DNA of 64,000 nucleotides, from assembly GCF_037392515.1 (NCBI RefSeq), contig NC_090288.1, positions 12,505,969-12,569,968 on the forward strand, given 5' to 3'. The DNA comes from Haliotis asinina. Taxonomy: Eukaryota > Mollusca > Gastropoda > Lepetellida > Haliotidae. Positions 1-64,000 of the stretch are shown piece after piece. Position numbers and translations under genes: made by a program. The stretch's first letter is position 1, and each line of letters begins with the position of its first letter. The notes below the pieces were generated by a model, which was not told where the DNA came from, did not search any database, and saw only the letters and a program-made list of their open reading frames with translations.

Positions 1-144
1 TTTTGTTTTTTTGTGTTTTAAAAAAAGAAACCCTCAATTATGGTTGTACCAAGAATCTGAAAAGCTCGTGTGTTTAACATGTCGCTGTGGAGGAGCTGGA
101 AATCGCCACTGAAAACATGCTTTTTCAGCAGTTTTGATTCCCAG

Positions 145-3100
145 GTATGCCTGGGGTGATGATCGGTCAGAACATAGCTGCTGGGTACAAGTCAGTGATG
201 GAGGGGGTGGACGGGTGGCATTCGGAGGTGGACTTCTTCAAATACGGCGTCGGACCTTCTGAACCCGGAAAGATCGTCGGCCACTACACCCAGGTATTGT
301 GGACACGCAGTGATACAAACAAACACTCATTATCTGAAAAATAAATTCTTTTATAGAGACATCAAACACCATTTATACTGAGTATGAGTGAGTGAGTGAG
401 TGAGTTTAGTTTTACGCTTCATGTAGCAATAGTTCAGTAATTTCACACCGGGGGACACCAGAAATGGGTTTCAAGCACTGTACACATGTGGAGAATCGAA
501 CCCGGTCGTCGACGTGACAAACGAACGCTTTAACCACTAGGCTACGCACCACCCCAAAGATTTCCAGAACATATATGGTAAGAGAATGAGAAAAATAACT
601 GGGCACATATATGAGACAGATTAACGTGAATGGGTCATCTAAAAACATGTTGAAGTATGAAAAGTTGGTGATATTGTCATTGTTTATATTTGTCATATTT
701 GTACTGGCTTAGATTGTACGGGCAGTTGATTCTGAACGAATGATATTTGCATAAGAACATATGTTTACATGTTCAGGATAATATTTTAATTCTGTTATGA
801 TTCTAGGTTTCTGTTGTGTTTTAGTTGTGAGTAATGATGGAGGAACTTTGAATTACTAATTTCCCTTTGCTATGTTGTATATAGATATCTTTACTCAACT
901 ATGAGCATAAATAGCCTCACGACACCGATGTCTTGGTTCATCCACGTATTCGAGAACTCACTCTGGAATAATATGGATCTAACTTTTGAAGTTCACTTGG
1001 TTTTACCTTTACCATCGAATGTTTACGCATTTTGTAAATCTTTCTGGGATAAGGATGTCTATTTATTGACAGTGTTACGCTTAAAAATTTGCCGTGACAA
1101 AAGGTATATGAAATCCCCTCAGAACCAGCAACACGACAAGTCGCAATAGAGGTACAAGATTCACAATAGAGGTACAATGCAACTGAGTCAAATCTAATGT
1201 AATGGGTCACAAATATAATGTCAGCTCACCAAAGTCTTGGTTTGAGAGTGAGAAACAGTTATACTGAATGTAACATGGCGAGCGGTCAGGCAGCGGTTAT
1301 GTAGTCGAGCGTTGACAAAGGGGTGTCAACCGAATGGTGTACTCCAGTTGATCCGTATGTGTGTCCGTGTCGTCAACACAACCAGCCTTTACATACACAA
1401 TCACTGATTCCTGAACATCTGAGCACAATACGACCATCGTTATTAACTTAGAACCTTCTCTTAGTCGGAAGTACGCACAAATAATGAAAAAAAACATACT
1501 CAAAGTGAGATAACTCTAAAGCGCTACCTTAAAGCATGCTGCCACTGAACATTTATGATATGAAATGTGACCCATTATAACTATCACTCAAAACTCTAAA
1601 CATGGTGACCCAATTATACTTAATACTACAACTTACAGAGAATACACTCTCATAACAACAGTGACTTGAACGAGAACTTAATCGCTTTAATTTGGTTCAG
1701 TGAATACATGATATAACACCCTAGTTCACTGAAGATGGCTTTGTTTGATGCAAACTTCCCAATCTTTAGAGAGACATCGTCTGGATCCTCTCTATTTCCT
1801 ATAAAATCCCCAAATTTCGGTGCCATAAAGCAATATATGTGCTATTTCTTTCCCGTATAGCGTCCGAGCGATTGTAGTAGTGACTTCCTTGTTCTTATTA
1901 AAAAGCCCCAATACAGACACACAAGCTTTATATGCGTGATGAGCAAGGGTTAACCCGAGGTATTTATAATATGTCACTACCTTTCACGGTTGATAGTGGA
2001 AAACCCATATCTCATTCTAGAAACGATTTCATTTGTCTTGGAGAAGCTTGACGCAGTAAGAGAGAATAAACATTAGTAATAGTAGATCACACCAGTATTA
2101 TACCACTTTTGAAGTTCATCGGCAAACTCGTAAATGAAAAGAAGAAAGAGTACAGGACAGAGAACACACCCTTGTCTCACTCCCCGAGAAGTATAAAAAG
2201 TCTTTGTCAGTAGTTTGCTGAAACATATCACGTGAGAAAATGTTAGACCAAATTGGTGATATATTGGCTGTAGCATGCCACATGGTTTCTAAAAAGCAAA
2301 ACACACTAAAAGCTTTACAAAGGTGTTTCACCTTCACAAAAAGGACATCTCTTTTACATGTTCAGGTGTAGACCAAATTTAATCTGATATTGTTTCATAT
2401 TTAGACAAAGGACATCTCTTTTACATGTTCAGGTTGTAGGGCACAGAGCCATCCGGGTCGGGTGCGGAGAAGCTATCTGTCCCACCAAATATGGCCGTTA
2501 CCAAGTGTGCAACTATGCCATGGGGTGAGTCGTCTCTGGCTGATAAATACACGGCATGAAATACACCAGTGAAATGGTGGCTTTGCTATCTCTACTGTAC
2601 GTAGTGCGGCAATTTAAACGCAATGCCGCACACCCATGAGAAGATTCCATCTCCAATCCTAGACTTCCAAGGTCGCCCTAGAAGCTAAAGGGTTCAATTG
2701 TCACACATCCCTGGGTTTGGGTCCCCACAAAACTACAATGTGTTTCGACCATTTTTGGTGCAGTTTGAAGTACAATGGAGGAAACAGTTTGTCAATCACT
2801 TGCTCTAGGCATCCTGCATGTCGCTTAATTTTCCATTGACCGGGGACACCGGAAATGGACTGCACACCATGGTCCCATGTGGAGATTCGAATCTGAATCT
2901 CTGGTATGATGAGCGACCACTAGGCTACTCTACCAAGTGTCAAATACTTGGTCACTTAATTAGGCTGTACTCAGAATTAGCTGACGTGCTTTGACAGACA
3001 TACTGCTCTAGTCTTACTCATTAGCTAAATTCTGTCACTTGTTCTTGAACGACTAATCGTACCCTTGCAGACAGATGACCCCTGACATTAAAACTCCATT

Positions 3101-3329
3101 CGAGAAAGGAGCCTCCTGCAGTAAATGTCCAGCTGGCAAGTGTTCCAACAATCTTTGTGGTCAGTATTCGTGTTTAACACATTGTACAAATATTCCAAAG
3201 TCTCGAGGAAGATAAATCAACAGGTATTTGAATTAACCTGGAGTGAATGGAGTGAAATGAGTGAATATGGATTTCCGCTGCTGTCTGCAATATTCCGCCT
3301 GTATCACGACGAGGGACACCAACTGAAAA

Positions 3330-3377
<48 letters not shown>

Positions 3378-5352
3378 GCTTCACATATTGTTTTCAGATG
3401 GGACATCGAACGGGTCTTTAGTGCGACGATCGGACTATTAGGCTACCCCAGACGTTACGTTTACGTCTGGTTTAATTTAAATGAAAAAGTCAGCTGTTGT
3501 AGATAAAGTTTTCAAACGTTCATATAATCATTGGTGTAAAGCGGTTTCGTTTTGACAGACTGTGGAGACAAACTGTGCCTGAATGGCGGCTCTCTGGACA
3601 CGAGCACGTGCTCGTGCATGTGCAGGGGCACGTGGACAGGAGACACATGCAGTAAAGGTACGCGACAAGCAAACCTAAGAAGAGAGAGTATGGTTGTTGT
3701 GTAAAGATTTGATAAGGTTGTATTTGTCATTACAGCTGTCCACATGAAATTCATTTATTCTGTCATGAGCAGAAGTCAAAACCGTTCTTAATGAAAGTTT
3801 GCAAGTATTTCAGTGGCGAAGTGGTGCGGACGCTATATTGTTTCACGGATAGAGTAAGGATATAAGAAGTTCGAGTTATTTGTCAAATCTCCATTGCACT
3901 ATTTCATGTTATCATGTTCGTTACATTGCCTCAATATACTACTATCTGCATATTCTGCTTCAATAGTCCAGCTTTCGTAAATATAGTTATGTTTGCATCT
4001 TATTAAAAATGCACTCGGACCCACTGATCTGACTTCCAAACACGGATAGAGTAAGGATATAAGAAGTTCGAGTTATTTGTCAAATCTCCATTGCACTATT
4101 TCATGTTATCATGTTCGTTACATTGCCTCAATATACTACTATCTGCATATTCTGCTTCAATAGTCCAGCTTTCGTAAATATAGTTATGTTTGCATCTTAT
4201 TAAAAATGCACTCGGACCCACTGATCTGACTTCCAAACACGCTGATACAATAAGTCGAATATAGAAGCACTCCGTGTCTTTTCCAGACTGTAAAGGCATG
4301 ACGTGCCTCAACGGAGGGACTCTGGACGGAAACACCTGCACGTGCACGTGCACCGATTCGTGGGAGGGGAACACGTGCAGTGAAAGTATGTTACAAACAA
4401 AATGAAACCTCACCCCCACCCCACCCCCCAGTAGCAACATGTAACTCACTATATGAGAAAAGAATATACCGTTATATGTATGCATTATTTCTGACTCGTG
4501 AGGATTAGGATTAGGATTAATCCTCGGTAAACCATGTTCGTTTTAAGAGGGGACTAAAGGGATCGGGTGCTCAGACTAGCTGAGTTGGTCGATACATGTC
4601 TTTATATCCCAACTGCGTTGAACGATGCTCATGGTGTTGATCACTGGATTAACAGACCGCCGCCATAAACCTGAACCGCCTAGCCAGCCTGAAGTATTGA
4701 GAAAACGTGTTAACCATTGTAGGCAATTTCATAACTATCTCAAACCAAGGGATCATCACTTATGCCATCAATCATTGAATTGATTTCGTTTGTCCTGCCT
4801 AGTAAACAAGAAATAATTTGGACATCTGGATTAGAATTAGTGAAAACTGTCAAATGGGGATAAACTGAACTGGAAAAGTAAAGTAAATAATCTGCTTGAA
4901 TTAAGGACACACATGTTGTTATAGAATAATTTGCGTGCTGAATACTACGTCACAATCCCACGAAAACTAAGACAAATTATCGCAATCTGAGTTGGGGATC
5001 TCTTAAACTAGCCATAAAACGGGTAGATTTACACCCCCTTCAATCCCAGCGGATTATTGCCAACTGTACTACACTCAGTGCACATAAGACGAGAAACATT
5101 TTGTCACATGTTGTCCATTCTATCGTGACATTAGTTGTGAACTTCTCTCCTAATTATCCAAAGAGGTGCCTGCGTTTGATCATTTGGATATATGGCAATA
5201 TGGATATGTATGTGGCTGAACTAATCCTAAAATGTTTTTAAGAAACATGTTTTCTTAGTAATATGTTTCCATTATCAATTACTTATAATTTACCTATTTT
5301 ATATCTAGGTACAAATGGAGTACGGCTGAATGCGTGTCAGTGCACAGTCTAA
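145..5352 (+). CDS. Secreted CAP-domain protein with two EGF-like modules (3' part of gene)
   Basis: Six exons can be joined in frame: 145-293, 2433-2524, 3071-3159, 3559-3657, 4287-4385 and 5309-5352 (TAA). Each is bounded by AG/GT with matching phases. The first two encode the end of a CAP (CRISP/antigen 5/PR-1) domain: GQNIAAGY, then GHYTQ joined to VVGHRAIRVGCG and VCNYAMG, the CAP signature regions. Exon 3 (PFEKGASCSKCPAGKCSNNLC) is the cysteine-rich hinge that usually follows CAP. Exons 4 and 5 each encode an EGF-like module (C-x4-C-x-NGG-x-L-D ... C-x-C-x-C ... W-x-G-x-x-C). A short tail ends the protein. The signal peptide and N-terminal CAP exons lie upstream of the window. CAP proteins are extracellular, with roles from lipid binding to protease or channel modulation; the specific function is unknown. 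The last exon is the least certain. Confidence 0.8.
386..556 (-). repeat. tRNA-derived SINE copy
   Basis: Read on the minus strand it starts with a tRNA-like head: an A-box-like GTAGCCTAGTGGTTAAAGCG and a B-box-like GGGTTCGATTC. It ends in a (CTCA)n tail, seen on the plus strand as GTGAGTGAGTGAG at about 386-405. The same head and tail recur at least ten times in the window. It lies in the first visible intron of the CAP gene. Confidence 0.75.
1740..2345 (-). pseudogene. LINE reverse-transcriptase relic
   Basis: Minus-strand translations give pieces of a non-LTR reverse transcriptase in the right order. Around 2276-2073 is a motif of the type RGVRQGCVL.P.LF...I..FADEL (RT motif before the YADD box). 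Around 1977-1792 is YKYLGLTL followed by LLYGTEIWG, typical of the region after the catalytic box in LINE ORF2 proteins. Frames are broken and the catalytic box is missing, so it is dead. It sits in an intron of the CAP gene. Confidence 0.6.
2830..2935 (-). repeat. Partial tRNA-derived SINE
   Basis: Matches the head half of the SINE at 386-556: a 'ggggacaccggaaatgg' body, a 'catgtggagattcgaatc' B-box region and 'gaccactaggctac' A-box region. The GTGA tail is lost. Confidence 0.5.
3235..3450 (-). repeat. SINE copy split by an (AAAT)n microsatellite
   Basis: The tail side (about 3240-3325) and the head side (about 3377-3450, ending ggactattaggctacccc) are parts of the same SINE. They are separated by about 12 units of AAAT at 3328-3375, which replaces the middle of the element. 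It lies in the intron between the CAP hinge exon and the first EGF exon. Confidence 0.55.
3844..4241. repeat. 197-bp exact tandem duplication
   Basis: The block 3844-4040 is repeated at 4041-4237 with no difference that I can see, and the match runs four bases further (CACG). It lies in the intron between the two EGF-like exons, so the duplication does not alter the protein. Apparent identity suggests a very recent event or an assembly artefact. Confidence 0.85.
4550..4690 (-). repeat. Repeat-B copy (dispersed abalone-type repeat)
   Basis: Contains the diagnostic core 'gatgctcatggtgttgatcac' followed by 'ggatt..cagaccgccgcc', the reverse complement of the core seen at 35895-36175. Degenerate; in the last intron of the CAP gene. 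Confidence 0.5.
4700..5308. other. Intron sequence without recognised features
   Basis: AT-rich sequence between the repeat-B copy and the proposed last CAP-gene exon. I see no coding signal, RNA gene or repeat in it. Confidence 0.4.
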
Positions 5353-5599
5353 GTACAGTGTACATGTATGCACAGTGTTATGAAAAAGTATTCTGTATGT
5401 TTTGAACTATGTACAGAGTGTGCTGAAAGTGCAGTATACTATGTTGATGGTAGTGTTATGTTATAGACCCTTGTATGTAGTATTCTGAATGGACCGATGT
5501 CATGATTTCATTCAACAGTATAGAATTCTAGAGACAGAACTGTATAAATGGGGTGTTGTGGGGCAATATGCACCATGAGGTCTTTTCGTTTTGGATGGA

Positions 5600-5721
5600 T
5601 GACGTCACAGTCCTTCCCCATGGGCATGACCATGATGCCACCCTATGACGTCACGTCACACTAGCGACCCATGAGTGACTCACGTGACTGACACGATTGA
5701 CGTCAAGACTCAGCTATATAA
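5600..5721 (+). promoter_or_regulatory. Cluster of CRE-type TGACGTCA sites with TATA box
   Basis: Three perfect 8-bp palindromes TGACGTCA occur at 5600-5607, 5646-5653 and 5698-5705. Half sites and E-box-like CACGTG (in TCACGTGA) lie between them. A TATATAA box is at 5715-5721. TGACGTCA is the binding site of CREB/ATF bZIP factors. About 30 bp below the TATA box (near 5745-5755) would be a start site, and the zinc-knuckle reading frame follows. It could be a cellular promoter or the LTR/promoter of an old retroelement. Confidence 0.5.
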
Positions 5722-5839
5722 CGTCAAGGTTTTCCAGCTCTCCCCATCAGTTGCTAACTGAAACTGGAAGCATGCAGACGCCCCCCGCCTTTGCCCCCTA
5801 CATTACTGTGCAAAAACGGATGATCATAGTTATCTGTAA

Positions 5840-6110
5840 TGTCGCAAGGTAACATGTACCGCATGTGGTGTCCAAGGCCATCGTCATTACATGCCCAAAG
5901 AAGACCAATAACAGTAGCAAGCACGATGACAACACATGCTACAACTGTGGAAAAAAAGAAGGCTATATCAGTTACGACTGCCGTCACTGTGGCAAAGAGG
6001 ACCATAGGAGTATGGCCTGCCCCTACAAGAAACAAGAAAATGTTCGGCTCCAGTCCAGCAGAGAGGTCAATCACCGAGGAAATGGAGTAAACATGAAGGC
6101 GGACTACTGA
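5840..6110 (+). pseudogene. Zinc-knuckle (gag-like CCHC) open region
   Basis: The frame from 5865 to 6110 encodes one good retroviral-type knuckle, CRHCGKEDHRSMAC (CX2CX4HX4C), preceded by a distorted one, CYNCGKKEGYISYDC. Just upstream, in another frame, is a third knuckle-like stretch CTACGVQGHRHYM in which the last Cys is lost. Serial knuckles with frame breaks suggest a decayed gag/nucleocapsid gene or a decayed CNBP-like gene. The next 500 bp stay open in one frame (6149-6643), but that product resembles nothing I know. Confidence 0.4.
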
Positions 6111-7920
6111 CTCTACTCCATGGCAAGGTCATCACACGCATAGACACCATGCACACTCTACTTCAGCACGTGTTGGAGTTTGTCGAATCCATGGACGATT
6201 CCATCAGCACTGCCTCCAGTAGACTACCATCGCTACAATGGATGTTTCACCAACCAGTGCCAATGGCTCTTTTCAAGGCCACCCATATCGTTCAAAAGAA
6301 TGCTGGGTACAAAAGCAATAAGGCCATGCAATCCCATATCCGTAACATGCCGATCGTCCAGCCACTCTCCCCCCCTCCCTCCTTCCCACTGGCTGACTGT
6401 CCGCCCCACGCGATCGCGAGAGATCCCACCGGCTGGGATGTCCTCTTGCACCCGGATGTGCCGCCGGGTCACGTCACACATACGCACACCGGAACTGGAA
6501 ACACCCCTCCTCACCGGAACCCGGGATACCACCTCTTAAGGGATGTGACACCATCATGGGTCACGTCACTGCAAGTGCTGCCATCTTCAAAAAGACCCCA
6601 GGGTGACGATGTACACTGCTGTTATGCAACCTGCAATAGTTGATAATGTTGGCTCCTGACGTTCATAAAAGCAGTTTTTGACACTGAGAAATGACTAGAA
6701 AGTCAAAAAGCTCCATTCCTGGTTGTTCCTGTAAGGAAGGGGCATCGTCGCCATTGATGCTCACTATGTTTGTAAGGCTTTGCAAATGTCATATCTCCTC
6801 TAATTCCTACCTATAGACGTGAATAATATACCCTGCTCTCTGGCCCTTCCACCTCAACAATTGCACCAAGGTTCGAGTCGACAATGTTGGAATGAAAGAA
6901 ATATTGCTTTTGAGGAGTCTTCAATAAAATTACGGTGGGTTGGGCGATGAAAAACACAGAAAATAAACATGCTGCCCAAACTTAAATAATATCCACGATT
7001 CTGGAGTTCTGCACTAACAAAAGAGTCCACTTCCGTTTATCTTATTTGCATATTCTTAACACCAATGTAAGACATACATGGTTTCATAAATTTTCAGCTT
7101 AGGATAAATGTTTTAGTTTAATTAGTTTATCAACATATCAGTAACAATAATTACAATGCTCACTGCTCACATTTCACAGAAAAATGCAGAATGGACACAA
7201 CAGAGTGCAGCTGGATACTGCCGGAGTGGTGCGACTTTTACCCACTGGTGAAAAAACACTGCCCCAGAAGTTGCGGACTTTGCTGACAGCGAGAAGATAA
7301 ACAAGTTCAGAAACGTGCCTGTGTAACGATAAATTAAACGCGATGCAAAGAATATGTTCAATATTGTAAGAAGTTTTAGTTTGGTTTGTTTGTTGTTTAA
7401 GGCAGCACTGGCTGTGATCACGGACATATTTTTTTGTGCAAAGAAATTTGTCCATTCCTTCACAAAGTCGACCGCAGCAATGTGAAGAGTGATTGAGTTT
7501 AGTTTCACACCACACTCAGTCATACCCATACAACGCGTTGGCCTGTAAATAATATTGTCGTGTGGTGGTTACACAAGATAATAACTGGCTTGTAATCACA
7601 GTGGATTCCTAAGTAGTTTCCCCTTTCAGTCGTTATGATAACCAATATGCCAACATGGCTGGATAGCCAACAGCTAGAAGACGATGTCGAATTGATCACA
7701 GACAGTTCTATGAGTAAGGCGTGACCTTAAGACAAGATCTTATTGCCGGACTGTGAATCAGAGCATATATATTAAATAAACGATTATTCTTGAATGCACT
7801 CAAGGCGGAGTATTGACCTATTGTCTGATAATGGGAAAGGTAAATGTATATACAGTGACAGTACGGTAGCACTAGACACTGTCATCATCCTTGGACCCCT
7901 CAGGCAAAATGGTACGATTG
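6111..7920. other. Mostly non-coding stretch
   Basis: The first 530 bp are GC-richer than the surroundings and open in several frames (6149-6643 the longest, 164 codons), with two more GTCACGTCAC motifs near 6468 and 6550. I cannot assign a product. From 6650 to 7920 the DNA is AT-rich with no recognisable gene; a 120-codon minus-strand frame at 7167-7529 matches nothing known to me. Confidence 0.35.
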
Positions 7921-7924
7921 AAAT

Positions 7925-8040
7925 AAATCTTATTTACATAAAAGAATCTGGACAAGAAAATCCAGTGATCAACAGCATGCGTTCCACCGACATAACTTGG
8001 ATACAGTGACATGGGTCAACCGGATCAGTGACTATATTGA
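7925..8040 (+). repeat. Degenerate repeat-B copy
   Basis: Contains 'tctggacaagaaaatccag' 'tgatcaacagcatg' and 'gacatgggtcaaccggatcag', recognisably the repeat-B core on the plus strand with many substitutions. Confidence 0.45.
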
Positions 8041-8569
8041 AAAGTGGAAGGTGGGTATTCAACGGTTTTAAAATTCCGCCCAGGAAAATAGAGCTACCAC
8101 CAATTCCAGTCGAACAAAAAAGTACACAAACACAATGTTCAATCAAAGTCAAACTTGCTGCCATGGAAACGTAAAAAAGGTATCTTATTCAGAAATGTAA
8201 AACTACAGAAAAAGGCACCAGTTCACCACCATACGTATCTACGTGAGAAATTTGAATAGTGACTGGAGTCAGTCTTTTGCCTATTACATTAACTTCCTAT
8301 TACATTATCATTCTGAAATATCTGACTGACAAGTTCCATTAAAACATATTATAAAAAAAAATTCATGCCTATTCTTGGCTACAAGTACAGAGATAATCAA
8401 GCTCTCAGCCACCACAGTGATTCCAGCCAATATACCTTATGCTGCGAAGGTGTCTCCATTCCGACATGCTATGTTTACATTATCAAGTTACATTCTTTGC
8501 TGAGGATTTCTTACACAGGGGATTATCAGAAACTTCTAAAGTCGAGACATACGTTTTTCAGTGCAATTC

Positions 8570-9130
8570 ATATTAGGATTTGACTTCATTCTTACTTGCA
8601 TCACATTATGTCGGAGGCGTGGCCTCTTTAGCATTCATTCCGGGTCACGTGACTTCCGGAATGTGTTGTTTACATTATCTGGATTCAGTTCCGGCTGCTG
8701 CAAGATCCTACGTTTTCAAGATTCGAAGTTTAATGTCCAGTTAATTCACTTAACAGCCCAGGGGTCTAAACTAAGACTGCTACAGTCACTAGGGCATAGG
8801 TGGACAAGCAAGGTCTCCAGCCCAGCCCAGCCCAGCCCAGCCCAGCCCAGGTGGCAGTCTGGATGACAGTCTGTATCGTTGCGAGGCCGTGTATTTTCAG
8901 TTTGGCGCTTATTACATAAAATCGTTATGGGAACTTTATCAACTTGTTGTGTGATCCTTCTGCATTTCGCCATTCACTATCTGTTAATTCCTTGAGATAT
9001 ATTTTCACTGAACCTCGTCTCCGAAGTCTGGCATTTATTTTGTCACATTTTGTGACTGGTGCCAGCATCCATTTGTATTTTCGTAGTTTGTCTACTAGTA
9101 TTTTTCGACTAATCCTTGGCCATTCCTTTA
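8570..9130 (+). repeat. Dispersed repeat, paired with 19385-19790
   Basis: Shares ordered blocks with 19385-19790: 'cttgcatcacatt' / 'cttacatcacattt', 'gtggcctctttag' / 'tttggcctctttgatag', 'ccgggtcacgtgac' / 'ccggatcacgtgg', 'ggaatgt.ttgtttacatta', 'tattttcagtttgg', 'atattttcactgaa.ctcgt' and 'ggtgccagcatccattt'. The family is unknown to me. Confidence 0.5.
8818..8850 (+). repeat. (CAGCC)n microsatellite
   Basis: About six uninterrupted CAGCC units within the dispersed repeat 8570-9130. Confidence 0.95.
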
Positions 9131-9693
9131 CAATATAAAACTGACTTTTTATTTATAAATGTCACATATGCACCACCATTATTGTGTCACTTCGGTAACA
9201 GTTAATGTCACTGTTACATTAAACGTTATCTTTCCTTCTTTAGTTAAAATTGATTCATCTGTGTAAGTCTGGAAGTTTTAGCGCATGTAAGTTTGGTTGT
9301 AGAACTTCAAGTAAACACAACACAATTCATATTGTCATTTTAATTTTATTGCTACATAATTCACACTTGCAAGTCAGAAATAACAGGAATTGCTTGGCTT
9401 GTTGGCATATATACATACTTCTAACACGACTCAAGAAAATACTGGATTCTGATTGGCTGTTCAGAAAAAACAGACGGTATTAATTCTGGATTGACGCAAT
9501 CTGATTTTAGGCCGTTTCACCGCGCATTAACGAGTCTTACAACTTACATTAGTTAGTTAATTAGAAAATGGAGGTTTACGTTGTAGCAGCCCGCTCGTTT
9601 ATTTGGTAACCCATCGACGTCAGACTTTGCAGGAAGTTGCCTTAGCACGTGACACCTGTCATTTGTCGTCTGCGGATATCGGTCGTTTTCAAG

Positions 9694-10300
9694 ATGGGTC
9701 GGAAAAGAGCCGAATTGAGCGATTCTGTGAAAGAAATTATCGTCAGAGTATCGAATGAGGTTGAAAATATATCTGACGTGGCACGGATGTTGGATATCCA
9801 AAACACAACAGTGAACAGTGTGTTGAAAACGGTTCGTGCCACTGGATCGGTAGAAAATCGCCATCGAAGTGGACAGAAGAAACTGTTCGGGAACCGTTAA
9901 GAACAGAGGACAATCTTTAGTTGAAATAAACTCCAAATTCAATCAGTTTAGGGACAATAATTTCTGCCAAAAAAACAGTTCAAAGAAAATTATCTCAACT
10001 GGGATTTAAGAGACGGGTTGCTAAAAAGAAGATGGTAGTTCGGAGGGAGACAAGAAAAAACGTGTTCAAAGGTGCAGGGACAGAAAGGATTGGACTGTAA
10101 ATCAAAACTGGGGTAAATTAATATTTTCTGATGAAAGTCAGAGAGATATTGGAACTAATAACCGCGTTTACTTGTGGCGCAAGGACTGTGAAAAGAACAG
10201 CCCCCATCTAGTCTGCCCTCCCTCCGAACGACGTCTGTCTTTGATGACCTGGGGCTGTATGTGTATTCGTGGAATAGGTAGCAGGTCTATCTCCATTCTA
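9694..10300 (+). pseudogene. Tc1-like transposase relic
   Basis: Starts ATGGGTCGG at 9694. The first frame encodes a Tc1-type helix-turn-helix (MGRKRAELSDSVKEIIVRV ... VSDVARML-like ... VLKTVRATGSVENR). It breaks near 9897. Other frames continue the protein: SAKKTVQRKLSQLGFKRR (second DNA-binding half), then WGKLIFSDESQ (first catalytic Asp block of the DDE domain), then RVYLWR. The remaining catalytic Asp and Glu are gone. Several frameshifts and a 3' truncation make it a dead Tc1/mariner copy, a different family from the element at 12250. Confidence 0.65.
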
Positions 10301-10723
10301 CATGACCCATTTAAAATCGAACTTCCTCGCTCTGCGGAAGACACCGTGATCCGGCAAGGGATGAGAGGCGAGTTAAAGTCGTCTGTGAAGGGAGTGGTTG
10401 GTGCCTTTCGTACTTATTAAACATTTTAACATAAAGAATGTTATGTCTGAAGAAAACAAACAACTGTTTATTCAATGCAATAATGATGCCTAAAAGCTTG
10501 TTTTTTATAATCCCAACTCTACACGACCGAAACCAGCTTATTGTTTTCTTTGCCGTGTTACTCTGCCCCCTTGGTTACACAATATTGTAATCGTCTGACC
10601 TACTTATGTTCTTGGAAGTGGAGTTACGCAACAGTCTGAAATGACGGACGAGACAGTGTTTACACCTTGCGAAAGTTTGAAATTTGACGCGAAAGTGGAA
10701 CATACTTGACTGGATGTCGGCAA

Positions 10724-10837
10724 TGTTTGATATAAAATCAGAGACATGCTGAATTGATGGCGACTAAATATTACAAATGAAACCTCACGCGTTTAGTCGC
10801 GATTAATTCAGTACAGCATGTCTCCGATTTTCAAACA
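10724..10837. repeat. Imperfect palindrome, MITE-like
   Basis: Arms 10724-10768 and 10792-10837 are inverted copies with small gaps. They share the blocks 'aaaatc.gagacatgct', 'gaatt' and 'gcgactaaa', with a 23-nt loop. It could be a small MITE or the remains of one; no target duplication is evident. Confidence 0.6.
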
Positions 10838-11108
10838 CAGTAGGTCTATCTCCTAAATAAAGCGACTTCAACTTTGCATTAATTCTTTTCAAACTGACGT
10901 TACAAATTTCGTAAGGGTAGTGACACAATTTCATGAAATTTTACATTAAGTTGGATTATAAGAAATGTAAAGTTAAGCTATACATAATTATGGTTTTGTA
11001 TATTCAGAACACTGTAAACGTAAAAGACAGCATTTAAAGGTAAACAAGAAAACAAAATTTGCAGTTTGTGAAAATTTGTAAAATATGCCCAAATTGTAAA
11101 GAATGCCC

Positions 11109-11783
11109 CAGCTAACATCACATTACATACGCCAGTATTGGACCGGTTCTTATTTTCTTCAGTGGCCCCATACAGGCAAAACCGTACAGGGCCACATATG
11201 GATGGTTACCGTAAACACAACACCACAATGCCGTCTGGCCCAGTAAAGGTACTGCACTTCCTGTCTGGGGAATCGTAGGAGATTATCTCAGGGCCATGTC
11301 GTCTGCTCCAGAGAAATGGCCAAAAGGTAGAGGCTGACACTTTCAATATTTCTGAGTGTAAACTGATGTAATGTGACTCTAACCGTAACAATCTTTGTTT
11401 TGAATCACTTGTAGAGACTACTTTTGCTACTCATGTTACGTGTTGAGCTAAATTTTGAGTAATACCATGCAGTATAAATTTTGCTGGGACAAGAACATTT
11501 TGAAAATTTTAAACATTCGGTCATTCATCATATATGCCATGTTTTTAGATCACGCAAAACCTGTTTGCATAACTAATATAAAACCATAGCTTCAATTTAA
11601 GAGCAATTAAACTCATATGGATAAACTTGTGTTTTGTTTACAGTAGAAACGGTATATAACTTATAGGCAACCGTTACGGCTGTGTACTGCCACTGTGCAA
11701 AATAGTACAGGTCCAATTCTAGAAAGCCTTAAATGCTCTGACTACACTGGGCCAGTACTGGCCCAGCTACGTGATGTTAGCTG
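11109..11783. mobile_element. Candidate non-autonomous DNA transposon (MITE-like)
   Basis: Terminal inverted repeats of about 33 bp: 11109-11141 begins CAGCTAACATCAC and ends GCCAGTATTGG; the reverse complement of 11752-11783 begins CAGCTAACATCAC and ends GCCAGTACTGG. The interior (about 675 bp total) has no coding capacity. A 20-bp perfect palindrome lies at 11747-11766. No convincing target duplication, so the superfamily is open. Confidence 0.55.
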
Positions 11784-12105
11784 CTGACTCATATATATCG
11801 TTTAAGTTTTTATCATTAATACAGAGCTTTGGTAGTCACGATATGCTTGAAATATTGTGACTTCAAATTTTAACTAACTCTGGGGCAGACAATACGGTGA
11901 TTGACTTCATATACTTCAATACGACAAGCCTGCGTTGCTGAAGACCAACAATTCTAACCCGGATCTTCAGAGATGACGAGCATGCGAGTTATCCGTTCTT
12001 TCAAGTCAAACACCATCAGCAGCAACATTGCCAGTTGAGTCTACATCAAGTACAGTCTCATCTTACAAGCAGATGATGTGTGATTCATGAACAGCGAACA
12101 AGTGT

Positions 12106-12190
12106 GCGCGTCATCCGCCCCTTCAAGCCCACCCACTCTGAGCACCTCCAGCTGAATGTCCCCAATACCAATATCTGTAACACTCATGTC
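12106..12190 (+). repeat. Short conserved dispersed segment, copy 1
   Basis: Resembles 14938-15016 closely: 'gcgtcatccg.cccttcaag' then 'cccac.ca' then 'gagcac', 'tgtcc' and 'tctg.aacact'. Of unknown origin; lies just upstream of the Tc1 element at 12250. Confidence 0.45.
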
Positions 12191-12249
12191 TGGGGTGTAG
12201 GAGCGGCCAAAGCTACATTCATTCATGCCTTGTGTGATTGGTGCATATA

Positions 12250-13546
12250 TAGTCTGGTTCATAATTATTGAGAATTTTTCTTCTTACTTTGAGCTATCCT
12301 AACACCTCAACTGATTCACTGATACTTAAAACTAAGTAATGGTAAAAGGGAGGTAACTCATCTTGGCCTACTGAGTATAGTACAATTAGAGTTACCTCCC
12401 CTGAATTTGTAGCAGACGTCATTTTCCTCAGCACTGTCAACAATGTCTGCTGAAGATAAAAGAAGGTTGATTTTTGAGTTGTGTAATCAAGGAATTGATG
12501 ATGTAAATACATTGGCAGAGAGAACAGGAACTCCTCTTTCTACTGTGTATAGGATTAGGAAGAATTTTAAAGAGGGAAAGGATTTTGGGCACCAGAAAGG
12601 AGCAGGGAGACCCAGAAAATTGGACTTCTCAGATCGCGTCCGGCTGGGAATTTTAGCGTCTAAAAAGCAAAGGGCAAGCATCTCCAACATCAGGTATGAA
12701 ATGATAGAAAGGGGATGAACAGTTGTATCAACATCTACAGTTAGAAGAAATTTTATTGATCTTGGATGGGAGAAAAAGACTGGAATTCCTTCTCCTCTCA
12801 TGAAACAAGAACATAAAGACAGGCGTGTTGAGTGGTGTTTGGCACATGAAAACTTTGACTGGGAAAATGTGATTTTTACTGATGAAAGCTCAATATGGGT
12901 ATATCCCAATAATGTGAAAATATGGACAAAGTCTGCGTCAGCACCGTTGTATCGACGACCTAAATACAGCCCAAAGTTTCATCTATGGGGAGGGATATCC
13001 TTATTAGGAACGACCCCGCTGTGTGTGTTTGAGGGAAATCTGACAAGTCAACGCTACACTAACATATTAGATAATTTTCTCCTTCCAAGTGCACATGTGT
13101 TTTATGGAAATGACTGGATTTTGCAGCTAGATAATGATCCTAAACACACCGCAAAACATGCCAAGCAGTGGTTTCAGGAGAAAAATGTGACTGCATTACC
13201 ATTTCCTGCATATAGTCCTGACTTAAATCCCATTGAGAACATTTGGGGGATGATGAAGGAATGTGTGAATCCAAAGGGGTTGACAAAAATTGAAGACATG
13301 AAGAGAGAAGTGGTCCGATACTGGGACAGCATAACTCACGAGACACTAACCTCTCTGATAGGAAGTATGCCTACCCGTCTTAGACTGTGCCGTGAAGCTC
13401 AAGGAGACTTGATAAAATATTAAATTGTTACCTACACAACATGAAAATGTCAGTTCACTTTCACAATACATTCAATTTTATCTGATTTGTTCTCGTTTAA
13501 TAATATGAAATGCTTTAGCTATTCTCAATAATTTTGAACCATACTG
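12250..13546 (+). mobile_element. Tc1-family DNA transposon, near complete (copy 1)
   Basis: Bounded by about 25-bp inverted repeats (TAGTCTGGTTCATAATTATT at the left; CAGTATGGTTCAAAATTATT as the complement at the right) and by TA dinucleotides at 12248-12249 and 13547-13548, the Tc1/mariner target duplication. Length 1297 bp. A subterminal inverted repeat (GGGAGGTAACTC ... GAGTTACCTCCC) lies near 12350-12403. It carries one transposase gene. A sister copy is at 42748-44027 in the opposite orientation. Confidence 0.9.
12443..13423 (+). pseudogene. Tc1 transposase (DD34E) with one in-frame stop
   Basis: A 326-codon frame from ATG 12443 to TAA 13421-13423, interrupted by TGA at 12716-12718. 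The N-terminal half has a paired-type helix-turn-helix (LAERTGTPLSTVYRIRKNF) and a GRPRKL AT-hook-like motif. The catalytic domain has IFTDESS (first Asp), QLDNDPKHTAKH (second Asp) and SPDLNPIENIWG (Glu). There are 34 residues between the second Asp and the Glu, so it is DD34E, the Tc1 class. The sister copy has a serine codon (TCA) where this one has TGA, so the stop is a point mutation. Otherwise the gene looks intact. Confidence 0.88.
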
Positions 13547-13548
13547 TA

Positions 13549-15530
13549 CGTGGTTACGTCTAAGAGGTCTTTCTCTAGGGAGAGAAGTAAAGCAACCGAT
13601 CAGCATCAATAGAGGCTGGGACTTCATTGCGTGGCAATTTCGAAGTTGGGAAGTAGAATATTGGACAAACTTTCAGGACAACAGCTTCATTTCATTCCTG
13701 CTTGACAAGCGTACAAGACTCTGTATCGAAACGTCGCGCTCACGCTTAAATGAAGTCAATAGACTTTGTTCTGTATTGAAACTCGCCACTGCCACCTCAA
13801 ATGATGAATGGAATCTTGTCCTGCAGATACGATTCGTATTTTGAAGAAGACTGTAATAGTCAGGTCGTCATCGTTCGACGACAGAGTAATTGTACCACGG
13901 TTCCGAGATCGTATTCATGTTAATATGTTCCTTAGCCAAGATTATTACCACAAATACTTATTGTATGTATATTGTAGTTGCAAGTTCAATTAATATATGT
14001 ATATAACTTTGCAAGAACTAACAGTAATGACTAATGAGTAGTTCGATCGCAAGGCGATTACGTCATCAAAACGTGTTGTTGATTCGGAGATTGTTTTAGA
14101 CATTAAATCTACAGAATTGCAAATTAATATTAAGAACTACTTACGTAGACATGTTCCCGGAAGTGATATTAACTACATTGCATTGTTCTCGCTCTAACGT
14201 TCGTCGTCTTCTGCTTTGTGTGTCACCGGAAATAGAATGACGTCACATTGCATACTCTCGTTCTAAAACAGTTGGAGACATAACAGACGCAGCGTAAGTC
14301 GAAGGTTTTTTTTAGCAGGGATATTATTTCGGAAAGTTTACTGTTACATAGGTATTTTTAAAGAGCCTTGCAGATGAATTAAAATAACCACAGTGCTGCA
14401 ATCTGGGCATTGCCTTTGCGCACCTTGGTTATCCTTGGGGGATAAAAAAATATATAGAAATTGCAGAAATAATATTTTTCTCTGGAATATAGTAACGGAC
14501 ATGCCGTTAGACTAGAAAAACTTGAGTTCGCCTTGCAGTTGCCTATCTTTAAACTGAATTGTAATTTATCTAAAAATAACAAACAACAGAGTAAAATTGT
14601 CATTGCCTTTATTATTTGTTAGAATTTTCTTTTTATCCGTTTTTTTTCATATAATTTGAGAAACTGACGGTTGAGGTGGAGCAGAACATCCTGACAACCC
14701 CGTTGCTCCACCCCAAACCCGTTACAAAGACCTTGTACTGCTTTGATCTAATTTTTGCAAACAATGGGAGTAAAACTCGTGCATTGTTATACGTTAATAT
14801 TCATCAAATTATCGTATCTCCTCAGCTGCGAAAAGGGGCGCTGTAGACCTAGATAAGGTGTATGTCTTTCCTGTGTGTTATACTGTGTCATTTATGTCGA
14901 TAAGATAAGACCCCAATGAATAATCTCTGTCTGTATGGGCGCGTCATCCGTCCCTTCAAGCCCACTCATCCAGAGCACCGCCACATGATTGTCCTCAGAA
15001 GCAATGTCTGCAACACTGTTTTGCTGCATTCATCCATGGCATTGTAAGAATGCTACATGTACGACCCAAAGGTCCTGCATGAATGCAGTTTTAGTGGTTC
15101 TCTTTGGTAATGGGGCCAATATGGTTATGTTTCTTACAAGCATGCACTCTGAACATTCCCCTGGACCTGCGAGGAATGTCCTTTGGGTGGAACCGGGGTG
15201 GGCTTGGATGTCGAAAGGAAGTGCGGTTTTCTTCCCTCTAGATCTCAAGGCAAACCGTTTTCCTCCGCTTGAAACAGAAGAATGTAAGTGAAACGTATTG
15301 TACAAATGTTTCAAGCTACTCTGTTACGGAAATATACAAACTGATTAGTGAGTATACATTTTGACTGTGTTCGATTCCTTTTATTTACTTCAACAGAACT
15401 CGTAGAGGCGACCGGGGAAACACCATGCAGGATACAGCATTTGAGTAGCCATGTTTCTTTGAAAACAGTGACTGTTGAAATATATAGTTCCAAGAAAATG
15501 TTTCCCTTTGCAGTGCTTTGGCAATTTTGA
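13549..15530. other. Non-coding AT-rich stretch
   Basis: No gene, RNA or complete repeat recognised apart from the short segment at 14938-15016. Frames at 14989-15291 are open but match nothing known to me. Confidence 0.4.
14938..15016 (+). repeat. Short conserved dispersed segment, copy 2
   Basis: Partner of 12106-12190; see that entry. Substitutions are spread along the whole length, so the copies are not recent. Confidence 0.45.
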
Positions 15531-15534
15531 GTGA

Positions 15535-15710
15535 GTTTTAGTCTTAGTAATATTCCCGCTATAAGGCGGCGGTCCGTAAATAACAGTCTGGACCAGACAA
15601 TCCAGTGATCAACAGAATGTGCATCGATCTGCGCAATTGGAAAGCGAACATGTATCAACCAGGTCAGCGATCCTTACCACCCGATCTCGTTAGTCGCCTA
15701 GCAAATCTGA
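15535..15710 (+). repeat. Repeat-B copy
   Basis: Contains 'ggcggcggtccgtaaataac', 'gtctggaccagacaatccag', 'tgatcaacagaatgtgcatc' and 'gttagtcgcct' in the canonical order on the plus strand. Confidence 0.65.
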
Positions 15711-15714
15711 TGAC

Positions 15715-16685
15715 ATTTTGACTGTTACTATTAACGTTATTATTAGGTAAACAAGCAATTGTCTCTGATATAATAAATGATCAAATCAAGCTTAGAAAGT
15801 AATTAGGGTGAAGGTCATAGCTTGAGTTAAACGTCAACAAAAATATGACCAATCATCCTCCCCTGATATCTTGCTATGTAGCTGTTCAAACACACTAACA
15901 CTTTCAAGACTCACAGTGATGTTGACATGACGTGGCGTATGAAATATAAAATGAAAACACGTTCAAAAAGATTCCAGAGAATCCAGTAAATTTTTCTTGA
16001 GCTATCTTGCTTTCAATCAGGCTTAGTGTAAACAAGCTGAAATCTTTTAAGTGTCACCCTGACCTTGAATGTTAAGTGATGGTGGTGATCAAATCGACTG
16101 GGCACAAGATGAAGCCTCGGGTCAAATTAAACAATTAGCATTCGCCCAAAGTGAATAACCTTTTCGTAATTGCAAGATATTCCGCTTTTGTAATTTAACC
16201 TCTCATTTTACCTGTCACACACAACTTTATTAGAAGAATACATGAATCGAGTGATCGCGCCCGCCATGATTTTCTTCATTACCAGAAACACTCATGAACT
16301 ATTTACCGTAGTAGCAATGGCAATAAAATGTACTTAACTGTCACTGTTCATTTCAATTTACACGGTTAAATAAAATAAATTTTCACTTGAAGGGGGAAGG
16401 CTTAATCATTTTTAATACATTTTTACTAGAAAACAGTAAAAAAATTTCAAGTGTTTTCTCGAGTTGAGTGCAGTAATATGGATCTTTTATCCTTGCCATG
16501 CAATGACAATCCATTGGTCCTGTTAGTATCAAGGACGGAAGGAGGAGTTGAAGAATCCATTGTCGTGTCGGCGATGTACTTCTTATGAAGTAATTATCTA
16601 TATCCGTGTGTCGATTTATACGGTGATTTGTTAGCAATATGTGTGTTGTGATCATGTATTAATTTTATTGCATTCCTGCAGTTCA
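15715..16685. other. Non-coding stretch
   Basis: AT-rich; I see no gene, RNA or recognisable mobile element. Confidence 0.4.
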
Positions 16686-16689
16686 GGTT

Positions 16690-16766
16690 CATTCTCTTCC
16701 CACAGAGGTTACTCCTGTCATATCTTAAGAAGATATGGCAGGAGTAACCTCTGTGGTAAGAGAATG
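16690..16766. repeat. Near-perfect 37-bp inverted repeat with 3-nt loop
   Basis: Arms 16690-16726 and 16730-16766 pair with only two mismatches. They are separated by three bases, so transcription in either direction would give a long hairpin. Both sides are flanked by a GTTCAGGTT-type motif. It may be the tip of a MITE, a replication-slippage product or a small-RNA precursor. Confidence 0.85.
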
Positions 16767-17849
16767 GTTCAGGTTTTGCCTCCCTGATCGCTGGCAGCGT
16801 ATTTTGGTCTCGCTTTTCGTTTTAGACGATCATGAAGTGAAGAGAAAATCCCGCTAGCGAGACCTCCAACCCATCTTTCGCAGAATTTCATATCGCAATG
16901 AAGTTTCTGTGAAATACCACATCCCTGGCAAGACACTGACATGGAAACACTATTTCCAGGTAGAAGTCGAGAAGTAATCGGAATGAAAGGTCATCTGAAT
17001 ATTGAGGTGCCATCCATTTTTGCTGAGAAAATACATCTTGTAAAACGCATAAAATGTAAACAAACGTTCCCAGTAATACAGGAAGAATCACACCACAAAT
17101 CACAATCACTCTATTAACTGGCAACAACTTCAAATCTTGGCGTCCAACGTCAATAATTGGTGGAAAAGAAAACTTCTTGAGTCAATCATCAGTAGATGAT
17201 TAGTACCGGTGATCAACAGAGACCAAGGCGTTTACCCCCCTTGTGCTTGGTGTATCAAACATCGTACATGTAGTAAAAAGACCGACAATAATTTCTATGT
17301 ACTGTTAATAGTGTTACTTTACATGCTAAACATTTATCAAAGACATATCTGTACATGTCCAAACCAACAATTTAGTATGATAAGGACTTGTCTTTTCTAA
17401 TTTAATCAAACAGCACTGCTACATATTAGTCATGTTAGCTCTATCCATTCACTACCAATTCTATTATGTTGTCATAGTATTCCTGTTAGCTACTGGTATC
17501 ATGTTGTCATAGCATCGTGAGGTCATGGGCAGATTTAACAGTTACGCCTTACTGTTCAGTTCAGCTTAACATGATGATGGGGCTTTAAACCCCGAAACGT
17601 CCTAAAAATATACCTCAAGAAGTTGTAATCCGTAACATTTGTCCTGTATTAATACGCCTACTTCTAAATGTTTTTGAAGAATAGAAACGTCCCCAGTGTT
17701 AAAAGTGACGTATTAGCAAGGCACAGGCATCGGCGTACAGCGACGTTAATGATTTTGATAACCGGATATCAGGTTCCCATAATTTAGACAGCCACAGCTG
17801 AGCGGAATCGGTGGTCAGGCACGCTGACATGTTCAACAGGTCAAAAAGA

Positions 17850-17910
17850 TGCAATTTGCGTATAGATCCATCGCCATGCCCATCACTTGGTTGTCTGGTC
17901 CATACAAAAT
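17850..17910 (-). repeat. Degenerate repeat-B fragment
   Basis: Contains 'gcgtatagatccatcgccat' and 'ggttgtctggtccatac', the reverse-strand core of repeat B. Confidence 0.4.
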
Positions 17911-17934
17911 CGGACAATCTCGCATTGACTTAAT

Positions 17935-18880
17935 TTTCAACAATTAATGTAAACTATCCAACAATAGGCACATACGACACATTGGTTTGAGGAGGTGTAT
18001 GGAAATGGTTAAACATCGAGAGCAAGGAATCAGTTCCAGCCTTAAAATTCACAACTTTTGTGGTACAATTGGGCGTGTTCTTTTCATCAGGACTTCAAAC
18101 AGCGCCATACCACTCTTGCTTATAACTTGTTTAAGAGAGGACACAGCAATTAAGGCCTCTGTAAATCTTTCAAGACGTTTTATGATCACATATTAAAAAC
18201 AAAATCCATATTTGATGCATTTGTGACAAAAATGTCTTATGCAGTTCCCTATTTTGACTTATACCTTGTACGTTTCCGTATTATTTCAGGTGAGCAACTG
18301 ACTAGACTTAACATCTGTTCATGACGGATGCCACCGGGGAACTGGAAACGCCTTTAATCGAGCACCAGATTTTCAAAATGTTATTGTGAATCATCGACAA
18401 ACGTTCTGTTATCGTATCGCGTGGTGACAAACACTGGATCATGTCTGGTTCAGATCCGACTTATCACGGATTTAAATACGACACATGTCATGGTTACATT
18501 TGTGAGTTTTCTTTCAAATTTCATTGTAAAACTTGTATGTGGAAACGAAATGTTTTCTCGTTACTTTTTAACTTATTTTACTGATATTTTTATAGTCGCA
18601 ACTATGACGAATATATTATGATGCCAATATCCTGAAAACATTTCTAGAAGTTTCCTTAATGTATTTTAAGTGTATTTTAAGAAATTGTTTCTGGAGGAAA
18701 AACTCATTCATTCATTCACAAGTTGAGGGCACTCGTGTGAAGACGACAGTAGGTGGTACCGTCTATCTTATCTTTCAGGACAAGTTTTGTTTTGGAAGAT
18801 AAACTACAGTGTGGCTTCTCTTCATTGATCACAAGTATTGATTAAATTAAATTAATTTCATTTGTGAAAACGTACACTGC
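17935..18880. other. Non-coding stretch
   Basis: AT-rich, no supported gene or element. Confidence 0.4.
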
Positions 18881-18884
18881 ACAC

Positions 18885-19000
18885 CGAAGGTCGATGGTTC
18901 TGCTGTTGGTCACTGGATTGTCTGGTCTATACTCGATTATTTATAGACTGCCGCCACATACTAGTTGATGCAATATTGGTGAGTGCGGCGCAAATCAAGC
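18885..19000 (-). repeat. Repeat-B copy
   Basis: Contains 'gttggtcactggattgtctg' , 'actcgattatttatagac', 'tgccgccac' and 'gagtgcggcgc' in reverse-strand order. Confidence 0.6.
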
Positions 19001-19384
19001 AGCCTACTACATATGTTCAGACCCCGAGCAAGGTGATGTTACGAAAAGATCTAGATCTAATTATTATTCCTGTTGATGTGATGATACAGAATTTTGTCTG
19101 TATTCATCAGAATTAAATGAGGGTCCCACGGAAGGATCACAATGTTTATTTCGACCTGCTCATGCTATATCTTGACTCGGCGGAGAGGTAACTGCACAGA
19201 TACTCGTCATTTCCGTACCCTAGAAGTAAACAGATGTGAGAGCACAAGAACACTCAGAATGTATGATATAGTTGGTTGGTGGGGGTCCAAGGCCATTTGA
19301 CTTAAGATGTACACATTATCAAGATGCAGTCTTTGCTAATGATCTACAAATTTAACTAGGCATCTTCCCTACTTACATCACATT

Positions 19385-19790
19385 TGGACAGCTGTCGAGT
19401 TTGGCCTCTTTGATAGTCAATCCGGATCACGTGGTGTCAGGAATGTTTTGTTTACATTACGGAACTCTTGCTGCATGCTGATATCCCCTCCGAAGTTGAT
19501 CGACTGCTACAAGACTACGACCTGCGCAAAACGACAAGCTGTGTGATACCTGGCGGCTTCGGCACTTGTATTTTCAATTTGGATGCTTCTTTAATGAAGT
19601 CATTATTTGAACAGGACTTTTGTGCTCTTGCATACTGCCATCTCCTATTTGTCAGAAGTTTTGTCAAATATTTTCACTAAAACTCGTATCCAACCTCTAG
19701 TATATTTTGTTTACATTTGTGTAGCAGGTGGGAGCATCCATTTTATTTATGAAGGTTTTCTGCTACCATTTACCAACCCGTTTCTCCAGT
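19385..19790 (+). repeat. Dispersed repeat, partner of 8570-9130
   Basis: See 8570-9130 for the shared blocks. The copies differ by many substitutions and indels, so both are old. Confidence 0.5.
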
Positions 19791-20472
19791 CGAAAACAGA
19801 ACGAGGTCTTGTCAGCTGTCATGCTTAAATTTTCAATATCAACGGTAAAAGTTATTGTACAAACTCCATTTGCCAAAAAGTACAGAAAGTTTGTTAAGAT
19901 AGGGATGATATGAACCACAGACAAGATACTAATGTGAATCAGTTTTCGTATAGATTATATCTGTAGCTATGTACCCCTCAGGTATTTTCATTTTAAGGGT
20001 AACAGCAGGGAAGTTTTCAAATTAAATTTCATTGAAGCATCAAGGGAGTTAAGAATTTCGTGAATACTTTGACGAAGATCATTGTTATTTTTGAGGATGA
20101 TAGAACATTTATTGAACACCCCACCCCTCTCTCTCCAGAATGAATTTTCAACATTGCCTTTCGTAATCAGCTCTCCAACTTAAAAGCAGATTAACTTTTG
20201 GAAAATATCCAAGCACTAATGTTGCATTAGTCTGCAATACATACGCTTCGGCTTAAAAAATTCATTATCTGAAAATTGCTTCAACAGATTTTCAACATTA
20301 ATGAATTTGCAACTTTAGAACACAACAGAAATTGCATAAGTCGGCGCTGCCCTTCACTACATTCGGGAAACAAATGCGACACTCGCTTGTTTCCAAGTAA
20401 AACACAACATGTACATTCATGTTATTCAAGATGTTGTTCAAGACATTTAGGTTCTCATTTGTAAATGGGAAT

Positions 20473-20474
<2 letters not shown>

Positions 20475-20524
<50 letters not shown>
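20475..20524. repeat. (TA)n microsatellite
   Basis: About 24 uninterrupted TA units. Confidence 0.97.
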
Positions 20525-20528
<4 letters not shown>

Positions 20529-20711
20529 ATCGGCTGTATTGCAGCCATATCGTGACGAGAACATTCTTGAAAAAAGTACTTTATGAATATGGTAAATAAC
20601 CTATCGACGAAGAACAGTAAAACAACTACAGTATCACAATAAGAAATAAAGCTAGCGAGAAAAGTTGAAACTAATATCAAGATTCAGTCAATACAATATA
20701 AAAACAGGCTA

Positions 20712-20830
20712 TAGATCACCAGCATCTGAAGGCAGATCACCATACTAGAGACCATGGGATTTTACGGTACTTCTGCTACCAGCATGGTCCCTAGCTGGAT
20801 TTACACCATCCCCCCAGCTGCTGGTGATTG
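20712..20830. repeat. Short inverted-repeat element candidate
   Basis: ATCACCAGCA near 20714 and its complement TGCTGGTGAT near 20819 flank about 100 bp that itself contains an internal ACCAGCATGGT motif. May be a tiny MITE; weak. Confidence 0.3.
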
Positions 20831-20834
20831 TATG

Positions 20835-23683
20835 CAAGAATAGCCACAAATTAAAATGGCAGAAATACTACGGCTACAAAAAATGGAAGATTAAATATGA
20901 CTTCAAATGTTTTTGGTCTTACGTACCCTCTCAGGAAGACAATAATTTTACGGTACTTCAACCCCCCTCGAGGATACAGCCACCAACAATCTTAGTTTCT
21001 AATTCAACTTCCAATCCTAAAATACATAATATTTATTTACAAGTCAGACAACAAATCTAATTCTTTTAGATTTTTTTTTGTTTAAATGCAATAATTAAAT
21101 GAGAACTTACGTTACCATAAAGGTCCCTCATAGTTCTTGATTTGAAATAATTGTCCCTTGTGATGGAAGAGAGTGATGAGAATACCGAGCGTACAGTTGT
21201 AGATATGTGACAAGTAGTGTCCGAAATAATGACATAACACGGATCTTCTCCTACATGTTTCAATCGTGTATCTTCAGGGAGAAGTGATTTCAGTTAAACA
21301 TATTTCAGTTATATATATTTTTAGCAATGTACACATTGCATTTTCTCTAATGGGTGATCTTTTTGTATCTTTTGGGCGATATCTCTCCTTTTGAAATGAT
21401 ATAAGCGACGGCCCAACTTTTCGCTTCCGGTCTGGTTCAGGACTCAAAGTGCGCTGCGACAACTTGCTACATGTAAAGACAGAACCCAGCAAACGCGTTG
21501 TCGTGGTCACCTTCATTGAAAAAAACCGATCGTTTACGACGAAAACCCATAACTGATACGTTTCGCTTTGATTTTTTGTTTAGAAAGGCATCGTTGGTGC
21601 ATTAAGAAGTGACACGATATGGATAAAGAGGGAAACCGCAATGAAAAATAGGTACATTGTCACGGCATTTCCTACGACGGATGTCGTTGCATCAATGACT
21701 ATTCTCCTTATATGTTATCAACCCCTATGTTATTTCCATCGGTAATCCATTCACAATTGTCGCATTAAAATTCTACAAATAGTTCCCATACTACCACCGA
21801 TCTGAATGTAAACAATCGGAGATACACCTCCTACCAACGACTATCCCATGGATTATCGCCAATTTGTGATTATTACATATCCCTGACAATTTAAGAAATT
21901 TCGTATAGAATGCAACTGTTAGTTAGAAATATATTAATTACGTTTTATGCAGCTGTTCCTCACTCATCTGAATCCATTTGGGTTTTAAATTCTGACACTA
22001 CTGTATATTTTTATGCATACTTATAAAAGTGCTATAGGCCTATTATCCAAGCAGATATTCAGTAGCATCAGAAACACCAGTCGTTATAATTGGCAATAAA
22101 ATATTTACCCATTCTAAAATAAATCCATCAGTCTGTGTGGTGAGTCTTTTTATATATGTGAATTTATTGATTCTTTTCTTACAAAAATTAACAAAACTCG
22201 AAGTTCTTAATATAAACATTACAAAGATTTGTCTCCACAAACAACATATAATTCTGACCTCCCAAGAGGAGCATTACACATGTGTTTGTTTTGATAAAAA
22301 TACATTGAAAAATATTTCGCATGACAGACCATATATTATCTCACTTGTTTGTTTTCTGATTTTCATTCAACAGTTATTAAAATATTTAGGTTACGTAGGC
22401 TTGTTAGGAATCAACAAAGAAAATGTGTTTAAAATTAAATATGTTTTAGATGACCTAACTCGAATTTAACCCCATTTTATTCTATGAAGATATGTTTATG
22501 CATTTCTATATATATTATGTTTTACAAATTTAACATTCAATATATAAAATGGGTGAATAAAGTCGTGCATCTGTAATTTAATCATCATACAAACACTCAG
22601 ATAGAAATACAACATTGTACAGTGCAGATACAATTTTTTTTACATTTTTGTGTCAGGATTTGAAAAATCAATTTATTGTAACAAAACATGAAGAGCTAGC
22701 TGTAATAAATATAACATCAGCTTTTTCATGACTAGTATAATAATCTGATTATTGTGAAGGCAAGTTGTATGTAGACACAACAGTAAAATGTAAACCTTTG
22801 TTGCTTCAACACTCAACAGTGCCATTTATTATGCTAGAGATTGAAATTTATAATCAGTATGATTATATGTATTTAGTTTTTCAATGAAAGACAGAATTTG
22901 GTAAGTGCCCTTGAATATGCACATATCCTAGTAGTACTTGTTCTTCTGTCTGAAATATTATATTTAATAAATGAATAGTTTAATATTATTGCCTTTTATT
23001 AAAAATTAAGAAAAAACCAAAACATTTTAGTTTATACCCAAAATTCAGGATAATTAAAACGCAGTAGAAAGTTTTATGCTTTATTTATCCATACTGTGAT
23101 TTTATACCCATGTATATCGTATTTTAAAATTGCATGGCTACATGTAGGTGATTGACATAATTCGTCCGTTGCTGTTATCTTACAATTACGTGACCGTTTC
23201 TCACTTCTCTCCCCTCCTTCAAAATATTTGTGTTGTCAAAAATCTCAATCGCATCTTGTATGACCCGATGAAATTTACGTAACATGACTTTCAGTGTTTC
23301 TCATTTCGCGCATCCCATCAGTTCCTCGCCGAAGTGAGTCAGTTACATGAATGCTGAGTACATATACAATGAAAATACACCACAGTTTCAAAATGTGTGA
23401 TATGGACATCTAGTGCCAAACCTAAATTACCGATTGCAAAACGTCAACAAACCGACAAGACATGACTATCAGCTCATTCCACCGCCTCGCTTCGAACTGC
23501 TATTTCTCGATACATTCTAGCAATATAAGCAGTCATGACTATCCCATGTGTTACACAGAAAATCGGAATAAATATTTCAGGACAAAACACTAGCTAGATC
23601 ATCGTGAAAGGGGAAAGATATACGGTTCATGCGCCAGCGTGAACGTTCCCGGTGAAGGCTATTTTGGTTAACTGTCTCTGTCA
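20835..23683. other. AT-rich intergenic DNA
   Basis: Nearly 3 kb with only short unconvincing frames. No RNA gene, repeat array or mobile element recognised. It forms the left flank of the LTR retrotransposon insertion. Confidence 0.45.
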
Positions 23684-23687
23684 CTGT

Positions 23688-23916
23688 TGTAGTGATTTCC
23701 TACTTCACTATCGGTTTATGCACCTAGTAGAGTCGGTCGCAGACGCCACCGGGCGAATATGCCTACTAAACTGAGGGAAATGATTCAACCTGCCAGATAG
23801 TCAACATACTCACGGTAATGGCTTCCACGAACTCTGGCTGGTGATCGGCAATCTCCGGCTCCTTCCGCCTTGGGTCATGACCTTGGGGCTTCCGGCGTAC
23901 GGCTCCGATCACCACA
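23688..23916 (-). repeat. 3' LTR of the retrotransposon
   Basis: 229 bp; on the minus strand it runs from TGTGGTGATCGGAGCC to GGAAATCACTACA. I find no difference from the other LTR, which implies a recent insertion. On the minus strand it contains a good splice-donor-like GTGAGT. Confidence 0.95.
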
Positions 23917-23932
23917 CCCCTCTCCGTTTTCT
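23917..23932 (-). other. Polypurine tract
   Basis: On the minus strand the run AAAACGGAGAGGGG ends directly at the TG of the 3' LTR. This is the expected position and composition of the plus-strand DNA primer. Confidence 0.75.
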
Positions 23933-24494
23933 AGGCTCCTTCCCGCGGATTTCATAGCCATTAAGCCCCTCTTGCCAAGGTAATCACTGAGGGGCTACCT
24001 TAAAAACAACCAGCCCTGGGGGAACAGTCCTGGTCCCCCCCTCAAAGGCCAGTCCTTTCACCGCCCACAGCGCGTGAGCAAGGCCTTATGCCTCCGGGTC
24101 CACACGCTCCTCGGGTAGACCTAGCCATTCCCCAACCTTTCCATGGGCTGGTTTTGAGTGTCCTCCAAGGAATCCTTAGTGGAAGGGAAAAGTGACAGTT
24201 CTCACAGTTTATCACAGACTCTTTCACCCCCTCCAACTGTCTCACTGTCAGGGACAACTGATAGCACACCCAATCTATTGTTTGTCCTTCCTCAATTGGT
24301 TCCTGTCCTTGTTACAGGACAACCAGCCACGCACCCTCTCTCCTGAGGGTAGGCTGAGTGAATCTGCACACTTGTTTTTCTCCCCACACCTCTTCTTCCA
24401 GGTGTTTTGTGGGTTACACCCCCTCCCCCCTGGGGGTGCAACTGCCAGACTTCCTCACACCCCACTTCCGCGCGGGGTGACTTCCCCAGGGTCC
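23933..24494 (-). other. Untranslated region between ORF3 and the polypurine tract
   Basis: About 560 bp with no reading frame of note on the sense strand, the normal 3' non-coding region of the element. Confidence 0.6.
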
Positions 24495-26744
24495 TCACCA
24501 CCAGAACAGCCGGGTGGCGTTCTCGGTCGCCGCCCTCAGGAAGTCCTCAGTGGTCATCCCTCGGGCTTCGGCGACCAAGTCCCCCACCAGGCACAGCAGC
24601 GCTGGGGAATTCCTCCTATGTCCCTCTGGGGGCATATATGGGGAGTCCGTTTCCACCAGTAGGTGGTCCAGGGGCACAGCTCTCAATCCTGCCGCTTGGT
24701 CGCTGTTGAAACCTCGCACCTGCCCCGCGTAGCCAAAGTACACATTCGGAAAGGTCCTCAGCCACTCCCGGACCGTCTCCTCACCCCCAGAGAAACAGTG
24801 AAGGACCAGTGGCTGTTCTGGAGGCAGATAGGCCAGCAGGAGCTGCATCATACGAGCGTATGTCGCTCCAGCTTCTTCGTCGCCATTGGGTCCCCTGATG
24901 TGCAGGACTACCGGCCTCCCTGCCGGTACGTGGGGCAACAACTCCTTTAGGGCTTGTTCCTGCCTCTTCCATTCCTTGGCCGGAACTGAGTGGTCCAACC
25001 CAATCTCCCCTACAATGCACGCCGCCTTTCCCCACAGCCCCAGCAGCTGCCTGAAGATGCCATCGGTGAGGGCCTCCACCTTCTTAGGGTGCAGCCCCAC
25101 AGCAGTCCTATACCTGGGATCGGCGCTGATCTGGCTTGGGTACGTGGGGGGATCGCAGTAAACTTCCACTCCCCAGACCGGAAGTTGCGCCATCCTGTGA
25201 TCCACTATCGGTGCTGCTTGTAGTAGATCTGGGGTGGTACCCAGGGGTGCTGCTCCAAAGGTAGCCTTCCATGTACGGTCCAGGTGGAAATGGGAGTCTA
25301 CTAGGTGCTCCAATGGAGCCAACTCCTGGGCTTCACCCCCCTGCATGGGCCCCAGTGCTGATGCCCCCTGGACGGTCGCCTCTGCAGCCTCCGGCTGCCA
25401 CCACTCGTCGCATCTACCAACCTCTTCCCCTGGGTCACATCCAGTCGCCCCCTCTGTCGGGGCAGCCCCAGTCTCCTCCTCCGGGGCTGGCCTGTCTTCC
25501 GGGAGCCACATTTCCTCTGGACCATCCACCTCCATCAACTCCTTGTCCCAGGCTTGGGGGGACTGGCTCCGGGCGGTCCATCTTGGCTGCGATGGGCTTG
25601 GTACCAAAAATAAACGGAACTCCCTCCGGCGATCTTCAGATATGAAGTTCAGCAGGTGGAGTAGCACCCGCCATTGCCTCAGGCAGGCTGGCGAGTTGAG
25701 GGGGTGAAGTGAAAACTTCACCGGCGCCCTCCACCCCTGCGCTCGGCATAAGTGTCTCATCCCGGCTATGGCTCCTTCGTGGATGGTGCAGTTTTCGGTG
25801 AGTCGGACATTCCTGTTGAAAAACCGATGCAGTTCCTCAATGGAAGTGCCAGGCCCCAGGATCCACGCCCCCAACTGGCGTAGACCCTGTACCACCTTCT
25901 CCATTACGTCTCGCTCTGGTGCACGTCCCTGGGGGAATCGGGGGCCAAAGTACCTTGGTAGGTGCGCAAAATAGGTGTGATCCTGTAGCTTGCGCGTCAC
26001 TGTCCCGCACCCCTCTACGGGACACCGTGACCCCTGGCCTCTTCTGTCTTTGGCCTCTTGCCTCCTGGTTTGCACCGGCGCCTTCCCCTGGGGACGAGCT
26101 CCTCGGTGACCGGGACGGGGGCCGCGTCTCCCCTGCTCCAAGGCGCGCCCCCTCCCCACAGTCCTTTCTCCCAAGCGGTCCCACACCGCGGGCCTCTTCT
26201 CCTCCTTCTTTTCCTTGAGCCGCCTCCACTGTCCCCCCCCTTTGGGGAACTCCGGTCTCCTCCGGTCTGCCTTTGGTAACGGTTGCACCCTCCGCTTCAC
26301 AATCCTCCTGGGACTTGAGGGTGTCCTCCTTCGTCTACGGCATATGACCTCCGCCGGCTGTCCCTCAATGGTCGGCCTAACCACCTCGCGCACGACCCCC
26401 TCACGTTCCCTCCGACGTGAGGGACGCTCCAGGCCCCTGCCCGGAGACGTGGGTGGCGACTCCCGCCTGGTCTCCTCGACCTGCTTGGGTGACGGCGTCC
26501 TCTGCCGCCGACCTGCCGGCCCCGACACCTCTTCGCCGGCAGGCCTAAACTCCACCTTCCTGGCTCCTGTCCCCCGAACTACCACCTCCGCATAGGTGGG
26601 GCGACCGGCCTCCCTCGGGGTGGGCTCCTCCTGCCGTCCCCCCAGCCCCCTGGCCACCACCTCCGCGTAGGTGGGCCGCCTCTCCTCGTCAGAGGTTGGG
26701 TCAGCTCTCCTCTCTCGCCTTCGATCTGACGACTTCTTCTCCAT
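24495..26744 (-). CDS. Retrotransposon ORF3: Arg-rich protein with Cys2His2-type finger and TatD-family DNase domain
   Basis: Open from 26849 (784 codons). The better start is ATG 26744, residue 36, in AAAATGG context, giving about 749 aa. Numbering below is for 784. The motif RPTYAEVV occurs twice, at 58-65 and 83-90. A basic, proline/arginine-rich region follows to about 270. A finger-like C276, C281, H291, H296 comes next, then a helical region (300-415) and an acidic linker. Residues 513-784 form a complete TatD domain: DSHFHLD (D518, H520, H522), VGEIGLD (E615), VVLHIRG (H650), LHCFSG (H684) and ETDSPYMPP (D735). These are all the metal ligands of the family. TatD proteins are metal-dependent 3'-5' DNases acting in DNA repair and degradation; eukaryotic TATDN2 also has a long basic N-terminus. 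It sits where env would be. Its role here (cDNA trimming, target processing, R-loop or host-DNA attack) is inference. No frame break. Confidence 0.9.
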   Translation of the reverse strand: MEKKSSDRRRERRADPTSDEERRPTYAEVVARGLGGRQEEPTPREAGRPTYAEVVVRGTGARKVEFRPAGEEVSGPAGRRQRTPSPKQVEETRRESPPTSPGRGLERPSRRREREGVVREVVRPTIEGQPAEVICRRRRRTPSSPRRIVKRRVQPLPKADRRRPEFPKGGGQWRRLKEKKEEKRPAVWDRLGERTVGRGRALEQGRRGPRPGHRGARPQGKAPVQTRRQEAKDRRGQGSRCPVEGCGTVTRKLQDHTYFAHLPRYFGPRFPQGRAPERDVMEKVVQGLRQLGAWILGPGTSIEELHRFFNRNVRLTENCTIHEGAIAGMRHLCRAQGWRAPVKFSLHPLNSPACLRQWRVLLHLLNFISEDRRREFRLFLVPSPSQPRWTARSQSPQAWDKELMEVDGPEEMWLPEDRPAPEEETGAAPTEGATGCDPGEEVGRCDEWWQPEAAEATVQGASALGPMQGGEAQELAPLEHLVDSHFHLDRTWKATFGAAPLGTTPDLLQAAPIVDHRMAQLPVWGVEVYCDPPTYPSQISADPRYRTAVGLHPKKVEALTDGIFRQLLGLWGKAACIVGEIGLDHSVPAKEWKRQEQALKELLPHVPAGRPVVLHIRGPNGDEEAGATYARMMQLLLAYLPPEQPLVLHCFSGGEETVREWLRTFPNVYFGYAGQVRGFNSDQAAGLRAVPLDHLLVETDSPYMPPEGHRRNSPALLCLVGDLVAEARGMTTEDFLRAATENATRLFWW

Positions 26745-26782
26745 TTTCGAGATACTCCCTGTGGTTGAGTCAAATGTGGATT

Positions 26783-26800
26783 CCTGAAACAACCAGAACA
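26783..26800 (-). promoter_or_regulatory. Candidate splice acceptor before ORF3
   Basis: Minus-strand TGTTCTGGTTGTTTCAG, pyrimidine-rich and ending in AG at 26785-26784, lies 39 nt before ATG 26744. Paired with the donor at 33717 it would give a subgenomic ORF3 mRNA, as retroviruses do for env. Predicted only. Confidence 0.4.
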
Positions 26801-26938
26801 GGCAATTGGTACTGCGTTCTCCCCATCGCCACACCGACGGGGACAACAACGCCCTCCGACCTGAATCTTCCTGCGTCTACCCCCTCCTCTCAGTGACTCT
26901 AAGCCGACCCAACCCCTCCCCCCTCTTATGGGAAAGTG

Positions 26939-28291
26939 CTACCGCTCCTGTGCTGCCTCCGCACCCTGTTGTTCCAGGGATGTGCACGTGGGGCAATGGT
27001 ACTCCTCCATGGTTTCTGCCATGGATTCAGTCACCCCTACACAATCCCCATGGAACCATTCGTCACATCCATCACAAGCAATCATGAACCCCCCGTCGTC
27101 TGGTTGGCGGCAGTGACAGTGGACGGGCCCTGTCTCCCCCTCCCTTTCTGTTTCCTCCGGATCTTTCTGCTCCCTCTTCAGGGCGGGGCTCTCCTCTCGT
27201 TTCCTCTTCCTGTCTAGCCATCGTGGCATGACACGATCTTGACACAACTTCATCCGGTCGTGGTGAGCTGTGAATCTTCTCCTCTGGCCTGCCACAATGA
27301 ACAGTGTAGGGGATAACTTCTTCTCAATGAGGTATGGTCCCCTCCACACGGGACACAACTTTTTGCATTGTCCCGGGGTCGCCCCTAGATCCAACACATA
27401 GACGGGTTGACCCTGTTCTAGGCTCTGCGATCTTGTGCGTAGATCATAGTCTCTCTTCATTCTCTCCACCGAGGTCTGTAAATTGTTCCGGGCCGCCGCA
27501 TGAGTACCCTCCATGGCCGCTCTGAGTGCTGCAGTGTACTCCTCCGGGTCCTGTTCCGGAGTGGTGGTCCTTGGCCCTCCAAACATTAGATCCGCTGGAA
27601 CATTCACCTCCCGACCCAACATTAACCGGTTGGCTGTGTAACCAGTCTGCCTATTCACCGCCGACCTCATAGCTCCTGCCAATTGGGGCAAGTACTCATC
27701 CCAGGTAGTTTGGGACTTGGCCAGATAGCAGCGGATCATTTGCATCAAAGTCCTATTGAACCTCTCCACCTGTCCATTCGAGGAGGGTCGATACGGTGTC
27801 GTCCGCGTCTTGGTTATTTGCAGCAGCTGGCAGATCTCCTGGAACAGTCGGCTTTCGAAATTTCGGCCCTGATCTGTATGAATCTGGAAAGGGAAGCCGA
27901 ATCTGGCAAAGAACTCGTTGACTGCTGCCCGGGCTGTCACCTCGGCCTTCTGACTCGGAAGGGGTATACATTCCACCCACTTGGTGAATTGGTCCACCAT
28001 CATCAGTATGTGCTGGTTGCCGGACTTGCTCATTGGTAGTGGGCCGATGAAATCCAGGTGCACCCTTTCCATTGGAGCACCTGCATGGAATGAAGTCATC
28101 TTCGACCGGGCATGTCTTGATGGTTTCTTATTACGGCTACACACTGCGCAACTGGCTACGTAGTCCTTGGCGTCCTGCCCGCATCGATACCAGTAGTACC
28201 TCTCCTTGAGTCTCTCCTTGGTTTTGGCCACTCCCATATGTCCACTAATGGGTATGTCATGGACATGTCCCAAGACCTCTTTTGTCAAACT
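26939..28291 (-). CDS. pol: Integrase with GPY/F module and C-terminal PHD finger (3' part of pol)
   Basis: In the same frame as the upstream pol segment but separated from it by TGA at 28294-28292. Numbered from 28288. An HHCC zinc-binding N-terminus (H..H..GHMG, C-x2-C in SCAVC) is followed by the DDE core: HLDFIGPLP, HTDQGRNFES and SNGQVERFNRTL. Next comes a GPY/F module (WRGPYLIEKKLSP, residues about 310-330). The C-terminus holds a full PHD finger, C4HC3: C391, C393, C405, C408, H413, C416, C432, C435, with the core CDGCDEWFHGDCVG. Integrase inserts the cDNA. PHD fingers of this sequence type read histone H3K4 methylation; M402 and W411 lie where cage residues are expected. Many Gypsy integrases end in a chromodomain; here a PHD finger takes that place. 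Stop at 26939-26941. Confidence 0.92.
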   Translation of the reverse strand, partial: SLTKEVLGHVHDIPISGHMGVAKTKERLKERYYWYRCGQDAKDYVASCAVCSRNKKPSRHARSKMTSFHAGAPMERVHLDFIGPLPMSKSGNQHILMMVDQFTKWVECIPLPSQKAEVTARAAVNEFFARFGFPFQIHTDQGRNFESRLFQEICQLLQITKTRTTPYRPSSNGQVERFNRTLMQMIRCYLAKSQTTWDEYLPQLAGAMRSAVNRQTGYTANRLMLGREVNVPADLMFGGPRTTTPEQDPEEYTAALRAAMEGTHAAARNNLQTSVERMKRDYDLRTRSQSLEQGQPVYVLDLGATPGQCKKLCPVWRGPYLIEKKLSPTLFIVAGQRRRFTAHHDRMKLCQDRVMPRWLDRKRKREESPALKREQKDPEETEREGETGPVHCHCRQPDDGGFMIACDGCDEWFHGDCVGVTESMAETMEEYHCPTCTSLEQQGAEAAQER

Positions 28292-31200
28292 TCACGGAAT
28301 CAGTAATCTCTCTGGGGCTTGTACCTCTGGGATCTCCTTTCTCACCAGCACCCCCTCCCCATTTCTTTTGAACAAATCCTTATCCACCCAATAAGATTTT
28401 GCAGCTGGGCTGGATAGGTAGAGCTCTGAGTCAGTGGGGATGCTGCCCTCGTCCAACCACTTCCGTAGGTGCTCGAGGTCACTGTCTTCATTTTGAGCCG
28501 TGGCTAGAGATCTCCCGGTACCCTTCCAGGGATCCACTACTCCCTCCTGTGGGGTTTCCGGCACTGTTAGAGTCCTAACCGAGAAAGTGATTCCTGCTCG
28601 GTGCACTTCCAACGAGTGAGCGGACTCCTCTGCCTGGTCCTCACTCGTTTTCTGGGAGTCCTTTCCCCCACGCCCTCCCCTCACGTGGGTGTTTCCTTCT
28701 GCCATTGACAGTGCCCTGATTGTTCGCGGCCGACCTGCCAACGGAACCACATAGTCGACTTCCTCATGGAACTGCCCCCACTGCTGGTGGGCCTTTTGGC
28801 AGTATCTGCAGCCCCCACAAGGAAGGTCCCGCAGATCCACAAATCGCCGGTAACTGTCGCATGGAGCCTCATCCACCAGACGGGACAGTCCATCGGCATT
28901 CTGATGTTTGGCCCCAGGGCGATGCTCCACTTTCATATCGTACTGGCTCAGTTCTTCTAGCCAGCGAGCCAGTTGCCCCTCCGGCGCCCGGAAGTTCAGT
29001 AGCCACCTCAAGCTACTGTGGTCTGTCCGCACCAGGAAGTGCCGTCCTAACAGGTAATGGCGGAACTGTCGAGTAAACCGGATCACTGCCAGCAACTCTT
29101 TCCGGGTTGTGCAATACCGTCGTTGCTCTGGGGTCAGCGAGAAACTTCCGTAGCTGATCACCCTCTCTTGGCCCTGTTGCCGCTGTAGGAGTTCTGCCCC
29201 AATAGCCAAGTCCGAGGCGTCTGTATCCAGGATAAAAAGGTCTGTCTTCGTGGGCATACCCAACACTGGGGTTTGCAGCAAGGCCTGCTTTAAGGCCTGA
29301 AAGCCTTCCTCTTGTTCCTCCGTCCATTCGAAGGGTTTCTTGCCTGTAATGGCATACAGGGGTGTTGCTATCCTAGCATAGTCTTTAATGAACCCCCGGT
29401 GGTAGTTGGCGAACCCTAGAAACCTCTCCACTTCACGGGTAATAGTAGGTCTCGGCCAGTTCTCCACCGGTCCTAGGCTGGCTGGGTTCACCTTAATCCC
29501 CTCGCCGCTCACTATCCTCCCCAGGAATTCAATCTCTCTCTGAAAGAGTTCACATTTCCGTGGCTTCAATTTCAACTTGTATTCCCTGAATCTTTGTAAT
29601 ACTGTTCGTAGATTTTGGAAATGATCAGGTACAGCTTGTCCCGTCACCACTGCGTCGTCTAAGAACGCTAGAGCGATCTCCCAGCTCAGGCCGGCAAGTA
29701 TCAAGGACATCACTCGGGCGTATGTCGCTGGGGCATTGCACAACCCGAATGCCATCCTCACATGCTCGAAGAGGCCATATTTGGTCACAAAAGCTGTCTT
29801 TTTACAATCCTCTTCCCTGATACGGACTTGCCAATATGCTGAGTTGGCATCCAGTTTCGAAAACCAGGAGCTTGCTGCCAGAGTGTCCAAGCATTCGTCT
29901 ATCAGCGGAAGCGGAAACACGTCCTTCTGGCATTTCTCGTTCACCGCACGGTAGTCTACACAATAGCGTACGCCTCCGTCAGCCTTGCGTATGAGCACTG
30001 GGGCGGACGCCCACTCCGATACTGAAGGGCGGATCACCCCTGCCTCCAGCATTTTCTTTAAGTGAGCCTCCTCCTCTTCAGCGAAACCTAAGGGCGTTCG
30101 TCGCATACGCTGCTTGACCGGAGCCTCCTCTCCAGTGACAATGGCATGCTCAATAGCCGTAAAGTCTCCCAAATCCAAATCATGCTTTGCAAACACATCC
30201 TGAAACTCTATCAACAGGTGTGCTAATTCAATTTGGTCACTGGGGCCCAATTCCTGCTTCGACCGTGTGAATAAGTCCTTCAGGTGTTCCGGGATCATTG
30301 CTCCAACATCCCCCCCTCCCAACTCCTCTGTGGGAGAGGTCCGGCACACCATGGTCTGGGCACTGTCGCCCCCCTCTCGGACGAGGCCCATTACCTCGGC
30401 CACTGAGGCTTGACCCACCGGCTGGCCCTTGTGCAATCTGACAGTATGATCTGCCGTGTTTACCATGCACACCACCGGGGACTGGTGACCCTGGTGCAAG
30501 GTTCTCGGCATCAGCGCATACCGTTCGACTCCTGACACCGGCTCCACCACATATTGCTCCAACTCCCGGCTCATACAGCATGGCACTCTGGTGACGGATT
30601 GGGGCGCCAGCAAGGTTGTCTGAGCCACAGTTACTCTGCATGCCCCTGATTCCCTCTTATTCAGCGTCATAAGAATCTCGCACCCACCAATCGTAATAGT
30701 CCTCTGCCTAACATTGATGTTGGTACAGTGTTTATCTATGAAGTCCAGTCCCAGTATGAGCTGGTCATTGATCGGCGCTACCAGCACCTCTTGCCGGTAT
30801 GTAACACCCCCAATGCGGATACGGGCCATGTCAGTTATCCACCCTTTCATTTTAAGGTCTCGACCGGCGTTGTTTACTATCACTGGTCTAGATATGGGTG
30901 GTTTATCCTGCAGCTGCTCAAAAAACAAGTCAGACACTATAGTGTTCTGGGCTGCGGTGTCTACCACCCCCTGGGTGTCAGTCCCTTGAAACGTCACAGG
31001 TATCAGGTAAGAGGTCCCGTCATCCAGCGCCTTAATCGTGATTATTGGCCATCCAGTTTCCTCATCCACCTCTCCCCCCTTTTCTAAAAGTGGGACGCTA
31101 TCGGTCTGGGCACCCGCATGTGGCGGCCATGGCGGCAGCCCCGGAGTGTCTAATCCTGAATTACTGTGGGCTACACACACCGTGCTCTCTTGGCTCCGGC

Positions 31201-31300
31201 TGGCGCCGCTAGTGTCTGGTGGCCAGGGAGGCAGACCCTTAACCTTATCTGTAACCTTCTGGGGACGAGCCACCGGGTCTATGTGCTCGTCCCCTGGCCG
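28292..31300 (-). CDS. pol: Pol: protease, reverse transcriptase and RNase H
   Basis: The frame is -1 relative to gag and overlaps its end; no AUG is needed if made by frameshifting at 31300. Counting from codon 31273: an aspartic protease with GVVDTAAQNTIVS (Asp 105; the third triad residue is Ala, not the usual Gly) and LILGLDFI; a reverse transcriptase with KLDANSAYWQ and the catalytic box FLDD; an RNase H with LDTDASDLAIGAEL, ..RKELLAV and TDHSSLRWLL; then a linker with a CGGCRYC cluster. The frame meets TGA at 28294-28292, just before the integrase. All catalytic acids of RT and RNase H are visible. This is Gag-Pol of a Ty3/Gypsy element. Confidence 0.93.
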   Translation of the reverse strand, partial: RPGDEHIDPVARPQKVTDKVKGLPPWPPDTSGASRSQESTVCVAHSNSGLDTPGLPPWPPHAGAQTDSVPLLEKGGEVDEETGWPIITIKALDDGTSYLIPVTFQGTDTQGVVDTAAQNTIVSDLFFEQLQDKPPISRPVIVNNAGRDLKMKGWITDMARIRIGGVTYRQEVLVAPINDQLILGLDFIDKHCTNINVRQRTITIGGCEILMTLNKRESGACRVTVAQTTLLAPQSVTRVPCCMSRELEQYVVEPVSGVERYALMPRTLHQGHQSPVVCMVNTADHTVRLHKGQPVGQASVAEVMGLVREGGDSAQTMVCRTSPTEELGGGDVGAMIPEHLKDLFTRSKQELGPSDQIELAHLLIEFQDVFAKHDLDLGDFTAIEHAIVTGEEAPVKQRMRRTPLGFAEEEEAHLKKMLEAGVIRPSVSEWASAPVLIRKADGGVRYCVDYRAVNEKCQKDVFPLPLIDECLDTLAASSWFSKLDANSAYWQVRIREEDCKKTAFVTKYGLFEHVRMAFGLCNAPATYARVMSLILAGLSWEIALAFLDDAVVTGQAVPDHFQNLRTVLQRFREYKLKLKPRKCELFQREIEFLGRIVSGEGIKVNPASLGPVENWPRPTITREVERFLGFANYHRGFIKDYARIATPLYAITGKKPFEWTEEQEEGFQALKQALLQTPVLGMPTKTDLFILDTDASDLAIGAELLQRQQGQERVISYGSFSLTPEQRRYCTTRKELLAVIRFTRQFRHYLLGRHFLVRTDHSSLRWLLNFRAPEGQLARWLEELSQYDMKVEHRPGAKHQNADGLSRLVDEAPCDSYRRFVDLRDLPCGGCRYCQKAHQQWGQFHEEVDYVVPLAGRPRTIRALSMAEGNTHVRGGRGGKDSQKTSEDQAEESAHSLEVHRAGITFSVRTLTVPETPQEGVVDPWKGTGRSLATAQNEDSDLEHLRKWLDEGSIPTDSELYLSSPAAKSYWVDKDLFKRNGEGVLVRKEIPEVQAPERLLIP

Positions 31301-31306
31301 TTTAAC
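31261..31306 (-). promoter_or_regulatory. Programmed -1 ribosomal frameshift signal (gag to pol)
   Basis: On the minus strand: slippery heptamer GTTAAAC (31306-31300, gag codons TTA AAC), 5-nt spacer, then a perfect 10-bp inverted repeat GGGGACGAGC (31294-31285) / GCTCGTCCCC (31270-31261) with a 14-nt loop containing the gag TAG stop. A slip of -1 on AAC continues directly in the open pol frame. GUUAAAC is a known natural slippery site (arteriviruses). Confidence 0.8.
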
Positions 31307-33405
31307 GGTTTGTCAGCAAAGGACACTGACTTGGCTACCGGTGAATTGCTTTTCAACTTTGGACAGGCAGCCTTGAAGTGGTCGGTGTCCCCACAGTTGA
31401 AACAACCTTGTGATTTCCCTGGGCTGGGCGTACGGGAGCGTGATTTTGTACTCCCCAGCCTCCTCATTGCAGTGGTTAGCTCCTGCACTGAATGTACCAG
31501 CTGTGATACTTCCGACTTGACGCACTTCACCTCCTTGTACAATGTTCCAATCTCAGTCTCCATGAGCGAAACTCTCTTGGCTAAATCTGTCACCACCTGT
31601 GCGTTCTTCTTAATATCCCCCTCACACCTGTGGGAGGTTCGGACCTCCCTTGGTGGCTCTTCAGACTCCTCCACTGACATTGTCCGCAACTCCCGACGGG
31701 GTTTACTGTAAGGCACCACCTGGGAGTTATGTTGATAGTGCCTCACTGCCTCTATTGCGTCCTCCAATGAGGTAGGTTTGAGGTTATATATCAAGTTCCC
31801 TGCCTCTCGGTTCTCGCATCCCATGCAGAACCTTGTTATAGTCTCTTGTTCCACAAAGTCTTCTGGAAGACCTGGGAACGCTCGGGACGAAGTAGCTACT
31901 AGTCTCTCTGCCCAAGCTTCCAGTGACTCACCGGGCTCCTGTTTCAGGGATTGAAATCTCAATCTTGCTGATAGTGGAGGCTCAACTATGCCAAATCTCT
32001 TCTGTAGCTTTTCCATCATCTGCCCATAGGACAAGTAGGGGTCCCTCAGCTGACATGTGGTGAAGAAAGCACTTGCCTCCCCCCGCACACAGAAGCACAG
32101 TTGAAAAAGCTTGTCTTCTTCTGACCATCCTTCTCTTTCTGCCAACTTGTCAAACTTCAGCCTGAACGGCGCCCAAGCCTCCTTCCCGTCATAGCTCAGT
32201 GCTGAAGAGGCTATCCGGGATCCCCCTTGATCTGCCGGGCGGGGCCCCTGGTTCCGCCGTCCTCTAGGGGTGCCCGGGTACATGTCGTCCTGGTGGTGCT
32301 GTATTGCACCCTGACGGGGCTCCTGTCTCCTATGTCGCCGGCCCTGTCCCCCCATAAAGGGTTCTGCCGTGCCATCCTGGCCCTCTTCCTGCTCTGCCAG
32401 TCCGAGCCCTGAATCCCGGTGAGGCAGGCTGACTCTACACCCCAGTGCCTCACCCGGGGGTACATAGCACGCTGACTTTTTAGCATTCCGCTCCTTGATC
32501 ATGTCAGTTACTGAGCCCATACCCATGCACTGAATATTGGTGTCTACCTTCTCTGCTCGGGCTCTCGGGCGAACATCCATACCCCTAGCCTCCTCTTGTG
32601 ATAGTCTCGGCTTTGCTGCATTCCCCACTTGGGGCAGGGTGGGAGTTATGGGTTCTGATTTGAACCCCCAGGTCGCCCTTGACTTCCGACTCGGTCTATC
32701 CATCCCTTCCTCCCGGGGTCTATCAAAATCGCTCCCCCTGTATGGGCCATCCCTGCACTCCTCTTCTGGGTAACCTGCCGATTGACAGTCCCTAAAGGTC
32801 CTTACAGACTGGTCCTCTGACCTATGCTGTAAGAGGGACATGGCTGACATCATGTCCTCCTTGTCGGCTGACCACCTCTTGTCCATGTTCTTCAAGACAT
32901 GTATCATCTTGTCATACTTCCGTTCAGTCTCCAGCATCTGAGAGGCTGTCTCCTCACTTCTGCGATCTAGGCCTTGCATGGTGTTCATCATTTTGGCGAA
33001 CACCACCGCCAATCCCTCGGGTGTTCCTTGCCTCCGCCCCGGGGGACTGCCCCCGGCGCACTCCTCCCCACCGGACAAATGGCCCTGATAGTCGGCGTCA
33101 TCACCCTCACCATCAGCCTCTTGGGAAAGCCCAGCTATGTCCCCTGTCTCTGACCCGTAGGCCTCTCCGCCAGACGCAACATTCATAGGGTGTGGGGTTC
33201 GCCTATGGTCATTGGGCTGAAAGTCCAATACTGCCCATATGTCACTCTCCCCTCGGAATTCCTCCATAGCAAACACATCTTCCCTAGTCACATTATATCC
33301 TTGCTCTCTTATATCTGATAAACGACCTATTTGTCTTTCAGACAGCCCTTTGTTTCTCATGTCTGCAGGCATGTCAAAGTTCACCCTTATCTTCCGGCAA
33401 AACAT
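31279..33405 (-). CDS. gag: Gag polyprotein
   Basis: 708 aa, intact. The N-terminal 120 residues are acidic and low in similarity. A helical stretch is at 135-195. Residues about 405-560 match the retrotransposon gag (capsid) domain pattern (W.PFRLKFDKLAEREGW ... RFGIVEPPLSARLRF). A leucine/valine heptad region at 603-650 looks like a coiled coil. A CCHC zinc knuckle follows: C668, C671, H676, C681 (CFNCGDTDHFKAAC). Gag packages the RNA and forms the particle. The stop TAG (31281-31279) lies inside the frameshift hairpin loop. The first in-frame ATG after the leader was chosen as start. Confidence 0.92.
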   Translation of the reverse strand: MFCRKIRVNFDMPADMRNKGLSERQIGRLSDIREQGYNVTREDVFAMEEFRGESDIWAVLDFQPNDHRRTPHPMNVASGGEAYGSETGDIAGLSQEADGEGDDADYQGHLSGGEECAGGSPPGRRQGTPEGLAVVFAKMMNTMQGLDRRSEETASQMLETERKYDKMIHVLKNMDKRWSADKEDMMSAMSLLQHRSEDQSVRTFRDCQSAGYPEEECRDGPYRGSDFDRPREEGMDRPSRKSRATWGFKSEPITPTLPQVGNAAKPRLSQEEARGMDVRPRARAEKVDTNIQCMGMGSVTDMIKERNAKKSACYVPPGEALGCRVSLPHRDSGLGLAEQEEGQDGTAEPFMGGQGRRHRRQEPRQGAIQHHQDDMYPGTPRGRRNQGPRPADQGGSRIASSALSYDGKEAWAPFRLKFDKLAEREGWSEEDKLFQLCFCVRGEASAFFTTCQLRDPYLSYGQMMEKLQKRFGIVEPPLSARLRFQSLKQEPGESLEAWAERLVATSSRAFPGLPEDFVEQETITRFCMGCENREAGNLIYNLKPTSLEDAIEAVRHYQHNSQVVPYSKPRRELRTMSVEESEEPPREVRTSHRCEGDIKKNAQVVTDLAKRVSLMETEIGTLYKEVKCVKSEVSQLVHSVQELTTAMRRLGSTKSRSRTPSPGKSQGCFNCGDTDHFKAACPKLKSNSPVAKSVSFADKPLNGQGTST

Positions 33406-34386
33406 GGTTATTGTTAAATGAAATCACAAGGGTATATCACTGCTAAAACTAATAGATAGTTATACTCTCTCCCGGAGCGAAGGGAAAGAGCAATTAGGCA
33501 AACTACTCCCCTTAATTCTAAAGAGGCGATTGTTAACACACTACAAGCAGTGTTAATATATAAGAGCGTAAGTAAGCGTGAAGCATACAAATACTGCCAC
33601 ACGAGTTGTGCAATTAGGATGTAAATGTCTTCCAACAGTTTCTACCACAATGCAATCCGCTGAAAGTGCACCGCACACCACTGTCTACAAGCAGCCAAGC
33701 AAACGAAATGCACTTACCCCGGTCGCTTGTGCATTCAATCCGGTTCCTGGAATGTCACATCCAATCCGAATAGAATCCGAAGCACATAAATCCACAAATG
33801 AAAAATATGTCCGGCGGTTTACCGTCCTTTACACACAAAGTTCACACGTAACTTGTCCATGTTCAATGTCAACACACTCTCTCCGGAAGAATATGGCGGC
33901 ACTTCCTCCCGCACATGCGCAGTAAGAGGCACGAGGCAGCACAGTGCGCAGAAATAGCCATTTCCAATTTAATCGTAATTTTTCACTATAAGCCACCCCG
34001 AAAGCTATGTACCTCTAATAAATTGGTAGATAACTAGCCCCTGACAGAGAGAAAAGGTCGGTTAGCGCTGTTTCCCTATCGCTGCTCCCAGCCACTTGGT
34101 TGGGAGACCAATAGGTCTCCCCCCTCCCGTCCACGTGCCCCCCCACGTGGGTAGCTAGCTAAGCGATAAAATCTCCACTTAAAGGAAATTTCCCACAAAA
34201 TGTAACCTAATCCTCTCCGCCAACAGTCCGGAGATAATGAAAAACCACCTTTGGTCGCAATAAAAAGGCTAAACTTGCCGAATTACGCCAACAAGGCGTT
34301 AGACCATGTGACCTCCCAAGCGCGGGAAAACCGAGACTTGGGCGGCGATGGTCCGATGGGCGAAAAAAGTTATTTCTCGCCCAGTT
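33406..34386 (-). other. 5' leader of the retrotransposon
   Basis: About 1 kb between primer-binding site and gag. It contains a strong splice-donor match GG/GTAAGTG at 33718/33717 and a perfect 8-bp hairpin (GGGAGACC-AATA-GGTCTCCC, 34102-34121) that could serve RNA dimerisation or packaging. Near it is a CACGTG-C5-CACGTG type inverted pair (about 34131-34148). No coding frame on the sense strand. Confidence 0.55.
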
Positions 34387-34404
34387 TCGGTGTTCACAGC
34401 GCCA
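34387..34404 (-). other. Putative primer-binding site
   Basis: One base inside the 5' LTR the minus strand reads TGGCGCTGTGAACACCGA. It starts with TGG, complementary to a tRNA CCA end. The tRNA species cannot be assigned by eye. Confidence 0.55.
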
Positions 34405-34405
34405 C

Positions 34406-34634
34406 TGTAGTGATTTCCTACTTCACTATCGGTTTATGCACCTAGTAGAGTCGGTCGCAGACGCCACCGGGCGAATATGCCTACTAAACTGAGGGAAATG
34501 ATTCAACCTGCCAGATAGTCAACATACTCACGGTAATGGCTTCCACGAACTCTGGCTGGTGATCGGCAATCTCCGGCTCCTTCCGCCTTGGGTCATGACC
34601 TTGGGGCTTCCGGCGTACGGCTCCGATCACCACA
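34406..34634 (-). repeat. 5' LTR of the retrotransposon
   Basis: 229 bp, apparently identical to 23688-23916. Followed by CTGT, matching the CTGT on the other flank. No obvious TATA box; a minus-strand GTGAGT at 34531-34526 could be a second splice donor. Confidence 0.95.
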
Positions 34635-34638
34635 CTGT

Positions 34639-35890
34639 TAAGTGTAATTGTAACACATATGTCTGACATCGCGCACACGACATGCGCTGTCAGTTTAAGG
34701 TTGGACCGTCCGGATCAGCGCACTTAACGGATTAGTGAAGGGAAGATAAATTGAAAAAGATCGCCCATTCACAAAAGTATTTGTCTATATACCGTGTAGT
34801 GTCCAAGATCGCTTATTGATGACGTAAGGAACACAGAAACCGATGACGTAATCCCACGCAACTGATTACGCCACTAACTTTTGAGCACACGTTCGGGAGA
34901 GAATCGGCCACGTTGGATCAGAACGAGTACCTCATGCTGACAAGTGTGTCAATGAAGGTTATAAACTACGCTTCAGTGCAACACGACTTATTCGCCTCCT
35001 TGAAATTTCAAAGCAGCCTCATCTGGCAGATTATAATTACTTAGCCTTCTGACTTTGCCTAGTTAATTTGTTACCTGGCAATATCTGGCCTGTGAAATCG
35101 TGTCTTTCTCGCAAATCCATAAGTCAAACGGATTTTTTTTATTTCTTCCATCGGAATGTTTTGGTCTGTAAAGTTGGAATCTTTATGCACATCAGTTGCT
35201 ACTATATACTTTGGAAATATGGTTTCAGCAAAAGTTTTGGTACAGTTTATATAATTTTCTGTCAGAGAAGAAAGCTAGTTGCAAGAAATATAGATCATTA
35301 ACCTCTCTGTGATAGACATCAGCGATAAGACATATATGCTAGTGGTCGTTACGACTTGCAATGTACAGAATAACGGCTCTCCACAACTTGCCATGTTTTG
35401 GTGTCGCCACTGACGGACAAATTGAAATTTGTAACAAAAAATCAAAGTTATCCCTAAACAAACCCAAAACAATGAACAAAACGTAGATCCTTCATCTGAT
35501 AATAAGCACACTGCGTGCCTGTGAAAGTGAGACATTCTCATATGAATCCATGGTGCTACCAGGAAAAAGTACAAATGGCGGTGCAGAATCACAAATGAAT
35601 ACGATCTTTTCTAGCAAAGAAGTTGTCGATGATTAGGAGGCGAAAGTAGCAGCGACAACGAGGACTCATCAAATGAGACTGCCGACGAAGATATTGAAAA
35701 TGATATGGCAGAAATCTTTGAGTTGTTACCATCATTTGTATATTGTTTGAAAGATGTTGGTAGATATTCAGAATGGAAAAGGTTCAGTCACATTTTGGCC
35801 AACTAAACAATCCCAACAGAAACAGTGCTTTGCATTTCTTCATGGATGTTATTCAAATGGTTTTCATGCAAACAACAACGAATGTTCGGT
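34639..35890. other. Non-coding stretch
   Basis: Right flank of the retrotransposon. No gene, RNA or complete repeat recognised. Confidence 0.4.
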
Positions 35891-35894
35891 ACAG

Positions 35895-36175
35895 TTTGGT
35901 CTTACGCCATACTCGGCAATATTCCAGCCATATGGCGGCGGTCTGTAAATCATCGAGTCTGGACCAGACAATCCAGTGACCAACAACATGTGCATCGTTC
36001 TGCGCAATATTGGGAACCGATGACATGTGTCAACCAAGTCACCGAGCCTGACCTCCCGATCCCGTTAGTCGCCTCTTACGATAAGCATATTCGCCTTTTA
36101 TGGCAAGTGTGGATTGCTGAAGGGATATTCAAAACGGGGACCTTTACGGGTCGTATACATCGCTTGCAGTCTGAA
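35895..36175 (+). repeat. Long repeat-B copy
   Basis: The most complete copy in the window. It has 'actcggcaatattccagcca', 'tatggcggcggtctgtaaat', 'gagtctggaccagacaatcc', 'gtgaccaacaacatg', 'accgatgacatgtgtcaacc', 'cccgatcccgttagtcgcct', 'cttacgataagcat', 'tggcaagtgtggattgctga' and 'gggacctttacgggt', in that order. The frame 35825-36337 stays open through it (170 codons), but this follows from the repeat and does not show a gene. Confidence 0.75.
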
Positions 36176-36179
36176 CTGA

Positions 36180-36640
36180 TCCACACTGGTGCACTATTCT
36201 GTGAAATGAAAACAGTGGAACTCAAAGAGCAAGAGCAGTTCATTTGTTTGAAGCAGGCAGACTATATACAGAGGGTGAGGAAACTCCTCGAGCAGTCTAA
36301 GCAGGGAGCCTATGTACAGTATCCCTGGTCTAAGTAAACTTGTCAGTACTTTTCGTTACACTCTAACAAAACCTTACGGCAGGTCGCGTCAGGTAACCTT
36401 TGAGCTTGACCAATCAGAACACAGCTTACCAAACTGCGGAAGTGTACATTCGCACATACCTTTTTAACTTTTTACCTCGTAAAGGTTCGAAGCCGAACGA
36501 TTCCGAATGCTATTTAGCGTACGCTCGCTTCCGGGTGATGCACACGGCGTACGTACAGCCATGACAACGGCGAGTAAACAGTCGCTGAAAATAGTGTTTT
36601 GGCAATATTCAAGGATGTTATCTTGCGGAAATATTAGCTA
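36180..36640. other. Non-coding stretch
   Basis: Between repeat B and the LINE relic. No feature supported. Confidence 0.4.
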
Positions 36641-39530
36641 ATGGTAACCATGCCAACAAAAACCACAAAGCGGTCAAATAACTGTTATATGCGGACTTTT
36701 ATTTGGGAGAGATCTGTGTCAGTAGATGTGTGGAGAGATTTTATCCCTGAAAATAAAAGGTGTACCAGGCGTGGAAAATCACCCTTAAAACAAGCGAGAT
36801 TAGACTATTTCTTAATCTCAGAGTCTATATAATTCTGTTACTAAGGCTGACATATCTGCGGGTTATAGAACTGATCATTTTCTTGTTGGTATCACTAATT
36901 CCTTTAAGGATGGCGTAAGACATAATACATATTGGAAGTTTAATACATCTCACTTAAAAGATAAGATATATGTAGATTTAATAAAAGAAACTATATCAAG
37001 GGTTAAATCCCAGTATGCAAAGGAGAATGACGATTCTACTGGAATTGAAGAAATCCCGAACACAGGCCTTGAATTTGTTTTAAATGATCAACTCTTTTTC
37101 GAAGCATTGCTTCTAGAAATAAGAGTAAAAACTGTTTGCTATTCTAGCTTTAAGAAGAATAAGACTCTTGAGAGGGAAAATAACTTGATTCAACAGATTG
37201 AAGTTAATTGTGAAGACTTGGATGATAAAAGAAATGGACTAGAGGAGATAAGAAAACAAAAGAATGTCTGGTGTAGCGATTAGATCAAGAATCAGATGGA
37301 CTATGGAGGGTGAAAACATTAGCAGTCTGTTTTGTAGTTAAAAAAACAATTTTTTTGTCAGTAAACCAATGACTCAACTTAGTGATGGCAATTTACTAAC
37401 TGATTCTAACGATATTATTTTGGAAGCAACACGCTTCTATGAGAATTTGTATAGTAGTAAAGAACATATCGTTGAAGATGTTGATCTAAATTCTGTTGTA
37501 CCATCTTTGAATGATAGTGATATTGAAGAGATGGAGAGTATACTCACTCTAGATGAACTAGCAAAAGCACTGAAGAAAATGCCAAACAATAAGAGTCCTG
37601 GTTCAGATGGGTTCCCTACCGAAGTTTATAAGTTTTTTTAAAGATATTTGACACTTTTTGCTACGTTCAATTAATTATGGGTTCACATCAGAACTTTCCG
37701 TCACACAAAAGCAAGGAGTTATTGTATGCATTCCAAAGGAGGATAAACCTAAACGTTTCCTGAATAACTTGAGGCCAATATCACTTTTGAATGTTTCCTA
37801 TAAATTGGCCTCACGTATAGCAAACAGGATAAAATCAAAGTTGCCCATTATCATTAATGAAGATCAGACTGGTTTCATGGCAGGTCGGTATATTGGCGAT
37901 AACATTCGTTTGATTTATGATGTCATCTCATGTACAGAAAGGAAATGTATTCCCGATATGATGCTACTCATCGCCTTTGAGAAGGTGTTGGACTCTACAA
38001 CCTGGTCATTTATAGACAAGTGTCTAACTTTCAGGGGTTTGGGGGAAAACATTAGAAAATATATTTCTGTCTTTTACACATACTTAAAGAGTTGTATGTC
38101 TATAAATGGTCAAATGTCATCATGGTTTAATGGTCAACGCGGCTGCCGGCAAGGAGACCCCTCGTCACCTTACTTATTTCTTTTGTGTGCAGAGGTGTTA
38201 GCCAATATGATACGTTTCAACAAAGACATAGAAGGTATCCAGATAGATAATCTTGAGTATTTGTTAAGTCAGTTCGCTGACCACACTAGCCTGTTAACTG
38301 GTGGCTAGTCAGTCTTCATTAGAATCATACATTAAGACTTTGGAATTTTTCGCAGACATGTCTGGTCTCAGAATAAATTACAGTAAGACGCAAGTGGTCT
38401 GGATAGGATCGGAGAAAGGTAAGTTGAAATTTATGTGTAAACTCCCTATTACTTGGAACCCGGAGAATTTTATGTACTAACTTGGAGAACATGACTGAGC
38501 TGAATTTTAAAGACACGCTATTTGAACTAAAACATCATCAATAGATGGATGAAAAGGATTGTTACACCAGTTGGAAGGGTTGCAATTATCAAGTCACTAC
38601 TAGTATTATTGCCTGACCCCTCTTCGGACTTTCTTGTGCCACTTAATAACATACTGTTTAAATTTTCATGGGGTGGTAAAAGAGATAAAGTAAATCGACG
38701 CGAGGTGTGTCAGCCAGTAAAACATGGTGGATTAGAAATGGTTAATATAATTTACGTGTGAAATCCCTGAAAACCGTTTGGTCGCGGAAGCTTGTGACAG
38801 CAGATAATCCAAAGTGGAAGCTCTTATTCAAGTCTTCATATCCTCATATGTGTAATTTAGATGAATTTGGTACTGCCTATTTTGAGAATATCTTGCCCAC
38901 AGTCAACAATGTATTCTGGAAAAATTGCGTTCATCATTCATTGCCTTTGATAAGAAAATTAAGCCTGAACGGTTTAGTAGTTTCCTGACTGAGCCTATTT
39001 TTCCATAATACCAACGTTAAAGTTCAGAAGATGCCACCTTTTTCTGAAACATTGGTACCAGAAGGGTATAACACAGATCATAGATTTAATGGATGAAAAT
39101 AAATATTTTTTTACTTATGAGGAATTTAGAGAAATATACCCTATGCGTTCATCGTTTTTGGAATTTCATGGGGTAATAAACAGCATTAAACATTATCTTG
39201 CAGCCCTTAAGTTAACCAAAAGTACACCAGACTGTGTTGAAGAACATCTTAGTACCATACACAAGTGTGCAGTGTGCGTTCAGGTTCTAAACATGTTTAC
39301 CTTTGTAGCATCAGAAATAAAAAAAAATGGTCAAGAAAAATGGGAACTGAAATTTGGTAAGCTTCCATGGAATGATATCTGCAGTAAGGTATTAAGTACA
39401 ACCCTGGAAGTGAAACTGCTCTGGTTTCAGTATAGACTGGTGCACAATATAACAACTGACGCCATTTTTAGTATCCACATTGGTGTCTCATGGGGTATCA
39501 AATTTCAGCCTTTCACTGTAACGTCTTAGA
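36640..39530 (+). pseudogene. APE-type LINE (L1/Tx1-like) relic, 5' truncated
   Basis: Translations in several frames give, in order: the end of an APE endonuclease (RRGKSPLKQARLDYFLISES, about 36770-36832); the linker with TDHFLVGI; an RT with MPNNKSPGSDGFPTEVYK (37580-37640), RPISLLNVSYKLASR, DQTGFMAGRYIGDNIR and RGCRQGDPSSPYLFLLCAEVL (37658-38308); then the C-terminal parts (GRVAIIKSLLVLP-like, FSWGGKRDKVNRR, 38549-38760; KLLWFQYRLVHNI, to 39529). RT catalytic residues are lost: the first Asp position reads LLIAFEKVLDS and the FADD box reads FADHTS. With many frameshifts and stops it is inactive. Confidence 0.85.
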
Positions 39531-39599
39531 GACAATGTTTCGGACCCCAGACACCCAACTAATTTTCACCTGAAATCACTTTCACCTGTTGCCTACCTT

Positions 39600-39736
39600 A
39601 TCTGTTTACTAGATCCCCCTGCAACTGTTGCCACCGATACATCGGAGACACTCTCGGAGTCCATAACACCAGACTCAAAGAACGCATGTCCTCTATAAAC
39701 AAACTTGACTTGAAATCTGTCAACACATACGAATAG
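39600..39736 (+). pseudogene. Possible GIY-YIG-like fragment
   Basis: One frame reads CNCCHRYIGDTLGVHNTRLKE, reminiscent of the C-terminal YVGQT-type GIY-YIG endonuclease of Penelope-like retroelements. Too short and too diverged to be sure. Confidence 0.2.
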
Positions 39737-39781
39737 ATGTCAATAAGTTATGAGCCTTGCATAGAAAAACACAAAATATTG

Positions 39782-40129
39782 GTATGAACCACATTTATTT
39801 TTCAACATAGTCCACTTGTGAGTCAAGAAACTTGTTACATCTTTTCTGCCAGGCGCTGATGCCATCTCTGTAGAAGGCGCCATTTTGGTCCTCAAACCAA
39901 GCCTCAGTAGCAGCAATAAGCTCATTAGCATCCTGAAATCTACGACCACGCAAGTGTATGAACCACATTTATTTTTCAACATAGTCCCCTTGTGAGTCAA
40001 GAAACTTGTTACATCTTTTCTGCCAGGCGCTGATGCCATCTCTGTAGAAGGCGCCATTTTGGTCCTCAAACCAAGCCTCAGTAGCAGCATTAAGCTCATT
40101 AGCATCCTGAAATCTACGACCACGCAAGT
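39782..40129 (-). repeat. 174-bp tandem duplication of a mariner tail
   Basis: 39782-39955 and 39956-40129 are copies with about two substitutions. Both encode the last part of the mariner transposase and its 3' end on the minus strand (AFYRDGISAWQKRCNKFLDS type). It duplicates only the 3' part of the element at 39956-40701. Confidence 0.85.
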
Positions 40130-40701
40130 GTTTCTTGAGATTTGGGAACAGATGGTAATCACTTGGTGCCAGGTCTGGAGAGTAGCGGGTTTGCGGCAAG
40201 ATTTCGTACCCGCATTCCTGGACAGCACCGGCTGCAACGCGAGAGGTGTGTACTGGAGCTGTCTTGATGTAGAAGAATACCACGTCTGATCTTGCACCGG
40301 CGCTTCTCCTTGATTGACTGTCGCACTTGCCTCGACAAGTTAGCGCTCTCAGGATCATAGTGGTGGATCCAGATTTCATCACAGGTTACTAGCCTAAAGT
40401 GAAAATCTTCTGGAATCTTGTTGTATCTGGTTAGCATGGAGTAGCTTATGGTGACCCTTGTTTGCTTCATTTCATCTGTAAGCATTCCCGGCCCCCATCT
40501 TGCGCACACCTTAGACATGACGAGATGTTCATGAAGAATTGTCTCGATGGATCCGTGTGAAATGCCTGTGGTCTCCTCTAGCTCATGGAGTGGATTTTCC
40601 CCACAAACTGCTGAAAGCCTTTCTATAATGTTCTTCGCCGAGTTTCCTTCAAGAACTAAAAACTTAATTACTGCTCTATACTCAATTTTATTCATTTTCA
40701 C
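39956..40701 (-). pseudogene. mariner-family transposase relic (DD34D type)
   Basis: Starts at ATG 40701 (MKMNKIEYRAVIKFLVLEG). It has an internal deletion, then HLVMSKVCARW.P-like, RYNKIPEDFHFRLVTCDEIWIHHYDPES (first catalytic Asp block, DEIW) and, after a frameshift near 40260, KTAPVHTS (the Asp of the usual DNAP motif is lost) and SPDLAPSDYHLF, the mariner DD34D signature. Shares ancestry with the transposase half of vertebrate SETMAR. Inactive. Confidence 0.82.
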
Positions 40702-41229
40702 TGCCGTGAGGAGGGTCTCTTTCTGTCAATGTGAGCTGTTCAATAACTTCTGAGAGTAGGATACCAAAACTTATATATCACATCAGCTACACCCCAAGGT
40801 TCAATGTCATTTCATAGGCTGTGACACCTGGGTATGAAAAATGCTCAAAAATGCTTCTCGTACGCAAGAACCAAGATCATCATTTTTCATGTGGGGAGCC
40901 ACCTAAGTCCTCTTCGCATTCAACAGCGTCTGGCGACAATGAAGCTTCAAGATCCAATAGATACACCAGTGCCATGAACCGTGACCAGGGGAGCCACCTG
41001 CCCATCACCGGGGGCTTATTGCTTATTCAGTGTCGCATTGGTAATAAAAGTGAAATTCCTTTTTTTGTCATTTACCCTATGTTCCCAGTTTTTCTCAAGC
41101 ACATATTTGGCCTGCCATTGCATGTGTTTGTGATGGATGTCACTTGTTGGGCAGAATAATATTCAGTAATTCAGAGTAAATATAGACATTTGTATAATGT
41201 ACTTGGTTAAATCAATTAAATAGTCGCTT

Positions 41230-41350
41230 GTCATACCGGGTTCAGGACCCGGTTCGATTCCCTTAAATGGTTACAATTATGTGTGAACCCTTTCCCTGTT
41301 TTCCCGGTTGTGATATTGTTGGAACCACGCTCCAACGGCGTAAAACAGTA
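41230..41350 (+). repeat. Partial tRNA-derived SINE
   Basis: Plus-strand head with B-box-like 'acccggttcgattccc' and SINE body to 'gttggaaccacgctcc', 'ggcgtaaaac'. Just upstream of the first chitin-binding gene. Confidence 0.5.
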
Positions 41351-41642
41351 CTCTGAACAGAAATGATTTTGAAGGTCAATATCATACCCATGTGTCTTTG
41401 GGGAAAATAATCTTGAGCTATCTCATTTACAAATGTATGTCACATATCTCCAACAGTTATTTATCAGATAATCTGTATGTCGCAAAGGGAATACAAAATC
41501 ACATAAACTTTTCATCGCCCGCAGAAGTAAACAAGTCGTAAAACAAAAGCACCACGTACTCTCACACTATTTTTATGTTTGCTGCGGTTGTCGTCTGCCC
41601 ACGACGTCTTCTGCCCTTGAAGCTGCATTGTGTGGATCCATT

Positions 41643-44600
41643 ATGTATCGACACATGATGCGTGTTTCCGTTTTCGTGTCGTTGTCGACGATGTCGCTAC
41701 TAAGCGGAGTCACAGCCACTTCTCTCGGCACAACCAGGAAGTGCATGTCTGGGAGAAAAGACACAGCAGACGACACTAACTGTCATTACTACTGGAACTG
41801 CTTCAACGACGTTGCGTACAAGAAAGCGTGTCCACCCTACCTTTGTTTCAACGATGTTACGGGGACCTGTGATGACGCTGCCAACGTCACATGCAGCTGC
41901 GTATGTCCATTTGAGAAATCAGACAAGGCTCCAGATGTTCCAGGTACGATTCTAGATTCAATAATATTTGCAGGAAATGGATGTGTGTGAGTTGGAAATT
42001 GTATTAGCTGCATTTTTAATCGTGAGTGTTGTTCTTTCTTACGTGGTGAGGACAGGATATCATAGTTGGTGAGTCACTAAGCAGGGGATGTGGAATATTG
42101 CAGGGGTTTTGCGGTGGGGATCCCAGAAAATCTGCAAGATGGAGACATATTGATGGGCAAAAGAACCTATACACTACTGTTTTATGGTGACTATAACTGA
42201 AACAAACGAAAATTGATTGATTGATTTATTTATTTATTTATTTATTTATTTATGTTTGTTTTGTTTTATGGTCGTTTTTTATTTATTTTTTGTTATTTTG
42301 AAATGTTTCTTATTGCAGCCTTGTAATTTTCTATTTTTGTGACATTGGTATCTATTCCAGTTTTTAAAATGTATTTTTTTTGCCCACAGTTCTTTGAAGC
42401 ACAGTGTCATGAAGATAACGAAAGAATATACAATATAGGGAACGGTTTTCTCGTCAAATGAAGCTGATATGCTTACTAAATGATACGTTCTCTCGACGAG
42501 AACCTGATGATGACAAATATATCTTAAAAGGTTATATTAAGCCATGCAAACAGAACTGAATGAAAGCAAAGCAGCACTTGTTTTTGTATATTTTCGGCAA
42601 ATGTGTTTAAACGAGGGTAGGTGCAAATTACCCAGGTCAGTGGGTTATTTCAAATGAAGTGAAACCCCTGAAGATGTTCAATATATGAAACGCGTTATAT
42701 TTTCTAGCTTCATGTTAGACTTGCGGTTTCTGTCCAGCCTTCTTATACAGTATGGTTCAAAATTATTGAGAATAGCTAAAGCATTTCATATTATTAAACG
42801 AGAACAAATCAGATAAAATTGAATGTATTGTGAAAGTGAACTGACCTTTTCATGTTGTGTAGGTAACATTATAATATTTTATCAAGGCTCCTTGAGCTTC
42901 ACGGCACAGTCTAAGACGGGTAGGCATACTTCCTATCAGAGAGGTTAGTGTCTCGTGAGTTATGCTGTCCCAGTATCGGACCACTTCTCTCTTCATTTCT
43001 TCAATTTTTGTCAACCCCTTTTGATTCACACATTCCTTCGTCATCCCCCAAATGTTCTCAATGGGATTTAAGTCAGGGCTATATGCAGGAAATGGTAATG
43101 CAGTCACATTTTTCTCCTGAAACCACTGCTTGGCATGTTTTAGGATCATTATCTTGCTGCAAAATCTAGTCATTTCCATAAAACACATGTGCACTTGGAA
43201 GGAGAAAATTATCTAATATGTTAGTGTAGCGTTGACTTGTCAGATTTTCCTCAAACACACACAGCGGGGTCGTTCCTAATAAGGATATCCCTCCCCATAC
43301 ATGAAACTTTGGGCTGTATTTAGGTCGTCGATACAACGGTATCGATACAATTGTCCATATTTTCACATTATTGGGATATACCCATATTGAGCTTTCATCA
43401 GTAAAAATCACATTTTCCCAGTCAAAGTTTTCATGTGCCAAACACCACTCAACACGCCTGTCTTTATGTTCTTGTTTCATGAGAGGAGAAGGAATTCCAG
43501 TCTTTTTCTCCCATCCAAGATCAATCAAATTTCTTCTAACTGTAGATTTTGAAACAACTGTTGATCCCCTTTCTATCATTTCATACCTGATGTTGGAGAT
43601 GCTTGCCCTTTGCTTTTTAGACGCTAAAATTCCCAGCCGGACGTGATCTGAGAAGTCCAATTTTCTGGGTCTCCCTGCTCCTTTCTGGTGCCCAAAATCC
43701 TTTCCCTCTTTAAAATTCTTCCTAATCCTATACACAGTAGAAAGAGTTCCTGTTCTCTCTGCCAATGTATTTACATCATCAATTCCTTGATTACACAACT
43801 CAAAAATCAACCTTCTTTTATCTTCAGCAGACATTGTTGACAGTGCTGAGGAAAATGACGTCTGCTACAAATTCAGGGGAGGTAGCTCTAATTGTACTAT
43901 ACTCAGTAGGCCAAGATGAGTTACCTCCCTTATACCATTACTTAGTTTTAAGTATCAGTGAATCAGTTGAGGTGTTAGGATAGCTCAAAGTAAGAAGAAA
44001 AATTCTCAATAATTATGAACCAGACTATACAAGATACAAAATATCAAGCAATAACTCTCGTGTGTTATTTTGGCACTACGATCAAGCAGAAAAACTACGT
44101 TTTACGATGGTGCAATTCTGTTGTAATGACTTTAAGTGGTCAGGCTCGCTAAATGGGTTTATACACGTAATTCCACTTTCGTAGAACGGTGCTCATGCTA
44201 TTGATCACTGAATTGTCTGGTCCAGAGTCTATTATTTACAGACCACCGCGGTATAGCTGGATTATGAGTGTGAAAAAACAAGCAAACAGATCTCTTTTAT
44301 TAATTTATGCACTTCAGTTCCGATCACTGATTAAAAAATGACATTGTGACATCTTGCAGGGTTCGCCATGGCAGCCGTCGAGCAACTGTGTTCTGGTGGT
44401 GCAAACATCATTCCACATCCGAGTGAGTGCCAAAAGTACTACAACTGCTCAGTGGCCTCAACGACCCCTGACGTTTACTTGACAAAATTCGAAGCCGAGT
44501 GCATGTACCCTCAAGCCTTTTCCACCGTCAACTTGCGTTGCCAGGACTTCCGAACGGTGGACTGTGGGCAGAGAGCTGTCAAGCTTGACTACTGTGAGTA

Positions 44601-47600
44601 AATATATAATTTGTATTAATTTTGCTGTTATGGTGAAATCCCAACTCCCTGCGCCGTGATAAAGGAATCATCTGTGTATAGCTACGATGGGACATTATTC
44701 AGTGAATCGAAGAATTAATGTTCTGACACCCATTTTTTGCGAAGAATGGCATCGGATGGTCAGACTCGCTGACTCGGAAGATGTATGTCATCGTATGCCA
44801 GTTGTTTTGATCGATGCTCATGATGTTAGTCACTGGATTGTGACTTTCAGACTCTATAATATACAAACCCGCCGTCATATAGCGGCGTTATATGGAACGG
44901 ATATATAAGTATTATTGCTCCTCAAATATGAAACTACAGCTCCTAAACGAATAGCCAAAGGTAGAATACTAGTCAGTGCAACGTCTCTTTGGTTTACAAA
45001 GAACACTTCATCTTGGGGTTATACCTTTGGTTTTCTCAACACAAAGATGTAATGTTGATAGCGAAACAGAATGAATTCTGTCACAATGTCTGCCTCTAGG
45101 TGTGACGATATCTCATCTGACACACTATGTGTACATTGTGCCCAAGGCGTGTTTTTTGCCCAAGATAGCACCTAAATATCCTATATTTTACACTTTTAAT
45201 GTCCCCTGGTGGCTTCGTTGGTGTTGTACCTGATACGGTTACACAATGGTGTTTTAGGCCATACTTTATGTTTGTTTCTTTAGGTTTTAATGATTTAGAT
45301 TTTAAAAAGGCACATGTAGTCTTCGCACACGAGTTACAAAACTCCAAACGATCTGGTTCCGTGTCCTTTCTTGCGAATGTCCTTTCATTAATAAACACCA
45401 GTGATTTCTTGGGAACCGGGAAAACCTTTAAGATCGGGCGGATACAAACGCATTAATTGTAACCATACAACTCTTAACCTTTGATTGTCATCCTGTCCCG
45501 CTAACGCCGGACTTTCCTTATTACAACGATAAGGATCATTGAATAGTCTGGTCCAGATTAATTTTAAGCAATATAATGTTGAATGCAGCATTAAATAACA
45601 ACAAACAAAAAAACCCAAACCAAAACAACACAAAAAGAAAACCAAAAAAAACAAAAAAAACCCAAAAAAACCCCAAACAAACCCAAAACATTAGGTTCCA
45701 GTTGTATACACCCAAACAATACAGCCATATTAACATGTCCTACAGGGGAACAGCCGCTGGATATGTTCACCCAGTACATGACTGTATTTGTTGCGGTGAT
45801 GTAGCATAGTAGTCTCGTCGAACGCCCAGGTTCGATTCCCAAAACGGTGAAAATGTTTGAAGACCATTTCTAATGTCCGGGATATTGCTGGAATGTTGTG
45901 TAAAACCATCCTCATGCACTCATAATTATGTTCAGGTGACTACTCCAAGAACAAGTGCACCGGCCCCAACTGTATCCCGTGCGCGTCGTCCCACCCCAGC
46001 TGCCAGGGTCTTGAGGACGGGGACAATCTCCATCAGGGGAGAGAGGGGACGGCTTTCTACGTCACGTGTGACAAGGAGAGGGCTATCGGATTCCATTCTT
46101 GTCCTGATGTGGGCGGCCTCAGACACGTTTTTCATCCGGACACACGTTCATGTAGACCATACACAGGTGAGGAAGGATGACAGTGTACGGATGGAGAACT
46201 TCTTTATTGTAGGCTCTAACACCGTTATCAAGCCTCTCAAAGACGTCATATATAGGTGAGATATGTTTCATGTGGTCTCTATGCATGTGAGATATGTTGT
46301 GAATTCACCTAGGTGGGACAGGTTTCATTTACAACGTACACGGGTGAGATATATTTCATGCGACCTTATGTAGGTGAGACATGTTTTATGCAAACCATAC
46401 ACAGGTAAGATTTATACAGGTGAGATGTTTCATGTAGACCTTATACTAGTGAGACATGTTTCATGTTGAAACCACCGAGGTGAGGCATGTTTCCCGTGGG
46501 CGTAATGCAAGTGAGATATGTTTCATGTAGACCTTGTACAGGTGTGACATGTTTCAGGTAAAACTTATCCAGGTGAGTAATCCAACTGGGCTATCCATAT
46601 ATACACCTTATCCATGGGGTATCTGTATGTTTTCAACATGTGCACGAAATCTTTATGGTGACTTTTTTGCAACTACTTTGAACTATATTCATTGACTAGA
46701 TTCACTCTCAACAGTTAAATAACAATCTCGCATATTTTGCTTGAATGTGGGGATTTTACTCTTAAATGACAGCATTCCTAAGATATTCTTTATACTTTAT
46801 CCGGACTTGTTTCAAACGTTTCTATTCACCTAATTTTAGCATATTTGAAATCAACTCTCTGGCAAATACAATTTTATCGATAGAGTCAGTTTTTACCTTT
46901 GCATAGGATATTCCTTGACTTCATTTAACTGTCAACGTCACTTTAATGCTAAATATTAGGTTGAGTATTGCCAAAATTTCCGAATTGCAATATACATGTA
47001 TAGTGATATGTGTTGGAGTATATGTGTATTGTGATATGTGTTGGAGTATATGTGTATGGTGATATGTGTTGGAGTATTGTAAGATGAATTGCAGTATGTT
47101 GTTGAAGTGTTACACTTGGTTTAATCGCACCATTTACATAAAGCAATATCATTTTACAATTGCCCCATTTCTATTCATTTGTTTCAAATGAAACTGTTTC
47201 CGAATTTAAGATTTCGCTCAAAGGTTTGGAACTCGAGATTGCTGTGAGTACAACAATGCATAGATCTAGTATGTATCCATTAGTATATCACACATTTACC
47301 GTTGAAATGTGAGAAACATACAAACATCCCTGTCAACAGAAGTAATCAGCTACATCTGTGCTATGGGTGCTACGAAAGTAGAGCACCCGACCATGTGTAA
47401 CCGTTACTACGACTGCTCTGCATACACCGGCGGCGACAGCAGCGTCTACCCCGCTTACCTAAAGGAGTGCGACTACCCCGACCTCTTCTCCAGCGTCAAC
47501 CTGCGGTGCCAGCCCCACGACACCGTGTCCTGTGGAACAAGGACAGAGACCAAGCGTCCCTGTAAGTATAAATGTGTGGGTGAGAGTAGTTTTACGCCGC

Positions 47601-48996
47601 TTTAGCAATATTCCAGCAATATGATGACAGGGGACACCAGATGTGGGTAAATGAGCCACTATCCCCCGAATCATGTCAGATGACTGACCGCTAAGTCAAG
47701 AAATTGTCATGAAGATGTTTGTCCCCACTTACGACTTGGATTTGTTCCCGAGTAGCCTTAATGGATGTGCGCGGGCGCGCGTTGGCTGGGAGGGATGAGT
47801 TGTCAGTTCACACAAGCTCCATAATCTATCGATTCGTACACTAACACCATGTATGATTATTGGTTTCTATAATATTTCCACAGGTTCGTGTGGCTTTTGA
47901 AATAGGACCCGTGAAGATATGGGTTTCAATTGGTCTTCAGCAACCCATGTCTGTCGTAACAGTATAACTATATAACGGAATCGTGTGGTCAGGCTGGCTG
48001 GCTTGCTTGACATATGTCATCGTATCCCTTCGTATTCCCTTCAATTGATTGATGCTTATGTTGTTGATCACTTGATTGTCTGGTCCAGACTCGACTTACA
48101 GAACACCGCCATATAGCTGACGTCCAGCGTAAACCTAAACTCACTGAGTGAATATCTCTTTCATGTGAGAAGAGTTACGGCTTCAAGCGGCAGTAAAATG
48201 ATTGTGGCATTCTTTTATAAATCAGTTGAGTCGTTATGTTCTCAAGGCGAAATTTCTTCAGGTCATGTTTGACATACTGCTGCTTTACACGCATGTAACT
48301 AACTTCTAACTTAATTACGATAAAGATGTTTTGCAAATATATCTTTTAAAGAAATTTTTATAATTTTTTTAGTTTTTGTTTTTGGCCTGGAATTGGATGT
48401 GTTTACTTGTAACTCTATTCTTTCCATTTTCCATTTTCGATGCACAATTTGAAATTAGGAACGCCTGAGGTGTAAGTAAATGCTTCCTCCCCCACTTTGC
48501 TTCGCGGAATTAATTTCCAGGGATCTGTTTTGTCAAGTATTTTGTTTGGTCAAAGATCATATTTGTTAGTTTAATTTTTCACAGTATCCCAGCTATGTTG
48601 GATACATAAACCAAGTCAGAAAGCTTGACTAGTGGATCCCGGTAGTCGCACTTTGCAAATCGACCAATTTCAATCATGACAGAAAAGAATACACGTTTAG
48701 CGGTGGAACCCGCTCTATTGGATTTTATTGAAAAAATAGCTCTTTCTTTTATAGGTGACTACAAGCTGTCATGCTCCGACCCGCCATGCGCCACCTGCCA
48801 AGACGAAAATTTCGCCAGCTGCGTTGGCTTTCCCGACGGCAAGAACGTCTTTAAAACCAGAGAGGGGTCACCCCATTACGTCACTTGTCAAGGGGAGAGA
48901 ACTACCGCTCTGCACATCTGTGGTCTCGAGGGACTGTTTTATACGGAGTTCTCGCCCATCACGCAACAGTGTGAAGTCAGGATACCCCTTTCCTAG
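41643..48996 (+). CDS. Secreted multi-domain chitin-binding (CBM14/peritrophin-A) protein, 5 exons
   Basis: Exons 41643-41943, 44360-44593, 45936-46166, 47340-47561 and 48755-48996 join to a 409-aa frame. All introns are phase 1 with GT/AG ends. Exon 1: a hydrophobic signal peptide (MMRVSVFVSLSTMSLLSGV; ATG 41643, with 41655 and 41658 as alternatives) and a cysteine-rich chitin-binding type-2 module. Exons 2 and 4 encode one module type (C..HP..C..YYNCS ... CQDF..VDCG), exons 3 and 5 another (C.PC....SC.G..DG.N....R.G...YVTC). The order is therefore A-B-C-B'-C', an internal duplication of an exon pair. AATAAA is at 49104-49109. CBM14 modules bind chitin in mollusc shell matrix, mucus and gut lining. 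A paralogue lies at 55031-59416 on the other strand. The start and any 5' UTR exon are uncertain. Confidence 0.88.
42220..42255. repeat. (ATTT)n/(ATTG)n microsatellite
   Basis: Short run of ATTG then ATTT units in the first intron of the chitin-binding gene. Confidence 0.9.
42748..44027 (-). mobile_element. Tc1-family transposon, copy 2, in intron 1 of the chitin-binding gene
   Basis: Same family as 12250-13546, opposite orientation. Ends CAGTATGGTTC (left) and the complement TAGTCTGGTTC (right), flanked by TA at 42746-42747 and 44028-44029. 1280 bp. It is antisense to the host gene and wholly intronic, so the exons are untouched. Confidence 0.92.
42850..43834 (-). pseudogene. Tc1 transposase, copy 2, broken
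   Basis: From ATG 43834. The helix-turn-helix lacks one codon compared with copy 1 (TGTLSTVYR against TGTPLSTVYR). A stop and an 8-bp deletion near 43140-43170 destroy the block with the second catalytic Asp; the C-terminal part (SPDLNPIENIWG) continues in another frame to 42850. The position that is TGA in copy 1 is a serine codon here. Both copies are inactive through different mutations. Confidence 0.88.
44140..44270 (-). repeat. Repeat-B copy in intron 1
   Basis: Contains 'gtgctcatgctattgatcac', 'gaattgtctggtcc', 'tattatttacagaccac' and 'cgcggtatagctggatta' (reverse-strand order). Confidence 0.6.
44745..44905 (-). repeat. Repeat-B copy in intron 2
   Basis: Contains 'cggatggtcagactcgctga', 'gatgctcatgatgttagtca', 'ctggattgtgac' and 'cgccgtcatatagcgg'. 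Confidence 0.6.
45590..45692 (+). repeat. A/C-rich low-complexity tract
   Basis: About 100 bp of A-runs broken by C, for example CAAAAAAACCCAAACC, in intron 2. Possibly an expanded poly-A tail of a retroposed element. Confidence 0.8.
45785..45920 (+). repeat. tRNA-derived SINE copy in intron 2
   Basis: Head 'gatgtagcatagtagtc', B-box-like 'caggttcgattccc' and body 'gggatattgctggaatgttg' to 'gtaaaac', plus orientation. It ends only about 15 bp before the acceptor of exon 3. Confidence 0.6.
46250..46580 (+). repeat. Minisatellite made of splice-donor-like units
   Basis: About ten diverged units of 30-36 bp with the core 'aggtgagacatgtttcatg' followed by 'tagaccttat'. The unit resembles the exon 3 / intron 3 border itself (TTCATGTAGACCATACACAG/GTGAGG at about 46148-46172). 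Confidence 0.7.
46985..47080 (+). repeat. Short minisatellite, about 29-bp unit
   Basis: Three units of the type 'gtgatatgtgttggagtata' plus 'tgtgtatt' in intron 3. Confidence 0.75.
47575..47690 (-). repeat. SINE fragment in intron 4
   Basis: 'gtagttttacgccgctttag', 'caatattccagcaatatgat', 'ggggacaccag' and 'gtcagatgactgaccgctaa': tail half of the SINE, starting only 15 bp after the donor of exon 4. Confidence 0.55.
47930..48145 (-). repeat. Repeat-B copy in intron 4
   Basis: 'ggtcttcagcaacccatg', 'gtcaggctggctggcttg', 'gatgcttatgttgttgatca', 'cttgattgtctggtccagac' and 'accgccatatagctga' in reverse-strand order. Confidence 0.65.
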
Positions 48997-49103
48997 AATT
49001 CTTTAACCCTAAGACGAAGATTTGTATCTGTAAGATAACTTTCAAGGTCATTTGAAAAATTCTAACCAATACATCGTACATGCATGATCAACGCATTCTA
49101 CCA

Positions 49104-49109
49104 AATAAA
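49104..49109 (+). other. Polyadenylation signal AATAAA
   Basis: Canonical hexamer about 108 bp after the stop codon of the plus-strand chitin-binding gene. Confidence 0.6.
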
Positions 49110-49174
49110 ATGCAAGTATAATAATACAACGAACACTTTCCTGTTTCTTTGATCCGTGGACATCCGGGTTAGTA

Positions 49175-49365
49175 CTGATCTTCAGACACCCATACTTATC
49201 CTAAAAGGTGAGTAACGGGAGCATGTGTTCATGCACGCTAACGTGGTTGACACATGCAATCATATTCCAAATGCGAACATCAATGGCCATGCTGCAGATC
49301 TCTGAATTGTCTGGTCCATACTCGATTATTTACATACCGCCGCCATGTAACTGGAATAGTCTTCA
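49175..49365 (-). repeat. Repeat-B copy
   Basis: 'ctaacgtggttgacacatgc', 'gaattgtctggtccatac', 'tcgattatttacataccgcc' and 'gccatgtaactggaatag'. Confidence 0.6.
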
Positions 49366-49369
49366 GTGA

Positions 49370-51310
49370 GTCCTATTTCTTTTGTGTGTTTCTTCAGCAT
49401 GATTTATTCTTTCTTAAGCTGTACGTGTAAAAAGCAATAGTAAACTCTGTAGTTCGAGTTATCCGGCATGTGGATGCTAACTGAGCAAATTGATGACTCA
49501 GTAAACTTCGAGACAGCCGCATGTTCGACACAAAGGTTTTGGACTGTATTGAAATATACTGAAGAGAAAATTTGGGATGACATGAAAGGACAAGTGATTC
49601 TTATTGTTTCTTGCTTTCTTCTCAAGTTGTCTATCGCATAGCTTGTGAAAAAATAACTAAGTCTTGTGCTGTCATGTCATCTTTTTTCCCTTCAGTACAT
49701 GTAATAATGTCACAATATCGCCTCAATCAAAAGGCATTTGCGTATGTCCACTGCCCGCTGAGAAGAGATGCTTTTTCAGGCGAGCTACCATCAGTACAAG
49801 TTCGAATCTCACACTCTACCTTAATGTGGCTTTGGGGACTGACTGTCGCTCTCGCAGTGGCGATAGCTCCGCGTTATCCGACAACAGGAATATTTTCAGC
49901 CCATGTGTGTATTATCTATATATTTACAGTCAATTCGCTGTACGTTAACAAAAAAAAAAGATCAAAGCACTGCGTGTCGAAAAGGGTAGCTTAGACACTG
50001 TGCTTTAAGGAAGGTCGGTTCATGTTCTGTATGATGCTGGCCCACGCAATTTGCGTTGACAAAGGAGATGTACGCACATGGTATCAACAAAGGACGGCGT
50101 TGCACTGTGTATTAGCAAGCGTATCGAAGAACTGCGAGCTAGCGAAGGACAGTCCACGCATTGCATGCTGCATGACTTGACTCATTAGGGAGTTGATCTG
50201 ATTAAAAGAATCCAGAGGGAACAATCACGCGCCTCGGGCATGTACTAGTTGCGTGGACATGTGCGCTATAAATATCTTATCATGTGTGTAAACAAAGTCC
50301 GATAAACACGCTGTGCGTAAAAATGAACGTGTCTAAAATTAAAAAAATAGTTTAATGTTTACTGTCTGCCCTAACCTTCCTTTTTACGGGCCAAATAATA
50401 ATGTATTTGTTTTATAATAAAGTCCATCAACCTGTCTCTCGTGTACACGCAGAGGCCAAATATGGCTTGAGGAAAAACATAGTAGAGGCAAGTGGTCAGA
50501 TTCGGTCAACTGTCAATCTGTTGTCCGGGGTGACCTTTACCTACATACGACAATCATAGTAGGGTTTCGTTATAGCACTGAGACAGCACAGCCTGGAATA
50601 TACACCCCGTTTTGCAACCATGTCAAGAATCGAATCCAGAATCAAGGGTGTCGTGCGAATGTTTTGAGAACTGACAGTCCATAAAGCCTGGGGCATACTC
50701 TAGAATGTATACCGTTTGAAAAAAGTAGGGGATAGATCGATAAGTGCAAATGATGAAGTCAGAGAAGAAACAGATGATGAAGAGAAACTTAGGTAGAATG
50801 TGACAATTTATTCCATTCCTTTTGAAATGTTTCATCTGTATGGATATAATTTATGTTACTTTTTTCTCACATGCATTGGCATTGGCTTGTGGTATGCTCG
50901 CAAAATGGGCTATCCCCGACTTTTTTTAAATGTATGTTGCAACAAATCTATCGCCCTGCTGCCTTGGTCTTTGGGCAAACTCAAAACAACATCCATTCAT
51001 TCAAAAGAGTTTTATTTTTATTGAAATAAATAAATCTGAAAGCAGTATGTACATATATGGTACACGAAACATATTCTACAAAATATGTACACATCTTTTT
51101 CATCCTAATCAGAATCAGTCAACAAGTTCATTGAAGACGGGCAATTTTCTATTTCAAATCAAATCGTCAGACCCCGTCTCTTTCCGTAACCGCTTTTCGG
51201 TATGTCACGAATGAAACGAGTGGTTACAGATGGTACAAAGTATGAGATAATCATTAAGATCGACATATTTCAATAAATTGTCTCTATTCCTCCAAAGACT
51301 TTCGAAAATT
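49370..51310. other. Intergenic stretch, no supported gene
   Basis: AT-rich. One GC-richer patch at 49690-49905 follows a good acceptor (TTTTCCCTTCAG) and contains a Cys-containing frame (KGICVCPLPAEKRCFF), but no start, partner exon or known domain. Confidence 0.35.
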
Positions 51311-51314
51311 GGTC

Positions 51315-51425
51315 TGCAAATGAGACAATCAGACTCTCTGACTGGGTTCTGAAATGCCATCGTACTCAAATGCGTAGATCGATGCTCATGCTGCTGATCA
51401 CTGGGTTGTCTGGACTCGATCATTT
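51315..51425 (-). repeat. Repeat-B copy
   Basis: 'cagactctctgactgg', 'gtagatcgatgctcatgctg', 'ctgatcactgggttgtctgg' in reverse-strand order. Confidence 0.6.
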
Positions 51426-51639
51426 ATATTTTTGAAAGTGAAGCCAAAGAGGTGCAACTTTCAGTCTGTGGAGAAGGTGTACATCTGACCCTACTGATGT
51501 CATGTAAAAATATAATTGATCGTGTTGATAGTACTCACATGCTATTTACAAACTGAAAGAAGAGATTAGTGAAAAGGACACATATCGTGAACATTACAGT
51601 CTGAAGAGAAAGGTGGACCCGATCACAACACTATGTTTT

Positions 51640-52180
51640 AGACACAAACATGAACACTGCATTTAGCACTAACGTGAACACTACACTGAACGGTGTGTTC
51701 AGGGCAGTATTGTGAACATAATGTCAGCGGCTGTGAGAACACTGCGTTGTGAACACCAAATGTGAATTGATGCAGTGAACACTGCAGTGAACACTAATGT
51801 GAACAATAACTTGTGGGTAGATCCATGAACACTACATTAATCAGCTCATTCCAATGTTGTCTCTGCGCTCTGGAAGTTGATGTGAATATTTTGCTGTCGA
51901 TACTCAGGCGATCGTGCCACTGCCTTGTGAACTCGACATTGTAGACACTGCATCGTGAACACTCATCATGAAACTGCACCGTGAACACGTATCGTGACAC
52001 TGTCATGTGAACACAACAACGTAGCCACTGCACTGTGAACACTTATCGGGACAACCGCTTTGTGAACACCGAAGGCTGTAGTAAACACTGCGGCTAGCTG
52101 AACAGCATGTGTGAACAACCAAAAGATTTAAATCACGTGAGTTACTACTTTGTGGACACTTAGAGATACGTGACTGCTGA
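51640..52180 (+). repeat. Diverged GTGAACACT array
   Basis: The motif GTGAACACT or close variants (gtgaacact, gtgaacacc, gtgaacaca, gtagacact, gtgacact) recurs about 20 times, spaced roughly 15-25 bp with spacers such as gcatc, aatgt and gcact. An old minisatellite. No coding meaning seen. Confidence 0.65.
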
Positions 52181-52184
52181 ACGC

Positions 52185-54240
52185 TTAGCAATACACACGG
52201 AACATAAACTAGAAGCTAAAAATGAAAGCGGATCTTTGGACACTTATCACGGGACGGACATCTGTAAATAAACATACTCGAAACAACTTTGACATTACGG
52301 GTGCAGTTGACAGCCAATACATGCTGAACAATAACGAAACGCAAAAATTCTTGTGTTGCCACCTATCTATAGTGCGCAATGCCGGCAACAACAGAAAATA
52401 CGTGTTTGGTCACAAACCAAAATATTGATTCCATTTACAAGTAGGTATTGGTGTGTTCGAATACAAAATACACATTCTGTAAACTGAATTCAAGGACGCA
52501 AAAGAAAGATGGGGCCATCAGCATCTATTTAGACAGTATAGCTACTGATCACAGTAAGTAAATACGACTTCACAGGACTCAATACATTAGGAACATTACA
52601 ACGTTGACGACGACAGACAACTGAGAACGTGACGGCAGATGAAAAAACGATGCACTGCTAGGAACACGACGGAAGTTATGCTTTGGTTGGTGGGAGACGG
52701 AATCACAATCCGGGTTCCTGAAAAAGTTGAGTGTAAATTGGTCTTATTATATAAAACGTAAGTCCTGAAGGCAGGCAACACCCAGGAAACAGTTCAAACA
52801 CATAATAAAGATATAGCATATTTCATCTTAAACATTTCAAACTTGTACTCTGTTTTCATTTTGATCACCGACCCAATAGAATTGTAAATATATAATATAT
52901 CCACAAAAAGGTAATAAATTCATTAGTAAGAGATGAATATGTAGAGTTCAATACTCTGCTGTCTCTAAGTGATTTTAAAGTTAAACGCGCATCGGACGTT
53001 ACTGACGTTTCATACAAATAGCAGCGCAAGACACTTTTCACGTCCATAAGAAATCTCTGCTAAAAGCTGAGTCGACAAAACTGTCTGCATCACGAGTATG
53101 TGCTTGTTTGATGTTGACAGTGCCATGTAAAGCTAGATTATGTTAGTCGAAATAAATCCATAATGTAAACAACGAGTTTTGCTGGGTAAAAAGAATGAAG
53201 GTCAGACATACTTGTGTCTGGACATAATCTTTTTCTTTCAAATGGTTTGCCAACATGAGCAGACCTACCCAGTTAAGGTCAATAAAAAAGCACCATTAAC
53301 AGGCCAAGTTCTAAATCAAGGACAGAACCTGGCACATCAAACAGCTTACAAACTCAGCTGGCAGAGATTAACGACCGATGCCAGCTCTGACTTAAAACAT
53401 TAAACCAGTAAAAAATAATGAAGAGAACGCAGGTTTGTGTTGTCATGGAGTATTCAAGTCACAGTCTTCCGTGACGTCGTCGACGATGGGAGAGTATCAA
53501 TTTGCAGTTGCAAAGTAGTTGTGAAGCCGTTCGTCCGACACATACAATGTTTGTCTGTGTCCCACTTTCAAACAACAGCCTCTCTTTTCCCCAGTCTGTG
53601 AAGCCAATGGCCCTAGCTTAGTGAAGCCGTGCACGGGCTTAACGTGTAATCCGTCTATCAACAACACGCGGACGTGTTGGTTTAGATGATTTCGATCTTC
53701 CGCTAGTTCATAGAGCGTCACAGTTATTGTACACACTTCATATAGGGCTGATGTTTAAGGTAACAATGTGAACCCATTTCGCGTGTGTATTGTCCTGATT
53801 TACTTGTGACAGGCAAATCGGTACCATCACTACGGACTCCACCGCCATGTTGGAACACGTCAGATGACGTCGTTTATGAGGATTGGTGGTTCGTTTGAAT
53901 CGAAATTCTTCTCATTTCAGGTCTTTTTATCTTATCTCGTTTGAAATTCTTATGTAAAGTGTCGCCAAACGTGATTGAAATGAGATAAGCTTTGTTTCGT
54001 CGTGATGAGCTCGAAATGTACCGGCCACGCCTAACAAAACGCGTGATTGGTGCATACGTCTGGTTTTGTATAACCACGAACCTAAGGTCACGGCTACACA
54101 ACACTTTACTTTATTTGGTTTAAAGGGACGATAACCCTGATCTTCAAATAATGAATGCTATTTTGTTGAACTTAGTCTTTTTCAAAAGAATTCTGGGTCG
54201 CTGGGTCCCAGCGTTCACTGAAAACGGTAGATTTCTATAG
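52185..54240. other. Intergenic stretch, no supported gene
   Basis: Between the convergent chitin-binding genes. Short frames only; no RNA gene or mobile element recognised. Confidence 0.4.
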
Positions 54241-54244
54241 GGTG

Positions 54245-54470
54245 GGTGAGTGGGTTTATTATTACGCCGTCTTATTGGTCGCCGTTTTTAGTAATACTCC
54301 GACAATATCACAGATTTGACTTCGCATATTGTACTCATGTTGGCAACAGCACTCAGACCTTTGACGTGCCGAGCGAGCGCTGTAACTACTTGACTAACCA
54401 GTGTTGGTCTTGGAATAACGTGTGTGTTAGGCAGTGTGATGGGATTACTAACCCATCGAAATATTGCTAA
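54245..54470 (-). repeat. Degenerate tRNA-derived SINE
   Basis: 'gtgggtgagtgggttt', 'acgccgtc', 'aatactccgacaatatcac' and 'gagcgctgtaactacttgac' follow the SINE order with many changes. Confidence 0.5.
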
Positions 54471-54649
54471 TGTGGCGATTATTTACGTCACTCACTCACT
54501 ATTGGTAAATATTGTTTGGTAATAACATGTTTTTGGTAAAAAAATCAGAGGTTACATTGAAAAATCAAAATGTAACAAGAACATTGGAACCAGTTATAAA
54601 CACAGATCAACCACAAGAATATTGGAAGCTATAACTCTCTTGCACTGGA

Positions 54650-54805
54650 ATTGTGAGTGGATGGATTCAGTTTTATGATGCTTTTAGCAATTTTCCGTCA
54701 TGTGGCACCAGAAATGAGCTTCACATATTTTACCCATGTGGGGAATCGAACGCGGGTCTTTGGCGAGACGAACCAACGCTTTAACCACTGGGCTACGCCA
54801 ATGCC
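54650..54805 (-). repeat. tRNA-derived SINE copy
   Basis: 'tgtggcaccagaaatgagct', 'catgtggggaatcgaacgcg', 'acgctttaaccactgggcta': body, B-box and A-box regions of the SINE in plus-strand reading order. Confidence 0.7.
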
Positions 54806-54832
54806 ATTATTTATATTATTCTTTATTAGCTA

Positions 54833-54922
54833 TGTATACTAGTGCCTTAACACTTAATGTAATGTATACTAGTGCCTTAACACTTAATGTAATGTATACT
54901 AGTACCTTAACACTTAATGTAA
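54833..54922. repeat. 30-bp tandem repeat, three copies
   Basis: Unit 'atgtatactagtgccttaac' plus 'acttaatgta', three consecutive copies differing by one base. Confidence 0.95.
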
Positions 54923-55030
54923 TAAAGTCCAGTTTAGGTCGCCATGTGGGGAAAATATGTATTAATTAAATAATTAATTAATTATAATGATTTAACACAT
55001 ACTTACTGAATATTCTTCATGGTGGCCTTG

Positions 55031-58000
55031 CTATGAGTATACACAGGTTCTGGGCTCTGGGCGCTGGCTTGACCCGTCGGGGCAGTACCTTAGGTTCAGT
55101 AACCTACCCCCAGAGCATATGAAGGACACCCCGGGTATTTTCTCCTCCACTGGGTAGGTCCCGTCAATCAGACCATCACAGGAGGGCATGAGACCCCCAC
55201 GTTCTCGGGGGATGCGGAACAAGTTTATACATTTGTTTGTCTCCAGGCTCAGGAACTGAGGTACCCGGAAGTTGATGTCCCTAGGGCACTGTGCGGTGGA
55301 GATGGTTCGTCCCTTGAGGCACTCCATGTACCATGGGCTCCACTCCCTCCCAGGGAAAGGGTTGCGTCCGTCGGGACGACCTTGACAGGACGGGAGGTTA
55401 ACGGCGCAGGGGATGCAGTGGGAGACGGGGCACCAGTTTTGACGGTAATCACCTGAAACAGGAGTGAGTGAGTGTAGGTTTACGCCGCTTTTATCAGTAT
55501 TTCACAACATCACGACGAGCGGAGCTGATGCTTCTTTGAACTATGAGTGAGTGAGTGAGTGAGTTTACACAGCAATATTCCAGCAATATCAAGGCGGGGG
55601 ACGCTAGATGGGCTTCACGCATTCTATTGGAGAGGCGAACCCAGAGTCAGTTGGAGACCGAGCATAGAATATCATATGGGGTCTTGGATGTAGGATATTT
55701 CGTATACAGAATTAACAAACAGTATCGAAACATTTCTTCGCTGTAAACACTGATTCAGTGAGTTTTACGTCGCCCTAGCGCTTTAAACGGTCACGGAAAC
55801 ATTCATTCCACACTAAAAGTCTAAAATACAACAATAATGTCGGTATCAATTACATTAAAATCGAAACACAAATTAGCTGACATGAGTAAAATAATGGTTT
55901 TATTTTATCACAAATTTTGTTTGTTTAACGCCGCGCTCAGCAATATTCCATCTATATGGCGGTGGTCTGCAATAGTCGAGTCTGGGCCCGACAATCAAGT
56001 GATCAACACCATCAGCATCGATCTACGCAAATGGGATATGATGACATTTGTCAGCCAAGCATTGAACACCCGGACCTTGATTTTCGAAGCTTAGCACTAA
56101 GAGAACTCCGAAAATCTAGGCCCCAATCTTCGCCTCTTACAGCAAGCAGTGGTGGTTGATAATATATTATGATAATGATCAATCAAGACTTGCCATTTTC
56201 ACCTGACCTATCGTCGATTTTAAACATTTACTTACACTCAGGTCTTCAGCAACCCATGCTTGCCATAAAAGGCTTGTCGTAAGAGGCGACCAGCTGGATC
56301 GGGGGGTCAGGTTTGCTGACGTGGTTGACACATGTCATCGGTTCCCAATATCGATGCTCATGCTGTTGATCACTGGATTGTCTGGTCCAGACTCGATTAT
56401 TTACAGACCGCCGCCATGTAGCTAGAATATTGCTGAGTGCGGCGTAAAACTCAACTCACTCACTCACTTACAAGCATTGATGGTCTCTTCCCTCGTGCCA
56501 CAGTCGACCTCCTGGAAGTCCTGGCACCGGCTCGACCTCACGTCGAACAGCTTGGGGTAGGGGCACTCCTGCAAATGCTGCTTGAAGTATCGGGGGACAT
56601 CCACATAGGTGTGGCTGCAGTTATAGTACAACTGACAGTGGTCTGGGTGTGGGAACACAGTCTCCCCACGGGCACATCGGTCCTCCACGGTGAGCGGGGG
56701 TGGGGCGACCGTTGCCGTTGGAGTACCTAGAATGCAAAAGGAAGCGTGTAGGCGCAAACATGCGCGTTATAGCTACAAGTACACATTTTTTAATCTCGAA
56801 CTTCATGAACTCGATGTATCGTTTAACTCGATCTCTCGTCAAGGTCTGAAACAAGTTTTAATCTGAACAATAACTTCGAAAAAATCTGTCCCGAAGACTT
56901 CGAGTTATAAGATTTCACCTTACATGTTGGAAACAAGTAGGAGAACACAGAAATAGTTTAATACTGTTTACTGCTGTTGTCGAATTCAGTTGCCTTTTAT
57001 TAACAAATTAAGTCATAAGAAAACTATATGGCGCCCTGTGTATTTTCTATTTACTCGGGGTATCCAATATATCCGTTCTCTTTACATGAACTACACATGG
57101 AAATCAATACTTTCAACGCACTAACCACTATTTTAACTAACTTTGAACTTCAAGTTGATTCCAAGAATACCAAAGTACATAGCAAGGCGATTGCTGAATT
57201 AGCATTTCAAACTACAGTAAGATAGAATAGAATAGTTAAACATTTAGTATACAACTACTACACAAGCAAAACTAGTGTGAAAACTGGTAAAGGAAACCGG
57301 GAAACATGGATACACACTAAACCTGGTGTTAACTTTCACGCCACTTTCTTTTGTGCATCAGTTTATAACAGACGTTATGAACCTGGACACAATTATCAAA
57401 CAAATGGTAACCAAATAGTAAAACCAACGATGAAACACAGTAAAACAAATGAATAGTAAAACGGTAAAACAGAATTAGTAAAAAACGATAATAAAACATT
57501 GGAAAAATAAACAATCAACTAAACAGTAAAAGTAAAAATAAAACACGGTAATACAAATGATAAAAAATATTGTAAACCAAATAGTGAAACAGTAATGAAA
57601 TAGTAAAACAAATGTCAAATTCATAGATATTTCGGGAAATTAAATGAATAAACTGTTCTGTGTATATATTGTAGATTGGGACACGTGGTGGTGTTTGGAC
57701 AGGCTTGACACTGGAGTGTGGGTTTGGTCCAATATTTGCCAGACTACATTGACACCGGGGATTGCGCACATTCTAACTGTCTCATTGTTTACGTTGTTAC
57801 AAGATTGTAACGCATGTTTTTCGCACATTTCCTATTGTCATGCTGCAACCCAACGAATTACGTCTTTCTAAGGCTAAACGATGGGAGACAGAGCGCATGT
57901 GATTATATATTCTGTTTTGAGAGAATACCACTAGCATAGCACGAACCAATGCCACCTTGGGTGTGGGTGTGTCACATTTTCCTTTCCCTTCGTCGTCCCT

Positions 58001-59416
58001 TTCCTCCTTGGCTTTCATCATTATATCAATATTGTAAATCAACTTTCCCAAACTACTTATTTAGGTTCCTGGATTCATGCCACATATGACTGAATACAGT
58101 TCTTTTAAACAATGTCATCTGAGAAGATTGAGAACCAAAAGACAAAATGCATTTGTGGTTATGACAAAATAATTTGTTTTGGAAACATTCACAGCTGGAA
58201 ATGTTTAACCAGACGTTTCTTTAACAACACTACCCAAAGGAATTCTTAGATAAGAACCTTTTGATTTGAACAGTGTCACCTGAAAAGATTGACCTAAGCG
58301 TTTCCTTATTCAGGATTGTTTCAAATGGTCAAAGGCATCTGTGGTTATGTCAAAATATGTTTCATTTGGAACGGCGACACCTGACCATTTTAAACCAACC
58401 GTTTTCCTACAGAGGATTGTGTCCAACAGCCAAAGGCATTTGTAGTGATGATAATTCATATTACCATCAGCATTATTAGCATATAGGTCAAGGTCCGTTT
58501 TTCTTTGTGAAAAAGCAGTATTAAACTTTCGGAGGCGTTTCTAAATGCCTTGTAAGTTCTATTTGGAACGCTTGACCACGCGTCTAGCGATAATAACATG
58601 TCCTTGCCTACTGGACACGTAATTTTCATGTGCTTCATGTGCTAATTCAATGTCTACGTCTATTTTAGAGTGATAATAAATATGGAAAGTTCAGTGTTAA
58701 TTCATTTTCCTGATAATTCAATTACGAAATGTCTACGTCTATAATATTACTGACAATTGAATGTCTAGGGGTGTAGTTCATAAATCTGTCACAATAAATA
58801 CGTCTGAAGACCAGTGCTGACGTCAAATTGAGCGATGTAGGTCAGAGATGGCAATGATTCTGTATGCAAGTCCAGCAGTACCGACTACAGTGCTGTCAAG
58901 TTCTCGAAGGTTTTATTATTCATAAAAGTGTGGCTTATCTTATGGGCATATTTCTTTTTCTTTGTTTGCTTGTACATAATCGGATATGGACAAGACAATA
59001 AAGTGGTTGACATCATGATCACCCACTGAACCATCTGAGCCATATCAGCTTTAAATCCGCAGTAACTAGTTTATGAAAATACTTCATAACAGTTATGAAA
59101 ATAATGATCAATGTCTTCGTCATCGTCATCATCACTACTAACAAGACACCTTTGACACGAGGATGTTGCACTCACCTCTGCCGCAGTCGTCCCAGAAGCT
59201 GCCGATGAAGACGCAGACGTTGAGTCTGGAGGAGAGAATAGTGCCTGGATGACACCGTGGCATCTCCACCGGGCGTCCCCACACACAGCGCCAGTGCCGG
59301 GCACAGTCGTTCTGGTCGCGAATCCACTGGAATGGTCTTTGACAAAGAGGCGCAAACTGATTCTGCGTCCATGCCATCGCAGCCAGCGACAGCAGCATCA
59401 ACAACTTGTGCGTCAT
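55031..59416 (-). CDS. Secreted multi-domain chitin-binding (CBM14/peritrophin-A) protein, 3 coding exons
   Basis: Exons 59416-59176, 56726-56472 and 55452-55031 join to a 305-aa frame ending TAG; introns are phase 1, GT/AG. Exon 1 gives a signal peptide (MTHKLLMLLSLAAMAWTQ) and a chitin-binding type-2 module (C....F.W..D...C..HWRCVWG ... C). Exon 2 gives a B-type module after a Pro/Thr linker (HPDHCQLYYNCS ... CQDFQEVDCG). Exon 3 gives a C-type module (CIPCAVNLPSCQGRPDGRNP) followed by another CBM14 module (SCDGLIDGTYPVEEK ... C). Order and sequence match exons 1-3 of the gene at 41643, so they are paralogues facing each other. A strong acceptor (TTTTTTTTCAG at 59433) 16 bp before the ATG implies a 5' UTR exon upstream. 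Likely an extracellular chitin-associated matrix or mucus protein. Confidence 0.9.
55463..55660 (-). repeat. Two adjacent partial SINEs in intron 2
   Basis: Two GTGAGTGAGTGAG tails, at about 55463 and 55540, each followed by part of the SINE body ('tttacgccgcttttatcag'; 'cagcaatattccagcaatat'). Confidence 0.55.
55930..56095 (+). repeat. Repeat-B copy in intron 2
   Basis: 'gccgcgctcagcaatattcc', 'tatatggcggtggtctgcaa', 'gggcccgacaatcaagtgat', 'caacaccatcagcatcgatc' on the plus strand. Confidence 0.65.
56240..56466 (-). repeat. Near-complete repeat-B copy in intron 2
   Basis: 'ggtcttcagcaacccatgct', 'taagaggcgaccagctggat', 'gatgctcatgctgttgatca', 'ctggattgtctggtccagac', 'gaccgccgccatgtagctag', 'gagtgcggcgtaaaactcaa' then (CTCA)n. 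It ends at the splice donor of exon 2 (56471-56470); the CTCACTCACTCACTTAC run forms the donor context. Confidence 0.75.
57360..57620. repeat. A-rich (AGTAAAAC-like) low-complexity array
   Basis: Repeated 'agtaaaac', 'cggtaaaac', 'aatagtaaaac' motifs in intron 1 of the minus-strand chitin-binding gene. Diverged simple array. Confidence 0.65.
57630..59170. other. Intron 1 of the minus-strand chitin-binding gene
   Basis: No repeat or RNA recognised, except that three related blocks of the type 'caaaggcat.tgtggttatg' and 'ac.tttgatttgaacagtgtc' recur at about 58140-58450. Confidence 0.4.
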
Positions 59417-59432
59417 TCTTGATAAATAATGC

Positions 59433-60480
59433 CTGAAAAAAAATCTGTGATTGTAAGTCGCAATGGCTATGTTCCTTTGGCACAGGTTCGTTTGTTTTCG
59501 TTTTTTGGGGGGTAACAGTCCGATTTGAAAAGACGTTCTTGAAGTTAACGCGTCTTGAACATATTACTCCATCACGAATAACGCGTGTCTTATATAGCCA
59601 ATGTAGCCGGATACAATTTCACGACAACTATGACGTCACGTGACAAAATCAGCCATCCCACTTCTGGTAGGATCTTTCGAAAGAAAGGCGCAAAGCCGTC
59701 AACAAACTGAACATAATCCGAGCCAAACACAGGTAGAGAAACTGTAACCCTCATATATGCCAAAGGTCTTTTTCTTAAGGGAATCTCAACATTTGTATCA
59801 TAAATGAACATGTTTACACATTAAACAGCGATTAACCAAGCGAAGAAGGAAATAATCTTGATGTAAGAACGCATCTGTCTTCTTCCCAAGTTCTAACATA
59901 ACTAAGCCAAGGGACACCCCCTTGGAAAGCGGTGTTCGATGAACACGGTGCCCGTTGATGTAAACGGCCTACCTCCTGCCGGTGTTGACACAGGGTGGGT
60001 GGACAAAGCGGATCCTTTATCTTACTCATTTCGACTTTGAAACGTGGGGCGAAAATTAAGAGGGTATTTCTCTCCACTAAAGGGTGTCAAGACGAGGAAG
60101 AAAAACACTTGAAGACCTCAACAAACACTCACAGTTTTGTTGCAAATCTGCTCGTTTTCTCCAACAAATGCACTTTCTTATTTCTTGCAGGTCTATATAC
60201 TTTGAAGTGTCGTGTTTGATCTTTATCTGTGGTGCGTGTTTACTAATTGGCTGGCTGTTTGATGTTGGCTTAATATTCCCACGAACAGAACACTGATGCC
60301 CAACGCGAAGCTGAAGTATTTTGTTCAGACAGAAGTCATTCTTTGAATATCCAGTTATGTAGTCGGTATGTGATCTGTCGCTGGTTACGTTCTAAGATTT
60401 AAAGATGTTTGAAATATTGTGAAGTCTGTTTGCTGAAATGGTGACCTCAGGCTAGGAAGAACCATTGCAGTTCCTTGGGT
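59433..60480. other. Upstream region of the minus-strand chitin-binding gene
   Basis: Expected to hold the promoter and a 5' UTR exon, judged from the acceptor at 59433. I cannot place a TATA box or first exon with confidence. Confidence 0.4.
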
Positions 60481-60489
60481 ACTAATTTG

Positions 60490-60845
60490 TCCGTAGATAT
60501 CGGGGTAAAATATATCCTACAGTATTGTATCTGTTTGCTGGTGTATCTTGTTGTAGATAGGTATAACCTGGTGTATGGTGATGGATCAAGGTATAATGAG
60601 GTATAATCAGGCGTACCATATTGTATCTAGGTGTAATCTGGTGTATGGTGTTGTATCTAGGTATAAACCGTGTATAATTTATCTAGCATAACATCGTATA
60701 TAATATGTCTTGGTATTGCCCGTGTATAATGTATCTATTCATAACCTGGTGCATGGTGTTTTGTTTAGGTTAAACCCGTGGATAATGTTGTATCTAGGTA
60801 TAACCCGTGTATAATGTTGTATCTAGGTATAACACGTGTATAATA
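60490..60845 (+). repeat. Minisatellite of about 28-35 bp units
   Basis: Units of 'ttgtatctaggtataacc' plus 'cgtgtataatg' or 'tggtgtatggtg', about ten diverged copies; the last units are nearly identical. Runs straight into the GA microsatellite. Confidence 0.75.
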
Positions 60846-60846
60846 T

Positions 60847-60849
<3 letters not shown>

Positions 60850-60904
<55 letters not shown>
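60850..60904. repeat. (GA)n microsatellite
   Basis: 27 uninterrupted GA units. Confidence 0.97.
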
Positions 60905-60906
<2 letters not shown>

Positions 60907-61342
60907 TTTTCCTACATAGTAAACTAACAGACTATGATATGTTAAGCACGCAATTCAAAACTGACTGCCTCACCCACTCTCTACAATCTCGGGTTGAACA
61001 GTAGAAAATATAACGTCATTTCATCGCCTACCTGACACACTTCGAGATCATTAAATAACATAGTCGGAACTGAAATCAATAAAGATCCTTTTGAATGAGT
61101 AATAACACATAAACATCAACAATAAATCACGGACGTAATCCGGCAGTGGACGTTTAAAATCGGGTAGGACGTTTGCACAAGGGTCTTAAAACTGTACATA
61201 ACAGAATGTTGTTGAAACACAAATTGCGTACTTCCGGTAAAACCATGTCACAGACTTACAAATGTATTATAAAGTAGCCATTGGTAATACTTTCGCAATT
61301 CCGGCACCTCTAAACTCAGTCCGATAAATAAGCTTTAGGGGC

Positions 61343-61505
61343 GAGTGAGTGAGTGTGGTTTTACGCCGCTTTCAGCATTACTCTAGCAATGTCACGGCGG
61401 TGACACCAGAATGGGCTTCACACATTGTAACAATGTGGGGAATCGAACAGTGGGTATTCGGTGTGACGAGCGAACGCTTTGGCTACTAGGCTACGTATCC
61501 ACCCC
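61343..61505 (-). repeat. tRNA-derived SINE copy
   Basis: 'gagtgagtgagtgtggtttt', 'acgccgctttcagcattact', 'gtggggaatcgaacagtggg', 'ggctactaggctacgtatcc': full order from tail to A-box head. Confidence 0.75.
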
Positions 61506-61914
61506 TCTGTACACAACAGGGTATGACATGCGGCATACATAGCTGCGCACCTATCACTCGTTTTGTCGTTGCATATGCAATGTCCGTTTGATGTGATACA
61601 AAAATTGTTGCCTTTAAAGCACGGACGTTTTTTCAATTAGAATTGCTTTTAGAGACCTCGCAGCATTTCCCCCATAGCGCGTAGTGAGAAAGGACCCCAA
61701 AATTCCATAGGCATACACCATTTTGGGATAATTATTGGCAAAACATAATCAGGTAAAAACAGGGCCCCAACTCCGTACGATCTTCGAATCGTGGCAACAC
61801 GAAAGTGACTCAACTCTGTTCAGTTCGTGGATAGAGTGTAGACAGTCCAATGTATTGTGAATCAGCAGGTAATGCTTTAATCAAATGTGAAATTATTCAT
61901 ACCCCTAGCGAGGA

Positions 61915-62015
61915 AATCGGTAGCACAGTCATTACCATGATTACGGTGTTCGCTTTTAACACCGAAATCCTAGTTCGAATATTTACATGGTTTTAAGGGT
62001 GAAGTGTCTACGCAG
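61915..62015 (+). repeat. Degenerate SINE head
   Basis: 'cggtagcacagtcattacca' and 'ccgaaatcctagttcgaata' resemble the A- and B-box regions of the SINE on the plus strand. Confidence 0.4.
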
Positions 62016-62019
62016 TGGA

Positions 62020-64000
62020 ACGACATTAAATGCAAAATAGAAACACGATCACTATTGACTCAACAGACAACATAATTCATAATTATATTCAATATCCTGT
62101 TTATCATTTAACAAATTGTGATTTAATCATAAACTGCCATTAAATCTTTAAGCACTGTTTGTACCATCTATCCTGCGAAGCAAACTATACAAACGGTAAC
62201 ATATGAACCTCGGAGGTGACAATTTCGCTCTTACATATTCCGAAATTCCACTTCAACATCCTCATCTCACAAAAGTACTTAATGCTTGAATACATATATG
62301 AGACAAGAATGTTTAAATATATATTCTTTTTTTCACACCTTTCTCAGAAAATCGTATATGTTCTCTTGCATATCTTCACGATTTCTGCAGCAGTGTTTCC
62401 ATATGTAAACATTACCTGTGTATAAAGAAGCTAAGGTTATCATCGAACACAAGTAGACTCCTTTACCTCCCTTCGGAAGTAAACTGCCTCCTTTGTATGG
62501 AGTTCTTTTTGCCTAACTATCAACACAGTTCGTTCATTTAAAACGATGCTGAAAACGAGGACAGTTCAACCTCTGTATTTGTATATGGGTTGGCGGGTTT
62601 TTCAGAAATATGCAAGTACCTTGACGACAACTGTCAATGTAACCTCTACCTAGGTTAAGTCCGAGGTCACCAATTACCAGGTCTGATGTCAAAAATACTC
62701 CTGGATTATTTGCAGCTTTGCCGTGAACGTGAGAATTTGGGATTTTATTAAACCAGGAGTCTGAGTTTAATTGGGGAAGTGCAACCTGAGGGATTAGTGG
62801 GTTAGGTTTATTGGCCTGTTTGAAGAGAAGCGTTAATGTTTTTGTCAAAGGTTCAGAGTGTCAATATTCCAGCTTTGGAAAAAAAACAACTCTTGCCTCT
62901 CCAAAATACCGAGAAAATGCAGCTAGCTAGACTACGTACATTAGAATTTGGGTGGAAAAGGTAAAGGAAATATGATACAAACGTGAAGGAACGTTTACTT
63001 TCAAGACGTAACGTCTGTGTTACAGGTGTACGTTAAAACGTCTTCTCACTTCAGCATATAGCAAGCAATGGTGGTGCTACATCGCTCCCTTAATAGAAAC
63101 TTGTATTTTCATAATGTAAACTTGTATAATCATATTATACTCGTGTAGATTCGAGTTTCGAGTTTCGAGAATTGGCCATGCTTTTAAGAGTGGACGAACG
63201 GGATGGGGTGGTCAGGCTGACGGACTTGGTTGACTCATGCACCGTATATAGATGGTGAATATCAAATTCAAGCTTTTGATGAAACCTTGGAACCAAATAC
63301 AGGAACACTTGTCCTTTCATGTGATCCCTTTTTTGCCTTATCGTATGCCACAAAACTGTCTCCCAATATCAATGCAGACTCGTCTATAACGTCAAGGACT
63401 TCCATTGAGGCCAGTGAGATATATCCTACTTGTATATCAAAACGTAAGATAACACATATCGATGTTTATTTTATCTCAGAACGTTTAACAAAGTCAATCA
63501 AATGTCTGACTTAAAGGATATGTCAAAAGCATTAAACAATGCGATCGCGCACTATGTGTTTGCAGAATATCAACCACGGGTTAAACTGGCAAACAGATGT
63601 GGACACAATTGGCAACAGTGGTTAATGTGTAGATGACATTTAGACTAGGTAATATAATCAGATTGGAGTATAGTGACGTGTACCTTTGGGTGTACATTGA
63701 AACATAAGTATGGGTCATTCAGGTAATTATCTTAAAATAGGGTGGACATTGCTGATATTGGGGAAAAGTCAAAATGTCATTGATTGTGTCCGTCCCTTTG
63801 TCAGAATACACTCGACATTTCAAGACGTCGTGTTGTCATTTTTAGGGAATGGTGTGCATGTCGTTGGCGTTTTTGTAGTGAAATCGCCGAAAATGGTGCA
63901 GAATAACAAGGGTCATGAAAGGACGAACCCATCGAACCCATGATTACGGGATCATGTCAACTATGTTCCCTTGCACGATATTTGAGACTTTGGGACTTTG
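62020..64000. other. Right end of window, no supported gene
   Basis: AT-rich. A repeat-B trace lies near 63190-63235 ('gggtggtcaggctgacgg', 'ttggttgactcatg' type). A 104-codon minus-strand frame at 62534-62848 resembles nothing known to me. Confidence 0.4.

Follow-up and report, generated by a model that had tools for sequence, protein, structure and literature searches.

A Ty3/Gypsy-type retrotransposon of Haliotis asinina carries a TatD-family gene as a third open reading frame

An LTR retrotransposon in Haliotis asinina carries, between pol and the polypurine tract, a third open reading frame (ORF3) whose C-terminal domain has the predicted fold and the complete active-site pattern of the TatD nuclease family. 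We read ORF3 as a genuine third gene of a Ty3/Gypsy-type lineage with a PHD-ended integrase, predicted to be expressed from a spliced message and to process the element's own intermediates, and we give this reading a probability of roughly 55%. In the following, the window means the whole stretch of 64,000 nt that was analysed.

Structure of the element

The element is 10,947 bp long and fills positions 23688-34634 of the window on the minus strand. Its 5ʹ LTR (34406..34634, minus) and 3ʹ LTR (23688..23916, minus) are both 229 bp long with TG...CA ends, and are the same in sequence. The flanks carry the target-site duplication ACAG, at 34635..34638 on the 5ʹ side and at 23684..23687 on the 3ʹ side. 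Because the LTRs are identical and flanked by ACAG on both sides, the insertion is judged from its sequence to be recent. A candidate primer-binding site of 13 nt (34392..34404, minus) starts one base past the 5ʹ LTR, and a candidate polypurine tract (23917..23930, minus; 14 nt with one C) adjoins the 3ʹ LTR. Along the element, a leader of about 1 kb is followed by gag, pol part 1, pol part 2, ORF3, the purine tract and the 3ʹ LTR; the element was read at the DNA level from this single copy.

The gag frame (31279..33405, minus; 708 aa) matched Pfam PNMA at 1.3e-6, and its CCHC knuckle was slightly below the cut-off. The pol frame, which is -1 relative to gag, overlaps the 3ʹ end of gag. According to Pfam, part 1 of pol (28292..31273, minus) encodes protease, reverse transcriptase and RNase H, and part 2 (26939..28288, minus) encodes H2C2 (2.2e-16) and core integrase (rve, 5.8e-16) domains, followed by a PHD finger at the integrase C-terminus (26984-27118, minus; Pfam PHD 7.9e-11). 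In the one copy read, which by its identical LTRs is otherwise young, an in-frame TGA (28292..28294, minus) lies at the boundary of RNase H and integrase. Since this TGA parts RNase H from the integrase, the pol of the window copy is probably broken, and the copy may therefore be unable to move by itself. Related pols with reverse transcriptase and integrase in a single frame were present among the 120 pol matches listed of 1083, and 63 of these 120 carried a PHD-like signature as defined by our own regular expression.

The order of protease, reverse transcriptase, RNase H and integrase, together with the TG...CA LTR pair and the 4-bp duplication, is that of a Ty3/Gypsy-type element; an LTR pair with TG...CA ends and a duplication of 4-6 bp is a Gypsy criterion (PMC12440569, in part). 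The element also shares a gag, of the PNMA type, with Ty3/Gypsy elements (Metaviridae), but differs from them in having a terminal PHD finger on the integrase and a TatD ORF3. No chromodomain was found at the pol C-terminus (Pfam, E<=0.1), where the PHD finger lies instead, which sets the element apart from chromoviruses, defined by a chromodomain at this position (PMC12440569, in part). Troyka, likewise an animal LTR element that includes one from an abalone, was rejected as well, since Troyka has CG...CG ends and 3-bp duplications (PMC12440569, in part) whereas our element has TG...CA ends and the 4-bp ACAG.

ORF3 encodes a TatD-family protein with additional N-terminal domains

The original prediction of an intact 784-codon frame on the sense strand, between pol and the purine tract and inside the two LTRs, agreed with what was found at 24495-26849, the minus strand being the sense strand of the element. 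This count starts at a TTG, not at an ATG. From the first ATG, at 26744 and the sole in-frame ATG within 515 bases of the start of the frame, ORF3 (24495..26744, minus) encodes 749 aa. Among 2,000 simulated first-order Markov sequences of the same make-up as the real sequence, each read in all six frames, the longest run without a stop codon reached at most 592 codons, with a median of 205.

All of the motifs that had been named as signs of a TatD domain (DSHFHLD, GEIGLD, LHIRG, LHCFSG and ETDSPY) were present in ORF3. The metal ligands inside them are H520, H522, E615, H650, H684 and D735, and the TatD active-site pattern HxH, E, H, H, ExD is complete. An HMM search and a structure prediction had been proposed as checks, and both supported the assignment: Pfam TatD_DNase (PF01026) was returned at 1.9e-34 with 119.6 bits against a cut-off of 27, and the domain (24498..25313, minus) adopted the barrel fold of the family in the predicted model.

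Upstream of the barrel, ORF3 begins with a basic tail (26028..26744, minus; pI 11.7 for the first 240 residues). It is followed by a C2H2 zinc finger (25962..26024, minus; C276, C281, H291 and H296, with the TTG as residue 1), a helical domain in the predicted fold (25614..25961, minus) and a linker predicted to be disordered (25314..25613, minus; pLDDT <50 over most of it). The four finger residues were kept in 50, 50, 48 and 51 of 64 aligned rows, respectively, with 9-12 rows gapped. The finger and the helical domain were predicted with a mean pLDDT of 92.4, and a Foldseek search of PDB and BFVD with this module gave no match at E<=0.001. Compared with TatD, YcfH, TATDN1 and TATDN3 (PF01026), the abalone TatD differs in being borne by a retroelement and in having the C2H2/helical module and the basic tail. 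TATDN2 has a long N-terminal part followed by a C-terminal TatD domain, and ORF3 is like it in this layout, as far as that general description goes.

Conservation of the active site

In the alignment (A3) of 63 of the 121 homologs (P0001-P0064 minus P0017, P0044 and P0045, plus P0066 and P0068), homologs matched the window ORF3 at 39% on average over 260 columns, and all six metal ligands were kept in 61 of the 63, the exceptions being P0004 and P0054. In the A3 profile, H587, E615, E733 and D735 align with H62, E91, E201 and D203 of E. coli TatD, and all four were kept in 62 of the 63 homologs. The H62A substitution significantly reduced the activity of E. coli TatD, and E91A, E201A and D203A were inactive (PMC4176340, in part). 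The nearest ORF3 protein, P0001, is also from H. asinina and is 97% identical (15 differences in 469 residues), with none of the differences at the named active-site residues.

Of 15 pairs compared, 11 had a TatD domain that was better conserved than the linker (p<0.05); the pairs overlap in that sequences are shared between them, and one has a linker of 6 columns. The difference was not significant in the other four, including the window against P0001 (p=0.12). The kept active-site residues and the better conservation of TatD than of the linker speak for selection on the enzyme across lineages, at the level of protein conservation, which is distinct from dN/dS.

Predicted splicing of the ORF3 message

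Splice sites were scored with a weight matrix of the textbook kind. The predicted donor GT in the leader (GGG/GTAAGTG; 33716..33717, minus) ranked second among 611 GT in the element, and the predicted acceptor AG before ORF3 (TTGTTTCAG/G; 26784..26785, minus) ranked second among 986 AG. The ATG of ORF3 is the first ATG in any frame downstream of this acceptor. A spliced, env-like message would therefore result, in which donor 33717 is probably joined to acceptor 26785 and translation starts at the first AUG, 26744. Single splice-site scores are weak evidence, and both ranks taken with the ATG are suggestive. The top-scoring donor (element position 2704) and acceptor (593) are sites other than those proposed for ORF3. 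The latter, at window position 34042 (minus), lies in the 5ʹ leader upstream of donor 33717 and would be compatible with a possible extra leader intron.

In env-bearing Gypsy elements, env follows pol and is read from spliced RNA. These elements (errantiviruses, Anakin) likewise have an extra gene besides gag and pol, but ORF3 has a nuclease fold, not a glycoprotein fold. Capture of env by Gypsy elements has been described (PMC12440569, in part).

Proposed function of ORF3

Retroelements make single-stranded DNA 3ʹ ends, RNA:DNA hybrids and gapped integration products. The basic tail and the C2H2/helical module of the ORF3 protein would probably bind nucleic acid, to which the flexible tether would bring the metal-dependent TatD nuclease. 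There, while reverse transcription and integration take place or once they are completed, TatD would most likely trim or clear single-stranded DNA 3ʹ ends or the RNA of RNA:DNA hybrids. We favour such processing of the element's own intermediates because the known substrates of TatD and TATDN2 match what a retroelement makes: E. coli TatD is a 3ʹ-5ʹ exonuclease on single-stranded DNA and RNA (PMC4176340, in part), and TATDN2 was reported to cut RNA in R-loops (PMC12709183, in part).

The same nuclease could instead act in counter-defence, by removing competing DNA, or by degrading host nucleic acid or stray cDNA in the cytosol that would set off DNA sensing. The accessory, env-like position of a metal-dependent nuclease outside pol suits this function, the preference of E. 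coli TatD for single-stranded DNA and RNA (PMC4176340, in part) would fit it, and the basic tail and the finger/helical module speak against it, since they suggest targeting to a particular nucleic acid. Our data contain no link from ORF3 to any defence, and we regard counter-defence as unlikely. The TREX1-like hiding of cDNA is a precedent for it.

If it is true that the element owns a conserved nuclease, retrotransposons can carry repair-type enzymes and need not depend entirely on the host. Such an enzyme would also allow the factors that limit reverse transcription or integration in animal cells to be probed directly.

Homologs of ORF3 and their linkage to pol

Homologs of ORF3 were found in Haliotis, Mytilus, Saccostrea, Pinctada, Dreissena, Diadema and Ptychodera. 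The occurrence of kin with an intact cutting site in mussels, oysters and sea urchins suggests that the enzyme probably helps the element to copy itself or to survive in the cell. Haliotis rubra has three homologs (P0002-P0004), each with a different longest contig.

The TatD tree was made with 97 of 197 extracted domains: 63 retro-type rows left after three near-copies were dropped, 12 CCHC_euk and 22 bacterial rows. Retro-type and CCHC_euk are our own labels, the CCHC knuckle being present only in some rows of the latter, and the rows labelled bacterial are 17 genome contigs, one viral contig and four proteins. Fifty-nine retro-type rows formed one clade (96/84), apart from the 22 bacterial rows (100/100) and from a 6-row clade (100/100) in which some rows have CCHC knuckles. 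Within the clade, P0025, P0053, P0055, P0056 and P0062 had no match to the finger/helical profile; outside it were the retro-type-labelled P0060, P0061, P0063 and P0064. At the midpoint root, the branch between most retro-type rows and all others was weak (81/36). The tree called for by the original prediction thus separated these TatDs from the bacterial ones, in a set of rows that includes no TATDN1, 2 or 3 reference. The capture of a host TATDN2-like gene that had been proposed along with it is a possible origin of ORF3.

No eukaryotic relatives were confirmed among viral contigs in our scans; one such scan gave 8 loci of 23-30% identity, with the match confined to query residues 513-783. 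The matches listed from the genome-contig scan, 80 of 589 confirmed loci, were bacterial TatDs and were used as the outgroup. Thiodiazotropha and Sedimenticola live with bivalves, and the retroelement-type TatDs in two bacterial bins, P0024 (Candidatus Thiodiazotropha taylori MAG) and P0035 (Sedimenticola MAG), are probably host DNA contaminating these bins.

A second linkage of pol and TatD was found in Mytilus edulis, where one gene model (P0044) consists of retropepsin and a pol segment before integrase, then the finger/helical domain and TatD, in an order that matches the abalone element. By eye, the initial residues of the H2C2 domain were also recognizable. Its pol part matched the window pol at 4e-27 (blastp) and its TatD matched at 1.7e-43. 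The model skips reverse transcriptase, RNase H and most of the integrase, so the linkage rests on a predicted splice pattern. Four further gene models of M. edulis (P0242-P0245), which differ in their longest contigs, share this pol part at 90-96% identity, as would be seen with repeats. None of the 120 listed pol matches (of 1083) had TatD in the same protein, which is expected for a separate ORF but gives no support. Because of the fused Mytilus model, the H. rubra homologs and the kept active site, the predicted Ty3/Gypsy-type element whose third ORF is of the TatD family is unlikely to be a one-off.

The clade could mainly be a host gene family of marine invertebrates that abalone and mussel elements acquired independently. 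This would explain why P0044 is the sole TatD homolog with a readable link to pol, why many homologs have a different N-terminal domain, absent from the window ORF3, and why databases label the homologs as ordinary predicted genes. However, clusters with many near-identical members (125 for P0037 and 47 for P0033) resemble mobile copies, even if databases may repeat entries. The finger/helical profile was matched at E<=1 by 66 of the 120 listed TatD homologs, most of which trained it, and the 59 rows form one clade. We consider a host family rather improbable. If the nuclease is the element's own, a share of the TatD genes predicted in molluscs and sea urchins may belong to transposons. That ORF3 is a passenger, a host gene transduced once and without any role in the element, accords with the DNA-level reading of one copy, but is already strained by the homologs with a kept active site in seven genera, the Mytilus linkage, the faster divergence of the linker in most pairs and the splice signals that fit ORF3, and is very improbable.

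Among the open-licence papers listed, judged by titles and the starts of abstracts, no description of TatD or Tpt1 in a retroelement was found, and words beginning TatD or PHD were absent from the main text of two mollusc Gypsy papers (PMC6238403 and PMC8905726, in part). Related reports, each likewise in part, were a TATDN2 gene among the non-Hox genes in the squid Hox cluster (PMC6962438), a TATDN2 retrocopy (PMC5408686) and a PHD match that is a host gene (PMC3286476); as additional components of LTR elements, PMC12440569 names the chromodomain and env.

Tpt1/KptA domains in related pols and other features of the window

A Tpt1/KptA RNA 2ʹ-phosphotransferase domain (PF01885) was present in P0208 (3.6e-54) and P0235 (4.2e-43), two out of the 120 pol relatives listed, and in P0248, one of the 28 proteins of a further set. 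It lies upstream of the protease in P0208 and, by eye, in P0248, and between the integrase and the PHD finger in P0235. With Tpt1/KptA at two places in pol relatives, uptake of nucleic-acid enzymes may have occurred repeatedly in the Gypsy-type lineage, although assembly or frame errors are conceivable. We tentatively suggest, as possible but doubtful, that this marine-invertebrate lineage is a platform for exchangeable nucleic-acid-processing enzymes, with TatD as a spliced third gene and Tpt1/KptA in pol, serving as an end-repair or stealth kit. No description of such an accessory function of these enzymes in LTR elements was found in the literature searched.

Elsewhere in the window, transposase pieces at 12800-13423 (plus) and 43166-43834 (minus) matched a DDE_3 endonuclease and, below the curated cut-offs, Tc3-type helix-turn-helix domains. 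A fragment at 37658-38308 (plus) matched reverse transcriptase (E 7.5e-18), and two-copy tandem duplications were present at 3844-4241 (197 bp, 100%) and 39782-40131 (174 bp, 98%).
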